DNA of 64,000 nucleotides from Sphingopyxis sp. CCNWLW2 (lineage in GTDB: Bacteria; Pseudomonadota; Alphaproteobacteria; Sphingomonadales; Sphingomonadaceae). The notes under the pieces were generated by a model. The model did no database searches and was not told the DNA's origin. It worked only from the letters and a program-made list of their open reading frames with translations. The stretch covers positions 1 through 64,000 of the forward strand of contig NZ_JBAWKJ010000003.1 in the NCBI RefSeq assembly GCF_037095755.1, in the 5' to 3' direction. A program made the position numbers and the translations under genes. Within the stretch, counting starts at the first letter, position 1. Every line of letters starts with the position of its first letter. This document shows, in pieces, positions 1 through 64,000 of the stretch.

Positions 1-171
1 GAGGCCGCCGAACGACGACATACCGAACCCGCGGAAGAGATCGTCGAACAGGCGATTGACGTCGCGGTGAAGCGACACAAGCGGATGATCGCCCCGATCG
101 CGCTCGGCGCTGACCGGAACGGGGAGCCGGTTCTCCTGCCGGCTCCAGGGGATCAGATCACGAATAGCCAT
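1..171 (-). CDS. Hsp20 family small heat-shock protein, 5' part only
   Basis: The gene runs off the left edge, so only the first 57 codons are visible. The start ATG (169-171, minus) follows AAGGAG at good spacing. The protein opens MAIRDLIPWSR and continues to a segment reading LHRDVNRLFDDLFRGFG, the usual N-terminus of bacterial Hsp20 proteins, just before the alpha-crystallin domain, which lies outside the window. Hsp20 proteins are cytoplasmic ATP-independent holdases that keep unfolding proteins soluble. It lies 75 bp downstream of another hsp20 gene on the same strand and is probably co-transcribed with it, so it would share the upstream heat-shock promoter. The N-terminal signature is clear; the rest cannot be checked. 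Confidence 0.85.
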   Translation of the reverse strand, partial: MAIRDLIPWSRQENRLPVPVSAERDRGDHPLVSLHRDVNRLFDDLFRGFGMSSFGGL

Positions 172-207
172 GATAGCATCTCCTTTCTGGCTAGAGAGTT
201 TCAGCGT

Positions 208-235
208 GGCTCGCCGCCGCTGCGGGCGGCGAGCC
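208..235 (-). other. Intercistronic stem-loop between the two hsp20 genes
   Basis: A perfect 11-bp inverted repeat (arms 208-218 and 225-235, six-base loop) lies between the two small heat-shock genes, 37 bp before the downstream start. No T-run follows on the minus strand, so it does not look like a strong intrinsic terminator. A role in mRNA processing, stability or attenuation of the second cistron is inference. Confidence 0.5.
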
Positions 236-246
236 GGTAGCTCGGG

Positions 247-726
247 TCAGGCCGCCTCGAGGTCTTTCTTCTTCGGGGCTTCCAGGCGATCATTGGCAGG
301 GGAACTGCCGCCGATCTCGATCTTGCGCGGCCTCATCGCCTCGGTGACGACCCGCCGCAGATCGATTCTCAGCAAACCATTATCGAAGTCGGCGGAGGCG
401 ACTTCGACATAGTCCGCAAGCTGGAAGCGCCGTTCGAAGTCGCGGGCCGCAATGCCGCGGTGCAGATACTGCCCCTCGTCATTGTCCTCGCCGCGCTTGC
501 CGCTGATGGTGAGCTGATTCTGCTGGGCGACCACCTCGATATCCCCGGGGCGGAAGCCCGCCACCGCAAGCGTGATGCGGTAACTGTCCTCGCCCTGGCG
601 CGAAAGATCGAAAGGCGGATAGCCTTCGCCGCCGTCGCCGCGCAAATCGGTCTCGAGGAGATCGAACAGGCGGTCGAAGCCGACCGTGGAGCGCCGATAG
701 GGCGCAAAATCAAAACTGCTTCTCAT
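247..726 (-). CDS. Hsp20 family small heat-shock protein
   Basis: The product is 159 aa. It starts MRSSFDFAPYRRSTVGFDRL, typical of alphaproteobacterial HspA/IbpA-type Hsp20. The alpha-crystallin domain covers about residues 35-140, with the conserved PPFDLSRQGEDSYRITLAVAG stretch, the GxRPGDI-like turn and the hallmark GIAARDFERRFQLADYVEV segment. The frame stays open to 858, but the start at 726 is preferred because GGAGG lies 9 nt upstream and the family starts here. It acts as a cytoplasmic holdase chaperone during heat or protein-folding stress. It is first in an apparent two-gene hsp20 operon. Its 5' leader carries an RpoH-like promoter and a hairpin that buries the Shine-Dalgarno sequence, annotated separately, so both transcription and translation look heat-controlled. 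Confidence 0.93.
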   Translation of the reverse strand: MRSSFDFAPYRRSTVGFDRLFDLLETDLRGDGGEGYPPFDLSRQGEDSYRITLAVAGFRPGDIEVVAQQNQLTISGKRGEDNDEGQYLHRGIAARDFERRFQLADYVEVASADFDNGLLRIDLRRVVTEAMRPRKIEIGGSSPANDRLEAPKKKDLEAA

Positions 727-729
727 TTT

Positions 730-757
730 CCAAATCCTCCAAAGTTGAGCAATTTGG
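730..757 (-). promoter_or_regulatory. ROSE-like RNA thermometer hairpin over the hsp20 Shine-Dalgarno
   Basis: In the mRNA sense, the segment CCAAAUUGCUC (757-747) pairs with GAGGAUUUGG (739-730) around a 7-nt loop. This gives ten base pairs with one unpaired G in the UUGCU element. UUGCU facing the AGGA of the Shine-Dalgarno with a bulged G is the hallmark of ROSE thermometers in alphaproteobacterial small heat-shock genes. The hairpin ends three bases before the AUG. A second stem (CGCCGG/CCGGCG, 769-786) lies upstream in the leader, as in multi-hairpin ROSE elements. The pairing was read by eye and not folded computationally. Confidence 0.75.
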
Positions 758-830
758 GCGTGAGAAACGCCGGAGAGAGCCGGCGCTCTCATTTGACCCA
801 CCGGGCCCGGTTTCGGCACCCGGCAATAAA

Positions 831-859
831 AAGCTAGGAAGCCGAAAATCGCTTTCAAG
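831..859 (-). promoter_or_regulatory. RpoH (sigma-32)-like promoter of the hsp20 operon
   Basis: On the minus strand CTTGAAA (859-853) is followed after 14 nt by CCTAGCTT (838-831). CTTGAAA matches the -35 of RpoH promoters; the -10 is a partial match to CCCCATNT. Transcription would begin near 825, leaving a leader of about 100 nt that holds the thermometer hairpin. Confidence 0.55.
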
Positions 860-1100
860 AGATTTTTTCTGCGATCGGACTCCGCTCAGGCGGATTGACG
901 CGCGAGCGGCGGATCGCCGCCATATGCGATTGGTACCAAAAAGCTGCCTGACTGCAAACGGCCAGATCCTTATGATCAGGTGCCGGGCAATCCGGCCAAT
1001 TCCGCCGGTGTCACGACGGGCTGACTCCGATCTTTGCGTTCCGAACAACCTGTTGTGATCACGGTCACCTCACTCGCCGCGGCTTTGGGGAATAGGAGCT

Positions 1101-1691
1101 ATGCCACATGATCCGGCGCCTGCCGCATGGCTCAAGGGCTCGAAAAGGAATGGAAATATCTTGATGAGTTTATTCACCGCCGTCGCCATGTCGGTCGCCG
1201 CCGCCTCACCATTGGCCGCAGAACCGGCCCCCGCCGCCGCGACCGAGGCGGCGTTCACCCCGCTCGACGAGATAGAACGGGTGCGCCATGAAGGCTGCGG
1301 CATCGATCAGTTCGAGGATTTCCTTGGCTGGTACGTCAGTTCGACCACGTCGGGAGGCTGGCTGGAGCAGGTGATCTGGACCAATTATATGGTGAAAGTC
1401 GGCAAGCTCGCCGATCCTGAGGGCGCAGCCAACTGGGTCGACCGTCAGGATTATGTCGGCCAGTTCCGCATCACCTCAGCCGACTATCGCTTCAGCCGCG
1501 AAAAGGGCGCCACCGGCACCGATTTCCGTCAGGTCACGCTGAAGCGCGTCGCCGAAAAGCAATATCGCGTCGACTGGCACGGCGGTCTGGGCTTCGCGGG
1601 GGTCGAAGGCGCCGACCAGGACAAGCAGGACGGCGCTTATATTTTCGAGTTCAAAAAGGACTGCTGGTATCTGACCGAAGATTTGCGTTGA
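1101..1691 (+). CDS. Exported protein of unknown function
   Basis: A 196-aa product not recognised as any family. The N-terminus has basic residues followed by a hydrophobic stretch (about residues 20-38) and a signal-peptidase-like site after SPLAA, so it is probably periplasmic (about 155 aa mature). The mature part is acidic and aromatic-rich, with two cysteines (GCGID near residue 66 and KDCWYL near 188) that could form a disulphide. Start choice is uncertain: GGAG lies only 2 nt before the ATG at 1101, and ATG 1164 (MSLFTAVAMSV) would give a standard short signal peptide. It is the first of three consecutive exported proteins on this strand (next starts at 1748 and 2565), possibly one transcription unit. 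No function is proposed. Confidence 0.7.
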   Translation: MPHDPAPAAWLKGSKRNGNILMSLFTAVAMSVAAASPLAAEPAPAAATEAAFTPLDEIERVRHEGCGIDQFEDFLGWYVSSTTSGGWLEQVIWTNYMVKVGKLADPEGAANWVDRQDYVGQFRITSADYRFSREKGATGTDFRQVTLKRVAEKQYRVDWHGGLGFAGVEGADQDKQDGAYIFEFKKDCWYLTEDLR

Positions 1692-1747
1692 CCCGCGCAA
1701 TGCTTCGAACTTGATCTTTTGTCCAACCCCTTGGATGAGGTAAGTCC

Positions 1748-2503
1748 ATGCGATACCGTCACTATCTGAACCTGATCCCGCTGCTGTTGCTCGTTCCCAC
1801 GGGCACTGATGCGCGGATCATCCGGATCGACAATGCGCAAACCCTCTCCCCCGATCTGGCCAATCTCCCCGAACCTCCCGCGATCTGGCGCTATACCTGC
1901 GATGTCGAACGGGTGCTGACGCGCGGTACGATCCGACTGTCGCGTCTGTACACCGATGAGGGCAAGCTCGATGGCGGCGATTTCATGCACTGGAACCACA
2001 AGGGCTATGATCCGTCGCGCCCCGACCGTCCACTCAACGTCGAGCTTTCCTATATATGGGAACCGCAGAACCAGCCCGCGATCGCACCGCGCGAAATCAA
2101 TATCCAGGTCCGCGTCGGGCTCGACACCGATCTGCCCGAGGTCGCATGGCTCCAGATCCAGCGCCCCTTCCCGGTCAAGCCCCATGGCATCATAGATAGT
2201 AGCGCGCTCTCGTCGCAGGTCTTTCCCTACGCCGCTTATGACAAGAACAATGGCCATGGCGAACTGCCGCTCGGCGACCTGCTCGCCTATGCCGAGGGCT
2301 ATGACGCGCTCGATTGGGCGCTGGTCCGTCCATCCGACCGGTTGGGTGGAGACAAGGAACTCGCGCGCGGCAAGCTCGACATCGCCGCGTTTCGCGAAGC
2401 GTTGGCGGCGCTCCCCGCGCTCCGCAAGGCGCTCGCGAAGAAAAGAGCCGCACCCAAGACGCAATGCAAACGGAGCCTGTGGCCCAACCATATCCTTTAC
2501 TGA
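1748..2503 (+). CDS. Exported protein of unknown function
   Basis: 251 aa with a clear signal peptide (MRYRHYLNLIPLLLLVPTG, cleavage after about residue 22). A GAGGT ribosome-binding sequence lies 7 nt upstream of the ATG. The mature protein has no cofactor or catalytic motif that I recognise; its composition suggests a soluble periplasmic protein. The C-terminus is basic (KALAKKRAAPKTQCKR). It sits 56 bp after an exported protein and 61 bp before a lipoprotein gene, all co-oriented, so the three may be co-expressed. It looks like a real gene from its signal peptide, ribosome-binding site and length, but the function is unknown. Confidence 0.72.
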   Translation: MRYRHYLNLIPLLLLVPTGTDARIIRIDNAQTLSPDLANLPEPPAIWRYTCDVERVLTRGTIRLSRLYTDEGKLDGGDFMHWNHKGYDPSRPDRPLNVELSYIWEPQNQPAIAPREINIQVRVGLDTDLPEVAWLQIQRPFPVKPHGIIDSSALSSQVFPYAAYDKNNGHGELPLGDLLAYAEGYDALDWALVRPSDRLGGDKELARGKLDIAAFREALAALPALRKALAKKRAAPKTQCKRSLWPNHILY

Positions 2504-2564
2504 TCGCGGGCGCCGCAGCGTTCCGGTCCACTCAAGCCAGATAATCCAAGAAGAGGACATCGAT

Positions 2565-3143
2565 ATGAAAATTGCAGCATTTGCCGGCGTCGCCCTGCTG
2601 GCCCTTTCGGCGTGCGGCCAGAGTGGGGGACAAAGCGAGGTCCCGCCCGCCGACACCGCGGCCGCCGCCAAGTCCGAACCCAAAATCGCCCCCAGCGTGC
2701 CCGTAAGCGTTGAGGAAGCCGAGCGCGCGCCCACCGACCTCTCGTCCTATGTTGGCAAATATCCGTTCGACAAGGTCGGCGGCCACCGCTTCCTCGACAA
2801 TCCGGCGGTCAAGGCGGCGATCGCCGCCGCGGTGCCCGATGCCAAGCAGCGAGCGCAGGTCAAATTCGCCGACGACGGCCTCGGCCTCCCGATCGTCAAG
2901 GTCGACGGCGGCCGCATCCTTGTCTGGGGCGGAGCCAAGCGCGCCGAGGACCGTTATAACTGGGCTGTGGTGATCGCGCCCGACGGGTCAAAGCCAGAGG
3001 TCTGCATCTATGACGGGCTCGGCTATGGTGAGGACTTCCAGTCGGCGCAATGGTTCAAACCGGGCCAGCCGGGCATCATGAAGCAGGGCACCTGCCCCTC
3101 GACCGACGAAGATTATCCCGCCGCTGAAATCGCCGCGGGATAA
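2565..3143 (+). CDS. Putative outer-membrane or periplasmic lipoprotein
   Basis: 192 aa starting MKIAAFAGVALLALSACGQS. LSAC is a good lipobox with the acylated cysteine at residue 17, so the mature protein should be membrane-anchored. A Ser/Ala/Pro-rich linker (about 20-55) precedes a compact domain containing the segment DLSSYVGKYPFDKVGG and a C-terminal part with two cysteines (EVCIYDGLG and GTCPSTDED). The open frame extends upstream to 2238, but only the start at 2565 gives a lipoprotein signal; AGAGGACATCG precedes it. The YVGKYPFD segment is reminiscent of small stress-related envelope proteins, but I cannot name the family. Third in a run of three envelope-protein genes. Confidence 0.78.
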   Translation: MKIAAFAGVALLALSACGQSGGQSEVPPADTAAAAKSEPKIAPSVPVSVEEAERAPTDLSSYVGKYPFDKVGGHRFLDNPAVKAAIAAAVPDAKQRAQVKFADDGLGLPIVKVDGGRILVWGGAKRAEDRYNWAVVIAPDGSKPEVCIYDGLGYGEDFQSAQWFKPGQPGIMKQGTCPSTDEDYPAAEIAAG

Positions 3144-3422
3144 ATGCCCGGCGCAAGGTCGTTCGCGCCGGCCGACCTGCGTGAAGCGATCCAGCACGAG
3201 CATGGCTCGAGAGTGGCTTTCCCGGTCGATCCGTCGGCGGATAGGTCGATGGCGTCGCCGGTGGCAAAACCGACGGCTTTCGGAACCGTTAGCCGACCAG
3301 AAGTCCTGACTCTAACGCTTAAGGGAGCGCACAATCTTAAAGGCGCGCGCAAACGATGGCTAACGACGGGTGGGCCCCGCAGTACTATTTGGATAAGAAG
3401 TTTATCGATGCCAAGAGCACCG

Positions 3423-4247
3423 ATGTCATTTTGGTTTAGAAAGAGAAGTTTGATCAAGGAATTACGAACATCGCTAGTGGCCGCGGTCATATTGTGTGCC
3501 GCGCAGGCTGCGGCCTCCCCGGTGTTTGCACAAGAAGATGCTTGGCAGCGCGATCCTGTCACCACTTCAGAAAAGAGGCTCGTCGGAAGAGCCGCAATTC
3601 CTGCGATTGTCGGGAACACGGTCGTTATCCTCTCCGCGGGCGATAAACGGGAGACTAGCGCCCAATATTATATGGCGAATGGCAAAATGCGGCGAGCGCG
3701 CAATGAGCAACCCTATTTTGATAACTGGGACCTCGAGCCTGAGGAGAAATGGTCGGTTCGAGAAGAGGCCGATCAGCTTTGCATCAGCGGGGGCGGTTGG
3801 AAAGAGGATCTATGTCTCGGTATTGCAGTCACTGGGGACCGTGTAACCTTGAAGGACAACAGGATCGGTCTCATCCATGGCATGATTTTAAAAGGTGACG
3901 CTCGAAATCTTTCCCCCGCGGCCGGAAAAGCAAACAAAGCGAAAGCGCGCGCCTTGGTCGGTAATACTCTTTTTTTGAAGGCGGCTGACCGCCAGTCCGA
4001 TACGGACAGCGTTATCTATTTTCTGCGCGATGGCGTCGGCCGAGCGAGACGGGGGCAAGCAGCGGCTGTGCCGATCAAATGGATGTTACAGCTTAACGGC
4101 AATTTGTGCATCGTTGAGGCGGAACGCGAGTTCCGAGACAACAACTGTACCAGTTTGTCGATTGATGGCTCAGCCGCAACACTGGCTGCGCCGGATCGTG
4201 TTGAAATCCGTGGTCAGATTCTGAAGGGTAATGCGCTCAAAATTTGA
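3423..4247 (+). CDS. Exported protein with a tandemly duplicated domain
   Basis: About 274 aa from ATG 3423. ATG 3408 and TTG 3450 are alternatives; the last has the best upstream purine run. A signal peptide (SLVAAVILCAAQAAASPVFA) is followed by two copies of one domain of roughly 90-100 residues. Each begins with an (I/L)VGNT motif, has a Tyr-rich strand ending in an RARN/RARRG turn, then a KW...LCI stretch, a cysteine pair, and ends IHGMILKGDA (copy 1) or IRGQILKGNA (copy 2). The spacing suggests two small beta-rich periplasmic domains, each perhaps with one disulphide. No family recognised. The DNA is visibly more A+T-rich than its neighbours, and about 280 bp without a gene precedes it, which fits recent acquisition. 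It is convergent with the histidine kinase gene. Confidence 0.75.
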   Translation: MSFWFRKRSLIKELRTSLVAAVILCAAQAAASPVFAQEDAWQRDPVTTSEKRLVGRAAIPAIVGNTVVILSAGDKRETSAQYYMANGKMRRARNEQPYFDNWDLEPEEKWSVREEADQLCISGGGWKEDLCLGIAVTGDRVTLKDNRIGLIHGMILKGDARNLSPAAGKANKAKARALVGNTLFLKAADRQSDTDSVIYFLRDGVGRARRGQAAAVPIKWMLQLNGNLCIVEAEREFRDNNCTSLSIDGSAATLAAPDRVEIRGQILKGNALKI

Positions 4248-4427
4248 TTTACCTCGTATCATTTGACTTGCGCCGCGAATGTCCGTTTCGTGAGATCCGT
4301 GGCCGAAACCTGCCTGTCCGAAAACGGCCAGGTCAGGCCCATCGGGCGAACTCGTTGGCTAGACGCTGTGCGGCGAAGAGAACGATCTGGGTCGTCCGGA
4401 ATTTTCCTTCCCCGGCGGGAGGGGTTA

Positions 4428-5498
4428 TCAAATCGCGGCTATCTGCGCTTCGTCATTGGCGGCGACTTGCCGTGCGATCCGCGCGGTCCGGGTCAGTGAC
4501 ACGCGTGTTCCCGGCGCGGTGTCCTCGACTACAATCTCCGCCCCCAATTGTTTTGCGAGTGCCTGGACGATGCGCGTGCCTAGCCCGGCGGCCGATCGTT
4601 CGGGATCCTCGTCCATGCCGACCCCGTCGTCGGACACCGAGAGCGTCCAGTCGTCGCCCTGTGCGGCGTAGCCGACGATGATAAGGCCGGGACGGCCGTC
4701 AGGAAAGGCGTGCTTGAGCGCGTTGATCACCAGTTCGGTGACGACCAGCCCCATGCTGACCGACACATCGCCGCTGATCGATACCGGATCGACGTCGGTG
4801 GTCAGCGTCAATTGCTCGCGGTCATAGATCATCGACGCGCCGATGCTGGCGCACAGCTGCGCCAGATAGGGTTCGAGTTCGACTGCGCCGCCATCGGATT
4901 CGGCGAGGTGGCGCTGCAGCGTCGCGATCGACATCACGCGCTGATGCGCGTCGCTCAAATGGCCGCGCGCTTCGTCCGACTGCACCTTGCGTGCGCTCTG
5001 CATCAATATGCTCGCGATGATCTGCAGGCTGTTGGCGACGCGATGCTGCATCTCGTGGAGGAGCGCGGCATTGGCGTGAACCAGTTCCTTTTGGCGCTTC
5101 TCATTCCTCCGCTCCTCGGTGACGTCGATCACCGTGACCATCATCCGCGTGTTCAGGCCGTCGCCATAATCGAGCCGCTGCGCCTTGATCACGACGCATC
5201 GCACCTCCCCCGCGCTCGTCTCGATCTCCATCTCATACGCCTCGACCTCCGCTGCGCCCGACAGCGTCGCGTCGATCAACGAGTGCAGCCGCGGCAAGTC
5301 CCAATGATGATGGTCGAGGTCATAGATCGTCTGCCCGGTGACGGTGTCGGGATCGATGCCAAAGGCGGCACAGAAACTGTCGCTCGCCGCGACGATCGCC
5401 AGATTCTCGTCGAGCAGCAGCAGCGGGGCATCGGACGCGAGCACCAGCGCCAGCCCCAGCGTGCGGCCCAGATTGATAGGTGGATTGTCGGCAGCCAT
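4428..5498 (-). CDS. PAS-domain sensor histidine kinase, HisKA_2/HWE type
   Basis: 356 aa, cytoplasmic, no membrane segment. An N-terminal PAS domain covers about residues 20-130 (DAPLLLLDENLAIVAASDSF, then a PAC segment ending VTVIDVTEERR). A coiled region leads to the HisKA_2 dimerisation box LHEMQHRVANSLQIIASIL with the presumed phospho-acceptor His152. The ATPase domain carries VTELVINALKHAF (N box), SDDGVGM (G1) and GLGTRIV (G2). This class phosphorylates stand-alone receivers, in alphaproteobacteria often PhyR of the general stress response or photoreceptor-linked regulators. The start at 5498 was chosen over the longer open frame because GGAAAGG lies upstream and the PAS domain begins right after it. 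No response regulator is adjacent, so the partner is unknown. Confidence 0.9.
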   Translation of the reverse strand: MAADNPPINLGRTLGLALVLASDAPLLLLDENLAIVAASDSFCAAFGIDPDTVTGQTIYDLDHHHWDLPRLHSLIDATLSGAAEVEAYEMEIETSAGEVRCVVIKAQRLDYGDGLNTRMMVTVIDVTEERRNEKRQKELVHANAALLHEMQHRVANSLQIIASILMQSARKVQSDEARGHLSDAHQRVMSIATLQRHLAESDGGAVELEPYLAQLCASIGASMIYDREQLTLTTDVDPVSISGDVSVSMGLVVTELVINALKHAFPDGRPGLIIVGYAAQGDDWTLSVSDDGVGMDEDPERSAAGLGTRIVQALAKQLGAEIVVEDTAPGTRVSLTRTARIARQVAANDEAQIAAI

Positions 5499-5907
5499 GC
5501 GGCGCGCCTTTCCGGTCGACCCGGACCGCAGGAAGCGGCCTTGTCGGCAGACCAAATCGGGGAGCGAGCTTGATCGACTCCGCCGACCATGCCCGAAAGC
5601 CGAGTATAGCATGCCCGCGAGCGCGGACGCGTATGAATTCGGCGCCCTTGCCCCTCCGAAGGGGGACGGTACGGCCACCGTTAGTCTATTGGGCGTGTTA
5701 GCCGCCACAATAGCCGGATGTCGGCTTTCCTGGATTTAGGCCCAACAGCGGGCCGTCTCAAATCGGCCAGAATAAGCGATGGGGCTGCAGCTACCTTCGC
5801 CGTTTCACGCAGTCGACAAGCGCGCGTAGCAGGGCGGGAAGCGGTTGGCAGGAAGACTGTCTTTTCCCACCGCGAGACGGTCGGGCACTGAAACCGATCA
5901 GGAGGCC
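5499..5907. other. Intergenic region between histidine kinase and TonB receptor
   Basis: 409 bp with no credible gene. It holds the kinase promoter side and the 3' flank of the receptor gene. A short GC-rich hairpin (CCCCT/AGGGG arms, 5651-5664) is present. No clear promoter or terminator with a T-run was seen. Confidence 0.5.
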
Positions 5908-8256
5908 CTAGAAGCGTCCCTCGAAGGTCAGCCCGATCATCCGCGGTTCGCCGAGCAGCGCCTGCAGGCGGCCAGCATTTCGATATTGATAGTCGTAATA
6001 TTTGTCGTCGAAGATGTTCGTCGCGACCAGATAGGCGCCGAAATTGTTGTTGCTGTATCCGACCTTGGCGTTGACCAGCGTGCGCGCAGGAACGTCGCGC
6101 CCCGCCGACTGGGCGACGACGCTTTGATATTGGGCGCCGCGATAATTGGCGTTGACGTTGATCGACACACCGCTCGCATGGCGCCAGTCGAAACCGGCGG
6201 CAGCGGTCCAGCGCGGCGCCTGCGCGAACTGGTGCCCCGCCAGATCCTCGACATTGCCATTGTCGACGACGAAGTCTGAAAACCTGCTGTTCGCATAGCC
6301 GACCGAGCCGTAGACATTCAGGGCATCGGTGACGTCGAAGTCGCTTTCGATCTCGAAGCCCCAGACGCGCGACTTGCCCGCATTGCGGGTTTCATAGTCG
6401 AAGCGGTTCTCCGACAATTGGACCTGCACCTGCTGATCGGTCCAGTCGATATAGAAGGCGTTGGCGTTGAAGGTCAGCCGGCGGTCGAGCCATTGCGTCC
6501 GCAAGGACAGCTCGTAATTCCACGTATATTCCTGATCGTAGGTGAAAGCTCGCGCACGGCCGGGATTGATCCCGCTGCCGCCCGACCGGTAGCCGCGCTG
6601 GACGATCGCGCTCACCGTCTTGTCGGGCGCAACCTCCCACGACAAACCACCCTTCGGCAGGAATGCCTCATAGGTCGTCTTCCGCTGCGGCCCCGAACTG
6701 CTCGCATCCTCGACATCGGCGAGCAGCAGGTTGTTCACCGTTTGCAGGATGAAGGCAAAGGTCGGGTTCGCGGCATAGTCGGCCGGGTTCGGGATCGCCG
6801 TAATCAGCGAGACATCATTCTCGTTCCGCACCTTCTGCCTTTCACGGTCATAACGGAAACCCGTGAGCAGCTTCAGCCCCGGTGCGACCTCCCAGCTCGC
6901 GTCGCCGAACAGCGCCTGCGTCTGGATGTCGAAGGGATAGAGCTGTTTCGATGCGATGAAGACGCGCTGCGGATAGACGGCGCGAACCGCCCGCGCAGTG
7001 GCAAGCGCGGTCGCGGGATCGAGCCCGGCACCGCCCTGCGCCGGCGGCAGCGCGAGGAACCCCGCGACGCGATTGGTCAGGCCGAGATCCAGATCGAGGT
7101 CGAGGCTGAAGGTGCTGTTCGCCAAATAATCGGGATTCTTGTGGTGCGAATAATAGGCACCGATCAGGCCCTGCAACGGACCGGTGTCGAAGGTCAGCCG
7201 GACTTCCTGGCTGAAAATCTTCTGGTCGGTCGAATAGTCGCCATAGGCTTCGTCCTCGCGGCGCAGATCGCCATCGTACACCGAAAAGGTCTTGAGGTGA
7301 TTATAGGTGCTGATCGACGACAGCGTGAATACGTCACCCAGCGGCAGCGACGCATCGAGCGTGAACAGGTCGGTGCTCGTTCTGGTATAGGTGTCGCGGT
7401 TCGCTTCGACCGTGCGGCGTTTCCAGCTGTTCGGCAGGTCGGTGAACGAATAGCCGCGTCCGTCATTGCCGAAATGCCGGTCATAGAGATAGGAGGCGAC
7501 GATGCGCAGCCCGCCCGCGCCCCAGGGCGTGAAGAGCAATTTGGTGCGCACGACTTCGCTGTTCGACCTAGCATAGTCGCCGCCGGTGACGCTGTTCTTG
7601 ATCAGCCCGTCGCCGCGCGCCAGTTCGCCCGCGACGCGAAACGCCAGCACATCGTCGATGATCGGCCCGCCGACCGCCGCGGCGAGGCGATATTCGCCGT
7701 TGGCATCGGTGATCATCGCGCGCGCCTTGCCGCGCCAGTCGAAGCTCGGGTCCGCGGTCTTGAGGATGATCGACCCCGCCAGCGCGTTGCGCCCCTGCAG
7801 CGTCGATTGCGGCCCGCGCAGGATTTCGACTTGGTTGAGGTCCCACAAGTCGAGCGGCCCGCCGCCGCTCGCTTCGCGCGGCAACGGCGATCCGTCGAGA
7901 TAGACGGTAGCGAGGTCGCCGAGCCCGGTGCCCGAGACGTTCGTGCTCGCGATACCGCGGATGTTGAAACCAGATTCGCCAAGGGTCGACGCGACGTTCG
8001 CGGTGCGATCGATCAGGTCGTAAACCGAGATCAGATTCTGCCGGTCGATCTCTTCGGACGTGAATACTTTCACGCTTTCGGGGGTATCCTGCAACGTCCG
8101 ATCGAACTTCATGCCGGTGACGACGATGTCGTTGCTCTCGCCGCCCGCTTCGGTTGTGCCAGCCTCGGCAGCCATGCCGCCGGCGTCTGCTGCGTGCACC
8201 GGCATCGCCGCGCCCGCCAGCAGCAGAAGAAGCATCGGCTTGAAAATCTTGGTCAT
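5908..8256 (-). CDS. TonB-dependent outer-membrane receptor, probably iron-siderophore
   Basis: 782 aa. A signal peptide (residues 1-22, cleavage after VHAA) is followed by a TonB box DIVVTG (43-48). The plug domain (about 60-170) contains FNIRGIAST and QVEILRGPQSTLQGRNALAGS. The rest is the 22-stranded barrel, ending in aromatic-terminated strand GLTFEGRF. Such receptors import ferric siderophores or other large substrates using TonB/ExbBD energy. An iron role is inferred from context: it is divergent from a membrane protein and a PepSY protein typical of siderophore loci, and a Fur-box-like sequence lies in the 91-bp shared promoter region. A GAGTCCT-like purine run precedes the ATG. The substrate cannot be deduced. 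Confidence 0.92.
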   Translation of the reverse strand: MTKIFKPMLLLLLAGAAMPVHAADAGGMAAEAGTTEAGGESNDIVVTGMKFDRTLQDTPESVKVFTSEEIDRQNLISVYDLIDRTANVASTLGESGFNIRGIASTNVSGTGLGDLATVYLDGSPLPREASGGGPLDLWDLNQVEILRGPQSTLQGRNALAGSIILKTADPSFDWRGKARAMITDANGEYRLAAAVGGPIIDDVLAFRVAGELARGDGLIKNSVTGGDYARSNSEVVRTKLLFTPWGAGGLRIVASYLYDRHFGNDGRGYSFTDLPNSWKRRTVEANRDTYTRTSTDLFTLDASLPLGDVFTLSSISTYNHLKTFSVYDGDLRREDEAYGDYSTDQKIFSQEVRLTFDTGPLQGLIGAYYSHHKNPDYLANSTFSLDLDLDLGLTNRVAGFLALPPAQGGAGLDPATALATARAVRAVYPQRVFIASKQLYPFDIQTQALFGDASWEVAPGLKLLTGFRYDRERQKVRNENDVSLITAIPNPADYAANPTFAFILQTVNNLLLADVEDASSSGPQRKTTYEAFLPKGGLSWEVAPDKTVSAIVQRGYRSGGSGINPGRARAFTYDQEYTWNYELSLRTQWLDRRLTFNANAFYIDWTDQQVQVQLSENRFDYETRNAGKSRVWGFEIESDFDVTDALNVYGSVGYANSRFSDFVVDNGNVEDLAGHQFAQAPRWTAAAGFDWRHASGVSINVNANYRGAQYQSVVAQSAGRDVPARTLVNAKVGYSNNNFGAYLVATNIFDDKYYDYQYRNAGRLQALLGEPRMIGLTFEGRF

Positions 8257-8295
8257 TGCGAAGGACTCCCCATGTCGCTATCGAGCGGGGCCGCT

Positions 8296-8320
8296 ATTGC
8301 TATTGCGAATGCGAGTCAAT
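8296..8320. promoter_or_regulatory. Fur-box-like operator in the divergent iron promoter
   Basis: The sequence TATTGCGAATGCGAGTCAA (8301-8319), flanked by ATTGC on the left, has the GCGAATGCGA core of proteobacterial Fur boxes. It sits between two divergent genes, about 40 bp from the receptor start and 28 bp from the other. The match is approximate and was made from memory of the motif. Confidence 0.45.
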
Positions 8321-8347
8321 AGTTAGGGTGTGAAAAGGGGATATGCG

Positions 8348-8926
8348 ATGGAAGACAGCTCGCCGCTCGCACCGGCTTTGCTGATGGTGATCGGCGTCGG
8401 CGCCGGTGCGTGGATGCTGCGAAAGTCCTGGGGGTCCAGGGATTCGCAGGGGGGCGGCTGGATGATCGGCGGCTGGCTGCTGATCGCCGCGTCCTTCGTG
8501 CACCCGATGTGGGCGCTCGGCACCGCGCGCGGCTTCTTCATCGCACTCGCGCTCGCCTCAACGGTCGCGCTCGCGGTCGTCGCGTCGGGCTACAGCATCA
8601 AAACCGCCCGCGCCCGGGTGGCGCGCGAAAGCCTTGCCCCCGAACCCTCCGACCGCGCAACGACCAAAGGTCGCGAGACCCTCCGCTGGCTGCTCGCGGG
8701 ACCGATCGGGATGATCGCCGCTATGGGGGTCGGCATCGCCTGGGCCGCGCTCGTTCCCGGCGAACAGCAGACGCGGCTCGTCGTCGGCGGGCTGATCGTC
8801 CCCGTCGCGTGGGGCGCGTGCATGGCGTGGACGCTCGCCGACAACCGTATCCTGCGCGCGACCGCGGTGCTTGTCGGCGTCGCCATCGTCAGCTTCTCCG
8901 CCGCGATATTGAAGGGCTTCGCATGA
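8348..8926 (+). CDS. Small integral membrane protein of an iron-uptake module
   Basis: 192 aa with about five or six hydrophobic segments: residues 8-24, 38-54, 61-82, 111-135, 144-162 and 170-188. The ATG at 8348 has GGGG seven bases upstream; the frame also offers a GTG at 8330. No enzymatic motif is visible. It diverges from a TonB receptor across a Fur-like box and overlaps the next gene by 4 bp (ATGA), so it should be translationally coupled to the PepSY protein. In proteobacterial siderophore loci, unnamed small membrane proteins accompany PepSY reductases; a helper role in periplasmic iron release or inner-membrane transport is inference. I cannot assign a family. Confidence 0.75.
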   Translation: MEDSSPLAPALLMVIGVGAGAWMLRKSWGSRDSQGGGWMIGGWLLIAASFVHPMWALGTARGFFIALALASTVALAVVASGYSIKTARARVARESLAPEPSDRATTKGRETLRWLLAGPIGMIAAMGVGIAWAALVPGEQQTRLVVGGLIVPVAWGACMAWTLADNRILRATAVLVGVAIVSFSAAILKGFA

Positions 8927-10440
8927 CCACCGCCCCCGCCCAGCAGCCCGTCCCGAAAAAGGCGAAGAAAGACCTGATGTCGCGCATTCCCGCGGGCTTC
9001 GTCCGCGCGGTACTGCGCGGGCACAGCTCGCTCGGCCTCGCCTTCGCCGCGCTCATCTATCTCATCTGCCTCTCGGGCAGCATTGCGGTCTTCGCGCACG
9101 AGTTCCAGCGCTGGGAAAGCGCGGCAGCGCCGCAGGTGACCGTGGTGACGCCGGGCGCGGTGCAGACCGCCTTTGAGGGTGCGATCGCCAAGGGCGGCCC
9201 CGGAGTCGAGCATGTCTATATCACCCTGCCGACGGCCGATTTTCCGCGCCTATTGCTCTACGTCGATGCCGAAAAGGATCGCGAATTTCTTGCCGACGCC
9301 AGGGGGCAGATCGTCGAGGGCAGCGCCTTTGCGTGGACTGAGTTCATCACCCGCCTCCACATCAACCTCCACCTGCCGCGCACCTGGGGCGGCTTCCTCG
9401 TCGGCTTGATCGGGGTCGCTTTGCTCTCCTCGCTCATCTCGGGCATCCTCGCGCACCCGCGCATCTTCCGCGACGCCTTCCACCTTCGGCTCGGCGGATC
9501 GAAGCGACTGCAGGAGGCCGACCTCCACAACCGGTTTGGTGTGTGGGCGCTGCCCTTCCACATCCTCATCTCGCTGAGCGGCGCCTTCCTCGGCCTCACG
9601 ACGATCATCGTCGGGGTGCTCGGCATGGCGATGTTCAGCGGCGACGTGGGCAAGGTCTATGCGCTGTTCACCCCCGTCCCGCCGATCGACGACCCGCGCC
9701 CCGCGTCCGTGCTCGACCTTGAACCGATGTTCGCCAAACTGCCCGCCACCGGCGGCCGCGTCGAATATGTCTTCACCGAACATCCGACCGAAATGGGCGG
9801 CGCCGCGCTGTTCAACGTCAAGCATCCCAATCGGCTCGCGGGCACCGACAGCTACGCCTTCCGCCGCGACGCGACGATGTACGACGCCTCGCCGGCGGCG
9901 AAGAACAACCTCGGCGAAGACGTCCTCGCCTCGATGGGGGTGCTGCACTTCGGCTGGTTCGGCGGCGGGCTCATCAAGATCGTCTATTTCGCGCTCGGCC
10001 TCGGCCTCACCTATCTCGCCGCGAGCGGGGTCCATATCTGGCTCGCACGCCGCCGCGACAAGGGCCGCCCCGCTCCGGGATGGGAGCGGCTGTGGAGCGC
10101 GACGGTTTGGGGGCAACCCGTCGCGATTGCGCTGGCCGCAATTGCCAGCCTTGCTCTTGCCGATGTCACCTTTGCCATTGGTACATGGTTGGTCTGGTCG
10201 GTCCTCTTTTGGCTGGCGGCAATCCGGGTGTCCACCGGGACCATCGCGCTCGTCGGCCGCCGGTTTCTTGCGTGTGCTTTGGTTGCAACCGCGGTAACCC
10301 AGATGCTGACGCGGGGCGGAGGCGATCCGATGGCTTGGCTGGTTAATGCTATGCTCGTAACGGCCGGCATCGTTGCGCTGTTGCCCGACCTGCCGACGAT
10401 ACGGACGCTCCTGCGTCCGGCGTCAGTGACCAGCATTTGA
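8923..10440 (+). CDS. PepSY-associated membrane protein (PiuB-like)
   Basis: 505 aa. The N-terminal KKAKKDLMSRIPAGFVRAVLRGHSSLGL is followed by the first membrane segment (about 37-57), a large periplasmic loop, and paired segments around LISGILAHPRIFRDAF and FHILISLSGAFLGLTTIIVG. Four more helices lie near the C-terminus, with LHFGWFGG before them. The RGHSSLGL entry, the HLRLGG loop and the paired histidines near the membrane are typical of the PepSY_TM family, proposed to reduce or release siderophore-bound iron at the inner membrane. It is coupled by ATGA overlap to the preceding membrane protein and is divergent from the TonB receptor, which supports iron uptake. The C-terminal membrane segments (about 400-495) extend beyond the family core. 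Confidence 0.88.
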   Translation: MTTAPAQQPVPKKAKKDLMSRIPAGFVRAVLRGHSSLGLAFAALIYLICLSGSIAVFAHEFQRWESAAAPQVTVVTPGAVQTAFEGAIAKGGPGVEHVYITLPTADFPRLLLYVDAEKDREFLADARGQIVEGSAFAWTEFITRLHINLHLPRTWGGFLVGLIGVALLSSLISGILAHPRIFRDAFHLRLGGSKRLQEADLHNRFGVWALPFHILISLSGAFLGLTTIIVGVLGMAMFSGDVGKVYALFTPVPPIDDPRPASVLDLEPMFAKLPATGGRVEYVFTEHPTEMGGAALFNVKHPNRLAGTDSYAFRRDATMYDASPAAKNNLGEDVLASMGVLHFGWFGGGLIKIVYFALGLGLTYLAASGVHIWLARRRDKGRPAPGWERLWSATVWGQPVAIALAAIASLALADVTFAIGTWLVWSVLFWLAAIRVSTGTIALVGRRFLACALVATAVTQMLTRGGGDPMAWLVNAMLVTAGIVALLPDLPTIRTLLRPASVTSI

Positions 10441-10610
10441 TCCTCGCGTCCGCATAGAGGGCCCTTGTCCCAAGCACATTGGTCCAACGGCAGCTTCGAT
10501 AGGCGCCGCTCCCGGAAGCCGACGGGCCGCAACCGGCCAAGATCGACAGATGAGCGTCACACATCAATCTGTTAGAAACGGAACCGGTTCCGGTCGTCGC
10601 CACGCCGCAT

Positions 10611-11209
10611 TCATCCCCATCGGCTAAGCCGGACGAACAACGCGGTGCCCAGACCCATGACAATCATGGCCGAAGCGGACAACCCGAACACGGACGAGAT
10701 AACGAAAGACGGGCTTCACCCGAACTCAGGTGCCAAAGAAGGAAAGCGCCGGCGAACGAGAACGCCACAAGCTGACCCGCGGCGACGCCCGCAATGCCGA
10801 GCCGGGGGAATGGCCCCAAGCCAAGTCCAAGGGCCCCACCAACGACGACCTGACCAAAGCCTGCGGCAAGCAGCGTCACAGCGGGGACAACCATATTGCC
10901 TGAACCGCGCGCTATCGACGCGAGGGTGTTCGTTAGCCAGATTCCGACGATGGCCCAAGCCGCGACATTGGAGAATGCGAGCGCTTGATCGAGCACGGCG
11001 CCCGAGCCGCCCAATGTGCGGTAAACGGCAGGACCGAAAGCCAGCACCGCGGAGGTGAATAATATGCCGAGTAGCGCTGCGATGACAAGCGAACAGAGGG
11101 CCAGCGCTTGCGCCCGATCGCGGTCGCCCGCACCGAGCGCGCGGCTCACAGCTCCCGACACGGTGCCGCCCATTCTGGAACCAGCCTTGTGATCAACACC
11201 ATAGCGCAT
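10611..11209 (-). pseudogene. Decayed MATE-family efflux transporter
   Basis: The minus-strand frame 11209-10664 encodes a MATE segment. GGTVSGAVSRALGAGDRDRA is the loop after TM2, followed by about four membrane helices corresponding to TM3-TM6. The first two helices are missing. After LSSGEARLSL the reading frame ends; a different frame (about 10700-10611) encodes one further hydrophobic helix, MIVMGLGTALFVRL, like the last helix of a MATE protein. The whole C-terminal half is therefore absent, consistent with an internal deletion plus frameshift. Intact family members have about 450 residues and 12 helices. The 5' break lies exactly at the edge of a 44-bp palindrome. It is unlikely to be functional. 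Confidence 0.7.
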
Positions 11210-11253
11210 CCCGCGCTCCTTTATATGATGGCTATCATATAAAGGAGCGCGGG
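11210..11253. repeat. Perfect 44-bp palindrome (20-bp arms, 4-nt centre)
   Basis: Arms 11210-11229 and 11234-11253 are exact inverted complements around GGCT. The outer part is G+C-rich and the inner part is TATATGAT/ATCATATA. It abuts the truncated 5' end of the MATE remnant. It could be a cruciform-forming rearrangement scar, an element end or an operator; no T-run marks it as a simple terminator. Confidence 0.85.
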
Positions 11254-11581
11254 CAACTGCATTCTGCGTTGCATCAGTTAACTCGGCGAATTGCCCCTAC
11301 ACTGGCCGCCATCGGGGGTGTTCCGGTGAGAGGGCACCGCGGGGCAGTTGCCACTTAGTTTTTGGCTCGTTTATCCCAGGCGCCACGATGAACATCAATT
11401 AAACGGCTGCGGCCGATGACGGCGACTTGGCCGATGGTTGGCGATGAGTGCTGGGCGTGTTCAAGTTTCCGCAAAGCTAGAGCCGGCGGGGCGGCGTGCG
11501 AAGGCGGTTATGATTAAATCTGTATGTTGGACATCGACTCGCTTTCAAATATTAGCTATACAGATAACTAAGGAGAATGGG
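11254..11581. other. Intergenic region upstream of TetR gene
   Basis: 328 bp without a recognisable gene. The last 60 bp, before the TetR start, are A+T-rich (TTCAAATATTAGCTATACAGATAACTAAGG) and probably hold its promoter. Nothing else was identified. Confidence 0.5.
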
Positions 11582-12214
11582 ATGGCGACAGCGGACAGGC
11601 CTGCGCGGCAAGATGTGGCCGGTTCGGCGCCCGACCGGCTGCTCGTGGCGCTCGGCGATTTGCTTACCGAGCGCGACACGCTGGAATTTTCGCTTCTCGA
11701 GGTTGCCCGGCGGGCGGGGGTGAACCACGCGCTCGTCGGCTATCATTTTGGTGGCAAGGAAGGGCTGCTGTTAGCCTTGCTGGAGCGCTCCGCGGCGGCG
11801 GCGCTCAAATCGCTTGAGAAGCTCGTTGCCGCCGACCTCCCCGGGATCGAGAAGATCAGGCTTCATATTCATGGGGTTCTCGGCGTTTATCACTGCCATC
11901 CCTATATCAACCGGCTGGTGAACACCCTCCAGTGCGGAAGCGATGCCAACGCGCGGCAATTGGCGGACATCTTCATTCTTCCGCTGAGGCGTTATCAGGC
12001 AGCGTTGCTCGACCAGGCAGGTCGCGAGGGAGCGATCGTCGCCGTCGACCCCAGCCTGTTCTATTACATGCTGATCGGGGCCTGTGATTTTCTGTTCCAG
12101 TCGCGGCGGACGCTGCCGCATGTGATCGGCGTCGATTCGATCAGCGAGGAAATGAAACGCGCCTATGCCGACCAGCTGGTGCGGATAGTGTCGGACGGTT
12201 TGCGCCCAAGATAG
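11582..12214 (+). CDS. TetR/AcrR family transcriptional regulator
   Basis: 210 aa. The N-terminal helix-turn-helix (about residues 20-65) includes LLTERDTLEFSLLEVARRAGVNHALVGYHFGGKEGLLLALL, with the TetR signature turn GYHFGGKEGL. The remainder is an all-helical ligand and dimerisation domain. AAGGAG lies 8 nt upstream of the ATG. It is followed 29 bp later by a large LuxR/MalT-type regulator, so both may be one unit controlling the catabolic cluster to the right. It closely resembles in layout the second TetR at 55930 (EFSLLEVARRAGV against DFSLGEVAKRTGL, both ending in YHFG.K.GLL), which suggests paralogues. The ligand is unknown. Confidence 0.9.
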   Translation: MATADRPARQDVAGSAPDRLLVALGDLLTERDTLEFSLLEVARRAGVNHALVGYHFGGKEGLLLALLERSAAAALKSLEKLVAADLPGIEKIRLHIHGVLGVYHCHPYINRLVNTLQCGSDANARQLADIFILPLRRYQAALLDQAGREGAIVAVDPSLFYYMLIGACDFLFQSRRTLPHVIGVDSISEEMKRAYADQLVRIVSDGLRPR

Positions 12215-12243
12215 CGCGGCCGCCGTGGGAGAGGAGTGAGGCA

Positions 12244-14748
12244 ATGGCGAATCGCATGGCGCTTGCGCTGCAACCAGAGGGGGCGAGCGTGCCCGCCGTC
12301 CTGCCGATGGACTATGTTCCGACACGGGCGTTTGACCTCGCGCGCGACGACCGGACGCCGCTTACCGTGATTGCGGCGCCGGCGGGCTATGGCAAAACCA
12401 GCCTGCTGCAGGCCCTCGCGGTCGATGCGGCCAACCGCGGCTATGCGACCGAGTGGCGAGCGCTTGAGAATTGCGCCGTCGAGGAGACGGTCGCTCTGAT
12501 GCCCGACGTCATCTTCGTCGATGATGCACATCTTGGCGATCCGCGGCGCTTCGAACGGTTCATACGTGCCATCGTAACTGGGCCAGGGCGCGGAGCTGCC
12601 AGCTGCTATGTCGTCGCGACCCGGACGCTGCCGGAAATGGACTGGCTGGGCCTGGAGGCTCGCGGGCTGACCCGCCTGCTTCGGCTTGAGGATTTGACGC
12701 TGAACGAAGAGGAGGCAGCCCGCCTGCTCAACCATTATGCTGGCGCGAACAGCCCGTCGCAAGAGACCCTCTCCGCGGCGCAGCGCTGGACCGAAGGGTG
12801 GCCGATCGCTCTGCAGCTTTGCGGCCTCATGGCGCGGCGGAGGAGCTGTATCGCGCGCAACATCATTGAGGACGCGGGCAATTCGGGCGATCTTTTTCGT
12901 TACCTCGGGGAAGCGCTCTACGCCGAACTCGACGAACCGATGCAAAGGTTTCTCCTCGCGATCAGCGACCTGGAGCATTTCTCTTTCGCGATGATCGCCG
13001 CGCTCATGGGGCCGACCGGAGCCAGTCTGCTGACACGCGCGGCCGCGGAAAATCTCATGGTGGTGCCTGTCGCGTCGCGCCCAGGCTGTCTTCGCCTGCA
13101 CGGGGTTTTTCGTTCGTTCCTGCAAGGATGCAAAACCCGTAGCGGCATGGCGACAGATCGCGGGCACCTTCGCAGCGCCGCGGCGTGGTCGCTTGCGGAA
13201 GGTCATATCGCCGAGGGTATCGAATATCTCCTTCGTGCTGGCCGGGCGGCGGACGCACAATGCGAACTTCTGCGACACGCCCAGCACCTTATCCAGGAAG
13301 AAGGCGAAATCGTCCGGCTCCTCTTGTGGTCGAGTGAGATCGAACGCGCTTTGGGGACGCTTGCCGCGCCGCTGCGTTTGTGGCGCTGCTGGGGGCTTTC
13401 GCTTTCGCTCGAACTCGATCAGGCCGAAACCGAACTCGCGCTCGCAAGCGCCGATATTCCCGCCGATGCCCCCGCGGAGAATCGCGCGCATCGGGACCGG
13501 CTTTATGTCAGTCTGGCGGCCCAGGCGGGGCGGTTCGACGAGGTAATCGCGCGCTCCGAGGCATGGCTTGCCGATTGGGGCGAAGCCAAGCCCTTTCATA
13601 CGGCGGCGGTGACCGCGCTCAAGGCGTTGTCCTACCACCGGCTCGGTCAACCCGCCGCGAGCCGGCGCGAAATCGCGATCGCGCGGCGCCTGGCCCGCGG
13701 CACCGGGCGCAATTTTGCCCATTTGTGGGTGGCGGTGATCGATACCGTCCTTGAGCTCGAGTCCGGGCGCGCGACCCGGGCACGAGCGATGATCGAGATG
13801 GAGCTGGCGAATCTCGAAGATCGGACCCCGGTCGCGCGATCGATGGTAGCGTTGATGCACAGCGTCGCTGCACGGGTGATACTCGAGACGGGCGACCTCG
13901 ATGAAGCGTCCCGAAGGCTCGCCCTCGGTCAGCCGGGTTTTTACCGGCACGGCATCGTGGAGACCTGCTTTGCTGCCTCGGAAGCCGCCGCCATCATTGC
14001 CGCCGAGAGCGGCGGCATCGACGTCGCCCTGGCCGAGCTGCGACTGTCGGAAGTACCCGGGCAGCGCTTCGCCGCCCTCTCGGCGATGCGGGCAGTGCAG
14101 ATGCTCATCGGTGCGCGCCGGATCGACGAGGCGGCCGCCACTTTCGACGCCGAGCTTGGCATGCTTGAGGCCAGCCTCGACAGTGATGTGCTCTTCGCGG
14201 CGCTGACTCTGGCACGCGGGCAGGCGGCCAGCGCCTTGATCATGTGCGATCGCCTCATTGCGGCTTGCGAGTCTGCGGGGCGGGGCCGACTGCTCTTGGC
14301 AGCGCTGCTGATCGCGGCGGGCGGCCGCGACGCCGAAGGCGACATGGGAGCCGCGCGGCGCTACTGGCGCCGTGCCATCCGTCTCGCCGCCGATGGCGGC
14401 CTCCAGCAAACCGCGGTTGAAAATGCGTGGGCGGTCGCTGCGCTGCTACGGTCCGCCGAGGCGATGGAGGCGTTGACCCCGCTCGAGGCTGCGATCTGTT
14501 CCAAGATGCGAATCCATGCGGGAATCGACTTCGCGGCAGCGGTCTCCATAGAGATAGAGCAGCTAACTCCGCGCGAGGCCGAAGTGCTGCGACTGCTCGA
14601 CAGCGGATTGACGAGCGAGCGACTGGCGCAACGCATGGAACTTGGCCCGTCGACCGCCAGATGGCACATGCGCAACATCTATGCGAAGCTCGGCGTCCAC
14701 AACCGGTCCGGCGCAATCGCCCGTGCCCGGCAACTGGCGCTGATCTGA
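12244..14748 (+). CDS. Large MalT-like LuxR-family regulator with ATPase domain
   Basis: 834 aa. The Walker A motif APAGYGKTS (about 45-53) and Walker B DVIFVDDAH (88-96) define a STAND/AAA-type ATPase. A long helical TPR-like region (about 300-760) with many Ala/Leu repeats is followed by a C-terminal LuxR helix-turn-helix (about 770-830), including LTPREAEVLRLLDSGLTSE and the recognition helix before NIYAKLGVHNRSGAIARA. This is the LAL/MalT design: an inducer and ATP drive oligomerisation and activation. The start ATG follows GAGAGGAGTG. It sits between TetR and a convergent catabolic operon and is the best local candidate for activating the operons at 14.8-26.4 kb. The repeated CCCCCTC motif in their promoters could be its site (inference). 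Confidence 0.92.
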   Translation: MANRMALALQPEGASVPAVLPMDYVPTRAFDLARDDRTPLTVIAAPAGYGKTSLLQALAVDAANRGYATEWRALENCAVEETVALMPDVIFVDDAHLGDPRRFERFIRAIVTGPGRGAASCYVVATRTLPEMDWLGLEARGLTRLLRLEDLTLNEEEAARLLNHYAGANSPSQETLSAAQRWTEGWPIALQLCGLMARRRSCIARNIIEDAGNSGDLFRYLGEALYAELDEPMQRFLLAISDLEHFSFAMIAALMGPTGASLLTRAAAENLMVVPVASRPGCLRLHGVFRSFLQGCKTRSGMATDRGHLRSAAAWSLAEGHIAEGIEYLLRAGRAADAQCELLRHAQHLIQEEGEIVRLLLWSSEIERALGTLAAPLRLWRCWGLSLSLELDQAETELALASADIPADAPAENRAHRDRLYVSLAAQAGRFDEVIARSEAWLADWGEAKPFHTAAVTALKALSYHRLGQPAASRREIAIARRLARGTGRNFAHLWVAVIDTVLELESGRATRARAMIEMELANLEDRTPVARSMVALMHSVAARVILETGDLDEASRRLALGQPGFYRHGIVETCFAASEAAAIIAAESGGIDVALAELRLSEVPGQRFAALSAMRAVQMLIGARRIDEAAATFDAELGMLEASLDSDVLFAALTLARGQAASALIMCDRLIAACESAGRGRLLLAALLIAAGGRDAEGDMGAARRYWRRAIRLAADGGLQQTAVENAWAVAALLRSAEAMEALTPLEAAICSKMRIHAGIDFAAAVSIEIEQLTPREAEVLRLLDSGLTSERLAQRMELGPSTARWHMRNIYAKLGVHNRSGAIARARQLALI

Positions 14749-14768
14749 CAAGCGGCCTTGCGCTGACG

Positions 14769-16193
14769 TCAGGCAACGATGTGCTTCACGGTGACGGTCT
14801 GCGAGATGGTATATTCGAGCAGCCCGGATAGCCCGTTTTCCACACCGATCCCCGATTGCTTATGGCCGGCGAAGGGCTGAAACGGCGTGAGATGCTGCAC
14901 TTCGTTGATCCAGACGGTTCCGGTCTCCAGGCGCTGTGCGACCTCGGTGGCGAGAGCGATATCCTTCGTCCAGACCGAACCCGCGAGCCCATAATCGCTT
15001 GCATTGGCGCGGGCGATCGCGTCTTCGAGATTGTCGAATTTCAGAATCGGCAGAACCGGGCCGAAGGGCTCCTCCTGAACGATACGCGATGCCTCCGGGG
15101 GATTGCCGATAATCGTCACCGGGATGAAATAGCCCGGTACGTCGCGATCGATGTCGCCTCCCAGAAGGAAGTCATGTCCTTGCGCCTTGCTGTCGTCGAT
15201 CAGTTCGGCCACCCGCGCGAACTGCAGGGCGTTCTGCACCGGGCCGAGCTGCGTCCCCTGACCGGCGCCGTCGCCGAGGCGCACGCTCCTTGCATAATCC
15301 ACCAGCGCGCGCGTCAGGGGCTCGTAAATATCGGCGTGCACATAAAGTCGCTTGGTCGCAATGCAGATCTGGCCGCTGTTCCGGAACGCCGCCCAGAAGA
15401 GCGCCTTCCCCGTTTGCTCGATATCGACATCCGGCATCACGATCGCAGCGTCGTTGCCGCCAAGTTCGAGCGTGATGCGTTTAAGGTCGGTTGCTGCGGA
15501 CGCCATGACGCGCTTGCCCGTCGCGGTCGACCCGGTGAAGCTGATCTTGTCGAAGCCGGGATGGGCCGTCATTAGCGGGCCCAGCGCATCATCACCGACA
15601 ATGACGTTCAAAACTCCGGGCGGAAATACCCCGCGAAGAAGCTCGCCGATCCGCAGCATGGTCAGCGGAGTGAAGGGCGAAGGCTTCAGGACCAGCGAAT
15701 TGCCCGCCGCCAGTGCCGGAGCGATTTTCCAGAAGGAGAGAAGGACAGGGAAATTCCACGGCGAAATCCCGGCAACCACGCCGACCGGCACGCGGCGGGT
15801 CTCCGATAGACGTTCATCCGTATCCTCGTTCACCGTAACGGGGATTTCCATGTCGGCGAACGACGTCAGCCAATAGGCCGCACCCATGATCTCGAACCGC
15901 GCCTCGTCGTGCGGCTTTCCCTGCTCGCTGGTCAAAAGCCGCATCAGCGAATCGGCATGTTCCACGAGGACCGCGGCGGCGGCCTTGAGGCTGCGCGCCC
16001 GTTCCGTCCGGGGCAAATCGCGCCATCCCGGAAAAGCGCGCCGCGCCGCGGCAACGGCGTCGTCCAACTCCTTCGCGGTCGCATTGGGCGCATGGCCGAT
16101 GACCGCCTCCGTTGCCGGGTTAATGACGTCAAGGCTGTCTGCCGTGACGACCGCTTCGCCGCCAATGGTCAGGCTGTATTCTGCGAGGCTCAT
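14769..16193 (-). CDS. NAD(P)-dependent aldehyde dehydrogenase
   Basis: 474 aa, normal family length. Catalytic residues are in place: Asn147 (SPWNFP), Glu243 (LELGGND) and the nucleophile Cys277 (NSGQICIATKR). The cofactor-binding FTGSTATGK lies at 219-227. It oxidises an aldehyde to a carboxylic acid in the cytoplasm. It is last in the operon TonB receptor - CoA transferase - thiolase-like - ALDH, overlapping the thiolase-like gene by 4 bp, so it presumably works on an aldehyde intermediate of that pathway. The GGNDA context after the glutamate resembles dehydrogenases for medium or aromatic aldehydes, but substrate cannot be read from sequence. It is convergent with the MalT-like gene, with only 20 bp between. 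Confidence 0.93.
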   Translation of the reverse strand: MSLAEYSLTIGGEAVVTADSLDVINPATEAVIGHAPNATAKELDDAVAAARRAFPGWRDLPRTERARSLKAAAAVLVEHADSLMRLLTSEQGKPHDEARFEIMGAAYWLTSFADMEIPVTVNEDTDERLSETRRVPVGVVAGISPWNFPVLLSFWKIAPALAAGNSLVLKPSPFTPLTMLRIGELLRGVFPPGVLNVIVGDDALGPLMTAHPGFDKISFTGSTATGKRVMASAATDLKRITLELGGNDAAIVMPDVDIEQTGKALFWAAFRNSGQICIATKRLYVHADIYEPLTRALVDYARSVRLGDGAGQGTQLGPVQNALQFARVAELIDDSKAQGHDFLLGGDIDRDVPGYFIPVTIIGNPPEASRIVQEEPFGPVLPILKFDNLEDAIARANASDYGLAGSVWTKDIALATEVAQRLETGTVWINEVQHLTPFQPFAGHKQSGIGVENGLSGLLEYTISQTVTVKHIVA

Positions 16194-17680
16194 CTTGTCT
16201 CTCCTTCAATCATGCGCCATTCGAGCAGTCCGTCCGCCGCCCGATGGAGGACGCCGGAACGGCCGACAGGCGACCGGGCTGGACTGACCAGCAGCGCCAA
16301 TGTTTCTGTGTCCGTTGCGGGCACGCGCGCCATGCTGCGCGCGCCGGTTGACGTTCGCAGGATGGCCACGCCCTTCTCCCATGCGCCATGCGCATCATTG
16401 AGCACGGTGAATGTTTCAAGGCAGGCCGGGCCCTCCGCGCTTTCGACGATGAGGGGTACGGCGCCGCGGGCTCGCCGCGCCGCGGCATCGACGCGGTAAT
16501 CGGCGGTCAAGGGTGCCTGCGCCGGCGTGCTCGACAGCAGCAGAGCGTGATGCTTGGTGACGAAGTCGCCCTGTCCATAAAGGAGCCCGGTGCCCGCATC
16601 CGACCGCAGCGCACGAACCATCGCGGCGGTCGCATGGGTCATATAATTGCTGAAAGGCCCGCCGAAAAAACTGAGGCCGCCGGTCACCGTGGGAACATCC
16701 GATGCCCATTGAAATGCGCGCGACGCCATTTTCGGAACGCACGGAAAGCAGCTATAGAGCTCCATCCTGTCGATCGCTCCGTTGGCGAGGTCGCGTGCGG
16801 CCATCAACGCAGCATCCTGAGCGTGCGAACGATCGTAGCGATCGCGGTTCAGATAGTCGTCGTCTTCATTCGCTGCGCTGCCTCCGACAATATAGACCCG
16901 GCGCTCCGGCGGGATGCCGGCTTCGATGGCCGCCTGTTCGCTCATCAGCAGGACCGCCGCTCCCTGGTTGACCGTCGGGTTCGCGACCATGGAGCGGAGG
17001 TAAGGATAGGCGATCGGACGGTTACTTTCCGATGGCTCTGCAATTTCGTCGGCTGTCGGCGTGCGCCGCCGCCACGCATAGGGATTGGCGGCGGCGACTG
17101 CGGCATATTTTGCCCACAGTTCGGCGGATTCGCGATGCGCTTCCTGTGGCGTCTGCCCCTTCGCCGCGACGAATGCGTTCTCGTAAAAGGGGTAAACGAA
17201 GGTCGGCTGAGCCACCCCATGAGCGATTGCCAGCGGATGCAGTTTTTTCTCGACCGCCCAAGGGTGTTCGAAAACCGCCGCCCGGTCCGGCCAAGGCAAC
17301 TTCACGCCCGCACGGCGCGCCTTGGATGCCGTATTGCGCGCCTCCCCCCCGACAACGAGCGACACGCGTCGCGATCCTCGCGCGATTTCGAGGGCCGCTT
17401 CGTGGATCAGGCGAACCGGGCTCTCGCCCCCGCCTGCCTGGTAAGTGGCATGGGCGGGTTCTATCCCTGCCCGCCGGCAGAATTCGCGCGCGGTATCGGC
17501 GTATCTCCAGCTGATCTGATGAACCACATCCACGGCATCGATTGCGTCCGCGCCGACCCCGGCATCGCGGCAGGCTGCTTTCGTGGCTGCCGCCATCAAG
17601 CCGAGAGGATCGAGACCTTGCTCGATTTTGCCTGGCCGATCGGCGATCTCGCCAACGCCGACTATGACGACTTGGTTCAT
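16190..17680 (-). CDS. Thiolase-like protein (SCP2-type) lacking the nucleophilic cysteine
   Basis: 496 aa of the acetyl-CoA acetyltransferase-like branch of the thiolase superfamily. The N-terminal half starts VVIVGVGEIADRPGK; where thiolases carry the acyl-accepting cysteine, this protein has TYQAGGGESP (Gly83-85). The central part contains CFPCVPKM, and the C-terminal half has the GGLSFFGGPFSNYMTHA stretch typical of this subfamily. Loss of the nucleophile means standard thiolysis is unlikely; other members are annotated as acetyltransferases without proof. It overlaps the CoA-transferase gene upstream and the aldehyde dehydrogenase downstream by 4 bp each, showing tight coupling. It probably acts on a CoA ester made by the CoA transferase. 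The exact reaction is unknown. Confidence 0.85.
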   Translation of the reverse strand: MNQVVIVGVGEIADRPGKIEQGLDPLGLMAAATKAACRDAGVGADAIDAVDVVHQISWRYADTAREFCRRAGIEPAHATYQAGGGESPVRLIHEAALEIARGSRRVSLVVGGEARNTASKARRAGVKLPWPDRAAVFEHPWAVEKKLHPLAIAHGVAQPTFVYPFYENAFVAAKGQTPQEAHRESAELWAKYAAVAAANPYAWRRRTPTADEIAEPSESNRPIAYPYLRSMVANPTVNQGAAVLLMSEQAAIEAGIPPERRVYIVGGSAANEDDDYLNRDRYDRSHAQDAALMAARDLANGAIDRMELYSCFPCVPKMASRAFQWASDVPTVTGGLSFFGGPFSNYMTHATAAMVRALRSDAGTGLLYGQGDFVTKHHALLLSSTPAQAPLTADYRVDAAARRARGAVPLIVESAEGPACLETFTVLNDAHGAWEKGVAILRTSTGARSMARVPATDTETLALLVSPARSPVGRSGVLHRAADGLLEWRMIEGETR

Positions 17681-18888
17681 GCCAGTTTTTGGTGGGGTTC
17701 GACGCCGAATTCGGCGAGCACCTCGTCGGTATGTTCTCCCAGGCGCGGCGCATCGCGCCGCACGCTCGCCGGCGTCCTGGCGAATTTCACCGGATGCTTC
17801 AGCGAAATATACGCCCCCTCGGAAGGATGATCGCGCCGTTCGAAAAACCCGACCTGGGTGAGGTGGGGGTCATTGACCACATCTTCGAGCCGCGCCACCT
17901 TCATGCATGGCACGTTGCGCTCGGCGAGCGCCTCGACCCACGCGTCGGTGGTCTTTGTTCGTGCGACCGTCTCGATCATCCCGTAAATCTCGGCGATATT
18001 CTCGGTGCGCAGCGCGTAGGTGGCGTAGCGAGGATTCTGGGTAAAGGTGCCCGGAGGCATTCCGCCGATTTCGAAGAAATCGTCCCATTGCGCATCCGAA
18101 TAGGGAAGGATGGCCAGATAGCCGTCGAGTGTGGGGTAGGGTTTGCGGTTGGGATTGAAGACCCGGCTGTATCCGTACGAACCCGTCGGTGGATCGAAGG
18201 TGTGCCCGTAGAGATTCTCGGTCATGTTGAAATAGGTGAAGCATTCGAACATCGGCACTTCGACAAATTGTCCCTCAGCCGTGCGTTCACGGTGGAAAAG
18301 TGCCGCCATCACGGCATAGGCGCCGAACAGGCCCGACGATTTGTCGGCGATGAGCGAGGGCTGGTAGCGCGGCGCCGGATCACCATCGACGCGTCCCAGC
18401 AGGTCGGTTGCTCCCGAGGCGGCCTGGATCAGATCGTCATATGCCTGAAGCGAAGCATAGGGGCCGTCGGCACCATAGCCCGCGCAGTGAACATAAACGA
18501 TCTCGGGGTTGACCGCGCGGACCTGCTCATAATCGAAGCCAAGCTTGGCGAGGCCCTTCATTCTGACGTTGGTGATGAAAACATCGGCCTCTTTGAGGAG
18601 GCGGCGCAGCGCCTCCTGGTCGTCCGACTGGCGCAGATCGAGCAAGACCGACCGCTTGTTGCGGTTGTAATGCATGAACATCGGACCCATTCCGGGGGTC
18701 TTCGCGGGCCGACCGGTATAGCGAAATATATCGCCCCCATTGTCGGCCCGCGAACCGGGCGCTTCGATCTTGATCACATCCGCCCCGAGATCCCCCAGAA
18801 TCTGCGACGAGAAAGCTCCGAACAACACACTGGTCATGTCGACGACGGTCACTCCCGAAAGGGGCCCGGCCGCACTGGATCGTGTCAT
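17677..18888 (-). CDS. CaiB/BaiF family (class III) CoA transferase
   Basis: 403 aa, full family length. The N-terminus LSGVTVVDMTSVLFGAFSSQ and the segments GADVIKIEAPG, RNKRSVLLDLRQ and the NVRMKGLAKLG stretch are classic. The catalytic Asp is Asp182 in LIADKSSGLFGAYAVMAAL, and the oxyanion-type loop GYGADGPYA follows family form. Enzymes of this class move CoA from a donor such as succinyl-CoA to an acid. It is the second gene of the TonB receptor - CoA transferase - thiolase-like - ALDH operon, 14 bp after the receptor gene, so it may activate the imported compound or its acid product. The substrate is not predictable. Confidence 0.93.
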   Translation of the reverse strand: MTRSSAAGPLSGVTVVDMTSVLFGAFSSQILGDLGADVIKIEAPGSRADNGGDIFRYTGRPAKTPGMGPMFMHYNRNKRSVLLDLRQSDDQEALRRLLKEADVFITNVRMKGLAKLGFDYEQVRAVNPEIVYVHCAGYGADGPYASLQAYDDLIQAASGATDLLGRVDGDPAPRYQPSLIADKSSGLFGAYAVMAALFHRERTAEGQFVEVPMFECFTYFNMTENLYGHTFDPPTGSYGYSRVFNPNRKPYPTLDGYLAILPYSDAQWDDFFEIGGMPPGTFTQNPRYATYALRTENIAEIYGMIETVARTKTTDAWVEALAERNVPCMKVARLEDVVNDPHLTQVGFFERRDHPSEGAYISLKHPVKFARTPASVRRDAPRLGEHTDEVLAEFGVEPHQKLA

Positions 18889-18902
18889 GTCTTTCCTCTT
18901 GG

Positions 18903-21326
18903 TCAGTAGCGGACGGAGAGTGTCACGCCATAGGTGCGCACCATGCCTGGCACCCGGATCACCGTGTCGGTGAGGATGTCGGACGCCGTATAATAATTTT
19001 CGTTGAAGAGGTTTCGGCCGAACACCCCGATGCGGAAGCGATCGTCTTTCAGCTTGAACGTGATGTTCGCATTGACGATCGTATAGGAAGCAACGTCGAA
19101 ATCGGGATCTTCGCCGAGCGCGCCCGGTGTCGATCCCTGATGGCTCACATTCGCACCGAACTGCACGGCATTGTCGGCGCCGAAGGCGACATCATAGGTC
19201 GCAAGGGCGTTGAACTGCCATTTCGGCGTGAAGGGAAATGCCGAACCCGCAAAATCCTGGGGCTGGCCGAGCCGGTCGAAGCCGGTGAAGTCGGTCACGC
19301 GGGTGTTCGTGTACGACCCGCCGAGCTTGAGAAACAACGCTTCCGTCGGCCGAATGCTGATATCGACCTCGCCGCCCCAGACGCGCGACTTGGGAACATT
19401 GATGATCCGGGTCAGCGAGCTGAAGATCGGATCCTGGATTTCACCGAACAGCTGTTTGTCACGATAGTCGTAATAATAGCCCGATACATTCGCCTGGACC
19501 GCCCGATCGGCGAGACTGGCCTTCAGGCCCAGCTCGTAGGCGGTCACCTGTTCCTGCTTGGCAGGATCGAGCTGGGTTTCGACGTTGGCGGCGACGACCG
19601 GGAACGCGCCCGACTTGTAGCCGCGGCTGACCGACGCATAGATTAGCGTGTCGTCGTTCGGCTCCCAGTTGACCGCGAGCCGGCCCGCGAAATTGTCTTC
19701 GTCGAGCGAGCGGACATAGATGGGATCGCGTCCGGTAAAGTCGGCGCGATAGGTCAGGCACTCATTGGGGCCGACCCCGGGCGACTGGAAGGGGCGGCCG
19801 GTCCGCTGCGCGACGACCGCAGCAACACCGGTATTCCAGACTGGCGCCGTATTGTTGTTGAAGTCCGCCGAGCAGCCGCGGAACGAGAGGCTGTCGTCGG
19901 TATAGCGGATGCCCGCGCTCAGTTTCCATTGTTCGGAGAGACGAAAATCGGCGTTGGCAAAGCCCGACAACGACCGGCTGCGCTGGGACGAGAGGTTGCG
20001 GAAATTGTTGAAGCCGTTCGCCACCTGCGCCGGCGTGTAGACATTCTGCGGGATCTGGCCCCCGACAAAAGCAAGCGTATTGAGGATCGAGGAATCGCGA
20101 TAATAGCCAATCTGGTCATCGCGAATATTATCGCGCGAATAATAGCCGCCGACGATCCAGTCGAGCGAACCGCCCGAGCCCGTCAGGCGCAGTTCCTGCG
20201 AAAAGCTCTTGATGCGGCCATCCGAGAGATATTCGGACGTCTCGAACGGCGTGCCATCGACATCGTTCATGTCGTAGCGCTTCACATCATTATAGCCGGT
20301 CAGCGACGTGAATGTGATGTCGGGGCTGAGCTCATAGTCGAGACGTCCCGAAAGGCCATAAAAGCGCGAGCGAGCGCGGTAGGATGGCTTGCCGGTATAG
20401 TTTGGCCCCCAGTCGGCTTCGCCGGCTTTCCAGTCGGTGCGCACCGCCGCCGCGAGGCCGGGAACGGCAAATGGCGGGGAGTCCGGCGTGAACGCGACTG
20501 CCTGGACGGCGGTCGTGTCCGAATTGTCGTCCCAGTAGGATCCGCTCAACGTCAGGCGAAGCGCCGACGTCGGCTCCCATTCGAGAATGGCCCGGGCGCC
20601 TAGGCGATCCTTTTCGCCGAGCCGATCACCCGGGCGGCTGACGCTCTTCTGCCAACCCTTGCCGCTTGTTTCCCAACGTCCCGACACGCGAAGACCGAGG
20701 GTGGGCGCAATCGGCAGGCTCACATAGCCTTCGGCATTGATCGTTTCATAATTGCCTAGCTCAACCGTGAAACCGGTCGAGAAGTCGGTCGTCGGCTTTG
20801 CCGCGATATAGTTGACCAGGCCGCCAGTCGTATTGCGGCCGTACAGCGTCCCTTGCGGACCCTTGAGGATTTCGACCCGCTCGACGTCGAACGATGGCCC
20901 GTTGCTCATATAGGGATAGGCGTAAGCGACTTCATCGACATAGATGCCGACCGGCGAAGTCGACGACAGGTTCGGGGTCTGGAAGCCGATACCGCGTATC
21001 GTGTAAATCGGCGTGTTCGCGCTCGACCGGGCGAAGTTGAACGCCGGGGTAATCTGCGCGAGACCCGCAGCATCGCTGATGCCGACCGACCTCAGCGTGT
21101 CACCGCTGAAGGCCTGAATCGTGACCCCGACATCGTTGATGTTTTCGGCTCGTCGCTGGGCTGTAACAACGATATCCTGGAATGCCTCCGGAGTTTCGCC
21201 CGTATTCTGTCCTTCAGCTGCAGGCGTCTCCGTACCGGTCGTTTGGCCCTGCGCGGCGGCGGGCGCCAGCAGGGAAATAGCCACCACGGCAGCAGAAGCC
21301 CCGCACTTGAACCAAGAATTACGCAT
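18903..21326 (-). CDS. TonB-dependent outer-membrane receptor
   Basis: 807 aa. Signal peptide residues 1-26 (APAAAQG), TonB box DIVVTA at 51-56 followed by QRRAENINDVGVTIQAFSG, which is the sphingomonad catabolic-receptor pattern. The plug contains IYTIRGIGFQTPN and RVEILKGPQGTLYGRNTTGG. The barrel ends YGVTLSVRY. It probably imports the growth substrate of the adjoining pathway across the outer membrane. It is first gene of a four-gene minus-strand operon with CoA transferase, thiolase-like protein and ALDH, and is divergent from the acyl-CoA synthetase operon across 216 bp. A CCCCCTC-type motif lies 81 bp upstream. The ligand cannot be inferred. Confidence 0.93.
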   Translation of the reverse strand: MRNSWFKCGASAAVVAISLLAPAAAQGQTTGTETPAAEGQNTGETPEAFQDIVVTAQRRAENINDVGVTIQAFSGDTLRSVGISDAAGLAQITPAFNFARSSANTPIYTIRGIGFQTPNLSSTSPVGIYVDEVAYAYPYMSNGPSFDVERVEILKGPQGTLYGRNTTGGLVNYIAAKPTTDFSTGFTVELGNYETINAEGYVSLPIAPTLGLRVSGRWETSGKGWQKSVSRPGDRLGEKDRLGARAILEWEPTSALRLTLSGSYWDDNSDTTAVQAVAFTPDSPPFAVPGLAAAVRTDWKAGEADWGPNYTGKPSYRARSRFYGLSGRLDYELSPDITFTSLTGYNDVKRYDMNDVDGTPFETSEYLSDGRIKSFSQELRLTGSGGSLDWIVGGYYSRDNIRDDQIGYYRDSSILNTLAFVGGQIPQNVYTPAQVANGFNNFRNLSSQRSRSLSGFANADFRLSEQWKLSAGIRYTDDSLSFRGCSADFNNNTAPVWNTGVAAVVAQRTGRPFQSPGVGPNECLTYRADFTGRDPIYVRSLDEDNFAGRLAVNWEPNDDTLIYASVSRGYKSGAFPVVAANVETQLDPAKQEQVTAYELGLKASLADRAVQANVSGYYYDYRDKQLFGEIQDPIFSSLTRIINVPKSRVWGGEVDISIRPTEALFLKLGGSYTNTRVTDFTGFDRLGQPQDFAGSAFPFTPKWQFNALATYDVAFGADNAVQFGANVSHQGSTPGALGEDPDFDVASYTIVNANITFKLKDDRFRIGVFGRNLFNENYYTASDILTDTVIRVPGMVRTYGVTLSVRY

Positions 21327-21406
21327 CTTACCGTCTCCCTATTTTTGTTCTGCTTCCTGTGAGGAAGTCTGCTCAACTCGCCTTTACCGGGCGATTCGGC
21401 GCGCCG

Positions 21407-21425
21407 CCCCCTCTGAAAGACGGGG
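21407..21425. promoter_or_regulatory. CCCCCTCTGAAA-type motif, TonB-receptor operon side
   Basis: CCCCCTCTGAAAGACGGGG lies 81 bp upstream of the receptor start. Its first 12 bases are identical to the motif at 26424 upstream of the alcohol dehydrogenase, and similar to the one at 21472. C-run/G-run symmetry suggests a protein-binding dyad. Confidence 0.4.
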
Positions 21426-21471
21426 CCGCATGATCAGCCGACACGAGCTAATCTTTCCGCAGACCTGTCCG

Positions 21472-21490
21472 CCCCCTCCAAATTGAGGGC
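21472..21490. promoter_or_regulatory. CCCCCTC-type motif, acyl-CoA synthetase operon side
   Basis: CCCCCTCCAAATTGAGGGC carries CCCTC/GAGGG inverted arms and ends 52 bp before the synthetase start. It is related to the motifs at 21407 and 26424. Confidence 0.4.
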
Positions 21491-21542
21491 GCGGCCCATC
21501 GCGGATCGGACCAGGCTCATTGCCATAACAGGGAGAGACAAG

Positions 21543-23375
21543 ATGATGGTGGATGCGACGCCGGTTTCATCCGTGGAGCAGGTCCGGCGAGATTTCGAGG
21601 CGCTTGACGCGGGAACGATAGATGCCACGAGCATCTACGACGCGATTCTCCGCTCCGCCCGCCGTTACCCGGACAAAATCGCGGTAATCGAGCTGTTGTC
21701 GGCAGAGGCGGACGGGGCGACCAGGCGGATCACCTACGCGGATCTTGCCGATGGCATAACGCGGCGCGCCAATGTGCTGCGTTCGCTTGGTCTCGGCGTC
21801 GGCGACCCAGTCCTCTTCCTGCCGCCCCAGTCGATCGACGCACTTCTCGCTTTTTGGGCTGCACAAAGCGGGGCGGCGGTCGCTCCGGTGAACGCCTTCC
21901 TTGAGCCAAAGGCGATCGCGGAGATCGCGCGTGGCTGCGGCGCGCGCGCCATCATCAGCGGACCCGCCGGAGGGGAGTGCGGCACGTTTGCACTGGCCGA
22001 AGCGGTCAGGAAACTTGTCCCCGGGATCACGCATCATTTGGTGATTGCCGGGCCAGCCGGCGATGGCGCCCTCGACCTTGCCGGTGCGGCGCTCGAAAGC
22101 GATGGCTCCGTGCTGGATGGCGCCGCCCCGACGCTCGACGACATCGGCGCCTTCTTCCCCACCGGCGGCACGACCGGCGCCCCGAAGATCGCACGGCTTA
22201 GCCACAGAAACCTGTTGGTAGGCTCATTTGCAGCCGCGCATGTGACGAGCCTCGACGACGATCATGTCGTGCCCGCCGGCCTCCCTTTATTCCATGTCGG
22301 CGGGGGAGTTATCGGGACGACCCGGGCCATGCTGCTGGGCCATACGCTCGTTCTCCTGACCCAGGCGGGCTACCGGTCGCCGGCCGTGGTTGCCAACTTC
22401 TGGAAATGGGCCCGGGAATATGGTTTCACGCAAATCATCACCGTTCCGACGGCCTTCGGTGACTTGCTGCGGGCCTATGACGGGGGGGGGCATGTCGTGC
22501 GCTTCGCGACCGCCGGGGCGAGCAAACTGCCGCCCAGCCTGGTGGAGGACTACCGCGAAGCGCTCGGGATCGACCTGCTCGAAGGCTATGGAATGACCGA
22601 ATGTTCCGGCTTTTGCACCGCCAATCCGAGAGGCCTTGCGGTACGCGCGGGCAGCGGAGGGCTGCAATCTCCTTTCTACCGTGTAAAAATCGTCGCGCTC
22701 GATGAGGGGCAGCGCTTCGTGCGCGACTGCGAGAGCGGGGAACTTGGCAACATCGCCGTTTCCGGTCCCGGCGTTTTTCAAGGATATACCGATCCCCGTC
22801 AGACCCAGGAGAAGTTGATCGCCGGGATGTCCGACGGCGAGCGCTGGATCGATGCCGGCGACCTCGGGACGCTCGACGCCGACGGCTATTTATGGGTGGT
22901 TGGGCGCGCGAAGGATCTGATCATCCGCGGCGGCCATAACATCGACCCGGCGCCGATCGAGGATGCGCTTCTGCAATGCCCGCTCGTCGCCGATGCAGCG
23001 GTCGTGGCAATTCCCGACGCGCGCGCCGGCGAGCTTCCGATCGCCTTCGTCCAGCTCGAGGGGGGCGCCGCGCTGGACGAGGACGAGATCCGCGCCTTTT
23101 GCGCTGAACAGGTGCCGGACCGTGCGGGCGTCCCGGTCCGGATCATTGCCCTGGACGAGCTGCCGCGCACAGCGATGCGCAAGATTTTCAAGCCCGAATT
23201 GCGCCGGCGGGCGGCGCAGCTGGCCGTTGACGGACTGGGGCAGGTTGAGTTGCCGGTTATGCTCGAAACGTCGGGATTGCTGTTCGTCGACTGCCCGCCG
23301 GGGCCGCCAGACGGTCTGGTCGACGCGCTTGACCGGCTCAACCTTCGCATTCGCATCAGGGAGACACTCGCTTGA
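21543..23375 (+). CDS. AMP-forming acyl-CoA synthetase/ligase
   Basis: 610 aa. The phosphate-binding loop FFPTGGTTGAPKIARLSH (about 205-222), the GYGMTECSG adenylate motif and the DAGDLGTLDADGYLWVVGRAKDLIIRGG hinge region (split here across residues about 435-465) identify the ANL superfamily. The catalytic lysine region reads PRTAMRKIFKPEL, keeping the Lys but with Arg in place of the usual Gly before it. About 50 extra residues follow the usual C-terminus. AGGGAGAG precedes ATG 21543; an earlier in-frame start at 21483 lacks a ribosome-binding site. It activates a carboxylic acid as an acyl-CoA. It is first in the operon synthetase - P450 - GST and overlaps the P450 by 4 bp. Confidence 0.92.
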   Translation: MMVDATPVSSVEQVRRDFEALDAGTIDATSIYDAILRSARRYPDKIAVIELLSAEADGATRRITYADLADGITRRANVLRSLGLGVGDPVLFLPPQSIDALLAFWAAQSGAAVAPVNAFLEPKAIAEIARGCGARAIISGPAGGECGTFALAEAVRKLVPGITHHLVIAGPAGDGALDLAGAALESDGSVLDGAAPTLDDIGAFFPTGGTTGAPKIARLSHRNLLVGSFAAAHVTSLDDDHVVPAGLPLFHVGGGVIGTTRAMLLGHTLVLLTQAGYRSPAVVANFWKWAREYGFTQIITVPTAFGDLLRAYDGGGHVVRFATAGASKLPPSLVEDYREALGIDLLEGYGMTECSGFCTANPRGLAVRAGSGGLQSPFYRVKIVALDEGQRFVRDCESGELGNIAVSGPGVFQGYTDPRQTQEKLIAGMSDGERWIDAGDLGTLDADGYLWVVGRAKDLIIRGGHNIDPAPIEDALLQCPLVADAAVVAIPDARAGELPIAFVQLEGGAALDEDEIRAFCAEQVPDRAGVPVRIIALDELPRTAMRKIFKPELRRRAAQLAVDGLGQVELPVMLETSGLLFVDCPPGPPDGLVDALDRLNLRIRIRETLA

Positions 23376-24625
23376 CCCAAGCCATCGACGCCACCGCTCT
23401 GGCGCGCCCCTCGTCCTTCGGCGATCCGGCCGCCATCTATGAACTTTATCGGAGGCTGCGCAACGAAGCGCCGGTGGCGCGCGTCGAGGCGCCCGGTTAC
23501 CGACCGTTCTGGGCGCTCACGCGCCATGCCGACATCATGGCGGTCGAAAGGTCGCCCGCCTTGTATCAAGCGGGACCGCGCACCGTTTTACTCCCCGAGA
23601 AGGTGGAGGAGATCTATCTCGCGAAATATGGCGACCGGAACGGGGTGAAGCCGCTGACGCATATGGACGGCGATTATCATCGGGGGCACCGCGACGTCAC
23701 CAAGGACTGGTTCATGCCGCGCCATCTGAAGCAGTTCGAACCGCGGATAGCTGAAATCGCCAAAGAGTTCGTCGACCGGATGGAGGATATGGGCGGCAGT
23801 TGCGACTTCTCGGGTGACATCGCATTTCTCTATCCTCTCCGCGTCATCCTGACCCTGATGGGCGTGCCGCGCGAGGACGAACCTCATGTGCTTCGGCTGA
23901 CGCAGCGCCTTTTCAGTCCTGCCGACAAGGATTTGAAGACCGGCGACAGAGCGGAGGGCGACACGAGCACCCGCGATGTCGTTGCGGAGTTCGCCTCCTA
24001 TTTCGGCGACCTTTCGGAGAAGCGCCGCGCCGACCCGCGCGACGACATCGTCTCGACGATCGCCAACGGCATGGTGAACGGTTGTCCCATGGCGCGCCGG
24101 GAAATGATTTCCTACTATGTGATCGTATCGACCGCCGGCCATGATACCACGGCCGCCTCTATCGCGGGCGGATTGAAGGCGCTGCTCGACTTTCCGGGCG
24201 AGATGGAAAGATTGCGCGGCGACCTCGGGCTGCTCGGAAAGGCTTCGGAAGAATTTGTTCGCTGGGTCGCGCCGGTCAAGCACTTCATGCGGACGCCGGT
24301 CGAGGATGTCGAGATCCACGGGCAGCGGATTGCGGCCGGCGAGGGCCTCATGCTCTGCTATGCTTCGGCCTGCCGGGACGAACGCGTCTTCCCCGATGGT
24401 GACACGCTGCGCATCGATCGCCCCGCGAACCCGCCGCATCTCGCGTTCGGCTACGGTCCGCATTTCTGCCTGGGCAAGCCGCTTGCGTTGATGGAGATTC
24501 GGGCCTTCTTCGCGGAACTGTTGCCCCGTCTCAAACATGTCGAGCTGGCAGGGGAGCCATCTTATATCGAATCGGTCTTCGTCAGCGGGCTCAAGCAATT
24601 GCCCCTGCGCTATGAATTCGGGTGA
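23372..24625 (+). CDS. Cytochrome P450 monooxygenase
   Basis: 417 aa, class I bacterial P450. The I-helix motif AGHDTTAAS (about 255-263), the ExxR-equivalent EEFVRWVAPV and the heme-binding FGYGPHFCLGKPLA with proximal Cys366 are intact. Translation starts at TTG, overlapping the synthetase stop (TTGA), with AGGGAG 8 nt upstream, so it is coupled to the ligase. It hydroxylates or cleaves an organic substrate using O2 and electrons from a ferredoxin. The only ferredoxin in the window (26567) is a plausible donor; no ferredoxin reductase is present. Position between a CoA ligase and a GST suggests oxidation of the same substrate or its CoA ester. Confidence 0.94.
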   Translation: MTQAIDATALARPSSFGDPAAIYELYRRLRNEAPVARVEAPGYRPFWALTRHADIMAVERSPALYQAGPRTVLLPEKVEEIYLAKYGDRNGVKPLTHMDGDYHRGHRDVTKDWFMPRHLKQFEPRIAEIAKEFVDRMEDMGGSCDFSGDIAFLYPLRVILTLMGVPREDEPHVLRLTQRLFSPADKDLKTGDRAEGDTSTRDVVAEFASYFGDLSEKRRADPRDDIVSTIANGMVNGCPMARREMISYYVIVSTAGHDTTAASIAGGLKALLDFPGEMERLRGDLGLLGKASEEFVRWVAPVKHFMRTPVEDVEIHGQRIAAGEGLMLCYASACRDERVFPDGDTLRIDRPANPPHLAFGYGPHFCLGKPLALMEIRAFFAELLPRLKHVELAGEPSYIESVFVSGLKQLPLRYEFG

Positions 24626-24632
24626 CCTGCTC

Positions 24633-25250
24633 ATGCGACTTTACCACTGTGACAACAGCCGTTCGTTTCGCGCGCTCTGGGCGCTTGAAGAAGTGGGTGC
24701 GGCCTATGAGCTGATATCGCTCACCTTTCCGCCCCGCGAGACGGCTCCCGACTATCTCGGGGTCAATCCGCTCGGCACGGTCCCCTTTCTTGTCGACGGG
24801 GAGACGCGAATGACCGAGTCGGCGGCGATCTGCCAATATCTGGCCGATCGCCATCCCGGCGCCCGGCTGAATGTCGCCCCCGATGCTTCGCGTTACGGCG
24901 ATTATCTGAACGCGCTTCACTATGGCGAAGCGACGCTGACGGTGCCGCAGGCGATCTATCTTCGCTACGCGCTCTTCGAAGCGGAGGAGCGGCGCAGCGA
25001 ACAGGTGGCGGAAGACTATCGGGTCTGGTTCCACGCCCGGCTCAGCTGGCTGGACGTCATGCTCGCGCGCGGCCGCTTTGTTGCCGGGGATGATTTTACC
25101 ATCGCCGATATCTCGACGGGCTATGCTTTGATGCTCGCGCGGCATTTCGGTCTCGACGACGGCATCTCGGATCGGCAGGCCGAATATTTCCGGGAGCTGA
25201 TCGCCCGGCCAGCCTGGGGCCGGGCCTGTGCCCGCCAGGCCCCGGTGTAG
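24633..25250 (+). CDS. Glutathione S-transferase family protein
   Basis: 205 aa. The N-terminal thioredoxin-like domain begins MRLYHCDNSRSFRALWALEE, with the usual Ser in NSRSFR near residue 11, NPLGTVPFLVDG (cis-Pro loop) and MTESAAICQYL (glutathione gamma-glutamyl binding). The helical C-terminal domain carries the N-capping box FTIADISTG. Start 24633 matches the family; ATG 24612 is an alternative. It conjugates glutathione to, or isomerises, an electrophilic intermediate. It follows the P450 by 7 bp in the ligase - P450 - GST operon, consistent with handling reactive P450 products such as epoxides (inference). It is convergent with the alcohol dehydrogenase gene. Confidence 0.93.
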   Translation: MRLYHCDNSRSFRALWALEEVGAAYELISLTFPPRETAPDYLGVNPLGTVPFLVDGETRMTESAAICQYLADRHPGARLNVAPDASRYGDYLNALHYGEATLTVPQAIYLRYALFEAEERRSEQVAEDYRVWFHARLSWLDVMLARGRFVAGDDFTIADISTGYALMLARHFGLDDGISDRQAEYFRELIARPAWGRACARQAPV

Positions 25251-25271
25251 AATCGCCGCCGGGCAGCCTTC

Positions 25272-26375
25272 TCAATCGAAGGTGAGAACGGCCTTCACGA
25301 TCTTTCCCTCATGTTGATCGGCGACCGCCTCGTTCAGCTGTTCGAACGGATAGGCGCTGATCATTCTGTCATAGGGGAAGCGGCCCTCGAGATGCAGTGC
25401 GATCAACTCGGGAATGAAGCTGTCGGGCTCGCTGTCGCCTTCGATAATCCCCTTGATCGTGTATCCGAAGGTTAGAACGCTTGAGGCGGACCCCGGCAAT
25501 GGCTGGGCCGGATCGGCCGGGATGCCAAGAAGTCCGAGCGTGCCATGCGGTCTAAGGGACGATAGCGCGGCGTGCATGACGGGGCCGATTCCGGTGGTGT
25601 CGAGGGCATTGTCGATCCCGGCACCCGTGATTGCACGGACAAACGGAGCGAGCTTGCCTTCGGCAGGATCGTGCACCGCCGTGGCGCCAAGTTCGAGGGC
25701 CAGTTCGCGCCGCTCGAGCTTGGGGTCGGAGACGATGATGATGCTACAGCCCGCCACGACCGCCGCGAGAACGGCACTCAGACCAACCGAGCCGCCGCCT
25801 GTGATAAGTAGCGACGAGCGCGGGGGACATTTGAGCGCGCGCAGCACCGCGCCGGCGCCCGTCTGCACGCCGCAGCCTAGCGGTGCCAGCTTTTCGAACG
25901 GCAGGTCGGCATCGATCTTCACGACATTTGTCTCATAGGCAACGGCGTGGCTTGCAAAGGACGATTGACCGAAGAAGTTACCCGATACCGCTTGGCCATC
26001 GAGGCAAAGCGTTTTGCTCCCGTCGTGGCGGCACCCGCTATAGTTCAGTGCGACCGCCGATTCGCAATAGGTCGGCTCACCGGAACTGCACCGCTGGCAA
26101 TGGCCGCACGAGCGGAAAGTCAAAATCACCCGGTCCCCTGGCGCAACCTTGCGCACGGCGGCACCCGTCTCAACGACAACCCCGGTGCCCTCATGTCCGA
26201 ATACGGCGGGAAGTGGGATTGGGAGTATCTGGTCACGCGCGACAAGGTCCGTGTGACAAAGCCCGACCGCCTTAATTTCGACGAGGATTTCGTCATCCCG
26301 AAGAGCATCAAGTTCGATATCGACAAACTCGAAGGCCGAACTCTTGCTCCGCGTCACTGCAGCCCTGATTCTCAT
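25272..26375 (-). CDS. Zinc-dependent alcohol dehydrogenase (aryl-alcohol type)
   Basis: 367 aa, MDR superfamily class III/benzyl-alcohol branch. Catalytic zinc ligands Cys40 (GLCHTDL), His61-Glu62 (FGHEGTG) and Cys168 (PLGCGVQTGAG) are present, as is the structural zinc set Cys90, 93, 96 and 104 (CGHCQRCSSGEPTYC). The NAD fold shows TGGGSVGLSAV. The PLGCGVQTGAGAVL segment resembles aryl-alcohol dehydrogenases such as XylB. ATG 26375 follows AGGGAGAG; the frame extends further upstream without a ribosome-binding site. It interconverts alcohol and aldehyde, probably a product of the P450, feeding one of the neighbouring aldehyde dehydrogenases. It is transcribed alone; a CCCCCTC motif lies about 50 bp upstream. 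Confidence 0.93.
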   Translation of the reverse strand: MRIRAAVTRSKSSAFEFVDIELDALRDDEILVEIKAVGLCHTDLVARDQILPIPLPAVFGHEGTGVVVETGAAVRKVAPGDRVILTFRSCGHCQRCSSGEPTYCESAVALNYSGCRHDGSKTLCLDGQAVSGNFFGQSSFASHAVAYETNVVKIDADLPFEKLAPLGCGVQTGAGAVLRALKCPPRSSLLITGGGSVGLSAVLAAVVAGCSIIIVSDPKLERRELALELGATAVHDPAEGKLAPFVRAITGAGIDNALDTTGIGPVMHAALSSLRPHGTLGLLGIPADPAQPLPGSASSVLTFGYTIKGIIEGDSEPDSFIPELIALHLEGRFPYDRMISAYPFEQLNEAVADQHEGKIVKAVLTFD

Positions 26376-26423
26376 GTTGCTCTCCCTAGCTTGGCCTCCT
26401 TTGCGACGAGCGACAGGGATTGG

Positions 26424-26443
26424 CCCCCTCTGAAAATGGGGGG
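26424..26443. promoter_or_regulatory. CCCCCTCTGAAA-type motif upstream of alcohol dehydrogenase
   Basis: CCCCCTCTGAAAATGGGGGG is near-palindromic (C5/G5 ends) and shares its first 12 bases with the motif at 21407. It is placed 49 bp before the alcohol dehydrogenase start. Confidence 0.42.
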
Positions 26444-26477
26444 AGTCGGCTTTCGCCAAATTCGACCTGAAAGCTGA

Positions 26478-26495
26478 CTGGCCGATATCGGCCAG
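26478..26495. promoter_or_regulatory. Perfect GGCC palindrome between dehydrogenase and ferredoxin
   Basis: CTGGCCGATATCGGCCAG is an 18-bp perfect palindrome in the 191-bp gap upstream of the alcohol dehydrogenase. Related GGCC dyads occur at 29281 and 34646 in the other catabolic promoters. Confidence 0.4.
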
Positions 26496-26566
26496 ATGGG
26501 GTGGTAGCTGCGGTCAGCACTGAGTCACGCTTCAATCAAAAAGCGAAGCATGAGAGACCACACAAT

Positions 26567-26884
26567 CTAACCCTCTTCCGCGATTCGGACCCTGAGGCCA
26601 TCCAGCGCCTCATCGAGCACGATCTGGCACGACAGCCGCGAACCTACGGCTCGGTGATCGGAGCTATCGAGAAGATCGTCCTCGTCGGCCGACATGGCCG
26701 GCAACTTTGCCGCGAACTCAGGCGCGACGATCACGTGGCAGGTCGCGCAGGAACAGCATCCCCCACATAAGGCGAGCAACTCGTCGAAGCCATTGTCGCG
26801 GATCGTTTCCATGAGCGTTGCGCCGACGTTGCCTGAAATCTCGCGCGCAATCCCATCGCGCGGCTCAACCGAAATCCGTATCAT
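26567..26884 (-). CDS. [2Fe-2S] ferredoxin, adrenodoxin/putidaredoxin type
   Basis: 105 aa, the usual length. Cluster ligands are Cys40, Cys46, Cys49 ([11 protein letters not shown], spacing C-x5-C-x2-C) and Cys86 (RLSCQIVL). The acidic interface helix [15 protein letters not shown] is typical of P450-partner ferredoxins. Two additional cysteines (43, 44) sit inside the cluster loop, where Ser is more usual. It should carry electrons to a P450; two P450 genes are in the window (23372 and 33344) and this is the only ferredoxin. It is last in the operon FAH hydrolase - ALDH - ferredoxin, 18 bp after the ALDH. No ferredoxin reductase is seen. Confidence 0.94.
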
Positions 26885-26902
26885 TTTCTGCCTCTGTCCA
26901 CT

Positions 26903-28333
26903 TCAAGAAATAGCCGCGCCGCCGTAGACGGATTTTACCTCGAGATATTCGTGAAGGCCGTAAATTCCCCACTCCCGGCCATTCCCCGACATCTTGTACC
27001 CACCGAACGGGGCCGCGGAATCGAGCGAGGCGCCGTTGATATGCACCATGCCGGTGCGCATCCGGGCGGCGACGGCCTTGCAGGCGAGGGGGTCCGGTCC
27101 CCAGACTTGGCCCGAGAGGCCGTATGGCGAGGCGTTTGCGATCGCGATCGCCTCGTCGACACTGTCATAGGCGATGATGGCGAGGACGGGGCCGAATATC
27201 TCTTCGCGCGCGACGATCATCTGGGGCACCACGTCGGTGAAGATCGTCGGCCTCACGAAATAACCGGGCGCGAGCCCCTCCGGGCAATCCGGGCCGCCCG
27301 CGATCAGACGGCTGCCCTCGGTCATCGCGGCGTCGATGAGCTGCCGGACGCGGCCATATTGCGCCGCGTTGGCGACCGGTCCCAGATCGGGCGAGGTTTC
27401 GGGCAAGCCGACCGTCATCGCGTCGGCGGTGCGCGCCGCGATCCGGTTCACATCATCGAGCGCGGCGCGCGGCACGAGCAATCGCGTCGGCGCGTTGCAG
27501 CTCTGTCCGCTGTTGAGCATGCACGCGCGCACGCTCGCGGGAATCGCGGTTTCCATGTCGGTGCCGGGCAGGATTATGTTAGCGGACTTGCCCCCCAGTT
27601 CGAGGGCGACGCGTTTCACGGTCGGCGCGGCGTTGGTCGAAATCGCAATGCCCGCGCGCGTCGATCCGGTGAACGACACCATATCGACATCGGGATGCCG
27701 CGTCAGCGTGTCGCCGATCCCCGAACCCGTGCCGTGGACGAGGTTGAACACGCCTTTTGGCAGGCCCGCCTTGTCGATGATGTCCGCAAGGATCGCGGCA
27801 TCGAGCGGAGCCAGTTCGCTGGGTTTCAGCACCATTGTACAGCCCGCCGCCAGGGCCGGCGCGACCTTGGTCGCGATCTGGTTCATCGGCCAGTTCCAAG
27901 GCGTGATGAGCACGCAAACGCCGACGGGCTCGCGGCGCAAGAGGGTCGAGCCCAACGGTTCCTCGAAGGCGAAGTTTTCGAGAACCCGGATCACTTCGCC
28001 GAAATGCTGCGGCCCTGAGGGCGCCTGCGCTTCGCGCGCCAGCCCCACGGGGGCGCCTATTTCGTCCATGATCGTGTCGGCAATCTCGTCGCCCCGCGCG
28101 ATCAGCGCCGCGTTGATCGCGCGCAAAAAGGAAAGCCGCTCCTCGCGCGAGGTCATCGACCAAGCCGGGAAGGCGGCACGCGCCGCGGCAATGGCCGTCT
28201 CCGCATCGGCCGCACCGCCCAGCGCAACCTGACCGATCGCGGCCCCGGTCGCCGGATTGACGATATCGGCCAGCTCTGCATCAACCGGGCTAACCCAGCG
28301 GCCCTCGATGTAGAAGCGCGTCGCGCCCGTCAT
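26903..28333 (-). CDS. NAD(P)-dependent aldehyde dehydrogenase
   Basis: 476 aa. Catalytic Asn147 (TPWNWPM), Glu245 (ALELGGKS) and Cys279 (NSGQSCNAPTRLLV) are in place, with FTGSTRAG for cofactor binding at 221-228. The NWPMNQIATKVAPAL stretch resembles the broad aldehyde dehydrogenases found with P450s and terpene or aromatic aldehyde pathways. It turns an aldehyde into its acid. It lies between an FAH-family gene (7 bp upstream) and a ferredoxin (18 bp downstream) in one operon, so it probably follows the P450/alcohol-dehydrogenase steps. It is one of four ALDH genes in the window; the sequences differ enough to suggest distinct substrates. Confidence 0.93.
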   Translation of the reverse strand: MTGATRFYIEGRWVSPVDAELADIVNPATGAAIGQVALGGAADAETAIAAARAAFPAWSMTSREERLSFLRAINAALIARGDEIADTIMDEIGAPVGLAREAQAPSGPQHFGEVIRVLENFAFEEPLGSTLLRREPVGVCVLITPWNWPMNQIATKVAPALAAGCTMVLKPSELAPLDAAILADIIDKAGLPKGVFNLVHGTGSGIGDTLTRHPDVDMVSFTGSTRAGIAISTNAAPTVKRVALELGGKSANIILPGTDMETAIPASVRACMLNSGQSCNAPTRLLVPRAALDDVNRIAARTADAMTVGLPETSPDLGPVANAAQYGRVRQLIDAAMTEGSRLIAGGPDCPEGLAPGYFVRPTIFTDVVPQMIVAREEIFGPVLAIIAYDSVDEAIAIANASPYGLSGQVWGPDPLACKAVAARMRTGMVHINGASLDSAAPFGGYKMSGNGREWGIYGLHEYLEVKSVYGGAAIS

Positions 28334-28340
28334 GCCCGGC

Positions 28341-29228
28341 TTACTTTTCGTCGAGCTGCGATTTGTAGAATTGCGCGCCCTGTCCGCCCGCGGCGCGGAT
28401 GCCGCGAAACTCCCAGTCGCCGCCCATCGCGGTGGAAATCACTTCCTCGGACTCGGTCGGCTGGGCGCCGCAATCGTCGCGGATCGGAGTCGGACCATGG
28501 ACGATCCGGTTGCTCAGCTTGCCGAGTCCCTCGACCTCGACCTCGACGAGGTCGCCGGGTTCGACGGGGCGGCTGTTGGCGGGGGTCCCGGACAGCAGGA
28601 CATCGCCCGGCTCCAGCGTGATCGTCCGCGCGATGTCGGCCACCAGGTAATGCATGTCCCATTCCATATTGTCGGTGGTGTCGCTCTGCTTGAGCTCGCC
28701 ATTGACATAGGTGCGGATCCATTTTTCCCGGAAATCCCAGCCGGTCACCAGCCCGGGTCCGATCGGGCAGAGCGTGTCCGATCCCTTGACCCGCAGCATC
28801 GACCCGGAATCGGTGTCGCGAAAATCGTGGAGGCCGTAATCATTGGCGACCGAATAGCCGAGGATATAGTCGCCCGCTTCCGACGGCGCGATGTTGCGGC
28901 AGGTCTTGCCGATCACGATCGCGATCTCGCCTTCGAAATTCAGCCATTTGCAGCGCTCGGGACGGACGATATCGCCGTTGTGGGTGTTGAGCGCGGTGAC
29001 CGGCTTGTGGAAATAAGTCGGCGCCGCGGGCAGCTTGGTAATGAACTCCTCGACGCGGCTGTGATAGTTGAGATGGACGCAGATGATCTTGCTCGGGTTG
29101 CAGGGAGCGAGATGCACCGCCTCGTCGACGCCGATGCTGCGCCCGTCGCGGGTGACCAGGCGATCGCCCTCGCGCGTGGCGAGGATCGGATAGCCATCGA
29201 GGAGGATGCGGCGATATTCGACGGTCAT
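28341..29228 (-). CDS. Fumarylacetoacetate hydrolase (FAH) family protein
   Basis: 295 aa. The metal-binding core contains WLNFEGEIAIVIGK (E-x-E pair), GYSVANDYGLHD and the loop KGSDTLCPIGPGLVTG, followed by DMHYLVADIARTITLEPGDVLLSGTPANSRPVEPGDLVEVEVEG-type features (family hallmark LLSGTPAN). The family covers 5-oxo-1,2,5-tricarboxylate decarboxylase/isomerase (HpaG), acylpyruvate hydrolases and fumarylacetoacetase. Given HpaD-like and HpaE-like genes 1-6 kb away, a role in an extradiol meta-cleavage route is attractive but unproven. It is first gene of the operon with ALDH and ferredoxin, and divergent from the acetoacetate-decarboxylase-like gene across 122 bp containing a GGCC dyad. The C-terminal 40 residues are not typical of the family. 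Confidence 0.9.
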   Translation of the reverse strand: MTVEYRRILLDGYPILATREGDRLVTRDGRSIGVDEAVHLAPCNPSKIICVHLNYHSRVEEFITKLPAAPTYFHKPVTALNTHNGDIVRPERCKWLNFEGEIAIVIGKTCRNIAPSEAGDYILGYSVANDYGLHDFRDTDSGSMLRVKGSDTLCPIGPGLVTGWDFREKWIRTYVNGELKQSDTTDNMEWDMHYLVADIARTITLEPGDVLLSGTPANSRPVEPGDLVEVEVEGLGKLSNRIVHGPTPIRDDCGAQPTESEEVISTAMGGDWEFRGIRAAGGQGAQFYKSQLDEK

Positions 29229-29280
29229 GGGATGCTCCTGAAACTAGGCGCCGATCTAACCCTGCCAGCGACCACCTGGA

Positions 29281-29297
29281 TTGGCCAATTTGGCCAA
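29281..29297. promoter_or_regulatory. GGCC dyad in the FAH / decarboxylase divergent promoter
   Basis: TTGGCCAATTTGGCCAA (two self-complementary TTGGCCAA units one base apart) lies 53 bp from the FAH gene start and 54 bp from the divergent gene start. Operator placement fits control of both units. Related dyads occur at 26478 and 34646. Confidence 0.4.
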
Positions 29298-29350
29298 GTT
29301 GGATTCAGCCGCGCGCGCTAGGCCGGGATAAATTCAGATGAGGAGTGACC

Positions 29351-30154
29351 ATGTCCACGCTCAAGGGCCTATTCTATCCGCGCACGCCGACGGGGCAGGC
29401 TTCGATCGTCCCGCCGGTTCCGTGGCATTATTCGGGTGAGCTGATCACGCTGGAATATCGCACCGATCCCGCCAAGGTCGCCGCGCTTTTGCCCGAGGGC
29501 TTCGAACCGGCCGACGAGGATCCTGGTGCGGTCGCCGCGATCTGGGCCGATTGGCAGAGCGTCAGCGAGGTTCCGGGCCATATCCTCGACCCCATCCGCG
29601 TGCAGTATAAGGAGATGTTTTTCGTCGTCCGCTGCAAGTTCCAGGGCAGACATTATTCGCGCTGCATCTATATCTGGGTCGACAAGGAATTCGCCTTGCT
29701 GCGCGGGCAGCATCAAGGCTACCCGAAAAAGCTCGGCTCGATCCACATGAGCCGGCCGGTCGTCGTCGGCCGGGCCGGGCCACGGCTCGAACCCGGCGGC
29801 ACCTTCGGCGTGACGCTCGCCGCGTTCGACCGGCGCCTGGCCGAAGGGCGCTTCACTATCACCGAAGCCTGCGAGCGCCCCGGTTTCGTCAACGGCCTGC
29901 CGATGGCGCATAGCCGCTGGATGCCGACGATCGAGACCGATGGCACCGACAGCCTGAACGAAGTCGTCACCATGTCGAGCTTCGACGTCGAGCTGGGGCG
30001 GTGCTTCAAGGGCGATTTCGACCTGTCGCTGTTCGACTCGCCGGTCGAGGAACTGTTCGATATCGCGCTGCAGGAAAAGATCGCTGGCTACTGGCACGAG
30101 GTCGGCGTGTCGTGGAAAGCCGGCACAACGCTGTGGCGCCAGAATATCGCGTGA
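29351..30154 (+). CDS. Acetoacetate decarboxylase family protein
   Basis: 267 aa, typical length. The Schiff-base lysine pair is present as HQGYPKKLGS (Lys126-Lys127), preceded by LRGQ where the family usually has a Glu-rich segment. Other family features are VQYKEMFFVVRCKFQGRHYSRCIYIWVD and the C-terminal VEELFDIAL. Members decarboxylate acetoacetate, or in the broader family act as decarboxylases, aldolases or dehydratases on keto acids of catabolic and biosynthetic routes. AGGAG lies 5 nt before ATG 29351. The stop overlaps a GTG start of a DOPA-dioxygenase-like gene (GTGA), so the two are coupled. Substrate unknown; association with aromatic meta-cleavage genes suggests a ring-fission product. 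Confidence 0.9.
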   Translation: MSTLKGLFYPRTPTGQASIVPPVPWHYSGELITLEYRTDPAKVAALLPEGFEPADEDPGAVAAIWADWQSVSEVPGHILDPIRVQYKEMFFVVRCKFQGRHYSRCIYIWVDKEFALLRGQHQGYPKKLGSIHMSRPVVVGRAGPRLEPGGTFGVTLAAFDRRLAEGRFTITEACERPGFVNGLPMAHSRWMPTIETDGTDSLNEVVTMSSFDVELGRCFKGDFDLSLFDSPVEELFDIALQEKIAGYWHEVGVSWKAGTTLWRQNIA

Positions 30155-30491
30155 CGATCGCGGACTGGCACGCGCATATCTATTTCGACGCCGACGAGGC
30201 GGACGCGGCCCGCGAACTGGGCGAAACGATGTGCGCGGTGCTGGGCGTCGCCATGGGGCGCGTCCATAGCGTCCCCGTCGGCTCGCATCCACGCGGAAGC
30301 CGCCAGAAGACGATAGCGCAGGACCAGATCGCGAAAGCATTGCGCTGGCTGGTGCAGCCCGCGGCCGGTTCACCATCTTCCTGCACGCGAACAGTGGCGA
30401 CGATTGGCGCGATCACACCGCGCATGTCGTCTGGCTGGACGAGAGCGAACTGCTCAATCTAGATGTGTTTCGGCGGAAACTGGAAAGCTGA
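30151..30491 (+). pseudogene. DOPA 4,5-dioxygenase-like gene with a frameshift
   Basis: The GTG at 30151 overlaps the preceding stop. The first frame reads TIADWHAHIYFDADEADAA, then RVHSVPVGSHPRGSRQ and AKALRWLV, exactly the N-terminal layout of the DOPA 4,5-dioxygenase family (iron-binding WHAHIYF). After about 30360 this frame becomes meaningless, while the -1 frame supplies the family C-terminus: GRFTIFLHANSGDDWRDHTA, then HVVWLDESELLNLDVFRRKL, stop at 30489-30491. A single missing base near 30350-30363 would reconcile them; no slippery heptamer is visible. Restored length is about 113 aa, normal for the family. It is either a recent pseudogene or a sequencing error. The domain usually acts on catechol-like substrates. 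Confidence 0.8.
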
Positions 30492-30531
30492 CGTACGATC
30501 CGCAGGCAGGCGCGTGCCTGACCTCCCATCC

Positions 30532-31992
30532 TCAGCGCACGGACCCGTCCAGTATCTGCAAGGTCTTGAGGTCCGAATGGAAATCGAGGGCATAGTCGCC
30601 GCCCTCGCGGCCAAGGCCCGAAATCCCGATGCCGCCGAACGGCGCGGTCAGGTCGCGGACGAGGAAGGTGTTCACCCACACGGTGCCGCCGCGAACCCGG
30701 CGGCCCACGCGCTCGGCCCGCGCCGCATCGCCGGTATAGACCATGGCGGACAGACCATAGGCGGTCGAATTGGCGAGCGCGATCCCTTCGGCCTCGCCGG
30801 AGAAGGTCTGGAAGGTCAGCACCGGGCCGAACACTTCGTTCTGAACGACTTCGCTGTCGTTCGATTTGGGGAGGATCAGCGTCGGCTCGATGAAGTTCAT
30901 GCCCTCCTGCCAGCGCGTCCCGCCGCGAATGACCGTGTCACCCGCCGTGCGTGCGCGGTCGATGAAGCCCATGACGCGATCGACATGCGCGGGGTGGATC
31001 AGCGCAGACATGGTCGTCGCCGGGTCGCGGCTGTCGCCCAGCATATGGGCATCGGCATAAGTATGGAATTTCTCGAGGAACTGATTGGCTATGCTGTCCT
31101 CGACGATGATTCGGGTGCCGGCCATGCAGACCTGGCCGCTGTCGTCATATTGGCCGGCGGCTTTCTTTGCGGCGGCGTCGATATCGGCGTCGGCGAACAC
31201 CAGCAGCGGCGATTTTCCGCCCAGCTCGGCGGTGAACGGCACGATAGTCTCCGCCGCCGCCTTGCCGATCACGCGCGCGGTGGGGACCGATCCGGTGAAG
31301 CTGATCCGCTTGACGCGGGGGTCGCCGACCAGCACCGCGCCGACCTCGCTTCCCAGACCCTGCACGATGTTGAACACGCCGGGCGGAAAGCCGGCCTCAT
31401 CGATCAGGTCGGCGAGCAGCGACGCCGACAGCGGCGACCATTCGGCGGGTTTCAGGATCACCGTGTTGCCCGCCGCCAGCGCCGGCGCGCACTTCCACGT
31501 CGATAGCATGAACGGGGCGTTCCACGGCGTGATGATTACGGCCAGGCCGGCGGGCATCCGGATGACGCGGTTGGCGGTCCCCTTCGACGACCAGACGCGC
31601 TCGACATGCTCCTCGGCAAGGTCGGCATAGCTTCTGAAGTTGAGCGCGGCGCGCGCGATCACACGCAGGCGCAAGCTTTCGTGCAGCATGGCCATGTCCA
31701 GACATTCGACGATCGCGATCGGTTCGATATTCGCCTCGATCAGGTCCGACAGCCGCCGCATGATCGCGCCGCGTTCGGCGGGCGCCATGGCTGCCCAGGC
31801 TGGAAAGGCGGCGGTCGCCGCTTCGACCGCCAGCGCGGCGGTCTCCGCGTCGCCGCGCGATACATCGGCGAGTTTGCGGTCCCAATCGAACGGACAGCGG
31901 GTCTCGAAGGTCGAAGCCGAGGACACGCGCCGGCCGCCGATGAAATGATCGGGCGATACGCTAACGCCCTCGATATTGACGCGATCGCGCAT
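30532..31992 (-). CDS. Aldehyde dehydrogenase, HpaE-like
   Basis: 486 aa. Catalytic Asn158 (TPWNAPF), Glu256 (AELGGKSPLLVF) and Cys289 (DSGQVCMAGTRI) are present. The C-terminal VWVNTFLVRDLTAPFGGIGISGLGREGGDYALDF matches, in order and spacing, the family of 5-carboxymethyl-2-hydroxymuconate semialdehyde dehydrogenase (HpaE): VRDL, PFGG and SGxGREGG. That enzyme oxidises the semialdehyde formed by homoprotocatechuate ring fission, and an HpaD-like dioxygenase lies 2.7 kb away. Alternatively it is a PuuC-like dehydrogenase for gamma-glutamyl aminoaldehyde, since it follows a glutamine-synthetase-like gene by 11 bp. GAGGG precedes the ATG. Third gene of the operon P450 - synthetase - ALDH. Confidence 0.9.
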   Translation of the reverse strand: MRDRVNIEGVSVSPDHFIGGRRVSSASTFETRCPFDWDRKLADVSRGDAETAALAVEAATAAFPAWAAMAPAERGAIMRRLSDLIEANIEPIAIVECLDMAMLHESLRLRVIARAALNFRSYADLAEEHVERVWSSKGTANRVIRMPAGLAVIITPWNAPFMLSTWKCAPALAAGNTVILKPAEWSPLSASLLADLIDEAGFPPGVFNIVQGLGSEVGAVLVGDPRVKRISFTGSVPTARVIGKAAAETIVPFTAELGGKSPLLVFADADIDAAAKKAAGQYDDSGQVCMAGTRIIVEDSIANQFLEKFHTYADAHMLGDSRDPATTMSALIHPAHVDRVMGFIDRARTAGDTVIRGGTRWQEGMNFIEPTLILPKSNDSEVVQNEVFGPVLTFQTFSGEAEGIALANSTAYGLSAMVYTGDAARAERVGRRVRGGTVWVNTFLVRDLTAPFGGIGISGLGREGGDYALDFHSDLKTLQILDGSVR

Positions 31993-32003
31993 GGATTTAA
32001 CCC

Positions 32004-33335
32004 TCAGATATAATGCAGGTAATAGGCGATATGTTCGGCGTCCAGCTTGCCCGCCAGCGTGCGAAGTTCTTCGCGCTTGATCGCGATGAAATTGTCGATC
32101 AGCGCCGCGCCGACGGCCTGTTTCAGCACGGCGTCGGCATCGAGTGCGTCGAGCGCGTCGCCCAGCGCGTGTGGGGTGTGGCGCGCCGTATTGGCCTGGT
32201 CCAGGCCGTCGCTCGTTTCGGGCGGAGGGAGGGGATATTCCTTTGTCACGCCGAGCAACGCGGCTTGCAGGGCCGCGGCCAGCGCGAAGTGCGGGCTCGC
32301 GGCACAATCGGCCAACCGATGTTCGATGCGCGCCGCCGATCCGGTTTCGGCCGAAACGCGGACGGTCACCGCGCGATGATCGATTCCCCAATTTGCCCAA
32401 TAGCCCGACAGGCTGGCCGGCTGGAGCCGGGCGTAGCTGTTGGTCAGCGGCGCCATGATTCCGGCGAGTGCTTCATGATGTTCCAGCAGCCCCGCGATGC
32501 ACCCGGCCATGATGTCGCCCGGGCGCCCGTTCGCCGCGTCGTCCGCAAAGATATTATCGCCCTGCGCGTCCTTGAAGCTGAGATTGAAGTGCAGCCCGCT
32601 GCCGCTCTTGTCGGCAAAGGGTTTTGGCAGGAAAGACAGAAGATAGCCGCGCTTATAGAGGATTTCGCGCGCCATTTGCCGGAATAGAAAAGCGTCGTCG
32701 GCGGCCTTCAGCGCATCGGCATAGCGCAGGGTCAGTTCGAACTGGGGCGCGTCGAATTCGGCGTTGATCGATTCGATCGGAAGGTTGCACTGGTCGGCGC
32801 AGGACCAGATATCGTCCACCAGGCCTGCGGGATCGCTGAACGGACCCGTCCCATAAACGAAGGCGCCCGGCGTGTCGTAAGGGACCCATCCGCCATCGGC
32901 GCCGCGCTGGAAGATATAGGCTTCCATTTCGATGCCGACCATCGGTTCGAGCCCGATCGCGCGCCAGCCTTCGATCGCGCGCTTGAGCGCGGAGCGTCCG
33001 CACAGGGCGAAGGGCGCGCCTTTGAACAGGAGGTCGGCCAGCGCGATCTGGGTATTGTCTTCCCAGGCGGCGCGCAGGTCTTCGGGATCGAAGGCGGCCT
33101 CCATGTCGGGCAGCCCGTCCAGCATGCCGCCGCCGGGGGCGTCCACCATCACCTTGTCATAGGTGACCGCATAGGTGCCGACGCACAGCCGCGCGTGCCC
33201 CTTCGCCGCCTCGCTCATCGGCACATATTTGCCCCGCGCGAGGTTGAGCTGGTCCGCAAACAGGATACGAACGCGCGGCTTCGCGCCGAGCTGCTGGCGC
33301 ATGGCGCCCGATTTGGCCTGCGAAAGCTCGTTCAT
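32004..33335 (-). CDS. Glutamine synthetase-like gamma-glutamylamide ligase
   Basis: 443 aa of the GS catalytic fold, slightly shorter than E. coli PuuA. Visible motifs are MVGIEMEAYIF (metal/glutamate-binding E-x-E), INAEFDAPQFELTL (second Glu pair), DKSGSGLHFNLSF (GS hallmark GSGxHxH, but with Asn in place of the second His) and GIDHRAVTVRVSAETGSAARIEHRLADCAASP (Arg-rich ATP/glutamate region). These features point to the PuuA/IpuC/AtdA1 branch that couples an amine, rather than ammonia, to glutamate; true GlnA has an adenylylation loop not evident here. It lies between a P450 (8 bp) and an ALDH (11 bp). The same P450 plus GS-like pairing is known in mycobacterial morpholine clusters. Amine substrate unknown. 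Confidence 0.88.
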   Translation of the reverse strand: MNELSQAKSGAMRQQLGAKPRVRILFADQLNLARGKYVPMSEAAKGHARLCVGTYAVTYDKVMVDAPGGGMLDGLPDMEAAFDPEDLRAAWEDNTQIALADLLFKGAPFALCGRSALKRAIEGWRAIGLEPMVGIEMEAYIFQRGADGGWVPYDTPGAFVYGTGPFSDPAGLVDDIWSCADQCNLPIESINAEFDAPQFELTLRYADALKAADDAFLFRQMAREILYKRGYLLSFLPKPFADKSGSGLHFNLSFKDAQGDNIFADDAANGRPGDIMAGCIAGLLEHHEALAGIMAPLTNSYARLQPASLSGYWANWGIDHRAVTVRVSAETGSAARIEHRLADCAASPHFALAAALQAALLGVTKEYPLPPPETSDGLDQANTARHTPHALGDALDALDADAVLKQAVGAALIDNFIAIKREELRTLAGKLDAEHIAYYLHYI

Positions 33336-33343
33336 GTCGCCCC

Positions 33344-34612
33344 TCAAATTTGCTCCACCTTCAACGGCAGATGCTTGATCCCGTGGATGAAATTGGACCG
33401 CAGATAGCTGTGCTGCGCGGTCTGTTCGATCCGGCGCACGCGCAGCGCGAGTTCCTGCATCACGATCTTGACCTCCAGCTTGGCGAGCCACATGCCGAGG
33501 CAGATGTGCGGGCCACCCTGTCCGAACGATAGAAAGGGATTGCGCGGCCGCTTGAGGTCAATCGTGTAGGGATCGGGGATCGCGGTCTCGTCGCGGTTGC
33601 CCGACGCGAACCACAGCAGCACCTTGTCGCCCGCCTTCACCGATTTGCCGTGATAGTCGAAGTCGCGGGTCGCGGTACGGCGGAAATGCGTGGTCGGCGA
33701 CGCCCAGCGGATCATCTCGTCGGTGGCCTCGTCCCAATGGGCAAAGTCGCTACGCTGAATTTGGGCCAGCAGCGCGGGATCATTGGCCAGCGCGTGAAGC
33801 GTCGCGGAGAGGCTGTAGCGCGTCGTATCATTGCCCGCCGCGACCAGCAGGCAGAAGAAATTCTTGAACGCGTCGCGCGACATCCGCGTGCCGTGGCTCG
33901 TTTCATCCAGCACCAGGTTGAGGACACCGATCTGCTCGCCCGCGGCCATCCGGTCGAGCAGGCTGTCTGCGTAATCGAACAATTCGATCGCCGAGGGCGA
34001 GCGGAACGGAAGAAAGCGGTATGCGTCGGTATCGACCTTGTCGATCACGAAGTCGGTATAGTCGGGATCGGCGTTCGAGATCAGCGCGTCGCCCTTTTCG
34101 ACCAGCCAGGCGCCATCGGCTTCGGGCACGCCCATGATCTGCGCGAGCATCTGCATCGGCAGTTTGCGGGCGATCGCATCGACGGCATCGAACTCGCCCG
34201 CGCCGAGCGCGACGTCGAGAAGGTCGGTGACGATCTTGCGGATCTGGCCTTCGAACCCGGCGACGGTCGATCGCGAAAAAGCCTTGGCGACCAGAGCCCG
34301 GAAGGCGCGATGTTCGGGCGCGTCGGTTTCCTGGAAGGTCTTGCGGGCTTCGAATTCATCCGCAGTCTGATCCTCCATGCGGATGCCGCGGGCGGACGAC
34401 AGCAGGTCGGGCTGGCGATTGAGATCGAGCAGGTCGGCATGGCGCGTGACGTTCCAGAAACCGCGACTGCCATCGGCCATGTCGATCCAGGCCATCGGAT
34501 CCTCGCGGCGCAGCCGGTCGAAGGTCGCGCACGGCAGGCCTTCGTTGAAGGCGTCCTGCGACGAAAGGTCGACGAACGCATCGGTCGCCCTCGAGAAGGG
34601 ATAATCTACCAT
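33344..34612 (-). CDS. Cytochrome P450 monooxygenase
   Basis: 422 aa. The I-helix motif AAGNDTTRYS, the ExxR-type EMIRWASPTTHFRRT and the heme loop FGQGGPHICLGMWLAKLE with Cys371 are present. It has the AGNDTTR variant common in CYP-type steroid/aromatic hydroxylases of sphingomonads. ATG 34612 has only a weak upstream AGG. It opens the operon P450 - GS-like ligase - ALDH, and is divergent from an HpaD-like dioxygenase across 108 bp. In that setting it may oxidise the amine or its gamma-glutamyl conjugate (taking the place of an amine oxidase), or hydroxylate a ring before extradiol cleavage. Electron donor likely the ferredoxin at 26567. Confidence 0.93.
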   Translation of the reverse strand: MVDYPFSRATDAFVDLSSQDAFNEGLPCATFDRLRREDPMAWIDMADGSRGFWNVTRHADLLDLNRQPDLLSSARGIRMEDQTADEFEARKTFQETDAPEHRAFRALVAKAFSRSTVAGFEGQIRKIVTDLLDVALGAGEFDAVDAIARKLPMQMLAQIMGVPEADGAWLVEKGDALISNADPDYTDFVIDKVDTDAYRFLPFRSPSAIELFDYADSLLDRMAAGEQIGVLNLVLDETSHGTRMSRDAFKNFFCLLVAAGNDTTRYSLSATLHALANDPALLAQIQRSDFAHWDEATDEMIRWASPTTHFRRTATRDFDYHGKSVKAGDKVLLWFASGNRDETAIPDPYTIDLKRPRNPFLSFGQGGPHICLGMWLAKLEVKIVMQELALRVRRIEQTAQHSYLRSNFIHGIKHLPLKVEQI

Positions 34613-34645
34613 GAACAAAAGCCTATGCCGTGGCTTCGGGCGTGA

Positions 34646-34664
34646 CTTGGCCAAAACGGACAAG
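34646..34664. promoter_or_regulatory. GGCC dyad in the P450 / dioxygenase divergent promoter
   Basis: CTTGGCCAAAACGGACAAG has 7-bp arms with one mismatch around AAAAC. It lies 34 bp from the P450 start and 57 bp from the dioxygenase start and resembles the dyads at 26478 and 29281. Confidence 0.38.
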
Positions 34665-34720
34665 CTTGCCCGCGCCAAGTCCGCCATGGTCGTGATCGAA
34701 GGATTTTAAGGAGTTGGACA

Positions 34721-35578
34721 ATGGGTGAGATCGTCGGCGCCGCGCTGCTTGCGCATGCCCCCACCATCATGCTGCCGAAGGAAGTTCGCTATGAACTGAA
34801 CGAAGGCAAGGAGATCAGCCTGGTGCCGGGGCTGCATCGTTTCCGCGCGGAGGTGATGGAGGTGCTTCGACCCGACACGGTCATCCTGTTCGACAGTCAC
34901 TGGTTCACCACGGTCGAATTCTGTGTGACCGCGCACGACCGACGCGCCGGAAAATACACGTCGGACGAGCTGCCCCGCGGGATGAGCCAGATACCCTATG
35001 ATCTGAAGGGAAATCCCGATCTGGCGCGAAGCGTCGCCGCCCATGCGACCGCGTGCGGCGTGCGGACCAGCGCCATCGACGATCCTTATCTGCCGATCCA
35101 TTACCCCACGATCAACATCGCCGATTATCTGCACGGCGGCGAGGAATGGATCAGTGTGGGCTGTGCCCAGACGGGAGAAACGCCTGACTTTCTGAGGGTC
35201 GGCGAGGGGGTTGGCAAGGCGATCGCCGAATCCGACCGGCGCGTGCTGCTGATCGCCAGCGGGTCGATGAGCCATCGTTTCTGGCCGCTTTCCGAACTCG
35301 AGAAACACGAAGCGTCGGATCCGATCCACATTTCCCGACCCGAGGCACGCGAAGCGGATTATGAGCGGCTGGAATGGTTCCACAAGGGTGACCACGCTTC
35401 CGTAATCGATACAATGCCCGAGTTTCTGAAGCATGTCCCCGAGGCGCGCTTCGGTCATTATCTGATGATGGCCGGCGCCTGCGGCGGCCGCAACTGGACA
35501 TGGCCGGGCGTGCGCTATTCCGACTATGAAAATGCGACCGGCACCAGCCAGGTGCATGTCTATTTCGCACGGACCTGA
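34721..35578 (+). CDS. Class III extradiol ring-cleavage dioxygenase, HpaD-like
   Basis: 285 aa of the LigB superfamily. His12 in LLAHAPTIMLP, DSHW at 58-61 and the ASGSMSHRFW segment (about residues 185-195) match the homoprotocatechuate 2,3-dioxygenase (HpcB/HpaD) type in order, including the TSDELPRGMSQIPYDLKGNPDLA stretch after about residue 85 and the C-terminal GTSQVHVYF. The enzyme opens a catechol ring next to the hydroxyls using Fe(II) and O2, giving a semialdehyde. AAGGAG precedes the ATG. It is divergent from the P450 - GS-like - ALDH operon. HpaE-like and FAH-family genes nearby supply plausible following steps, though the substrate need not be homoprotocatechuate. Confidence 0.9.
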   Translation: MGEIVGAALLAHAPTIMLPKEVRYELNEGKEISLVPGLHRFRAEVMEVLRPDTVILFDSHWFTTVEFCVTAHDRRAGKYTSDELPRGMSQIPYDLKGNPDLARSVAAHATACGVRTSAIDDPYLPIHYPTINIADYLHGGEEWISVGCAQTGETPDFLRVGEGVGKAIAESDRRVLLIASGSMSHRFWPLSELEKHEASDPIHISRPEAREADYERLEWFHKGDHASVIDTMPEFLKHVPEARFGHYLMMAGACGGRNWTWPGVRYSDYENATGTSQVHVYFART

Positions 35579-35623
35579 GCCAAAGCCACCATCCTCATCT
35601 CTTCGCGGGGACGACTCGGAATA

Positions 35624-36469
35624 TCAGCCATCGCGTCCGAGAACACAGGTTTCGATCCAGTTGATGATCTCCAGCCGGCGCCTGCGATCGTCGGTGATGT
35701 CGGCATCGACGCCGAGTTGCCAGGCGAGGCCGGCATCGGCCGGGTCTGCGGCCAGCCCGGTCAGCCGCTTCACATAGTCGTCAAGCGACGCATGGTCGGC
35801 GAAGAAGCCCTGTTCGACCATATTGTCGGCATAGAGGGTGTAGAGCTGCACCAGCTGGGCGATGTCGAATTCGGGATGATATTGCACCGCCCAAACGTCC
35901 GATTTGCTGACGGGGATGATCGCTGCCTGGACAAGGCTGTGCTCGTTCGAGGCCAGCAAGGTCGCGCGATCGGGCAGCCGCGTGACCTCGTCATAATGGA
36001 TGCAGGGCGCATCGAATACGCCTCGCTTGCCAGCGAACATCGGATGGCCGCGCCCATCGTCGTTGAGCAGGATCTTGCGGGCAAAGCCGACCTCGCGCCC
36101 CTTGGCATTATATTCGACAAGCCCACCGGCCGCCATGACGGCGATCTGCAATCCCCAGCAACTGCCGAAAATCGGCAGCCCCGCCGCACCCGCCTCTGCT
36201 ACCAGCGCAATCTGGTTGGTGACGGCGAACTCCGGATCATAAGCGTGCAGCGACGACCCGGTGATGACCATGCCGTCATAGTCCAAAAGCGCGCGCCCTC
36301 CCGGTATCGCCCAATCTTCGTCCGCGGCGTTGACCACGTCCAGTTCCAGATCCGGAAAATGCGCCCGGATCGCGAGCGCGTAAATTTCCGAGGACGAACG
36401 GACGCCGAGTTCGGCTCCCGATTTTCGCTTGGAGGCGGTGTTGCCTTCCATCAGCAAGAGGCTTGGCAT
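35624..36469 (-). CDS. Class I glutamine amidotransferase-like hydrolase
   Basis: 281 aa. The catalytic triad is evident: nucleophile Cys104 in FGSCWGLQIAV, and His198/Glu200 in VQYHPEFD. There is no attached synthase domain, so it hydrolyses a gamma-glutamyl amide or delivers ammonia to a partner. ATG 36469 is used; an in-frame TTG lies 15 bp upstream. It follows an AraC regulator by 11 bp. With the GS-like ligase at 32004 it forms the pair seen in gamma-glutamylation pathways: PuuA/PuuD, and AtdA1/AtdA2 of aniline degradation, where the second protein is exactly a class I amidotransferase-like protein. A role in removing the glutamyl group is inferred. Confidence 0.88.
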   Translation of the reverse strand: MPSLLLMEGNTASKRKSGAELGVRSSSEIYALAIRAHFPDLELDVVNAADEDWAIPGGRALLDYDGMVITGSSLHAYDPEFAVTNQIALVAEAGAAGLPIFGSCWGLQIAVMAAGGLVEYNAKGREVGFARKILLNDDGRGHPMFAGKRGVFDAPCIHYDEVTRLPDRATLLASNEHSLVQAAIIPVSKSDVWAVQYHPEFDIAQLVQLYTLYADNMVEQGFFADHASLDDYVKRLTGLAADPADAGLAWQLGVDADITDDRRRRLEIINWIETCVLGRDG

Positions 36470-36480
36470 CGATATTGATC

Positions 36481-37491
36481 TCAATGTTTCGTGGCGGAAA
36501 GGGCGGCGCGGAATTTCTGGGGCGGCGTGCCCGCCCAGCGAGTGAAGGCCCGGGTGAAGGTCGAATGTTCGGCATAGCCCAACCGCAAGGCGATTTCGGC
36601 AATGGAGGCGCCGGGCCTGACCCGGAATTCCAGAACCGCCTGCCGCATCTTGCAGTCGTCGAGCAGGTGCTGAAACGATGTGGCCTCGTCCGCCAGACGC
36701 CGGCGCATCGTGCGGCTCGACATCCCGATTTCACGTGCCAGATGATCCTGGTTGATGTCGCCGTCTGACAGACGGGAGAAAATAATGCCGGCGAGCCTTT
36801 CGCGTGCCGGGCGTCGTCGGCGGCGCTCCGCGAGGCTGGACGAAAGCCGCTTGAGATCGCAGGGGCGGTCGAATTCGGGCATCGGGCGATCGAGCATCGC
36901 GACGGGCAGCCTGATGCTGTTGGCTTCGCATTCGAACTCGAGCTGACCTTGCCCCAGCTTCAACCCGGTGTCGCTTTTCCGGCATTCAAAGCCGAGTTCG
37001 ACGAATTCCATCGCCTCAGGAACCGCCATCTTCACGATCTTGGTGATGATGCCCAGGCTGAACAGCGCATCTTGGTGGCGCGGCCAGATCGACGGGTCGA
37101 GAATCCGGTACGATATGGTCGCCATTTCCGAAGTCGTTTCGAGGTTCAGCCGCGAGGCATCCTGAAGCAGTTCAAAATTATCGGTCAGGCGCCGTAGCCC
37201 TCCGCCCAGCGTTTTCGCGCTCAACACGGCCTCGCCCACTTCGCCCAGTTCGGCGAGATCATATTCCTCACCGATCAGCCAGCTGGCGCTCGCATCGGAC
37301 GAATGGTCGCCGACGAATTCGGCCATGCGGGTAAAATTGGTCAACGGGATCGTATCGCGGGCGCAATGCGCGGGGGCAGGGTCGATGCCCGCGGCAAGCA
37401 ACGCGTCGGGTGCATCGACACCGAAATCATGGATACGATCCATCCAGCCGCTCAGGACCGTCGTGCGTACTTCCGCCGTGCTCATAACCAT
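36481..37491 (-). CDS. AraC-family transcriptional regulator
   Basis: 336 aa. The N-terminal two-thirds is the Arabinose_bd-type effector domain (MDRIHDFGVDAPDALLAAGI onward) and the C-terminus (about 235-330) is the AraC double helix-turn-helix: HLAREIGMSSRTMRRRLADE and then IAEIALRLGYAEHSTFTRAF with the following WAGTPPQKFR. This layout (OruR/ArgR-like) is common for regulators of amine and aromatic catabolism. It is the first gene before the amidotransferase-like gene and is divergent from the MFS transporter - dehydrogenase - aminotransferase operon across 209 bp, so it probably controls both. Two starts are 6 bp apart (37491, 37485), and GGGGGA serves either. Confidence 0.93.
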   Translation of the reverse strand: MVMSTAEVRTTVLSGWMDRIHDFGVDAPDALLAAGIDPAPAHCARDTIPLTNFTRMAEFVGDHSSDASASWLIGEEYDLAELGEVGEAVLSAKTLGGGLRRLTDNFELLQDASRLNLETTSEMATISYRILDPSIWPRHQDALFSLGIITKIVKMAVPEAMEFVELGFECRKSDTGLKLGQGQLEFECEANSIRLPVAMLDRPMPEFDRPCDLKRLSSSLAERRRRRPARERLAGIIFSRLSDGDINQDHLAREIGMSSRTMRRRLADEATSFQHLLDDCKMRQAVLEFRVRPGASIAEIALRLGYAEHSTFTRAFTRWAGTPPQKFRAALSATKH

Positions 37492-37700
37492 ATCCCCCGA
37501 TATGCTCGCCGAATCATTTTATGTTCGACCTTCCACTGGCTATCGATCGAAACATGCCGAAGTATTGACCAATAGGGTCGCAAAATTGATCATAAAGATC
37601 ATCGGTTCCGCGAAGCTCGTCCGAGATTGTCCGAAGCTGCCAAGTGCCGGATGAGGAACCCACTTAACTGCCGATCGGGCCGGCGGGAGGGTCGCAGTCA

Positions 37701-38858
37701 ATGTCCTTTGAAATCGACGTCAACAGCAAGGCCTCTGTCCTGAGCGCGGTTTCGCTTGGCACGCTGGGGGTGCTTTCGTTCATCGTCCAGCCGGCGCTGG
37801 TCCAGGGGTTTGTGACGCATCTCGGGCTGACCGAGCCGCAGGCCGTCAATCTAGCCGGTCTGGAAATGCTGGGCGTGGCGATCGCGACGATCCTGCTGAC
37901 GCTGCCGATCAACCCCCTGAACTGGCGCCAGTCGCTGGCGGCGGGGCTGGCGCTGGCGATTATCGGCAACCTGGCCTCGGCGGCGTTGGTGGGAAGCGAG
38001 CAGCTCTGGATCGCGCGGCTGATCGCCGGCTTGGGGCACGGCGCGATCATCTCGCTCAGCTTTACCTTTGTCGGCCTGACCGCCCGGGTGGACCGCAATG
38101 TCGCCTGGTATCTTGTCGCGCTGCTCACCTATGGCGCGGCGGGATTGTGGCTGATGCCGGGCATCCTCGACAGCATCGGCATGGCGGGATTGTTCCTTGC
38201 CTTTGCGGTGCTGCTCACCGCAGGCTTTGCCACCCTGCGCCATATCCCCGCGTCCAGCGCCGCCCGTGTCGAGCCGAGCCCAACCGCGCGCCAGCTGGGC
38301 CTGGGGCTTCTGGCGGTCGGCCTCGCCGGGGTTCTAGCCTATAATATGGCGCAGGGGATCGCCTGGGCGATCCTGTTCCTGGTCGGCGTCGACGCCGGGA
38401 TTTCGGAAGGCGGGGTGGCCCAGGTGCTGTTCGTCTCGCAGCTGTTCGCCATCGTCGGCGCGCTCTGTTCGGTCTATCTGGCCGGACGTTTCGGCCGTCG
38501 GGCACCGATCGCGGTCGGCATCCTCGCCGGCGCCGTCTGCATTTCGCTGTTGCTGGACCGCCCTTCGTTTGCCGTCTTCCTCGTCGCGGTCTGTGGTTTC
38601 AATCTCCTCTGGAATTTCGTCCTACCGTTCATTCTGGGCGCGATCGGCGATTTTGACGAGAAGGGCCGGATGATGGGGCTGGCCATCGCGATGCAGATGA
38701 TCGGCCTTGGTGGCGGACCTTTGCTGGCGGCGCACCTGATCGGCGGCGGAAGCTATCGCCCCGCCGAACTCGCCTGCATCGGCTTTTTCCTGATCAGCTA
38801 TCTTCTTTTGACCATACCGATGCTGCGCCATCGGGCCTTGCTTGCGGAGCGCGCTTGA
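37701..38858 (+). CDS. MFS transporter
   Basis: 385 aa with about 12 hydrophobic helices and few charged residues. The segment GLGHGAIISLSF and the loop RFGRRAPIAVGIL (between TM8 and TM9) fit the major facilitator fold; the canonical TM2-3 motif is weak. It is likely an inner-membrane importer of the substrate of the adjacent amine pathway, or an exporter. The gene is first in the operon MFS - ALDH - aminotransferase; its stop is directly followed by the dehydrogenase start (1 bp apart). It is divergent from the AraC regulator. Substrate direction is not deducible. Confidence 0.88.
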   Translation: MSFEIDVNSKASVLSAVSLGTLGVLSFIVQPALVQGFVTHLGLTEPQAVNLAGLEMLGVAIATILLTLPINPLNWRQSLAAGLALAIIGNLASAALVGSEQLWIARLIAGLGHGAIISLSFTFVGLTARVDRNVAWYLVALLTYGAAGLWLMPGILDSIGMAGLFLAFAVLLTAGFATLRHIPASSAARVEPSPTARQLGLGLLAVGLAGVLAYNMAQGIAWAILFLVGVDAGISEGGVAQVLFVSQLFAIVGALCSVYLAGRFGRRAPIAVGILAGAVCISLLLDRPSFAVFLVAVCGFNLLWNFVLPFILGAIGDFDEKGRMMGLAIAMQMIGLGGGPLLAAHLIGGGSYRPAELACIGFFLISYLLLTIPMLRHRALLAERA

Positions 38859-38859
38859 A

Positions 38860-40293
38860 ATGCCGGATACGCTTTGGAAACTGATGCAGCGCTTTCTGGA
38901 CGACGCGCACGGCATGGCGGTCTTCAACCCGGCGACGGGGGAGAGGCTGGCGGCGGTGCGTAGCTATTCGATCGATGAGATCGATGCGATCGTCGCGCGG
39001 GCGGAGCGGGCGCGGAGGGATTGGGCGGCCTTGACCGCCAAGGTGCGCGCCGAACGGCTGCGCGACTGGTTCGTGCAGATCGTCGCCCATCGCGACCTGC
39101 TCGCGGCGCTTTGCACCGCCGAGTGCGGAAAGCCGCTTGCCGAGTCCCTCGGCGAGGTTGCCTATGCCGCCAGCTTCATCGAATGGTTCGCCGAAGAGGG
39201 CAAGCGCGCCTACGGCGAAACGATCCCCACCTTCGCCGCGGGCAAGGCGGTGATGACAGTCAAGGAACCGGTCGGGACCTGCACGGCGATCACGCCGTGG
39301 AATTTCCCCCTGGCGATGATCACCCGCAAGGTCGGGCCGGCGCTCGCGGCGGGATGCGCGATGATCGTGAAGCCCGCCGAAGCGACGCCGCTATCCGCAC
39401 TCGCGCTCGAAGCGCTGGCGGCGCAGGCGCGGATCCCGCCGGACATCTTTCGCGTGGTGCCGTCGTCGGCACCTGCCGAAGTCGGCAAGCTCTTCTGCTC
39501 GCACCCGCTGATCCGCAAGATCAGCTTCACCGGATCGACGCCTGTCGGCAAGCAGCTGCTCGCCCAGGCGGCCGGCACGGTGAAGCGCGTCAGCATGGAA
39601 CTGGGCGGCAACGCCCCATTCATCGTCTTCGACGACGCCGACCTCGACGCCGCGGTTGACGGCCTGATGCTGTCCAAGTTCCGCAACGCCGGGCAGACAT
39701 GCGTGTGCGCCAATCGCGTGCTGGTCCAGGACGCGGTGCATGATGCGTTCGTCGCAAAGCTGGTCGACCGGGTCACCAAGCTGAAGGTCGGCAACGGGGC
39801 GGAGAAAGGCGTCGAGATCGGCCCGCTGATCGACGACCGCGCGATGGCGAAAGTTACGGCGCTCGCGGCGGACGCAGTGTCGGTGGGGGCCGTCGTCGCG
39901 TGTGGCGGCGAACGCCATGATGCGGGCGCGCGTTTCTTCGCACCGACCGTGCTGACCGGCGTCACGCAGGACATGCCGATCGCACAGACGGAAATTTTCG
40001 GCCCGATCGCGCCCGTCATCCGTTTTTCCGACGAAGCGGAAGCGATCCGGCTGGCGAACGATACGCCGTTCGGCCTCGCCGCCTATTTCTACGCGCGCGA
40101 CGTTGGCCGCGTCTGGCGCGTCACGAACGCGCTCGAATATGGCATGGTCGCGGCCAATGAGGGGGCACTGTCCACTGAAATCGCGCCGTTTGGCGGCGTG
40201 AAGGAATCCGGCCTCGGCCGCGAAGGATCGCGCCACGGCCTCGATGAATATCTCGAACTCAAATATGCATTGATTGGAGGATTATCCGCATGA
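38860..40293 (+). CDS. Aldehyde dehydrogenase, succinate-semialdehyde dehydrogenase type
   Basis: 477 aa. Catalytic Asn148 (TPWNFPLAMI), Glu247 (MELGGNAPFIVF) and Cys281 (NAGQTCVCANRVLV) are present. NAGQTCVCANR and ELGGNAPFIVFDDADLD are signature sequences of the GabD subfamily of succinate-semialdehyde dehydrogenase, including the second cysteine (Cys283) that can form a redox-sensitive disulphide. The expected reaction is semialdehyde to dicarboxylate with NADP+. It overlaps the aminotransferase start by 4 bp (ATGA); together they would convert GABA or a homologous omega-amino acid to succinate or a related acid. It is placed 1 bp after the transporter gene. Glutarate-semialdehyde is an alternative substrate. 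Confidence 0.93.
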   Translation: MPDTLWKLMQRFLDDAHGMAVFNPATGERLAAVRSYSIDEIDAIVARAERARRDWAALTAKVRAERLRDWFVQIVAHRDLLAALCTAECGKPLAESLGEVAYAASFIEWFAEEGKRAYGETIPTFAAGKAVMTVKEPVGTCTAITPWNFPLAMITRKVGPALAAGCAMIVKPAEATPLSALALEALAAQARIPPDIFRVVPSSAPAEVGKLFCSHPLIRKISFTGSTPVGKQLLAQAAGTVKRVSMELGGNAPFIVFDDADLDAAVDGLMLSKFRNAGQTCVCANRVLVQDAVHDAFVAKLVDRVTKLKVGNGAEKGVEIGPLIDDRAMAKVTALAADAVSVGAVVACGGERHDAGARFFAPTVLTGVTQDMPIAQTEIFGPIAPVIRFSDEAEAIRLANDTPFGLAAYFYARDVGRVWRVTNALEYGMVAANEGALSTEIAPFGGVKESGLGREGSRHGLDEYLELKYALIGGLSA

Positions 40294-41588
40294 CCACCAA
40301 CGCGGAACTGTGGAATCGCCGCGAAGCCGCCGTGCCGCGCGGCGTAACGTCGATGCACCAGCGGTTTTTCGCGCGCGGCGCCAATGCCGAGGCTTTCGAC
40401 GCGGAGGGCAATCGCTACATCGATCTCGCGACCGGCATCGCCGTGTGCAACACCGGCCATGGCGATCCGCGCATCATCGCGGCGGTCAAACGCCAGCTCG
40501 ACGCCTTTTCGCACTGCTCGTTTCAGGTCACACCATATGAAAACTACATCGCGCTCGCCGAACAGCTGAACGCGATCGCGCCGATCGCGGGCGACGCCAA
40601 GACGATCTTTTTCACGACCGGGGCCGAGGCGCTGGAAAATGCGGTGAAGATCGCGCGCGCCCACACCGGACGGCGGGGCATTGTCACGTTCCAGGGCGGC
40701 TATCACGGCCGCACCCTCCTGACGCTGGCGATGACAGGGAAAGTCTTGCCCTATAAGGCGAAGTTCGGCCCGATGCCGACCGACGTGTTCCACACCCGTT
40801 TCCCGATCCCCTATCACAGCTTTTCGGACGAACAGGCGATCGAAGGGCTCCACAACCTGTTCGCATCGTCGATCGAGCCATCCGCCGTCGCGGCCATCGT
40901 GCTCGAACCGGTGCTTGGCGAGGGCGGTTTCTACACGGCGTCCTACGCCTTTTTCAAAGCGCTGCGCGCGCTCTGCGACGCGCACGGCATCCTTTTGATC
41001 GCCGATGAAGTCCAGACCGGTTTTGCGCGCACCGGGCGGATGTTCGCGATGGACTGGGTGCGCGAGGCCAATGGCGTGACCCCCGACATGATGACGGTAG
41101 CCAAGGCGATGGCGGGCGGTTTTCCGGTCTCGGGCGTCATTGGCCGCGCCGATGTCATGGACGCGCCCGACCCCGGCGGATTGGGCGGGACCTATGGCGG
41201 GTCGCCGCTGGGCTGCGCCGCCGGCCTCGAAGTGCTGAAGATCATCGAGAGCGACAATCTGTGCGACCGCGCGGTGATGATCGGAAACCGCATCAAGGAA
41301 CGGCTGCGCGCGATCGCGCAGAGCGGCCTGGACATGATCGGCGACGTTCGCGGTCCCGGCGCGATGATCGCGATGGAGCTGGTGCAGGACCGCGATCCGG
41401 CCCGGCCCGATCCGGACATGGCGAAAGCGGTGGTGCAGGAAGGCGCGAGGGAAGGGCTGCTGATGCTGTCCTGCGGCCTGCGCGGTAATGTCGTCCGCTT
41501 CCTGCCCGCGCTGTCCGCGAGCGACGCGATTATCGACGAAGCGCTGGGCAAGCTCGAAATCCTATTGCGCCGCCTGTCGCCGGATTGA
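40290..41588 (+). CDS. Class III aminotransferase, 4-aminobutyrate type
   Basis: 432 aa. PLP lysine Lys272 in TVAKAMAGGFPVSG, the IADEVQTGFARTGRMFA motif (Asp239, Gln242), FFTTGAEALENAVKIAR and GGYHGRT are all in place. IADEVQTGF and the preceding EPVLGEGG are typical of GABA/5-aminovalerate aminotransferases (GabT, PuuE). It moves the amino group of an omega-amino acid to 2-oxoglutarate, giving a semialdehyde for the coupled dehydrogenase (4-bp overlap). It ends the operon MFS - dehydrogenase - aminotransferase; the TonB receptor that follows 89 bp later may be co-transcribed. The acceptor and exact amine substrate are inferred from family only. Confidence 0.93.
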   Translation: MTTNAELWNRREAAVPRGVTSMHQRFFARGANAEAFDAEGNRYIDLATGIAVCNTGHGDPRIIAAVKRQLDAFSHCSFQVTPYENYIALAEQLNAIAPIAGDAKTIFFTTGAEALENAVKIARAHTGRRGIVTFQGGYHGRTLLTLAMTGKVLPYKAKFGPMPTDVFHTRFPIPYHSFSDEQAIEGLHNLFASSIEPSAVAAIVLEPVLGEGGFYTASYAFFKALRALCDAHGILLIADEVQTGFARTGRMFAMDWVREANGVTPDMMTVAKAMAGGFPVSGVIGRADVMDAPDPGGLGGTYGGSPLGCAAGLEVLKIIESDNLCDRAVMIGNRIKERLRAIAQSGLDMIGDVRGPGAMIAMELVQDRDPARPDPDMAKAVVQEGAREGLLMLSCGLRGNVVRFLPALSASDAIIDEALGKLEILLRRLSPD

Positions 41589-41677
41589 CCGCATCGGCAA
41601 AGCACGCGCGGAAGCGGTGTTTCATGATCTCCTGACCATCGGCGTCATAAGGCCGAGGTCCGGAGGAGAATAGGCCG

Positions 41678-44047
41678 ATGCGCGCTGCCCTTGCACTGAC
41701 CGTTTCGACAGCGGCGATGGCTTTGCCCACCCCCACGCAGGCGCAGGACGCGCCGGTGCCAGCCGAACAAACATCGGGTGAGGAAAGCGGCGGTTTCGGC
41801 GACATCGTCGTCACCGCGCAAAAGCGCAGCGAGAATCTGCAGAAGGTACCGATCTCGATTTCGGCCTATTCGGGCGAGCAGCTCGAAGCGCTCGGCATCT
41901 CGGACACCACCCAGATAACGCAGCAGATCCCCGGCCTTCGGCTCAACGCCTGGTCGCCGAACATCACAATATTTTCGCTGCGCGGCGTATCGCAGAACAA
42001 CTTTACCGACAATCTCGAAGCGCCGGTCGCGGTCTATGTCGACAACGCCTATATGGGATCGATCAACGGCGTCTCGGGCCAGTTGTTCGATACTGAGCGG
42101 GTAGAGGTCCTGCGCGGGCCGCAGGGAACGCTCTTTGGCCGCAATGCCACGGGCGGGTTGATCCATTATCTCAGCCGCGATGCCAGCGAGAGCGAACTCA
42201 ACGGCTATGCCGAGGCGAGCTATGGCCGGTTCAACGACTGGTCGCTCGAGGGCGCGGTCGGCGGCGCGCTGACCGAGACGATCCGGTTTCGCGCCGCAGG
42301 CCGCGTGAACAAGGCCGACGGCTATGTGAAATCGCGCGACACCGATGCCGCTGCCGGTCTGGTCGGCAGCGGACAGGATCTGGGCGGCAAGGACGGCTGG
42401 GCCATTCGCGGCACGATCCAGGCCGATATCACGCCCGATCTGAAGCTCAACCTGTGGGCGAAACATTCGGAGGACAATGACGTCGCGACCGGCGGCTATG
42501 TTTTCGACAATTGCGACTTCCAGGCCAACGGCTATTGCAGCGTCGACGACGCCGGGCTGTCCAACGGCACGGGCGGCGTGATCAACGGCGTCACCGGCGA
42601 CCCGGCGTCCCCCTTCGAACATTTCGGTGAGCGTCCCGGCTATCTGAACCGCAAGGCGACGATCCTCCAGGCTGACTGGACGTGGGACCTGGGCGGCGTC
42701 GAGCTGACCTCGATCACCAACGCGGTCAATTTGCGCAAAACCTATGGCGAGGATGGCGATGCCACGCCCCTGCTGGTGATCAACTTCGATACCGGCATCA
42801 AATACAAGCAGTTCAGCCAGGAGCTGCGCCTGTCGGGCGAGAGCGATCGCTTCAAGTGGCAGACCGGTCTCTATTATCTCGACATGGATCTCGACGGCTT
42901 CATCCGACTGCGCGGCGCGCCCGTCTTCGGCACCGCGATCGGGATCAATGGCACCGCGGTCGATCCGCTGGTTGCACAGTCCTACCTGCTCGAATCGCGA
43001 AACTGGTCGATCTTCGGACAGGGCGAATATGAACTCTCCGACCAGCTCAGCATCACGCTGGGCGCGCGCTATTCGAAGGACAAGAAGTCGATCGACTATC
43101 GCGCCGTCCTCAGTGACCCGACGGTCGGCCCCGATGCGACCTTCTCCTCGACACCCGCGTTCGAACTCGCCGTTCCGGGCGTCAGCCGGATCAACTATGG
43201 TGATTGGGCCGCGCGCGCCGCGCTCAACTACAAGCCGAACGACGATACGATCATCTTCGCGTCGTGGAACCGCGGCATCAAGGGCGGAAACTGGTCGCTG
43301 GGATCGGACGTCGTCGCGCAGAATTTCAAACATCGCCCCGAAACGCTGAACAGCTTCGAACTGGGCTTCAAGACTGCGCTCGCCGATCGCGCGCTGCGGA
43401 TCAACGGGACGCTCTTCCACTATATCTATGACGATTATCAGGCGTTCGCGGTGGTCGGCGGTGTGCCGCAGGTCGGCAATTCGGATGCGCGGTCAACTGG
43501 CGCCGAACTCGAACTCTTCTGGTCGCCTTCGGATCGCTTCGATGCGATCCTCGGCGCGACGTGGCAGAAATCGAAGGTCGACCAGGTCGATGGCCCCGGC
43601 GAGCAATTCGGTCCCGAATTCTTCCCCGGCGCGCCCGATGCGCAATATTGCACCAATCAGGGCGGCTTCTTCTTCTGCGACTTCCCGCAGGACACGATCA
43701 CCGACGCGAAGTTTCCCAACGCCCCACGCTTCAGCCTGAATTATATGCTGCGCTACAATATCGACGTCGGCACGGGCAATCTCGCGGCGCAGGTCGACGG
43801 TGCTTGGTATGGCAAGCAATATCTCGAGGTGACCAATGGCCTCTCGTCGTTGCAGCGGGCCTATAATGTCAGCAATTTTTCGCTGACCTATGATCATGAA
43901 CCCAGCGGATTGAGCGTGTCGGGCTGGGTCAAGAATCTGTTCGATCAGGCATATCGCGCCTATACGCTCAACCTGGGCATATTGGGCACGACCTCCTTCT
44001 TCGCGCCGCCGCGAACCTATGGCGCGACGGTTAGATATTCGTTCTGA
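41678..44047 (+). CDS. TonB-dependent outer-membrane receptor
   Basis: 789 aa. Signal peptide about residues 1-22 (TPTQAQ), TonB box DIVVTA at 42-47 followed by QKRSENLQKVPISISAYSG. The plug contains FSLRGVSQNN and RVEVLRGPQGTLFGRNATGG; the barrel ends YGATVRYSF. GGAGGAG lies 10 nt upstream of the ATG. Receptors with this signature in sphingomonads import aromatic or terpenoid catabolic substrates as well as siderophores. Position after the transporter - dehydrogenase - aminotransferase operon suggests it may feed the amine pathway. It is convergent with AraC, with a strong hairpin in between. Ligand unknown. Confidence 0.93.
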   Translation: MRAALALTVSTAAMALPTPTQAQDAPVPAEQTSGEESGGFGDIVVTAQKRSENLQKVPISISAYSGEQLEALGISDTTQITQQIPGLRLNAWSPNITIFSLRGVSQNNFTDNLEAPVAVYVDNAYMGSINGVSGQLFDTERVEVLRGPQGTLFGRNATGGLIHYLSRDASESELNGYAEASYGRFNDWSLEGAVGGALTETIRFRAAGRVNKADGYVKSRDTDAAAGLVGSGQDLGGKDGWAIRGTIQADITPDLKLNLWAKHSEDNDVATGGYVFDNCDFQANGYCSVDDAGLSNGTGGVINGVTGDPASPFEHFGERPGYLNRKATILQADWTWDLGGVELTSITNAVNLRKTYGEDGDATPLLVINFDTGIKYKQFSQELRLSGESDRFKWQTGLYYLDMDLDGFIRLRGAPVFGTAIGINGTAVDPLVAQSYLLESRNWSIFGQGEYELSDQLSITLGARYSKDKKSIDYRAVLSDPTVGPDATFSSTPAFELAVPGVSRINYGDWAARAALNYKPNDDTIIFASWNRGIKGGNWSLGSDVVAQNFKHRPETLNSFELGFKTALADRALRINGTLFHYIYDDYQAFAVVGGVPQVGNSDARSTGAELELFWSPSDRFDAILGATWQKSKVDQVDGPGEQFGPEFFPGAPDAQYCTNQGGFFFCDFPQDTITDAKFPNAPRFSLNYMLRYNIDVGTGNLAAQVDGAWYGKQYLEVTNGLSSLQRAYNVSNFSLTYDHEPSGLSVSGWVKNLFDQAYRAYTLNLGILGTTSFFAPPRTYGATVRYSF

Positions 44048-44049
44048 TT

Positions 44050-44080
44050 GCGGGGCCTTCGCGGCGCGGAAGGCCCCCGC
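44050..44080. terminator. Hairpin between convergent TonB receptor and AraC genes
   Basis: GCGGGGCCTTC (44050-44060) pairs with GAAGGCCCCCGC (44069-44080) with one bulged base and an 8-nt loop, located precisely in the 34-bp gap between two convergent genes. There is only a weak T-run (TTC) after it, so it may act as a bidirectional, partly Rho-independent terminator. Confidence 0.6.
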
Positions 44081-44081
44081 T

Positions 44082-45098
44082 TCATGTCCGGTTTGCCTTT
44101 CGCCAGCGGGACGGCGTCATCCCGGCCTGTTTTTGAAAGGCGCGGGTAAAGCTGGCCGCTTCGGCGTAGCCGCAGGCCAGCGCGATGTCGGACACGGTTC
44201 GGTTGCTCGAAAACAGCAGTTGCCGGGCGAACCCCAGGCGGCGTTCATTTACAAGCTCGCCAAAGCGCGGCCCTTCGGCGGCCAGGCGGCGCATCAAGGT
44301 TGCGCGCGAGCAACCCAGCGTCCGCGCGACGGCATCGAGGCCGGGCAAATCGTCGGGGGGATGCGCCATCAGCAAGTCGCGAACCTGCTCCGCCGTCGAC
44401 GGATCGACACGGTTGCCCTGCATCCGCGCCTTGAGATGGCCGGCGATGATCGGAAACAATTCGGTGCTCATCGCGGTTGACCCTCGGCCAAGCAACTCGA
44501 CAGGCAGATAAAGCCGATTGTGCGGCTGCTCGAAATAGACCGGGCAATCGAAATAGCATTCATACCAGGACAGCGCCCCCTGCCGCTCGTGCTCGAAATG
44601 CACTTCGGTGGGCGACGAACTCCGGCCGAGATATTGACGCATCAGATTGCACATGACGCCCAGCGAATATTCGCTGTCCTGACGCCGCGGCGTGATTCCA
44701 TCGTCCCGGATGCCATAAGTGAAATGGCTGATTTTCTTCTCGACGACGAAACCGTTGAAGGTCGCTTCCTGCATGGCGTCGAGATATTCGGTGAAGGTCT
44801 GAAACGCCTGGCCGAATGTGGGCGCGCTGAGGAACAGGAAGCTCAAGGGTCCGAGGCCGTCCGCGCTCATGACCCGGGCGGCATGCATCCCGAAATGCGG
44901 ATTGCCGGCGGCGGTCGCGGCATGTTCGAAGAACCGCACATAATCTGCCAGCGGGACCGCGCCATCGCGATCATCGACGCTGTCGGGGGCGATGCCATGT
45001 TCTTCAAGCAACGGCGCCGATGCGATGCCCGTCAGTTCGAGGCAATCGCGAATATGGCGGACGATTTGCGTCGAAATACTGGGGTGGAGTTGGTTCAT
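44082..45098 (-). CDS. AraC-family transcriptional regulator
   Basis: 338 aa, with an N-terminal Arabinose_bd-like domain (about 20-210) and a C-terminal AraC double helix-turn-helix (about 240-335): ARTLGCSRATLMRRLAAEG, then VSDIALACGYAEAASFTRAF and QKQAGMTPSRWRK. It is the same architecture as the AraC at 36481 but clearly divergent in sequence. It follows a LuxR-type regulator by 25 bp on the same strand, so the two are probably one operon. Candidate targets are the TonB receptors on either side and the amidohydrolase genes to the right. The effector is unknown. Confidence 0.92.
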   Translation of the reverse strand: MNQLHPSISTQIVRHIRDCLELTGIASAPLLEEHGIAPDSVDDRDGAVPLADYVRFFEHAATAAGNPHFGMHAARVMSADGLGPLSFLFLSAPTFGQAFQTFTEYLDAMQEATFNGFVVEKKISHFTYGIRDDGITPRRQDSEYSLGVMCNLMRQYLGRSSSPTEVHFEHERQGALSWYECYFDCPVYFEQPHNRLYLPVELLGRGSTAMSTELFPIIAGHLKARMQGNRVDPSTAEQVRDLLMAHPPDDLPGLDAVARTLGCSRATLMRRLAAEGPRFGELVNERRLGFARQLLFSSNRTVSDIALACGYAEAASFTRAFQKQAGMTPSRWRKANRT

Positions 45099-45123
45099 AG
45101 GGTGGCGCCTTGCCGTGGCAACC

Positions 45124-46257
45124 TTACGCGGGGCTTTGGGCTTGGATTCCAGCGTCGGTCTGGGCGATGCTGGCGGCGCGGGAGGTGCAGATCAGACCGA
45201 CAAGGTCCGATTGGCGTAGAGCCCCTGTTTTTGCGAGCACCTGTTTGAGCTGGAAGCGTGCCGTAAAGACCGAAATTCCCTTGTCCGCTGCATAGCCGCT
45301 GATCGTCTCGCCCCGGCAGATCGCCGCCGCGAGCGACGCCTCGGCACGGGTCAGGCCGTAAAGTTGACCCAGCAGGGGGGGCGACACATTCGTGCGTTCG
45401 GCGCCGGCACGAAACAGGAGCAGCGCCGCTCTTGCCTGTCCGCTGCCATCGGGCAGGGCAATGCCGCTGATATGGATGAGGTCGGCGCACTTGCCAAAGG
45501 CCGCGCCCGCATTGCGGCCGCACGCGACCTCGCCGAGCAGTGCGCGCAGGTGCTGGTCATCGTGCGGGGTGCGGCCGACCAGTTGCCCGTCGGCCAACGC
45601 CAATTCGCCATGATCGGCGACCATGCGTTCGACAGCGGCGTTGTAGCGCAGCGTGAAGCCGTCGGCGCCAAGGAGAACAAGGCCGCAATTAAGGCGGCCG
45701 ACAACCTCGAGCAATACGGCTTCGCGCTCGCTCAGAAGCGCCGATTTCCGGCTCATGTCGAAGACCTGCCGTATATGCGGCATGAACTGCGCGACCGCTC
45801 GCAATGTCTCGCCCTCAAACGCCCAGCGATTGTCGGCATCGCCGTGGAGCGCGAGCAGCACTGTCTCGCCATTGTCCATCTCGACCCGTGCCCCGAGGAA
45901 GGAGTGCAGCCCCGCCGCAGCGAGCCGCTTGCGCATGCGTTTCACGTCGGGATCGCGGATGTCGAGGCTTTCCTCGTCCCGGAAGAAGGCGACGTCGGGC
46001 ATCGGCGGGCTGTGCTGCGTGACCATCCGCGGGTTATGCGCATCGGGTATCGGCGCGGTCGCGCCCGACCGGATGGTCAGTGCATCGACACCGCTCCATC
46101 GTGTCGCCATTCGGTCGCCGCCACGCTGGACGCGTTGAACGACTGCACTGCGGACGCCGATCATGGTACGAAAGCGGTCCAGCACATCGGGCCATAGCGC
46201 AGAATTCTCCGCGCAGCGATAAGTTTGCGCAAGCAGGTCGGAGGTCGCAGTGTCCAT
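45124..46257 (-). CDS. LuxR-family helix-turn-helix regulator
   Basis: 377 aa. The C-terminal region (about 305-365) is a LuxR-type DNA-binding domain: YGLTRAEASLAAAICRGETI, then ISVFTARFQLKQVLAKTG and RQSDLVGLI. The N-terminal 300 residues have a helical, PAS/GAF-like appearance (e.g. LVLLGADGFTLRYNAAVERMV, a PAS-type strand-helix segment) but no receiver domain or autoinducer-binding motif is visible. It lies upstream of, and probably co-transcribed with, AraC. It is divergent from the TonB receptor - amidohydrolase operon across 280 bp and is the best candidate regulator for it. Sensor ligand unknown. Confidence 0.9.
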   Translation of the reverse strand: MDTATSDLLAQTYRCAENSALWPDVLDRFRTMIGVRSAVVQRVQRGGDRMATRWSGVDALTIRSGATAPIPDAHNPRMVTQHSPPMPDVAFFRDEESLDIRDPDVKRMRKRLAAAGLHSFLGARVEMDNGETVLLALHGDADNRWAFEGETLRAVAQFMPHIRQVFDMSRKSALLSEREAVLLEVVGRLNCGLVLLGADGFTLRYNAAVERMVADHGELALADGQLVGRTPHDDQHLRALLGEVACGRNAGAAFGKCADLIHISGIALPDGSGQARAALLLFRAGAERTNVSPPLLGQLYGLTRAEASLAAAICRGETISGYAADKGISVFTARFQLKQVLAKTGALRQSDLVGLICTSRAASIAQTDAGIQAQSPA

Positions 46258-46537
46258 GTCTTCTCCCTGTCATATGCCTACAGCATAGAAACGCTGCGGG
46301 TATCGGACTTCTTTGCAGAAGTGGCCAATTTTGCTCCGCGTGGCTATCGTCATGCCACCCGCAATTTGCTCAAAACGGCAGATTTCCAGGCTTCGCGGCA
46401 ATCAGCTCTGCATGCCCAGCATCGGCTTGTAGCCCATATGGGCGATGCGGCGTTTTGCGGCAGCCGTCACAGTCCCGACATACAGATCGACTCGCCGGAC
46501 CGCTGCCAGGGCGGACGGCAAATCAGGGGGACTATCG

Positions 46538-48901
46538 ATGAACTCGTCGCGCATGACTTTGCATAGCCTGCTTGGCGCCGCCTCGCTTGCCTTCATTCTG
46601 CCTTCCACCGCGTGGGCGCAGGCCGAGTCGGAAAATCGGGAAGCGGACGACCCGATGTCGGGTGACATCGTCGTCACCGCCAACCGCCAATCGCAGATAT
46701 TGTCGAAAGTGCCGCTGAGCGTCGCGGCCTATAGCCAGGAGACGCTCGACCAGCAGGGCGTCCGGCAGGTGGACGACATCGCGCGGCTCACCCCCGGCGT
46801 GACCTTTACCCGCGGCGATCAGCGCAATGCCGGTGCGGCCAATATCTCGATCCGCGGCATCTCCTCGACAGCCGGATCGGCGACGACCGGCATCTATATC
46901 GACGACACACCGATCCAGATCCGCAACATCGGCTTCAGCGCCTTTACGCCGTTTCCTGCGGTGTTCGACCTCGAGCGCGTCGAGGTTCTGCGCGGCCCGC
47001 AGGGCACCTTGTTCGGCGCGGGGTCGGAAGGCGGCACGGTTCGCTTCATCACGCCGACCCCAGACCTCAAGACCCTCGAACTCTATGGCCGCGCCGAACT
47101 GTCCTCGACCGAGAGCGGCGACACGAGCTATGAGGCCGGGCTGGCCGTCAGCGTCCCGCTGGTGACCGACAAGCTGGCCGCGCGCGTCAGCGGATATTAT
47201 CGCCGCGATGGCGGCTATATCGACCGGGTCGAATATCGAAGCGGCAATGTCGTCGACAAGAATTCGAACTGGCAGGAAACGCTGGTCCTGCAAGGCTCGC
47301 TGGCCTGGAAGCCCGCCGATGCCGTCACGGTCACACCGTCGGTCTATTATCAGGATGCCTATTTCAACGACGCCGGCGTCTATTGGGAAAGCCTGTCCAA
47401 CGCAAAAAAGGGCCGGTTCAACAACGGCAACGCGCTGGCCAACTGGAACAAGGACAAATTCGTGCTGCCGGCTCTGCGGATCGAGGTCGAACTCGGCGGC
47501 GTGACGCTCGCGTCCAACAGCTCCTATTTCTATCGCGATCAAAAGGCGCAGAACGACTATACGGTCTTTGAATCGGCGCTCTGGACCCGCAATCCCTTTT
47601 TCCCGCTCGGAATGTTCGCACCGGCATTCCAGTACAACAAGCAATCGAATTTCACGCAGGAAGTCCGGCTGCAGTCGAATGACGACGGTAGGCTGAAATG
47701 GGTCGTCGGCGCCTTCTATACCAAGAACCGGCAGACCGCGCGCCAGTTCGTCCAGGACACCTTCCTTCCCGACCTGTTCTTTCAGGCAACGGGCGTTCCG
47801 TTCAACGTCGCCTTCGGTCAGGGGCTCACCGACGGTCTCTATACCTTCGTGCTCGACAAGGCCGTATCGGTCGACAAGCAGCTCGCGGCTTTCGGTCAGG
47901 TCGATTTCAACATCACCGACAAGCTGCAGCTTACCGCTGGAATCCGCGCCGCGCGCACCAAGTTCAGGGCTGAGGCGCAGTTCAAGGGTCCCGTGGTCGG
48001 CCCCGATGTCGACGACAGCGGCGGGCAGAAGGAATCGCCGATCACCCCCAAGTTCGGGCTCTCCTATCAAGCCGACGACAATAATCTCATCTATGCCAAC
48101 GCCTCCAAGGGGTTCCGCATTGGCGGCTATAATCCGGCCGTCGGGCTGCCTTGCGGCGTTTCCAACGCACCCCGGCCAGGAACGGCGCTCGGCGATCTCG
48201 GGCTTTCGGATCGCCCGCAGCAGTTCGGGTCGGACTCGGTATGGAGCTATGAGGCAGGGTCGAAGAACAAGCTGTTCGATCGACGGCTGCAACTTGATGC
48301 CAGCGCCTTCTACATCGACTGGAAGAATATCCAGCAATCGGTGGCGCTGTCGCGCTGCGGCTTCGCCTTTACCGACAATCTCGGCTCCGCGACAAGCAAG
48401 GGTTTCGACCTCCAGTTCCAGCTTCGTGCCACCGATGCACTGATTCTGGGCGGATCGGTCGGCTATACCAAGGCCGAGTTCGACGAGACGATCAAGGCCG
48501 GACCCGCGGCGACTGTGAATTTGGTGACCAAGGGCGACGATATCGCGCTTAACCCCTGGCAGATCTACCTCAACGGCCAATATGAATTCGAAGTGGGCAA
48601 GCATGACGCCTATGTGCGCGCCGATTTTCAGCATCTCAGCCGCCAGAAGGCGAGGACTGCGGCGCTCAACCCGGCCAATGGCGGCGCCGACCTGAATATC
48701 CCGGGCCGCGCGGAGGTCAACAATCTGTCGCTGCGTGCCGGTCTCAAACTCGATGCGGTCGATGTTTCGGTCTTCGTGAACAATGTGACGAACGAAACGC
48801 CGCTGTTGGTGCGGCAGCATGATGTCGCCTTCTCGACGCTCTATCGCAACGCCACCGTTCGGCCGCGCACGTTCGGCGTCACCGCCAGCCTTCGTTACTG
48901 A
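46538..48901 (+). CDS. TonB-dependent outer-membrane receptor
   Basis: 787 aa from ATG 46538, which follows GGGGGA; an earlier open frame lacks a signal peptide. Signal peptide about 1-28 (STAWAQA), TonB box DIVVTA at 43-48. The plug holds ISIRGISSTAG and RVEVLRGPQGTLFGAGSEGGT; note GAGSEGG instead of the GRNATGG of the other catabolic receptors. The barrel ends FGVTASLRY. It is followed after 20 bp by two exported amidohydrolases, so the three probably form an operon in which the receptor imports an amide, carbamate or cyclic amide for hydrolysis in the periplasm (inference). Confidence 0.93.
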   Translation: MNSSRMTLHSLLGAASLAFILPSTAWAQAESENREADDPMSGDIVVTANRQSQILSKVPLSVAAYSQETLDQQGVRQVDDIARLTPGVTFTRGDQRNAGAANISIRGISSTAGSATTGIYIDDTPIQIRNIGFSAFTPFPAVFDLERVEVLRGPQGTLFGAGSEGGTVRFITPTPDLKTLELYGRAELSSTESGDTSYEAGLAVSVPLVTDKLAARVSGYYRRDGGYIDRVEYRSGNVVDKNSNWQETLVLQGSLAWKPADAVTVTPSVYYQDAYFNDAGVYWESLSNAKKGRFNNGNALANWNKDKFVLPALRIEVELGGVTLASNSSYFYRDQKAQNDYTVFESALWTRNPFFPLGMFAPAFQYNKQSNFTQEVRLQSNDDGRLKWVVGAFYTKNRQTARQFVQDTFLPDLFFQATGVPFNVAFGQGLTDGLYTFVLDKAVSVDKQLAAFGQVDFNITDKLQLTAGIRAARTKFRAEAQFKGPVVGPDVDDSGGQKESPITPKFGLSYQADDNNLIYANASKGFRIGGYNPAVGLPCGVSNAPRPGTALGDLGLSDRPQQFGSDSVWSYEAGSKNKLFDRRLQLDASAFYIDWKNIQQSVALSRCGFAFTDNLGSATSKGFDLQFQLRATDALILGGSVGYTKAEFDETIKAGPAATVNLVTKGDDIALNPWQIYLNGQYEFEVGKHDAYVRADFQHLSRQKARTAALNPANGGADLNIPGRAEVNNLSLRAGLKLDAVDVSVFVNNVTNETPLLVRQHDVAFSTLYRNATVRPRTFGVTASLRY

Positions 48902-48921
48902 ATTCTCGTCGGAGACAAATT

Positions 48922-50694
48922 GTGCAAAAATCGATCCTTCGTATCAGCGCCGCGGCGCTGGTGTTGTTCTCCTTCGCCTCGGGCACGCAGGTATCGGCGG
49001 CCGACGCGGTTGCGGCCGCAGCACCGGCGCCCGTCCGCAGCGCCGATCTGGTCTTCGTCAACGGCGAAGTCCGGACGCCGGGCGGCTGGGTGGAAGCCGT
49101 CGCCGTTTCGAAAGGGGTGATCATCGCGGTCGGCTCCAGCGCCGACGTGCGCGGACAGGCGGGTGAGGGCGCCCGCATCGTCGATCTGAAGGGCGCGACC
49201 CTTCTGCCCGGCCTGACCGATGGCCATGTCCATGCGATGTTCGCGGGCATGGAGCAGTTCACCTGCCGCATCAGGCCCGGAGCGAAGAGCGATGTGATCG
49301 CGAAGACGGTCGCCGGCTGCGTCACGGACAAGGCGGAGGGTGAGTGGATCACCGGCGGCAATTGGGTCGCGGCCGGATTCAAGCCGGCCGAACAGAATAG
49401 CAAGTTCCTCGACCGGATCGCGCCGAAGAACCCCGTCGCGCTGATCGATGAATCGCACCACAGCCTGTGGGTCAATTCGGCGGCGCTGAAGCAGGCCGGA
49501 ATCACGCGTGACACGAAGGATCCCGATGGCGGCGCGATCGATCGCGACGGCCGCGGCGAACCGACCGGGCTGCTGCGCGAAACCGCGATGGGGCTGGTCA
49601 ACGGCAAGATCCCGCGGCCGACCGACGCCCAGCGCGCCGCGGCGCTGACGCTTTCGACGAACCAGATGCTGTCGTTCGGTATCACCGGCTTCATCGATGC
49701 CGGCGTGCTGCTGCCCGATGTCGGGGTGATGTCGGCGATGTCGGCGAGCGGCGCGATGAAGCAGCGGGTGCGCGGCTGCATGCGCTGGACGCCGCTCGCC
49801 GGCACCAACCCGGTCGCGAACGGCGAGGCGCTGATCGAGGCGCGCGCTTTCTACAGCCAGCCGCGCTTCAAGCTCGATTGCGTCAAGGTCGTTCTCGACG
49901 GCGTGCCGACCGAGGGCCGGACCGCGATGATGATCGATCCTTATCTCGACGGTCCGCACGGACATGGCGGCGAACCGACGCGCGGCATTGCGATGCTGGC
50001 GCCGGAAATTCTCTATCCCGCAGTGACGCGCTTCGACCGCGAGGGGCTGACGATCAAGTTCCACGCGGCGGGCGACGGCGCGGTGCGCGAGGCGATCGAT
50101 TCGGTCGCCGCGGCGCGCAAGGCCAATGGCTGGGGCGGCCCGGCGCATGACGTCGGGCACAACAGCTTCGTCGATCCGGCCGACATCGACCGCGTCCGCG
50201 ATCTCCAGATGACCTGGGAGTTTTCGCCCTATATCTGGTATCCGACCCCGATCGCGGCGACCGACATCCGCGCCGTCGTCGGCGACGAGCGCATGAAGCG
50301 CTGGATCCCGATCAAGGACGCGCTCGATTCGCATGCGCTGATCATTGCGGGATCGGACTGGTCGGTCGTGCCGTCGGTCAATCCCTGGCTGGCGATCGAA
50401 ACGATGGTGACGCGCCAGATGCCGGGCGGCAGCAAGGAGACGCTGGGCGAGGGGCAGAAGATCGGCCTAGACGACGCGATGCGTATCTTCACCGAGAATG
50501 CCGCCGTCCACATGGGGCTGCGCGACACGGTCGGCAGCATCGCGCCGGGCATGCACGCCGACGTCATCGTCGTTGAGCGCAACCCGTTCAAGATCCCGAT
50601 CACCGAAGTCCACAACACCAAGGTGCTGATGACCTTCATCGACGGCGAGAAAGTCTATGACGCGGCGTCGCCGCCCAAACTGACCGCGCACTGA
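48922..50694 (+). CDS. Exported amidohydrolase (amidohydrolase-3/YtcJ type)
   Basis: 590 aa. A signal peptide (about 1-26, SAADA) precedes a metal-dependent hydrolase of the amidohydrolase superfamily. Metal-site features are GHVHAMF (His102, His104), CVKVVLDGVPTEGR (metal-bridging Lys), FHAAGDGAVREAID (His), GHNSFVDPADIDR and GSDWSV (catalytic Asp). The family includes N-substituted formamide deformylase and other exo-acting amidases. Translation starts at GTG 48922 with GGAGA upstream. It follows the TonB receptor by 20 bp and precedes a paralogue with the same motif order. Both having signal peptides points to periplasmic hydrolysis of imported compounds. The substrate is unknown. Confidence 0.92.
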   Translation: MQKSILRISAAALVLFSFASGTQVSAADAVAAAAPAPVRSADLVFVNGEVRTPGGWVEAVAVSKGVIIAVGSSADVRGQAGEGARIVDLKGATLLPGLTDGHVHAMFAGMEQFTCRIRPGAKSDVIAKTVAGCVTDKAEGEWITGGNWVAAGFKPAEQNSKFLDRIAPKNPVALIDESHHSLWVNSAALKQAGITRDTKDPDGGAIDRDGRGEPTGLLRETAMGLVNGKIPRPTDAQRAAALTLSTNQMLSFGITGFIDAGVLLPDVGVMSAMSASGAMKQRVRGCMRWTPLAGTNPVANGEALIEARAFYSQPRFKLDCVKVVLDGVPTEGRTAMMIDPYLDGPHGHGGEPTRGIAMLAPEILYPAVTRFDREGLTIKFHAAGDGAVREAIDSVAAARKANGWGGPAHDVGHNSFVDPADIDRVRDLQMTWEFSPYIWYPTPIAATDIRAVVGDERMKRWIPIKDALDSHALIIAGSDWSVVPSVNPWLAIETMVTRQMPGGSKETLGEGQKIGLDDAMRIFTENAAVHMGLRDTVGSIAPGMHADVIVVERNPFKIPITEVHNTKVLMTFIDGEKVYDAASPPKLTAH

Positions 50695-50719
50695 TAACAG
50701 CTATCCCCGGGAGAATGCC

Positions 50720-52429
50720 ATGAAAGCCATCCGCCGCTCGGTCTCCGCATGTCTCCTGGGAGCGATCTTCGTCGCCGCGCCCGCGCTCGCGCAATTTTCC
50801 GGGCCTGGCGAAGCGATCCCGCCGGCGCCGGCGGATCTGATCATCGAGGACGCGCATGTGCTGACCCCCGATGGCTGGGTCGATGCCATGGCGGTGTCGG
50901 GGGGAACGATCGTCGCGCTCGGCGGCGCCGATGCGGTGGCCCGGCATCGGACCGCCGACACGCGGATCGTGAAACTGGGCGGACGCACGGTGCTGCCGGG
51001 GCTGCACGACATGCATGTCCATCCGATGGGCGCGGGATTGGCGCATGTCGCCTGCGCCATCCCGCACGGTTCGACCCCCGGGGCAATTTTTGCGCGCGTC
51101 GCTGAATGCGCAAAGGGCAAGGCGCCGGGCGAATGGATCAGCGGCAACGGTTATGAAGCCTCGTCCTTTGGCGCGACGCCGCCCAACCGGCAGATGCTCG
51201 ACAAGGTCGCGCCGAACAATCCGGCGCTGTTCTTCGACATCAGCGGCCACAGCAGCTGGGTCAATTCGGCGGCGCTGAAACTGGCGGGGATCGATCACAA
51301 TACCCCCGATCCCGCCGGCGGCATCATCGAACGCGATGCCAGCGGCGAACCGACCGGCCTGCTGCGCGAACGCGCGGCGGCGCTGGTCTGGACCAAGATG
51401 CCGCCGCCGACCCGCGAACAGAATGCGGCGGCGCTGCAATGGGCGCTGGCGACTTTGCTGGCGCAGGGGATCACTGCCTTCGAGGACGCCGGCGTCGGCG
51501 AAAAGGGCGCGCTCGCCTATGCCGATCTTGCCGACAAGGGGCTGCTCAAGCAACGCGTGCGCGGGTGCCTGATGTGGACCGATCCGACGGTCCTGCCAAA
51601 GCGCAATCTTTACGCGCGCGACCGCTTCACGCCATCGTGCGTCAAGATGTTCCTCGATGGCGTGCCGACCGACGGACATACCGCCGCGATGGTCGAGGAT
51701 TATCTGCCGCTGCCGAACGCGGTTCATGGCGACGGGCGCGAAAAGGGGCTGCTGCTCGTGCCGCAGGCCAAGCTCGATGCCGAGGTGACGCGCCTCGATG
51801 CGATGGGCATGACTGTCAAATTCCACGCGGCCGGCGATGGCGCGGTTCGCGCCGCGCTCGACGCGATCGCCGCCGCCCGCCGCGCGAACGGCTTTTCGGG
51901 CCTGCTCCACAACCCCGGCCACAACAGCTTCATCCAGCCCGTCGATATCGCCCGCGCCCGCGCGCTGGGCGCGACCTTCGAATTTTCGCCGTATATCTGG
52001 TATCCGTCGCCGATCATCGGCGACATCAAGAAGGCCGTCGGCGAGGAGCGGATGAAGCGCTGGATTCCGGTCAAGGAGGTGCTCGACGCCGGTGTGGCAT
52101 CGGTGCCGGGCTCGGATTGGCCGGTCACTCCGAGCAGCAATCCCTGGGTCGCTATGGAGACGCTGGTGACGCGCCAGGTGCCCGGCGGCGGCGGCGAAAT
52201 TCTCGGCGCGGCGGAACGCATCACGCTGAAACAGGCGTTCGACATGTTCACCCGCCAATCGGCCAACCAGCTTTATCTTGGCCAGTCCACAGGCACGCTC
52301 GAAACGGGCAAGCGCGCCGATTTCGTCGTCGTCGATCGCGATATCTTCGCGGTTCCAATCACCCAGGTTGGGCAGACCAAGGTGTTGATGACATACATCG
52401 ATGGTGAAAAGGTCTATTCGGTGCCGTGA
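50720..52429 (+). CDS. Exported amidohydrolase, paralogue of the preceding gene
   Basis: 569 aa with signal peptide (about 1-24, APALAQ). Motifs mirror the preceding gene: HDMHVHPMG (His99, His101), CVKMFLDGVPTDGH, FHAAGDGAVRAALD, GHNSFIQPVDIAR, the EFSPYIWYPSPI stretch and GSDWPVTPSSNPW. The two proteins are alignable over their whole length, showing tandem duplication followed by divergence. GGAGA lies 7 nt before the ATG, and 25 bp separates the genes. It should hydrolyse an amide, imide or similar bond in the periplasm. Two co-exported paralogues imply either two bonds in one substrate or two related substrates. Confidence 0.92.
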   Translation: MKAIRRSVSACLLGAIFVAAPALAQFSGPGEAIPPAPADLIIEDAHVLTPDGWVDAMAVSGGTIVALGGADAVARHRTADTRIVKLGGRTVLPGLHDMHVHPMGAGLAHVACAIPHGSTPGAIFARVAECAKGKAPGEWISGNGYEASSFGATPPNRQMLDKVAPNNPALFFDISGHSSWVNSAALKLAGIDHNTPDPAGGIIERDASGEPTGLLRERAAALVWTKMPPPTREQNAAALQWALATLLAQGITAFEDAGVGEKGALAYADLADKGLLKQRVRGCLMWTDPTVLPKRNLYARDRFTPSCVKMFLDGVPTDGHTAAMVEDYLPLPNAVHGDGREKGLLLVPQAKLDAEVTRLDAMGMTVKFHAAGDGAVRAALDAIAAARRANGFSGLLHNPGHNSFIQPVDIARARALGATFEFSPYIWYPSPIIGDIKKAVGEERMKRWIPVKEVLDAGVASVPGSDWPVTPSSNPWVAMETLVTRQVPGGGGEILGAAERITLKQAFDMFTRQSANQLYLGQSTGTLETGKRADFVVVDRDIFAVPITQVGQTKVLMTYIDGEKVYSVP

Positions 52430-53004
52430 TCGGGGTGGGTGAGGTTGTCCTAGCCGTCTCCGGCCTCCTTCACCTCCTGCGACCTCCACGACATGCGTAC
52501 GGATTTCGTTGATGTGGGAAATCCCACCGGATACGAGGTGCCATCCTTCAATGAGGCGCGCGCCGCACGAAATGTCTTCTGGATGGCTTCCGCGTTGCAA
52601 GGGCTGATTTGATGCTCGGCGTTTGGTCGGGAGCAGTCTTCTGTCCGGGCTGTTGATGCGGTCGGTGGCTGACCGCTGGCCATGATGGTATCCGCGAACC
52701 AGGCCCCACTCTGCTTTGCGGGCTATTATGCCCAAGACATTCGACGGGTGTCCCGGCCCGTCGGAAATTTTGTGCGCGAGGCCGGTTATCGTCGTCAGAT
52801 GATGAACCTTTCGCCGAAGATGACGGCGAACTGGGTTTTTGCCTCGCCCCACTCGCGCGGACCTTCATCGACGGCGAGGAACGCGGGCCGCGGGAGCAGG
52901 CAATCGGAAATTGCCTTCGTTCGGTCGACACGCGCCGGACCCGTCGGCGATGTCGGCTTTCAGGCCGCACCGGCTTCGCCCCCGCGCTATATGCCAGTCG
53001 CGGT
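52430..53004. other. Gene-poor stretch with decayed sequence
   Basis: 575 bp lying between the amidohydrolases and the ankyrin gene. Several overlapping frames of 70-170 codons are open on both strands, but none has convincing protein character or a ribosome-binding site. The right part contains a short minus-strand segment (annotated separately) that looks like the C-terminus of a lost gene. No promoter or terminator was recognised. Confidence 0.5.
52795..52959 (-). pseudogene. Possible 3' remnant of an unknown gene
   Basis: A 54-codon minus-strand frame with no start codon ends at 52795. Its last residues, PAFLAVDEGPREWGEAKTQF then AVIFGERFII, look like a real C-terminus (acidic helix, hydrophobic strand), unlike the surrounding frames. 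Upstream is a stop and no continuation in another frame was evident. I do not recognise the family; it may be chance. Confidence 0.3.
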
Positions 53005-53577
53005 TCAGGACCCGGTTTCGTTGCCCTGGTCGAGCTGGCGCACGACGTTTTCCGCACCTTGTCCGGCCGCCACGCTCCGCGCCGTACGGCCCGCGTTGTC
53101 GACGATTGCCGGGTCGGCTCCGCCCTCCAGCAGCATGTCCACTTGCGCGGTCCGCCCGAAGAGTGCGGCCATCATGATCGCCGTCTGACCCGCCTTGTTG
53201 CGCGCGTTGACATCGCACGCCGTCTTCAACAGGCGCGCCGCAATATCGTCATAACCTTTGAATGCGACGCCCATTTGGGCGGTATTGCCCTGCGTGCCGT
53301 CGGGCTTGCAGGCATCGGCGCCCTGCGCGATCAAAATTTCGACGGAATCGGCGTGGCCATTATAAGCTGCAAGAATCAGCGGTGTGAAGCCGCGGGCATC
53401 ATAGCGGTCGATATCGGCACCCGCTTCGAGAAGCGGCCGGATCATTTCGGTGCGGCCCAGACGCGCAGCCTCGAACAACAGCTCTTGCCGCCGCTCGGGC
53501 GAGGGCATGTCGCTGGCCGCCGCCGCCGCGGGGTGAAGGATCGCGATGGACGCGTAGAACAGGATGCCAAGCATCAA
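53005..53577 (-). CDS. Ankyrin-repeat protein, exported, catalase-associated (AnkB-like)
   Basis: 190 aa. An N-terminal signal peptide (about 1-21, AAAAASDM) is followed by about four ankyrin repeats: LLFEAARLGRTEMIRPLLEA, GFTPLILAAYNGHADSVEIL, a degenerate third around DDIAARLLKTACDVNARNK, and AIMMAALFGRTAQVDMLLEG. Such a protein often follows a periplasmic catalase; in Pseudomonas the katB-ankB pair is required for full catalase activity or heme delivery. The gene lies 69 bp after the catalase on the same strand, downstream of a hairpin plus T-run, so it is expected to be expressed at a lower level than the catalase. GGAG precedes the ATG. Confidence 0.92.
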   Translation of the reverse strand: MMLGILFYASIAILHPAAAAASDMPSPERRQELLFEAARLGRTEMIRPLLEAGADIDRYDARGFTPLILAAYNGHADSVEILIAQGADACKPDGTQGNTAQMGVAFKGYDDIAARLLKTACDVNARNKAGQTAIMMAALFGRTAQVDMLLEGGADPAIVDNAGRTARSVAAGQGAENVVRQLDQGNETGS

Positions 53578-53586
53578 ACTTACTCC

Positions 53587-53625
53587 AAAAAAGACTCCGG
53601 GGTCGGCGGTGATACCGCCCCGGAG
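53587..53625 (-). terminator. Intercistronic terminator/attenuator between catalase and ankyrin genes
   Basis: On the minus strand the arm CTCCGGGG (53625-53618) and an inner stem GGCGGT/ACCGCC-like form a large G+C hairpin closed by CCCCGGAG (53602-53595), immediately followed by TCTTTTTT (to 53587). This is a standard intrinsic terminator. The ankyrin ribosome-binding GGAG starts directly after the T-run, so read-through transcripts retain it. It probably sets a lower level for the downstream gene. Confidence 0.75.
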
Positions 53626-53646
53626 CAGGCTCCCACGTAACTTGGA

Positions 53647-55308
53647 TTAGCGCACCGCCAGGCGTTGCTGCGGATAGGTGGCTTCATATTCCGCCACCGC
53701 CTCGACGACTTCGGCCAGCTTTACATTCGCAGCCTGTGCGAGACGCTTGCCGTAATCGGGGTCGGCCTGGTAAAAATAGCTGACCATGATCGTGCGCGTC
53801 CGGTCGGACGATACCTGGCCGAGGTCGCCCGCCAGATTGGCGACGAGGTCCGCCTTCTCCTTCGCCGAGAGCGAACGGTAGAAGATGCCGGCCTGCTCGA
53901 AATTGTTGCTCTTTTCGATCGGCCGTGCATCGACGGTGGCATTGACCGCATAGGTCGACTGCGCGAATTGCGGGGCGACCTGCTTCGCTTCGACCGCCGG
54001 GAAATAATTCACGTTCGAAGCGCTGCCCGACTGGTCGAGGACGCCATCCTGTGAATTGTTCACCACGGGGGCGATCGGCCGGTTGACCGGCAATTGCATG
54101 ACGTTGGCGCCGACGCGGTAGCGCTGCGTGTCCGAATAGCTGAACAGGCGGCCCTGGAGCATCCGGTCGGGCGATGCTTCGATCCCCGGCACCATATTTG
54201 CCGGCGCAAAGGCCGATTGTTCGGTGAATTCGAAGAAATTGGCCGGCATCCGGTTCAGCGTCATCTCGCCGATCTTGCGGAACGGCACGCCCAGCCATTC
54301 CTTGGTATCGTCGAAGGGATTATAATTCAGCGACGCGAACTGGTCCGCCGTCATGGTCTGGATCATCAGGTCCCAGGCTGGGAAGTTGCCCTTGCCGACC
54401 TCGCGATAAAGATCGTCCGTCATGAAGTTGAAGGGCGCCGCCCCGGCATCTTTTGCGGTGAGATTCCTTACGCCCTGCCGGCTGACCCAGCGGAACTTCG
54501 CGAAGGTGATTTTACCTTCGCCGCTCACAAGCTTGAAGGCATGGACGCCATTTCCGTCCATGAAGCGGTAGGAGGCAGGTGTGCCGAGGTTCGAATAGAC
54601 ATGCGTAAGCATGTTGGTGGCCTCGGGCGTCGCCGAGAAAAAATCGAAAAAGCGGTTCGGGTCCTGCTTGTTCGTGACTGGCGAGGGCTTCAGCGAATGA
54701 ACCATGTCCGGAAACTGGATCGCGTCGCGAATGAAAAAGACCGGAAGGTTGTTGCCGACAAGATCCCAGTTGCCCTGGTCCGTATAGAATTTCGTTGCGA
54801 ACCCGCGCGGGTCGCGCAATCCCTCGGGGCTGCCCGACGGATGGATGACGCTCGAGAAGCGGACGAATACGGGCGTTTCCTTTCCTGCCTGGAAAAGCGA
54901 TGCCTTGGTTATGCCGGCTATGTCCGCGGTCGCCCGGAACACGCCGTGAGCGCCGGTGCCGCGCGGATGAACGACCCGTTCGGGAATGCGTTCGCGGTCG
55001 AAGCGCGCGAGCTTCTCGATGAGCGTCGTATCCTCCAGCAGCACCGGGCCATAATCACCGGGGGCTTTGCTGTTGCGGTTGGCACCGATGGGGGCGCCGT
55101 TGTCGCGTGTCATGTTGGGGACCATCGCCGGCGTGGGATTTGCGGGAACAGTCATCGTCGTTCCTGCGTCCGCCGGAAGCATCACGGTGTTCATCCGCGG
55201 CGCGACCTGGATGTCGCCGGGCTGCGCAAACGCGCTGCCGCCAGAGAGCGCAAGCAGACTGATCGAGGCGCGAATGGCGACTCTGGACGAGTATGCTGAG
55301 ATTTTCAT
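53647..55308 (-). CDS. katB: Exported monofunctional catalase (KatB-like)
   Basis: 553 aa including a signal peptide (about 1-29, GGSAFAQ) and a Pro/Thr-rich linker. The catalase core begins MTRDNGAPIGANRNS (67 onward). Catalytic His114 is in ERVVHPRGTGAHGVF, the distal Asn in WDLVGNNLPVFFIRD (about 186-187), and the proximal heme ligand Tyr391 in RLFSYSDTQRYR. It decomposes H2O2 to water and oxygen, here probably in the periplasm. It is followed by an ankyrin gene after a terminator hairpin, the arrangement known for katB-ankB. Upstream (55309-55500) is its promoter side; an OxyR site was not resolved. Length and motif order are normal for small-subunit catalases plus signal. Confidence 0.95.
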   Translation of the reverse strand: MKISAYSSRVAIRASISLLALSGGSAFAQPGDIQVAPRMNTVMLPADAGTTMTVPANPTPAMVPNMTRDNGAPIGANRNSKAPGDYGPVLLEDTTLIEKLARFDRERIPERVVHPRGTGAHGVFRATADIAGITKASLFQAGKETPVFVRFSSVIHPSGSPEGLRDPRGFATKFYTDQGNWDLVGNNLPVFFIRDAIQFPDMVHSLKPSPVTNKQDPNRFFDFFSATPEATNMLTHVYSNLGTPASYRFMDGNGVHAFKLVSGEGKITFAKFRWVSRQGVRNLTAKDAGAAPFNFMTDDLYREVGKGNFPAWDLMIQTMTADQFASLNYNPFDDTKEWLGVPFRKIGEMTLNRMPANFFEFTEQSAFAPANMVPGIEASPDRMLQGRLFSYSDTQRYRVGANVMQLPVNRPIAPVVNNSQDGVLDQSGSASNVNYFPAVEAKQVAPQFAQSTYAVNATVDARPIEKSNNFEQAGIFYRSLSAKEKADLVANLAGDLGQVSSDRTRTIMVSYFYQADPDYGKRLAQAANVKLAEVVEAVAEYEATYPQQRLAVR

Positions 55309-55929
55309 AGACGATTTCCTTTTTTTACCGCCGTGTCATTTTGGCCGTCGATGGCGCTTCATGCTCGGAAGGACCCAGCGGGTGAAATTGCTTGTTTCTG
55401 TCTGACAGAGTGAAAGGATCGATTGTTCAAACCCCGCGCAATCGACCAAGCACGCGCTTGTCATCGTAGCGCCGGGGGCTGAAGGCGAGATTGCTTGCAT
55501 TGTGCATGATGGCGTTCAGCGCCCATCTCCTCATTCCCGGCTCACCTATACCGGAATGACGACGCGCCATTTTTCGCATAAGACACGGCGACGGCATGGG
55601 ACCCTGAGGTCATCGAGGCTATGTTTGAGGGCCTCCGGAGCCGAAGTTTCTATCTTTGGCGTCTCGATATGGGCAACCGATTGTCGGCGGATACTCTGCA
55701 ATGTGGGAGATATTCTCGAGGACAGATGGGCCCTCTCGCGATGGCATCCGGATTATGCAGAAGAGTTCGCAGCCTATGTGAAGTCCATGGGATCCCACCA
55801 ATAGCGATCGGCCTTCGCTCATCACTTGATTGAACATTCAGGCATCTGATTGCGGCTCACGGAGGTTTTCGCGTAATGGCGGTCCTTGAATTCGCATGCG
55901 CGCACTGGATGCGTCATTGTGGGGGTGGA
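55309..55929. other. Intergenic stretch with a possible decayed gene and TetR operator
   Basis: 621 bp between the divergent catalase and TetR genes. A plus-strand segment around 55600-55805 encodes fragments in two frames (IEAMFEGLRSRSFYLWRLDM in one; DILEDRWALSRWHPDYAEEF in the other), suggesting a frameshifted remnant of a small protein I cannot name. An operator-like TGAACATTCA lies at 55831 and a GGAGG at 55862-55866, just upstream of an ATG at 55876. Confidence 0.4.
55831..55840. promoter_or_regulatory. TetR operator-like site upstream of the TetR gene
   Basis: TGAACATTCA (near-palindrome TGAA-CA-TTCA), identical to the site at 56609 after the same gene. The placement fits autoregulation of the TetR at 55930. 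Confidence 0.5.
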
Positions 55930-56589
55930 ATGAGCGACAAGAGAATAGAGGGTTCCCGGCAGGCACGGAAGGCAAGCCGAGTGGCGCCCGAGGAGGGGTC
56001 GCGAGCCATTTTGCTTGCAGCCACTGCCGAACTGCTCGCTGATCGCAACGATCTCGACTTTTCCCTGGGAGAAGTGGCGAAAAGAACCGGATTGAGCGCA
56101 GCTCTGATACCCTATCATTTCGGCAACAAGCATGGCCTTCTTAGCGCGCTTCTGGAATGGAGCTCGGGCCATCATGTCGAACAGCTGGGCGGGCTTGTCG
56201 CCATGCCGTTGCCAGCACTCGATAAACTGCGGATTCATGTCCGGGCGATTGTGGCGACCTACATGAAGATGCCCTATCTCGACCGCCTGCTGCACCATTT
56301 GATCGATCTTTCCGACGAAGCGGAGGCGCGCCGCGTCTCCGAATATTATGTGGGGCGGGTGGTCGATTTCTACCGGCAGCTGATCGACCAGGGCGTGCGG
56401 GAAGGCTCGCTTCGTCCGATCGATCCGATGCATCTATATTTCGTGCTGCTCGGCACCGGAGACCATCTCGTTGCACGGCGCCGGCTTCTTGAGCCTGCGG
56501 TGGGGCAAGCGGGCTTTGACGCGGGTTTTGCGCGAGATTTTGGAGACATATTGTATGGCATGATCCTGAACGGCATCGCGGTCGAATAA
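55930..56589 (+). CDS. TetR/AcrR family transcriptional regulator
   Basis: 219 aa from ATG 55930. An upstream in-frame ATG at 55876 has a better Shine-Dalgarno (GGAGG, 10 nt) and would add an 18-residue His/Cys-containing extension, so the start is uncertain. The helix-turn-helix (about 25-75) contains LLADRNDLDFSLGEVAKRTG and LSAALIPYHFGNKHGLLSAL. It is a paralogue-like match to the TetR at 11582 in this region. The C-terminal domain is helical (ligand binding, dimerisation). Identical TGAACATTCA sequences flank the gene and a related palindrome precedes the dehydratase gene, so it probably represses itself and the downstream operon. The inducer is likely a CoA-pathway intermediate (inference). 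Confidence 0.9.
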   Translation: MSDKRIEGSRQARKASRVAPEEGSRAILLAATAELLADRNDLDFSLGEVAKRTGLSAALIPYHFGNKHGLLSALLEWSSGHHVEQLGGLVAMPLPALDKLRIHVRAIVATYMKMPYLDRLLHHLIDLSDEAEARRVSEYYVGRVVDFYRQLIDQGVREGSLRPIDPMHLYFVLLGTGDHLVARRRLLEPAVGQAGFDAGFARDFGDILYGMILNGIAVE

Positions 56590-56608
56590 TAGCTGTGGCC
56601 TTGTTGTC

Positions 56609-56655
56609 TGAACATTCAATCAGGATTTGACGCCTTTCGACTGAATATGTATTCA
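56609..56655. promoter_or_regulatory. Paired TetR operator-like sites before the dehydratase gene
   Basis: TGAACATTCA at 56609-56618 repeats the site upstream of TetR exactly. At 56641-56656, CTGAATATGTATTCAG is a perfect palindrome with 7-bp arms. Both lie 100-145 bp before the dehydratase start and share the TGAA-N2/6-TTCA half-sites. Confidence 0.5.
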
Positions 56656-56753
56656 GGGCGGCAATGGGGCGCCGACCGGGGCGCTGATTTTAAAAGTCGC
56701 GGCTGCGCAGGGCTTCATCTTTTCCCTCCCAGGTGACGGCGCGGGAGGTTCTG

Positions 56754-58274
56754 GTGGCAAAAGACATGATCGAGCGGCGCGAAGAATCGGCGAGCGAGCG
56801 ATGGGCCCGGACAGGCCCGATCGGTAGCGGGGAGGATTATGTCGAGAGCTTGCGCGCAAGATCGCTCGACATCTATCTTTTCGGCGAGCGCGTAGAGGAG
56901 CCCGTCGACCATCCGATCATCCGCCCATCGATCAATGCCATGAAGGCGACTTACGATCTGGCCGAGGCCGAACCCGAACTCGCGACCGCCTGGTCGCCTT
57001 TGACCGGCGGCCGGGTCAACCGTTTCCTCCATTTTGCAGGCTCGAACGAGGATCTGGTTATGAAGGGGCGGATGCAAAGGCGCCTTGGACAACTCACCGG
57101 AACATGCTTCCAGCGCTGCGTCGGCATGGACGGAATCAACGTCCTGCATTCGATCACCTATGAGATAGATGCCAGGCACGGAACCGGCTACCATCGCCGC
57201 TTCCTCGACTTCCTGACGCTGGCTCAGCGTAACAACATCGTCCTTGCGGGCGCAATGACCGACCCAAAGGGCGATCGCTCGAAGCGCCCGAGCGAACAGG
57301 CGGATCCTGACCTTTTCCTCCATGTCACGCGGCGGACCGAGCGGGGTGTCTATTTGAAGGGGGCCAAGGCGCATATGACGGGCGGCCTCAATTCGCACTG
57401 GATCTGCGTTATGCCCACGATGAGCATGGGACCGGAAGACCGGAACTACGCCGTGGTCGCGCTCATCCCAGCCGATGCGGCGGGACTGACTTATATCTAC
57501 GGCCGGCAATCATGCGACACGCGAGCCCTCGAGGTGGGCGACATCGACAAAGGCAATGCAAGGTTTGGCGGTCAGGAAGTTCTCGTCGTGTTCGACGACG
57601 TTTTCGTTCCCCACGAACATGTCCTGATGGATGGCGAACATGAATTCGCGCAGGAAATGGTGTCGCGTTTCACCACCTATCATCGTGCAAGCTACATATG
57701 CAAAACGGGGCTGGGCGATGTCCTCACGGGGGCCGCGGCCGCCATCGCCGAATATAATGGAGCGGAAGGGGCGAGCCATGTGAAGGACAAGCTCGTCGAA
57801 ATGACGCACCTCAACGAGACCATCTATTCCTCGGCGATCGCCTCGAGCCATGAAGGGAAGCAACTGGCGTCGGGCGTATTCATGCACGACCCTATGCTGG
57901 CGAATGTCTGCAAGCAGAATGTCACGCGTTTCCCATATGAGATATCCCGTATCGCCCAGGATTTGGCGGGAGGACTTATGGTGACCATGCCGTCCGAACA
58001 GGAGTTCGACCATGCGTTGACCGGCCCGATGCTACGAAAATATCTGCAAGGTCGTGCCGATTTCCCGACGGAATATCGGCAGCGCATTCTTCGGTTGATC
58101 GAAAATATGACGCTCGGCCGCAATGCTGTCGGTTATCTTACCGAATCGATGCACGGTGCTGGCTCGCCGCAGGCCCAGCGCATTCAGATCCAGCGCGGCA
58201 TGGAAGTCGAGAAGAAAAAGGATCTGGCGAGGAAACTCGCGGGGATTGGCGGCGGCGGATCGGGCGACGGTTAG
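56754..58274 (+). CDS. 4-Hydroxybutyryl-CoA dehydratase (AbfD)-like protein
   Basis: 506 aa. It belongs to the HpaB/AbfD flavoprotein family, but the detail fits AbfD, the FAD plus [4Fe-4S] 4-hydroxybutyryl-CoA dehydratase/vinylacetyl-CoA isomerase. It has CFQRCVGMD (Cys118, Cys122, the two cluster ligands), MTDPKGDRSKRP, GRQSCDTRALE, FGGQEVLVVFDDVFVP, VKDKLVEMTHLNETIY, NVCKQNVTRFPYEI and TESMHGAGSPQAQRI. The remaining ligand pair appears as YHRASYICK (His310, Cys316), one residue closer together than the His-x6-Cys remembered for AbfD. GTG 56754 has GGGAGG 5 nt upstream; GTG 56733 is possible. HpaB enzymes lack the cysteine pair. The gene follows TetR and operators; nearby are a CoA ligase and CoxM/S/G genes. 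Confidence 0.85.
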   Translation: MAKDMIERREESASERWARTGPIGSGEDYVESLRARSLDIYLFGERVEEPVDHPIIRPSINAMKATYDLAEAEPELATAWSPLTGGRVNRFLHFAGSNEDLVMKGRMQRRLGQLTGTCFQRCVGMDGINVLHSITYEIDARHGTGYHRRFLDFLTLAQRNNIVLAGAMTDPKGDRSKRPSEQADPDLFLHVTRRTERGVYLKGAKAHMTGGLNSHWICVMPTMSMGPEDRNYAVVALIPADAAGLTYIYGRQSCDTRALEVGDIDKGNARFGGQEVLVVFDDVFVPHEHVLMDGEHEFAQEMVSRFTTYHRASYICKTGLGDVLTGAAAAIAEYNGAEGASHVKDKLVEMTHLNETIYSSAIASSHEGKQLASGVFMHDPMLANVCKQNVTRFPYEISRIAQDLAGGLMVTMPSEQEFDHALTGPMLRKYLQGRADFPTEYRQRILRLIENMTLGRNAVGYLTESMHGAGSPQAQRIQIQRGMEVEKKKDLARKLAGIGGGGSGDG

Positions 58275-58605
58275 GACATCCGGCCCGCAAACCCATACCC
58301 GTCGATCGGGACTCCGATGCGGTTTTCGGCGGACGATCTTCCATCGCGGTCGTCGCGGCTTTGGCGGGGCACTGTCTGCAGGGCGGCCATGCGTATCGTT
58401 ACGCAAATGTCCACGATCGCGCCGTCCAACTCTATCACAGGCGGGGCAGCCGGCAGAATTGAAGTGATGCAAAGTCGCCCGCAGACGATTTTCGCTGGCT
58501 TCATCGAGGAAGCGAGGCAGGGCGGTTCCTGTCGGCACGTCAAGCCATCAACGCCATCTTGTCCACGAGGATTGCCAACCTTCTGCTGGCGTCTCGCGCC
58601 TTGGG
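58275..58605. other. Convergent intergenic region with possible DUF2141-like remnant
   Basis: 331 bp between two convergent genes. A minus-strand frame (58271-58543) ends with ENRIGVPIDGYGFAG, resembling the GxPxEGYGFSN close of DUF2141 proteins, but the rest is not convincing. No clear terminator hairpin with T-run was found. Confidence 0.35.
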
Positions 58606-60153
58606 TCAGGAGCGGACATTGGCGGCCTCCCAGGCCTCCCGCAGTTCGAAACGGACGATCTTTCCCGACCCGGTGCGCGGGATTTGCTCCACTATCTGTA
58701 CGACGGTGGGAACCTTATAGGCCGACAGGTGATTCTGGCAGTGACGCAGAAGGTCAACGACGTCGAGGCCGCTGACACGCGGTACGACAAACAGTCCCGG
58801 GACTTCGCCGAGCGCCTCATGCGGAAGGCCGACGACCGCGCAATCAACCACAGCCTCATATTGCAGCGCAATCTCCTCGATCTCGGCCGGCGCGATATTC
58901 TGGCCGCCGCGAATGATGACCTCCTTGATGCGTCCCGTGATTGTCAGAAATCCGTTGCGGTCAGTACGCGCCAGGTCGCCCGTGTGATACCAGCCGTTGC
59001 GCAGGGCCTTGTCGGTTTCCTCCGGCTTGTGAAGATATCCGAGCATGACATTGGGGCCGCGCACGATGAGTTCGCCTTCCTCCCCCGGATCGACATCGCG
59101 CAGGCTGGCGGGATCGACGATGCGTACCGACAAGCCGGCAATTGGCATGCCGCACGAGCCGGCGATCCTGTCACTCGAAACGCCGTTCATCGACACCATT
59201 GTGGACGTCTCGGTGATGCCATAGCCATCGAGGAGCGGAACGCCAAAGCGCCTTTCGAAAGCTTCGCCGAACGTCGGCGGCAGGATCGCGCCGGCGCTGA
59301 CGCAGGCCCGCAGGCCCTTCATGACGGCGGCTTCGTCCGCTGTTTCGGCAAGATAGTGGAAAATTGTCGGGACGCCTGGGAAGATGGTGAAACTGCCGGT
59401 TGCGAGCAGCCGTAGCGCCTCGGCGCTCGAATATCGTTCCATGAAATGGACCGCGGCACCAGTTGCCAGAACCGAAATGATGCAAAGATTGAGCGCATAG
59501 GAATGATAGAGGGGAAGCGGTGATAGGAGCGTGTCCTCCTCGTCCAGCCCGAGCAGCGGCGACCAGCATGCGGCGGTCACCCAGGTCATGCCGCGGGTGC
59601 TGAGCATCACCCCCTTGGGCTTGCCCGTCGTGCCGCTCGTGTAGACGAGAAAGCTCGGAGCATCGAGATTCTCCGGGTCGCGGGGCGGGGCGGGCGGGGG
59701 CACCTCCCCCAGTCGTCGAAAATCGATCGCTGCTTCGTCGCGCGGCTCGACGCAGAGGATCGCCGCTGGCTCGGCGGACGAGGCAACGATCTGTTGGATC
59801 TGCGCAAAATGCGCGCCTGAGGTGACGATGAGCCGGCAGGCGGAATCGGCGAGGCGATAGGCGATCTCGGCCGCGGGCGCATCGGTGCTGATCGGAACGG
59901 CGACACCCCCCGCCCTCACGATCGCGAAACAGGCTTCAACCCAATCTACTGAATTGGGGAGGTGAATGGCGGCGCATTCGCTCTCCGCCAGCCCCATCGC
60001 CGCCAAATGACCGGCGAGATTCGCGGTCCGACGGTCGATCTGGCCATAGGTCAGCCCTCGTGTCGCATCGACAAAGGCGGTTTTGTCGCTTCGCGCCGCA
60101 GCATGCCTACGGAGCAGCTTGGGGATGGAGCAGACAAGGCTTGCCTGGAACAT
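58606..60153 (-). CDS. AMP-forming acyl/aryl-CoA ligase
   Basis: 515 aa, full ANL superfamily ligase. The P-loop YTSGTTGKPKGVMLS, GYGITETSTM, the hinge YHTGDLARTDRNGFLTITGR, IKEVIIRGGQNIAPAEIEE and the catalytic lysine PRTGSGKIVR are complete. It activates a carboxylic acid with ATP and CoA. The ATG at 60153 follows GAGAGGAA. It is downstream of coxG (46 bp) on the same strand and probably co-transcribed. Together with the AbfD-like dehydratase and the enoyl-CoA-hydratase-like gene it suggests a CoA-bound degradation route. The side-chain length or ring nature of the acid is not deducible from the binding pocket by eye. Confidence 0.93.
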   Translation of the reverse strand: MFQASLVCSIPKLLRRHAAARSDKTAFVDATRGLTYGQIDRRTANLAGHLAAMGLAESECAAIHLPNSVDWVEACFAIVRAGGVAVPISTDAPAAEIAYRLADSACRLIVTSGAHFAQIQQIVASSAEPAAILCVEPRDEAAIDFRRLGEVPPPAPPRDPENLDAPSFLVYTSGTTGKPKGVMLSTRGMTWVTAACWSPLLGLDEEDTLLSPLPLYHSYALNLCIISVLATGAAVHFMERYSSAEALRLLATGSFTIFPGVPTIFHYLAETADEAAVMKGLRACVSAGAILPPTFGEAFERRFGVPLLDGYGITETSTMVSMNGVSSDRIAGSCGMPIAGLSVRIVDPASLRDVDPGEEGELIVRGPNVMLGYLHKPEETDKALRNGWYHTGDLARTDRNGFLTITGRIKEVIIRGGQNIAPAEIEEIALQYEAVVDCAVVGLPHEALGEVPGLFVVPRVSGLDVVDLLRHCQNHLSAYKVPTVVQIVEQIPRTGSGKIVRFELREAWEAANVRS

Positions 60154-60199
60154 GGGTTCTTCCTCTCTCTATCCGGTCAGGCGAGCAGGGCGACCGAGG

Positions 60200-60916
60200 T
60201 TATGGCCGGATCGATTGGCGACCGAGCAGGTAGAAGAGGCCTCCCACCAGCAGCATCTGGATCGCGACCAACATTTCGGGTGACAGGGACGTGGCGGGCG
60301 TGGATACCGCTCCGGCCCTCCGCAGCCAGAAGACCATCGCCGCGCCGAGCAGCGCGCCAGCGGCGAACGGGATCGCCGGCCTTTCGCTGCCCAAAGAGTG
60401 CGACGTGCCAGGGCGCTGTCCGCGCGGTGTTACCGCCGTGTTGGGCAGCTGCGCGACGGGCGCTGGTGCCGCGGACGCCGGCTCCAGCGCTTCCGCGAAC
60501 TTTCGGAAGAAGGCCGCCGAGAGCGACTTTGCGGTCGCATCGATCATTCGCCCACCAAGCTGGGCGAGCCGTCCCCCGATCTGGGCTTCCACCTCATAAT
60601 GCAAAAGGGTGCCGCCTTCGCTTTCGGCCAGGCGCACGGTGGCGCCGCCCCGCGCATGGCCGGCAACGCCCCCCTGACCCTCGCCCTGAATTCGATAGCC
60701 ATGGGGAGGATCGAGGTCGCCCAGTTCGATGCGGCCCTGGAAGCGCGCCGAAATCGGCCCGACCTTGACGACCGCCACGGCCTCCATCTCCGTATCGGAG
60801 ATTCTAACCAACTGTTCGCACCCGGGCACACATTGGCGGAGGATTTCGGGATCGTTCAGTGCGTTCCATACTGCCTCTTTCGGGGCCGCAATAAATTGTT
60901 CGCCGGTCATCTCCAT
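60200..60916 (-). CDS. coxG: CoxG-like SRPBCC protein with membrane anchor
   Basis: 238 aa. The N-terminal 150 residues are the CoxG/SRPBCC fold: MTGEQFIAAPKEAVWNALND, then LRQCVPGCEQL and SARFQGRIELGDLDPPHGY. Two hydrophobic segments follow (AIPFAAGALLGAAMVFWL about 175-192 and MLVAIQMLLVGGLFYLL about 212-228), so it is probably an inner-membrane anchored protein. CoxG recruits or matures molybdenum hydroxylases of the CO-dehydrogenase/xanthine-dehydrogenase type at the membrane. ATG 60916 has GGGAGA; an upstream ATG at 60985 lacks one. It is divergent from the operon with coxM and coxS, which supports a real molybdenum enzyme nearby. It precedes the ligase on its strand. Confidence 0.88.
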   Translation of the reverse strand: MEMTGEQFIAAPKEAVWNALNDPEILRQCVPGCEQLVRISDTEMEAVAVVKVGPISARFQGRIELGDLDPPHGYRIQGEGQGGVAGHARGGATVRLAESEGGTLLHYEVEAQIGGRLAQLGGRMIDATAKSLSAAFFRKFAEALEPASAAPAPVAQLPNTAVTPRGQRPGTSHSLGSERPAIPFAAGALLGAAMVFWLRRAGAVSTPATSLSPEMLVAIQMLLVGGLFYLLGRQSIRP

Positions 60917-60961
60917 CGCGTCGTCTCCCAGGCTGTGCGGCAGGGTGCCGCTCCTCGTGCC

Positions 60962-61012
60962 GTCAAGATCGCTTGACGAGTCCATATGCAGTCCAGTAAT
61001 GATAGTAACTGG
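60962..61012. promoter_or_regulatory. Operator-like palindromes in the coxG / hydratase-like divergent promoter
   Basis: GTCAAGATCGCTTGAC (60962-60977) has perfect 6-bp arms around ATCG. CCAGTAATGATAGTAACTGG (60993-61012) has CCAGT/ACTGG ends. They lie between two divergent operons of the cox cluster, 45-100 bp from the starts. The binding protein is unknown; they do not resemble the TGAA-N-TTCA sites. Confidence 0.4.
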
Positions 61013-61085
61013 AAATGAGATCAAGTGCTGATTGTCGCGGCCCGTCGCGACGGCGGGCGCAACCAGCGAACAGAGGGGAGGAAGC

Positions 61086-61865
61086 ATGGCGTGGGAGGGC
61101 ATCTTGGTTACGCGGGACGGCTGCATCGCCACGGTCACGCTCGATCGTCCGGATTCCCGAAATGCCGTCGACCTTGAGATGTGGCGTGGCCTTGCGGAGA
61201 TTTTCACCCAATTGCGCGCCTCTCCGGATCTGCGCGGTGTCATTCTGACGGGGGCGGGCGATTGTTTCTCGTCGGGTGCCGACATCGGGGATTTCGAGGA
61301 AACGCGCGCGACGGTCGCACAGGGTCTGGGTTATGAAGCGGATGTCGATCGGGCATGCGATGCGATCGCGGGGCTCGGCTGTCCGGTGATCGCGGTCATT
61401 CGAGGCTATTGCTATGGCGGTGCCTGTCACCTGGCGATGGCCAGCGATTTCCGCTTCGTCGATGAAGCGGCCCTCTTCTGCATTCCTGCCGCGCGGCTCT
61501 CGATCGTGTACAGCGCGAGGGGAATGGCGCGCCTCGTCGCACTCGTCGGTCTCGCGGAGGCGAAGCGCATATTCTATTCGGCGCAGACCTTCGGGGCGCG
61601 CGAGGCAGTGGTATCCGGCTTTGCCGATCGCGTCGAGGTCGACCCGCTTGCGGCAGCGATGGCGTGGCTTCGGTCCATCGCCGACCTCGCGCCGCTCTCG
61701 ATCGCGGGTGCGAAGACCATACTCAACATGGTCGCCATGCCGGGTGAGCCATATGATGCGGCTCTTGCCGATGCGGTGACGCTCCGGGCGCTGGCCAGCG
61801 CGGACTATGCCGAGGGTCGCCGTGCTTTCGCGGCGAAGCGGTCGCCGCAATTTCGGGGCGCATGA
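61086..61865 (+). CDS. Enoyl-CoA hydratase/isomerase-fold protein lacking both catalytic glutamates
   Basis: 259 aa, crotonase fold: TLDRPDSRNAVDLEMW, FSSGADIGDFEE (CoA-binding), GYCYGGACHLAMASD and FADRVEV. Compared with rat enoyl-CoA hydratase the two catalytic glutamates are replaced: the GGxxELA position has His115 (GGACHLA), and the PEILLG position has Ala135 (CIPAARLS). Classic hydration is therefore unlikely; isomerase, hydrolase, decarboxylase or dehalogenase chemistry is possible in this family. GGGAGGAAG precedes ATG 61086. It is first in an operon with coxM (1 bp apart), coxS and further genes. A CoA thioester substrate shared with the ligase is expected. Confidence 0.9.
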   Translation: MAWEGILVTRDGCIATVTLDRPDSRNAVDLEMWRGLAEIFTQLRASPDLRGVILTGAGDCFSSGADIGDFEETRATVAQGLGYEADVDRACDAIAGLGCPVIAVIRGYCYGGACHLAMASDFRFVDEAALFCIPAARLSIVYSARGMARLVALVGLAEAKRIFYSAQTFGAREAVVSGFADRVEVDPLAAAMAWLRSIADLAPLSIAGAKTILNMVAMPGEPYDAALADAVTLRALASADYAEGRRAFAAKRSPQFRGA

Positions 61866-61866
61866 G

Positions 61867-62745
61867 ATGAAGCCCGCCGCATTCGACTATGTCCGTGCCG
61901 AAAGCCCGGCCCACGCTGTCGAGATACTTGCTGCTGTGGGAAGTGACGCGAAACTGATCGCGGGCGGGCAAAGCCTGATGCCGATGATCAACTTCAGGCT
62001 CGTCCAACCCGCGATTCTCGTCGATATCAACGGCATCGCGGGGCTCGAGCAGATCGAGGACCAGGAGCATCGCGTGACATTCGGCGCGCTCGTGCGTCAT
62101 CGCATGACCGCCGCCAGTGTGCTGGTCCGCGAGCGGATACCGGTTCTGCACGACGCCATGCGGCATGTCGCGCATCTAACCGTGCGGAACCGGGGAACCT
62201 TTTGCGGAAGCATTTGCCACGCCGATCCGGCGGCAGAAATGCCGATGCTCGCCTTGCTTCTCGAAGGTAGGGTGCAGATGATCTCGTCCCGCGGGACGCG
62301 CGAGCTGGCGATGGATGATTTTCTTCAATCGTCGCTTACGACCGCGCTCGAGCCCGACGAAATGGTGACGGGCATCACGATCGACAAGCCGGCCGCGACC
62401 AGCGGCTGGGCGTTCGCCGAATTCGCGCGGCGCCACGGCGACTATGCGCTTGCCGCGGTTGCTGTTCTGCTGACCCGGGGAGAGTATGGCGCCCGCGGGG
62501 TTCGTATCGCAATGATGGGCGTCGGCGACCGGGCGCGGCGCATGATTGCGGTCGAGCGCATCGTCGAGGGCAGCCAAATCGATCCGGTGACAGTCGCGGC
62601 CGCCGTCGAGCAGCTTCGCGTCGATATCGAGCCGCCATCGGATCTCGGGGGTTCGTCCGAATATCGGCGTTATCTGGCCGGCGAGCTTCTGGCCGGAGCT
62701 CTGCCGCTTGCCTGGTCCCGCGCGACGGACGGGCGCATCTCATGA
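61867..62745 (+). CDS. coxM: CoxM-like FAD-binding subunit of a molybdenum hydroxylase
   Basis: 292 aa, normal for medium subunits. FAD-binding motifs IAGGQSLMPMINFRL (31-45) and TVRNRGTFCGSICHADPAAEMP (about 105-126) are clear, as is the C-terminal EYRRYLAGELL. It carries electrons from the [2Fe-2S] clusters of CoxS to an acceptor in CO-dehydrogenase/xanthine-dehydrogenase-type enzymes, including 4-hydroxybenzoyl-CoA reductase and aldehyde or N-heterocycle hydroxylases. Its start follows the hydratase-like stop by 1 bp and it overlaps coxS by 4 bp (ATGA). The large molybdopterin subunit should follow; it is not within the window except possibly for its first codons at 63979. Confidence 0.93.
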   Translation: MKPAAFDYVRAESPAHAVEILAAVGSDAKLIAGGQSLMPMINFRLVQPAILVDINGIAGLEQIEDQEHRVTFGALVRHRMTAASVLVRERIPVLHDAMRHVAHLTVRNRGTFCGSICHADPAAEMPMLALLLEGRVQMISSRGTRELAMDDFLQSSLTTALEPDEMVTGITIDKPAATSGWAFAEFARRHGDYALAAVAVLLTRGEYGARGVRIAMMGVGDRARRMIAVERIVEGSQIDPVTVAAAVEQLRVDIEPPSDLGGSSEYRRYLAGELLAGALPLAWSRATDGRIS

Positions 62746-63224
62746 CCGCGCGGACCGATATCCATGTCGTTGTGAACGGCGTCGCCTATCGCCGCGCCGT
62801 GGAGCCGCGAATGTTGCTCAGCGATTTCCTGCGTCATGAAATCGGCCTGACCGGGACGCATGTAGGCTGCGAGCATGGCGTGTGCGGCGCGTGCACCATC
62901 CTGCTCGACGGACGCAGCGCGCGCTCCTGCCTGTTGCTTGCGGTCCAGGCGGAAGGGGCCGAAATCGCGACCATTGAGGGCCAGGGAACGCAGACGCAAC
63001 TGGGCCGCATCCAGACAGCCTTTCGCGATCATCACGGTCTCCAATGCGGCTTTTGTACCCCTGGCTTCATCATGGCGATAGCCGACATGCTCGCGCATCA
63101 TCCGCTCGAATCCGACGCGCAAATCCGCGACGCGCTCTCGGGCAATATCTGCCGGTGCACGGGGTATCAGCATATCGTCAATGCGGTGCGCGAGCTGGCG
63201 AACGAACGGGGGCCCCTGCCATGA
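62742..63224 (+). CDS. coxS: CoxS-like [2Fe-2S] subunit of a molybdenum hydroxylase
   Basis: 160 aa, standard for small subunits. Plant-type cluster ligands Cys43, 48, 51 and 63 (GCEHGVCGACTILLDG and RSC) and the second cluster Cys102, 105, 137 and 139 (QCGFCTPG and ICRCTGY) are complete. The protein passes electrons from the Mo site to the FAD subunit. It overlaps coxM (4 bp) and the downstream metallo-beta-lactamase gene (4 bp). The order M-S-(hydrolase)-next gene is unusual; CoxL commonly follows CoxS or CoxM directly. The coupled overlaps nevertheless show one tightly translated operon. Confidence 0.95.
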   Translation: MTARTDIHVVVNGVAYRRAVEPRMLLSDFLRHEIGLTGTHVGCEHGVCGACTILLDGRSARSCLLLAVQAEGAEIATIEGQGTQTQLGRIQTAFRDHHGLQCGFCTPGFIMAIADMLAHHPLESDAQIRDALSGNICRCTGYQHIVNAVRELANERGPLP

Positions 63225-63982
63225 AAATGCATTTCCTCTCGGGCGGCCGCCTGCGGATGCGGCGCTCAATCTATTATCCGGGCGCGGCGCGCGATGCGAC
63301 CGTCGAACTTCCCGTGATCTGCACGCTTCTCAGGCACGCGCAGGGCAATATTCTGTTCGACACGGGCTGCAGTCCGGAGGCGGCGATCGATCCGGAGGCG
63401 CGTTGGGGCGGGGTGGCGCGGGCGATGGCCCCCATATTCGCGCCCGAGCAGGCAGTCGTCGGCCAGCTCGGCTTGGCCGGCCTTTTGCCAGACGATATTG
63501 ATGTCGTGGTCTGTTCGCACCTTCATCCCGACCATTGCGGTTGTAACGATCACTTCCCGCGCGCCACCGTCATCTGCCACGCGGCCGAGGTCGCGGCGGC
63601 ACGGGCTCCCGATGGCGCGGCGATGGGATATCTCCCCCGGGAATGGGACAATCCGCAAGGGTTCGATACGTTCGAAGGCCAGCGCGACTTGTTCGGCGAT
63701 GGTCGCATCATCCTGCTCCCGGTTCCCGGGCACACGCCCGGCATGACCGCCGCGCTCGTTGCCCTCGACGGCGATGGCGAATTCCTCCTCGCGTCCGACG
63801 CTATCGCCGTCGAGGCCAATCTGCGCGAAGGCTATGCGCCCAAGAACAGCTGGGACCTCGGCCTGGCAAATGAGGCGATCGACGCGCTGCGGCGGATCGG
63901 CGAGAAGGGCGCGACCGTCATTTTCGGGCACGATGATGCGCAGTGGCAGACGCTTCGGCGCGGTAGCGATTATTACGCATGA
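63221..63982 (+). CDS. Metallo-beta-lactamase-fold hydrolase, lactonase-like
   Basis: 253 aa. The zinc motif HxHxDH is present as CSHLHPDHCG (His100, His102, Asp104, His105). Further metal ligands probably come from VPGHTPGM and the SDAIAVE region, with the C-terminal FGHDDAQW. The layout, with an N-terminal FDTGCSPE stretch, matches N-acyl-homoserine-lactonase (AttM/AiiB) relatives, which also include lactone and thioester hydrolases. Its start overlaps coxS and its stop overlaps the next ATG (ATGA), so it is embedded in the cox operon. A lactone or CoA-thioester intermediate of the pathway is a likelier substrate than a signalling molecule (inference). Confidence 0.9.
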   Translation: MKMHFLSGGRLRMRRSIYYPGAARDATVELPVICTLLRHAQGNILFDTGCSPEAAIDPEARWGGVARAMAPIFAPEQAVVGQLGLAGLLPDDIDVVVCSHLHPDHCGCNDHFPRATVICHAAEVAAARAPDGAAMGYLPREWDNPQGFDTFEGQRDLFGDGRIILLPVPGHTPGMTAALVALDGDGEFLLASDAIAVEANLREGYAPKNSWDLGLANEAIDALRRIGEKGATVIFGHDDAQWQTLRRGSDYYA

Positions 63983-64000
63983 CCGCCGACCGCCCACCAG
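63979..64000 (+). CDS. Start of the next operon gene (probable molybdenum large subunit), truncated
   Basis: ATG at 63979-63981 overlaps the preceding stop (ATGA); only seven codons (MTADRPP) are in the window. Identity as CoxL is inferred solely from the operon: CoxM, CoxS and CoxG need a large subunit, and this is the next coupled cistron. The codons themselves prove nothing. Confidence 0.45.

Follow-up and report, generated by a model that had tools for sequence, protein, structure and literature searches.

We propose that the gene cluster in the window (the whole 64,000-nucleotide stretch of DNA analysed) encodes the degradation of an arylethylamine, most likely tyramine, through a gamma-glutamylated homoprotocatechuate meta-cleavage pathway. 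The substrate, each catalytic step and the order of steps are inferred from sequence comparisons, and we give this reading a probability of roughly 0.55. The glutamine synthetase (GS)-like ligase would produce gamma-glutamyl-tyramine, the cytochrome P450 would hydroxylate its ring to gamma-glutamyl-dopamine and the LigB-family dioxygenase would open the catechol of gamma-glutamyl-dopamine between C2 and C3. ALDH_A would then oxidize the ring-cleavage semialdehyde, the FAH-family protein would carry out a decarboxylation and the ADC-family protein would hydrate and split the product to give pyruvate and gamma-glutamyl-4-aminobutanal, an aldehyde known as an intermediate of the putrescine Puu route. 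ALDH_B would yield gamma-glutamyl-GABA, the amidotransferase-like hydrolase would release GABA and glutamate, and the GABA transaminase and SSADH would lead on to succinate. Elemental formulas for the first seven steps balance through to gamma-glutamyl-4-aminobutanal and gamma-glutamyl-GABA. We put at even odds the broader proposal that this is an undescribed aromatic-amine-to-GABA route, in which the cap would be kept through hydroxylation, ring cleavage, decarboxylation and aldol splitting before the route joins Puu at gamma-glutamyl-4-aminobutanal, and that other alphaproteobacteria have a second version of the module that delivers into non-homologous hpa enzymes. Among the matches listed from open-licence PubMed Central, there is no catabolic pathway for gamma-glutamyl-tyramine or gamma-glutamyl-dopamine.

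Table 1. Cluster genes with their positions in the window, family matches and proposed roles
Gene product	Position	Strand	Family match	Proposed role
ALDH_B	26903-28333	-	PF00171, 4e-148	Gamma-glutamyl-4-aminobutanal dehydrogenase, PuuC-like role
FAH-family protein	28341-29228	-	PF01557	Decarboxylase/isomerase after ring cleavage, HpaG-like
ADC-family protein	29345-30154	+	PF06314, 1.5e-57	Schiff-base hydratase-aldolase yielding pyruvate
ALDH_A	30532-31992	-	TIGR02299 (best)	HpaE-like dehydrogenase for ring-cleavage semialdehyde
GS-like ligase	32004-33335	-	PF00120	Gamma-glutamyl-arylethylamine (tyramine) synthetase
Cytochrome P450	33344-34612	-	PF00067	Ring hydroxylase on gamma-glutamyl conjugate
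LigB-family extradiol dioxygenase	34721-35578	+	PF02900	HpaD-like ring cleaver
Class I amidotransferase-like protein	35624-36469	-	PF00117, PF07722	Gamma-glutamyl-GABA hydrolase
AraC-family regulator, QhpR type	36481-37491	-	NF049968, 302.5 bits (cut-off 250)	
MFS transporter	37701-38858	+	PF07690	
Succinate-semialdehyde dehydrogenase (SSADH)	38860-40293	+	TIGR01780, 652.5 bits (cut-off 646.35)	
GABA transaminase (class III aminotransferase)	40290-41588	+	TIGR00700, 536.5 bits (cut-off 506.65)	
TonB-dependent receptor, adjoining GABA transaminase	41678-44047	+	PF00593, PF07715	Possible uptake protein

All genes named in an initial annotation of this DNA are present where it placed them and are real by family membership and conserved orthologs. 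The cluster is larger than that annotation had it, however: the ADC, FAH and ALDH_B genes (26903-30154) belong to the same system and LigB is part of its core. The ALDH_A, GS-like and P450 genes are separated by only 11 and 8 bp and thus form an operon, and the SSADH and class III aminotransferase genes overlap by 4 bp. Our own simple gene caller gave 46 genes in the window, all of which (46/46) were scanned against Pfam; as the initial annotation had noted, no amine-oxidase family is seen among them. The window cluster has no ferredoxin and reductase for the P450; such genes are found beside relatives in L064 and L051. The regulator, whose QhpR type is named after the operon of quinohemoprotein amine dehydrogenase, adjoins the amidotransferase gene in many related clusters. 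Within the fetched stretches, best matches to the TonB-dependent receptor reach 60-72% in three of 12 other Sphingomonadales genomes (G355, G317 and G158) and 26-33% in the remaining nine, where they may be paralogs.

Orthologs of GS-like, ADC and LigB occur in the identical 13 of 396 Sphingomonadales genomes, which is more co-occurrence than expected by chance. In the fetched stretches, all 13 of these genomes have GS, P450, LigB, ALDH_A, FAH and ADC, and the same six are found in all four clusters of another alphaproteobacterial genus (g120), whose operons have ALDH_A directly adjoining LigB. The P450 adjoins GS in the related clusters compared. Novosphingobium hassiacum DSM 14552 also carries the cluster (L043/L107). 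An ALDH_B ortholog at 60% identity or more is present in 10 of the 13 genomes, the window counted, and missing from three. LigB accompanies P450-GS in 17/17 tabulated LigB-type clusters and occurs in the same genomes as GS and ADC, and we have dropped the idea that it is a chance neighbour. Two loci with a GS match (L074 and L079) enter no count; others were left out because they share contigs with counted loci (L072, L076, L085, L088 and L092) or are cut off (L091 and L100). The GS match in genome G076 has one stop within its range. The source genome carries two more GS-like genes elsewhere (C2:390646 and 394647), near a PF07722 gene (C2:383155).

In the scheme of the initial annotation, a (cyclic) amine would be degraded in a Puu-like way and the P450 would take the position of an amine oxidase; ALDH_A would then act as PuuC, and LigB would be unrelated. 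The gene families fit this scheme superficially, and the best NCBIfam match of the GS-like protein is gamma-glutamylputrescine synthetase (NF045547), though at 206 bits against a cut-off of 650 it falls outside PuuA. The scheme appears quite improbable in that LigB, FAH and ADC accompany P450-GS in every one of the LigB-type clusters tabulated from genome searches, ALDH_A is HpaE-like, and a separate strong PF07722 gene stands near the two other GS-like genes. Both aldehyde dehydrogenases are also far below the PuuC cut-off of 850 bits (ALDH_A 349.5, ALDH_B 291.5), although a role could still be alike. The assignment of ALDH_A as PuuC is not supported, and the genes beyond the P450, GS-like and amidotransferase set do not look Puu-like, with LigB, ALDH_A and FAH nearest to HpaD, HpaE and HpaG.

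The sequence of the GS-like protein supports its reading as a glutamate ligase unlike the housekeeping glutamine synthetase. The Glu of the GlnA PGFEAPV motif, which we take to be the Glu flap (Glu327), is lost in 42/42 orthologs, where Leu (39) or Met (3) stands instead, while the nine other GlnA residues tested, whose roles we likewise assume, are kept in all 42. The protein thereby has the pattern of an organic-amine ligase (GoaS), with the Glu flap gone and the ATP, glutamate and metal residues kept. Loss of the Glu flap in such ligases is described in passages of PMC11335346, where the flap residue is printed as Glu357. A gamma-glutamyl amine catabolism, as the initial annotation proposed, is supported. 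In the P450, Cys371 is invariant in a 42-row alignment (here and below, the ten GS positions aside, invariant means identical in all rows with a letter at that position, which make up at least 80% of the rows). This protein seems better read as a ring hydroxylase than as a stand-in for an amine oxidase, and we have abandoned the latter role.

The GS-like ligase, P450 and amidotransferase-type hydrolase, present together in the window by family content, constitute the set of the isopropylamine (Ipu) pathway according to passages of PMC6776027, in which, as proposed for the window, the P450 hydroxylates a gamma-glutamyl conjugate; there, the Arthrobacter hydrolase is postulated by analogy with IpuF. 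The match of the upper module to this set would allow an Ipu-like pathway for a short alkylamine and leave the meta-cleavage genes for a different substrate. However, the Ipu pathway involves no aromatic ring or ring cleavage, whereas the window module is tied to LigB, ALDH_A, FAH, ADC and GABA catabolism. LigB and ADC share the 13/396 genomes with GS, and three of the four g120 operons (L064, L065 and L067) include a decarboxylase gene, positioned between ADC and P450. We consider an Ipu-only reading very improbable and have set it aside. The gene combination that the initial annotation did not recognise is therefore known in part, as the Ipu set in those passages; the linkage of this glutamylation module to a homoprotocatechuate-like meta-cleavage set is the unrecognised part.

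Support for the proposed gamma-glutamylated meta-cleavage pathway comes from three unrelated families, LigB, ALDH_A and FAH, each of which is nearest to a homoprotocatechuate enzyme. Whether judged from sequence or from fold, the best solved relative of LigB is HpaD (8iq8); with a mean pLDDT of 65 for the model, the fold match only backs up the sequence result. His12, His60, His185 and Glu241 of LigB are invariant (36-row alignment). For ALDH_A, the best model is HpaE (TIGR02299), the best solved relative is HpaE-type (2d4e) and Cys289 and Glu256 are invariant (36-row alignment); the FAH protein is closest to HpaG (1gtt, 1.4e-58). All three score below the equivalog cut-offs: LigB reaches 127 of 316 bits against TIGR02298 (HpaD), ALDH_A 476 of 638 and FAH 195 of 276 against TIGR02303 (HpaG). 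The large shortfalls of LigB and ALDH_A fit an altered side chain, proposed to be gamma-glutamyl-aminoethyl in the window as against carboxymethyl in the hpa pathway. The FAH score is uninformative, since the FAH proteins of two outgroup clusters (L069 and L063), located beside true hpa genes, score even lower (165 and 162 bits).

The window thus resembles the hpa pathway in its HpaD-like, HpaE-like and HpaG-like enzymes and SSADH, but differs in the sub-cut-off scores and in the final steps. Among the 46 genes called in the window there is no HpaI-type aldolase (PF03328), and in place of HpaH and HpaI only one FAH-family gene and the ADC-family protein are found. The ADC protein is closest among solved structures to MppR (4jm3, 1.2e-53), with Lys128 and Lys129 invariant (13-row alignment). 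ADC-related, MppR-like proteins are induced during phenol meta-cleavage in Saccharolobus and have been suggested for the aldolase step; passages of that report involve no glutamylation and likewise offer the aldolase assignment as a suggestion (PMC7820114). ALDH_B reaches no cut-off, aminoaldehyde dehydrogenases included, among the matches listed (25 of 41 NCBIfam).

The second-best relatives of LigB are 2-aminophenol dioxygenases, which counts against the homoprotocatechuate-like reading. Together with 2-aminomuconate semialdehyde dehydrogenase as second-best relative of ALDH_A and 2-aminophenol 1,6-dioxygenase as that of LigB, this would allow for an aniline-type amine, converted by glutamylation and the P450 to 2-aminophenol or catechol and cleaved by LigB in an Amn- or Atd-like route. 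AtdA1/A2 of aniline degradation are likewise a GS-like and amidotransferase-like pair. They and NpaA1 of 1-naphthylamine degradation share with the window an organic-amine ligase whose ammonium site is altered, but they work with a dioxygenase on an arylamine where the window would use a P450 on an arylalkylamine. No Rieske dioxygenase of the Atd aniline type is found among the 46 called window genes, the window has a single LigB gene whereas the listed aminophenol enzymes are two-subunit, and neither the linked aromatic-amino-acid decarboxylase nor the GABA transaminase would have anything to do. We therefore regard this route as improbable and have dropped it; an aromatic amine substrate, as the initial annotation suggested, nonetheless remains supported.

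The reading of the transaminase and semialdehyde dehydrogenase as GABA transaminase and SSADH is supported: both exceed their cut-offs, and these two enzymes of Puu and GABA catabolism are present in the window. The proposed intermediates gamma-glutamyl-4-aminobutanal and gamma-glutamyl-GABA are likewise shared with Puu; that pathway has the amine oxidase PuuB, whereas in the window the aldehyde would come from ring cleavage and aldol splitting. A GABA transaminase over the cut-off is present in 12 of the 13 cluster-bearing Sphingomonadales genomes and in 4/4 of g120, and was detected in 32 of about 353-355 cluster-free genomes, a background that may be an undercount because only four candidates per genome were scored. 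Its enrichment with the cluster has a Fisher p of 1e-9 to 2e-11, uncorrected for relatedness. The window copy is the only TIGR00700 match at E 1e-100 in the source genome, and in six genomes the gene is both inside the cluster and the sole copy at that threshold. Cluster-bearing G317 has no match at E 1e-100, and at least four cluster-free genomes of genus g58 (G046, G049, G079 and G090) also have the transaminase.

In the amidotransferase-like protein, Cys104, His198 and Glu200 are invariant (28-row and 17-row alignments), and its first Foldseek match is gamma-glutamyl peptidase 1. It keeps the triad and scores 37.6 bits against PF07722 (gathering score 20.5), less than C2:383155 (198 bits). 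The expectation that homologous clusters would keep both partners of the GS-like gene is borne out fully for the P450 and partly for this hydrolase, which occurs in the fetched stretches of 12/13 Sphingomonadales genomes and 0/4 of g120; the two Novosphingobium clusters G179 and EMRT-2 are among those lacking it. A strongly scoring PF07722 protein (167-226 bits) is encoded elsewhere in G179 and in all four g120 genomes, whereas the five genomes with no strong PF07722 protein elsewhere (G178, G355, G158, G004 and G018) all retain the cluster hydrolase; the remaining seven have both. We count this complementary pattern in favor of the tag staying on.

The main rival to that order has the hydrolase free dopamine first, after which the class III aminotransferase and ALDH_B would give DOPAC, and LigB, ALDH_A, FAH and ADC would act as an ordinary homoprotocatechuate pathway leading to succinic semialdehyde. 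Every gene is then given a use. The GATase-P450-GS module of L069 and L063 has an authentic type I HpaD as neighbour, which scores 389 and 418 bits against a cut-off of 321. HpaE in L069 and HpaH and HpaB in L063 also exceed their cut-offs; these hpa genes are non-homologous to the window set. The module in L069 and L068 is near an omega-aminotransferase over its subfamily cut-off (679 and 725, cut-off 575). Both features fit tag removal before ring cleavage in those loci. The window differs, however: its aminotransferase passes the GABA transaminase cut-off, unlike those of L068 and L069, and LigB and ALDH_A lie well under the HpaD and HpaE cut-offs. In addition, the g120, G179 and EMRT-2 stretches have no hydrolase, and identity between the window hydrolase and the six hydrolases of clusters with no LigB amounts to no more than 24-31% (or 38-39% across 56 residues), whereas those six share at least 33% among themselves. 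We thus consider early removal of the tag unlikely, if a serious contender.

The decarboxylases of the related operons bear on the substrate. The L064 copy (PF00282) matches DOPA decarboxylase 7xin at 2.7e-201, those of L065 and L067 are 69% identical to it and a 40% relative, with 7xin also its nearest solved structure, lies near GATase-P450-GS in L068. None was found in L066, and nine of the 13 cluster-bearing Sphingomonadales genomes, the window genome among them, have no relative at E 1e-20. With DOPA decarboxylase as the nearest enzyme, the P450 would not be needed to make the catechol if the product is dopamine. An HpaB-type hydroxylase is encoded in both L062 and L063, where the P450 may therefore perform another hydroxylation, for example of phenethylamine to tyramine. 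An HpaB-fold gene in the window (56733-58274) was rejected as a second hydroxylase, being only 23% identical to L063 HpaB; beyond 23% matches in L062 and L063, it has no match at E 1e-10 among 117 loci, and in plasmid records it is 54-57% identical to Fusobacterium/Cetobacterium and 69-78% to Bradyrhizobium/Sphingomonas proteins.

The proposed degradation of a tyramine-type amine is further supported by the decarboxylase beside P450-GS and authentic HpaD beside the module in related loci, together with the GABA transaminase enrichment, the Glu flap loss and the formula balance. Two of the supports are weakened, by the L063 and L069 FAH scores and by the four-candidate scoring.

The known bacterial routes for degrading tyramine and dopamine begin with an amine oxidase, giving reactive aldehydes and peroxide. 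If the proposal is true, a glutamyl-capped route would avoid both. It would also give substrates to a family of orphan enzymes, comprising P450s, GS-like ligases and LigB dioxygenases with generic annotation, such as the 'glutamine synthetase family protein' and 'catechol 1,2-dioxygenase' of Novosphingobium sp. EMRT-2, and a catabolic role to an ADC-family protein. Such a pathway would hint at a possible way for freshwater sphingomonads to exploit biogenic amines.

The window lies at the beginning of contig C3, in a genome of 4.62 Mb. Gene calls and family matches recovered every gene from which the initial annotation had assembled a possible gamma-glutamyl amine catabolic system around a P450. 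The minus-strand P450, GS-like and ALDH_A genes are spaced by 8 and 11 bp, the plus-strand MFS, SSADH and aminotransferase genes are nearly contiguous, and none of the 46 called window genes matches an amine-oxidase family. The AraC gene adjoining the cluster exceeds the QhpR model cut-off (302.5 versus 250). ADC, FAH and ALDH_B, to the left of the interval originally annotated, travel with the cluster, so the unit is larger.

Of the 396 Sphingomonadales genomes sampled, 13, the window genome among them, have a GS ortholog (identity at least 54%, next-best match 36%), and independent searches with ADC (at least 71%) and LigB (at least 57%, with four more genomes at 25–33%) returned the identical set. 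GS, P450, LigB, ALDH_A, FAH and ADC occur together in all 13 stretches examined, accompanied by the amidotransferase in 12, ALDH_B (at least 60% identity) in 10, and SSADH (at least 57%) with GABA transaminase (at least 62%) in six; in a seventh genome (G076) the transaminase lies just outside the stretch. A further alphaproteobacterial genus (g120) has the same six core genes in four of its genomes, where cluster L064 carries ferredoxin and ferredoxin reductase genes by Pfam and the other three have genes of similar size in that place. A scan of 84,980 species, one genome each, yielded 31 loci; the titles of 21 read Novosphingobium (15) or Sphingomonadaceae bacterium (6).

The GS-like protein retains nine residues of its own genome's GlnA, taken as contacts to ATP, glutamate and metal. 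The glutamate of the GlnA PGFEAPV motif, presumably the Glu flap (Glu327), is Leu or Met in all 42 aligned orthologs. Organic-amine ligases are described in PMC11335346 as having lost the Glu flap (printed Glu357) and Asp50'. The amidotransferase retains its Cys-His-Glu set in alignments of 28 and 17 rows, and the top Foldseek match of its confident model (pLDDT 91) is gamma-glutamyl peptidase 1. The isopropylamine pathway (PMC6776027) likewise combines a GS-like ligase, a P450, a ferredoxin system and an amidotransferase; because the gene set matches, the upper half is of a known kind. Among the matches listed from open-licence PubMed Central, none described a catabolic route in which tyramine, dopamine or phenethylamine is gamma-glutamylated, or one in which the ring of the resulting conjugate is cleaved.

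The remaining enzymes resemble those of homoprotocatechuate meta-cleavage. The closest solved chain to LigB, by sequence (8e-23) and by Foldseek with a structure model of modest quality, is 3,4-dihydroxyphenylacetate 2,3-dioxygenase; those of ALDH_A and FAH are 5-carboxymethyl-2-hydroxymuconate semialdehyde dehydrogenase and HpaG. All three score under the respective NCBIfam cut-offs for HpaD, HpaE and HpaG, and the FAH result carries little information because the FAH proteins beside true hpa genes in clusters L063 and L069 fail too. No protein of the window genome exceeds the HpaD cut-off (TIGR02298), the sole match being LigB itself. ADC is closest to MppR (4jm3) and to 4zbo, a chain named acetoacetate decarboxylase. 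According to PMC7820114, MppR is an aldolase coupling pyruvate with an aldehyde; in Saccharolobus, induced MppR-like proteins are suggested to carry out the aldolase step in the meta-cleavage of phenol.

The order of steps turns on whether the gamma-glutamyl group is still attached at ring cleavage. The hpa pathway enzymes are as given in PMC12718150. By our own carbon mapping, the side chain in that pathway becomes succinic semialdehyde. With CH2-CH2-NH-glutamyl in place of CH2-COOH, the same steps would end at gamma-glutamyl-4-aminobutanal, a Puu intermediate, and elemental formulas are consistent with this end point. GABA transaminase is therefore predicted to be needed. All four g120 genomes and 12 of the 13 Sphingomonadales genomes with the cluster have one that scores over cut-off, as compared with 43 among the 366 Sphingomonadales genomes sampled, the 43 including 11 with the cluster (Fisher p 1e-9 to 2e-11, depending on the treatment of two cluster genomes missing from the 366, and with genomes treated as independent despite kinship). 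This background is possibly too low because only four candidates were scored per genome. In six genomes, including the window genome, the cluster transaminase is the only copy at E 1e-100. The hydrolase is missing from the cluster stretch in G179 and the four g120 genomes, all of which have a strong PF07722 protein elsewhere; the five genomes without such a protein all retain the cluster hydrolase, and the remaining seven have both. The main rival is removal of the glutamyl group ahead of ring cleavage in the window, an order that looks likely for clusters L069 and L068, where an omega-aminotransferase is close by. For the window, the transaminase and hydrolase patterns favour ring cleavage of the glutamylated compound.

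Several further features were noted (table). The TonB receptor and both Amidohydro_3 proteins, which might release amines from N-acyl amides, have matches (44–74%) close to the cluster in G178, G355 and G158. The HpaB/AbfD-fold protein is perhaps 4-hydroxybutyryl-CoA dehydratase-like; AMP-ligase, enoyl-CoA hydratase and CO-dehydrogenase-like subunits are encoded around it. In two actinobacterial MAGs and one unclassified bacterial MAG (L095, L096, L098), a gene for a 353-aa protein directly precedes a GS-like gene. Of two copies scanned with Pfam, that of L095 had no match and that of L098 a weak M29 match (E 0.007); the protein looks NicX-like, and these loci are possibly another glutamylation and ring-cleavage system.

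Features of the window and of comparable loci
Feature	Location	Remark
ADC, FAH, ALDH_B	window 26903-30154	
Second AraC gene	window 44082-45098	QhpR score 238 of 250 bits, slightly under cut-off; relative close to ADC-FAH pair in several other clusters
TonB receptor, then two Amidohydro_3 proteins	window 46553-52429	Amidohydro_3 N-termini leader-like by eye
HpaB/AbfD-fold protein	window 56733-58274	54-57% identity to Fusobacterium and Cetobacterium proteins
Separate putative Puu locus	window genome, C2:383155-395960	strong PF07722 protein and two GS-like genes
GATase-P450-GS, Ruegeria TM1040	L010:5094-13287	adjoins paaABCD phenylacetyl-CoA epoxidase genes; genes of equal size at that place in Tritonibacter mobilis (L041)
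UPF0261 (Tm-1-like) protein	L062:10468-11706; L010:21391-22623	close to P450-GS in no-LigB clusters
1012-aa fusion	L064:12360-15398	APH kinase, M23 peptidase and class III aminotransferase domains
GS-like genes	L095:8209-10544; L096:2604-4886; L098:6385-8720	GS-like gene (39-41% to that of the window) with the 353-aa protein gene before it

Clues to the substrate come from other loci. In three g120 operons (L064, L065 and L067) ADC and P450 are separated by a decarboxylase gene; the L064 product matches 7xin, a DOPA decarboxylase, at 2.7e-201 and shares 69% identity with the other two. No such gene was found in the fourth operon (L066), and the window genome has no relative of the L064 decarboxylase at E 1e-20. 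A 40% relative, also closest to 7xin, lies in L068 in the same run as aminotransferase, GATase, P450 and GS. In the outgroup clusters L069 and L063, the same P450-GS module is coupled to a different, non-homologous enzyme set: type I HpaD and HpaE score over cut-off in L069, with HpaH- and HpaI-like genes slightly under, and HpaD, HpaH and HpaB score over cut-off in L063. In midpoint-rooted trees of both P450 (support 0.97) and GS (1.0), the g120 sequences (LigB type) fall together with the L010, L041 and L069 ones, from clusters lacking LigB, and apart from the Sphingomonadales sequences. A single upper module seems to supply two sets of homoprotocatechuate-type enzymes that are unrelated to each other, and this pairing points to a hydroxyphenethylamine as the substrate.
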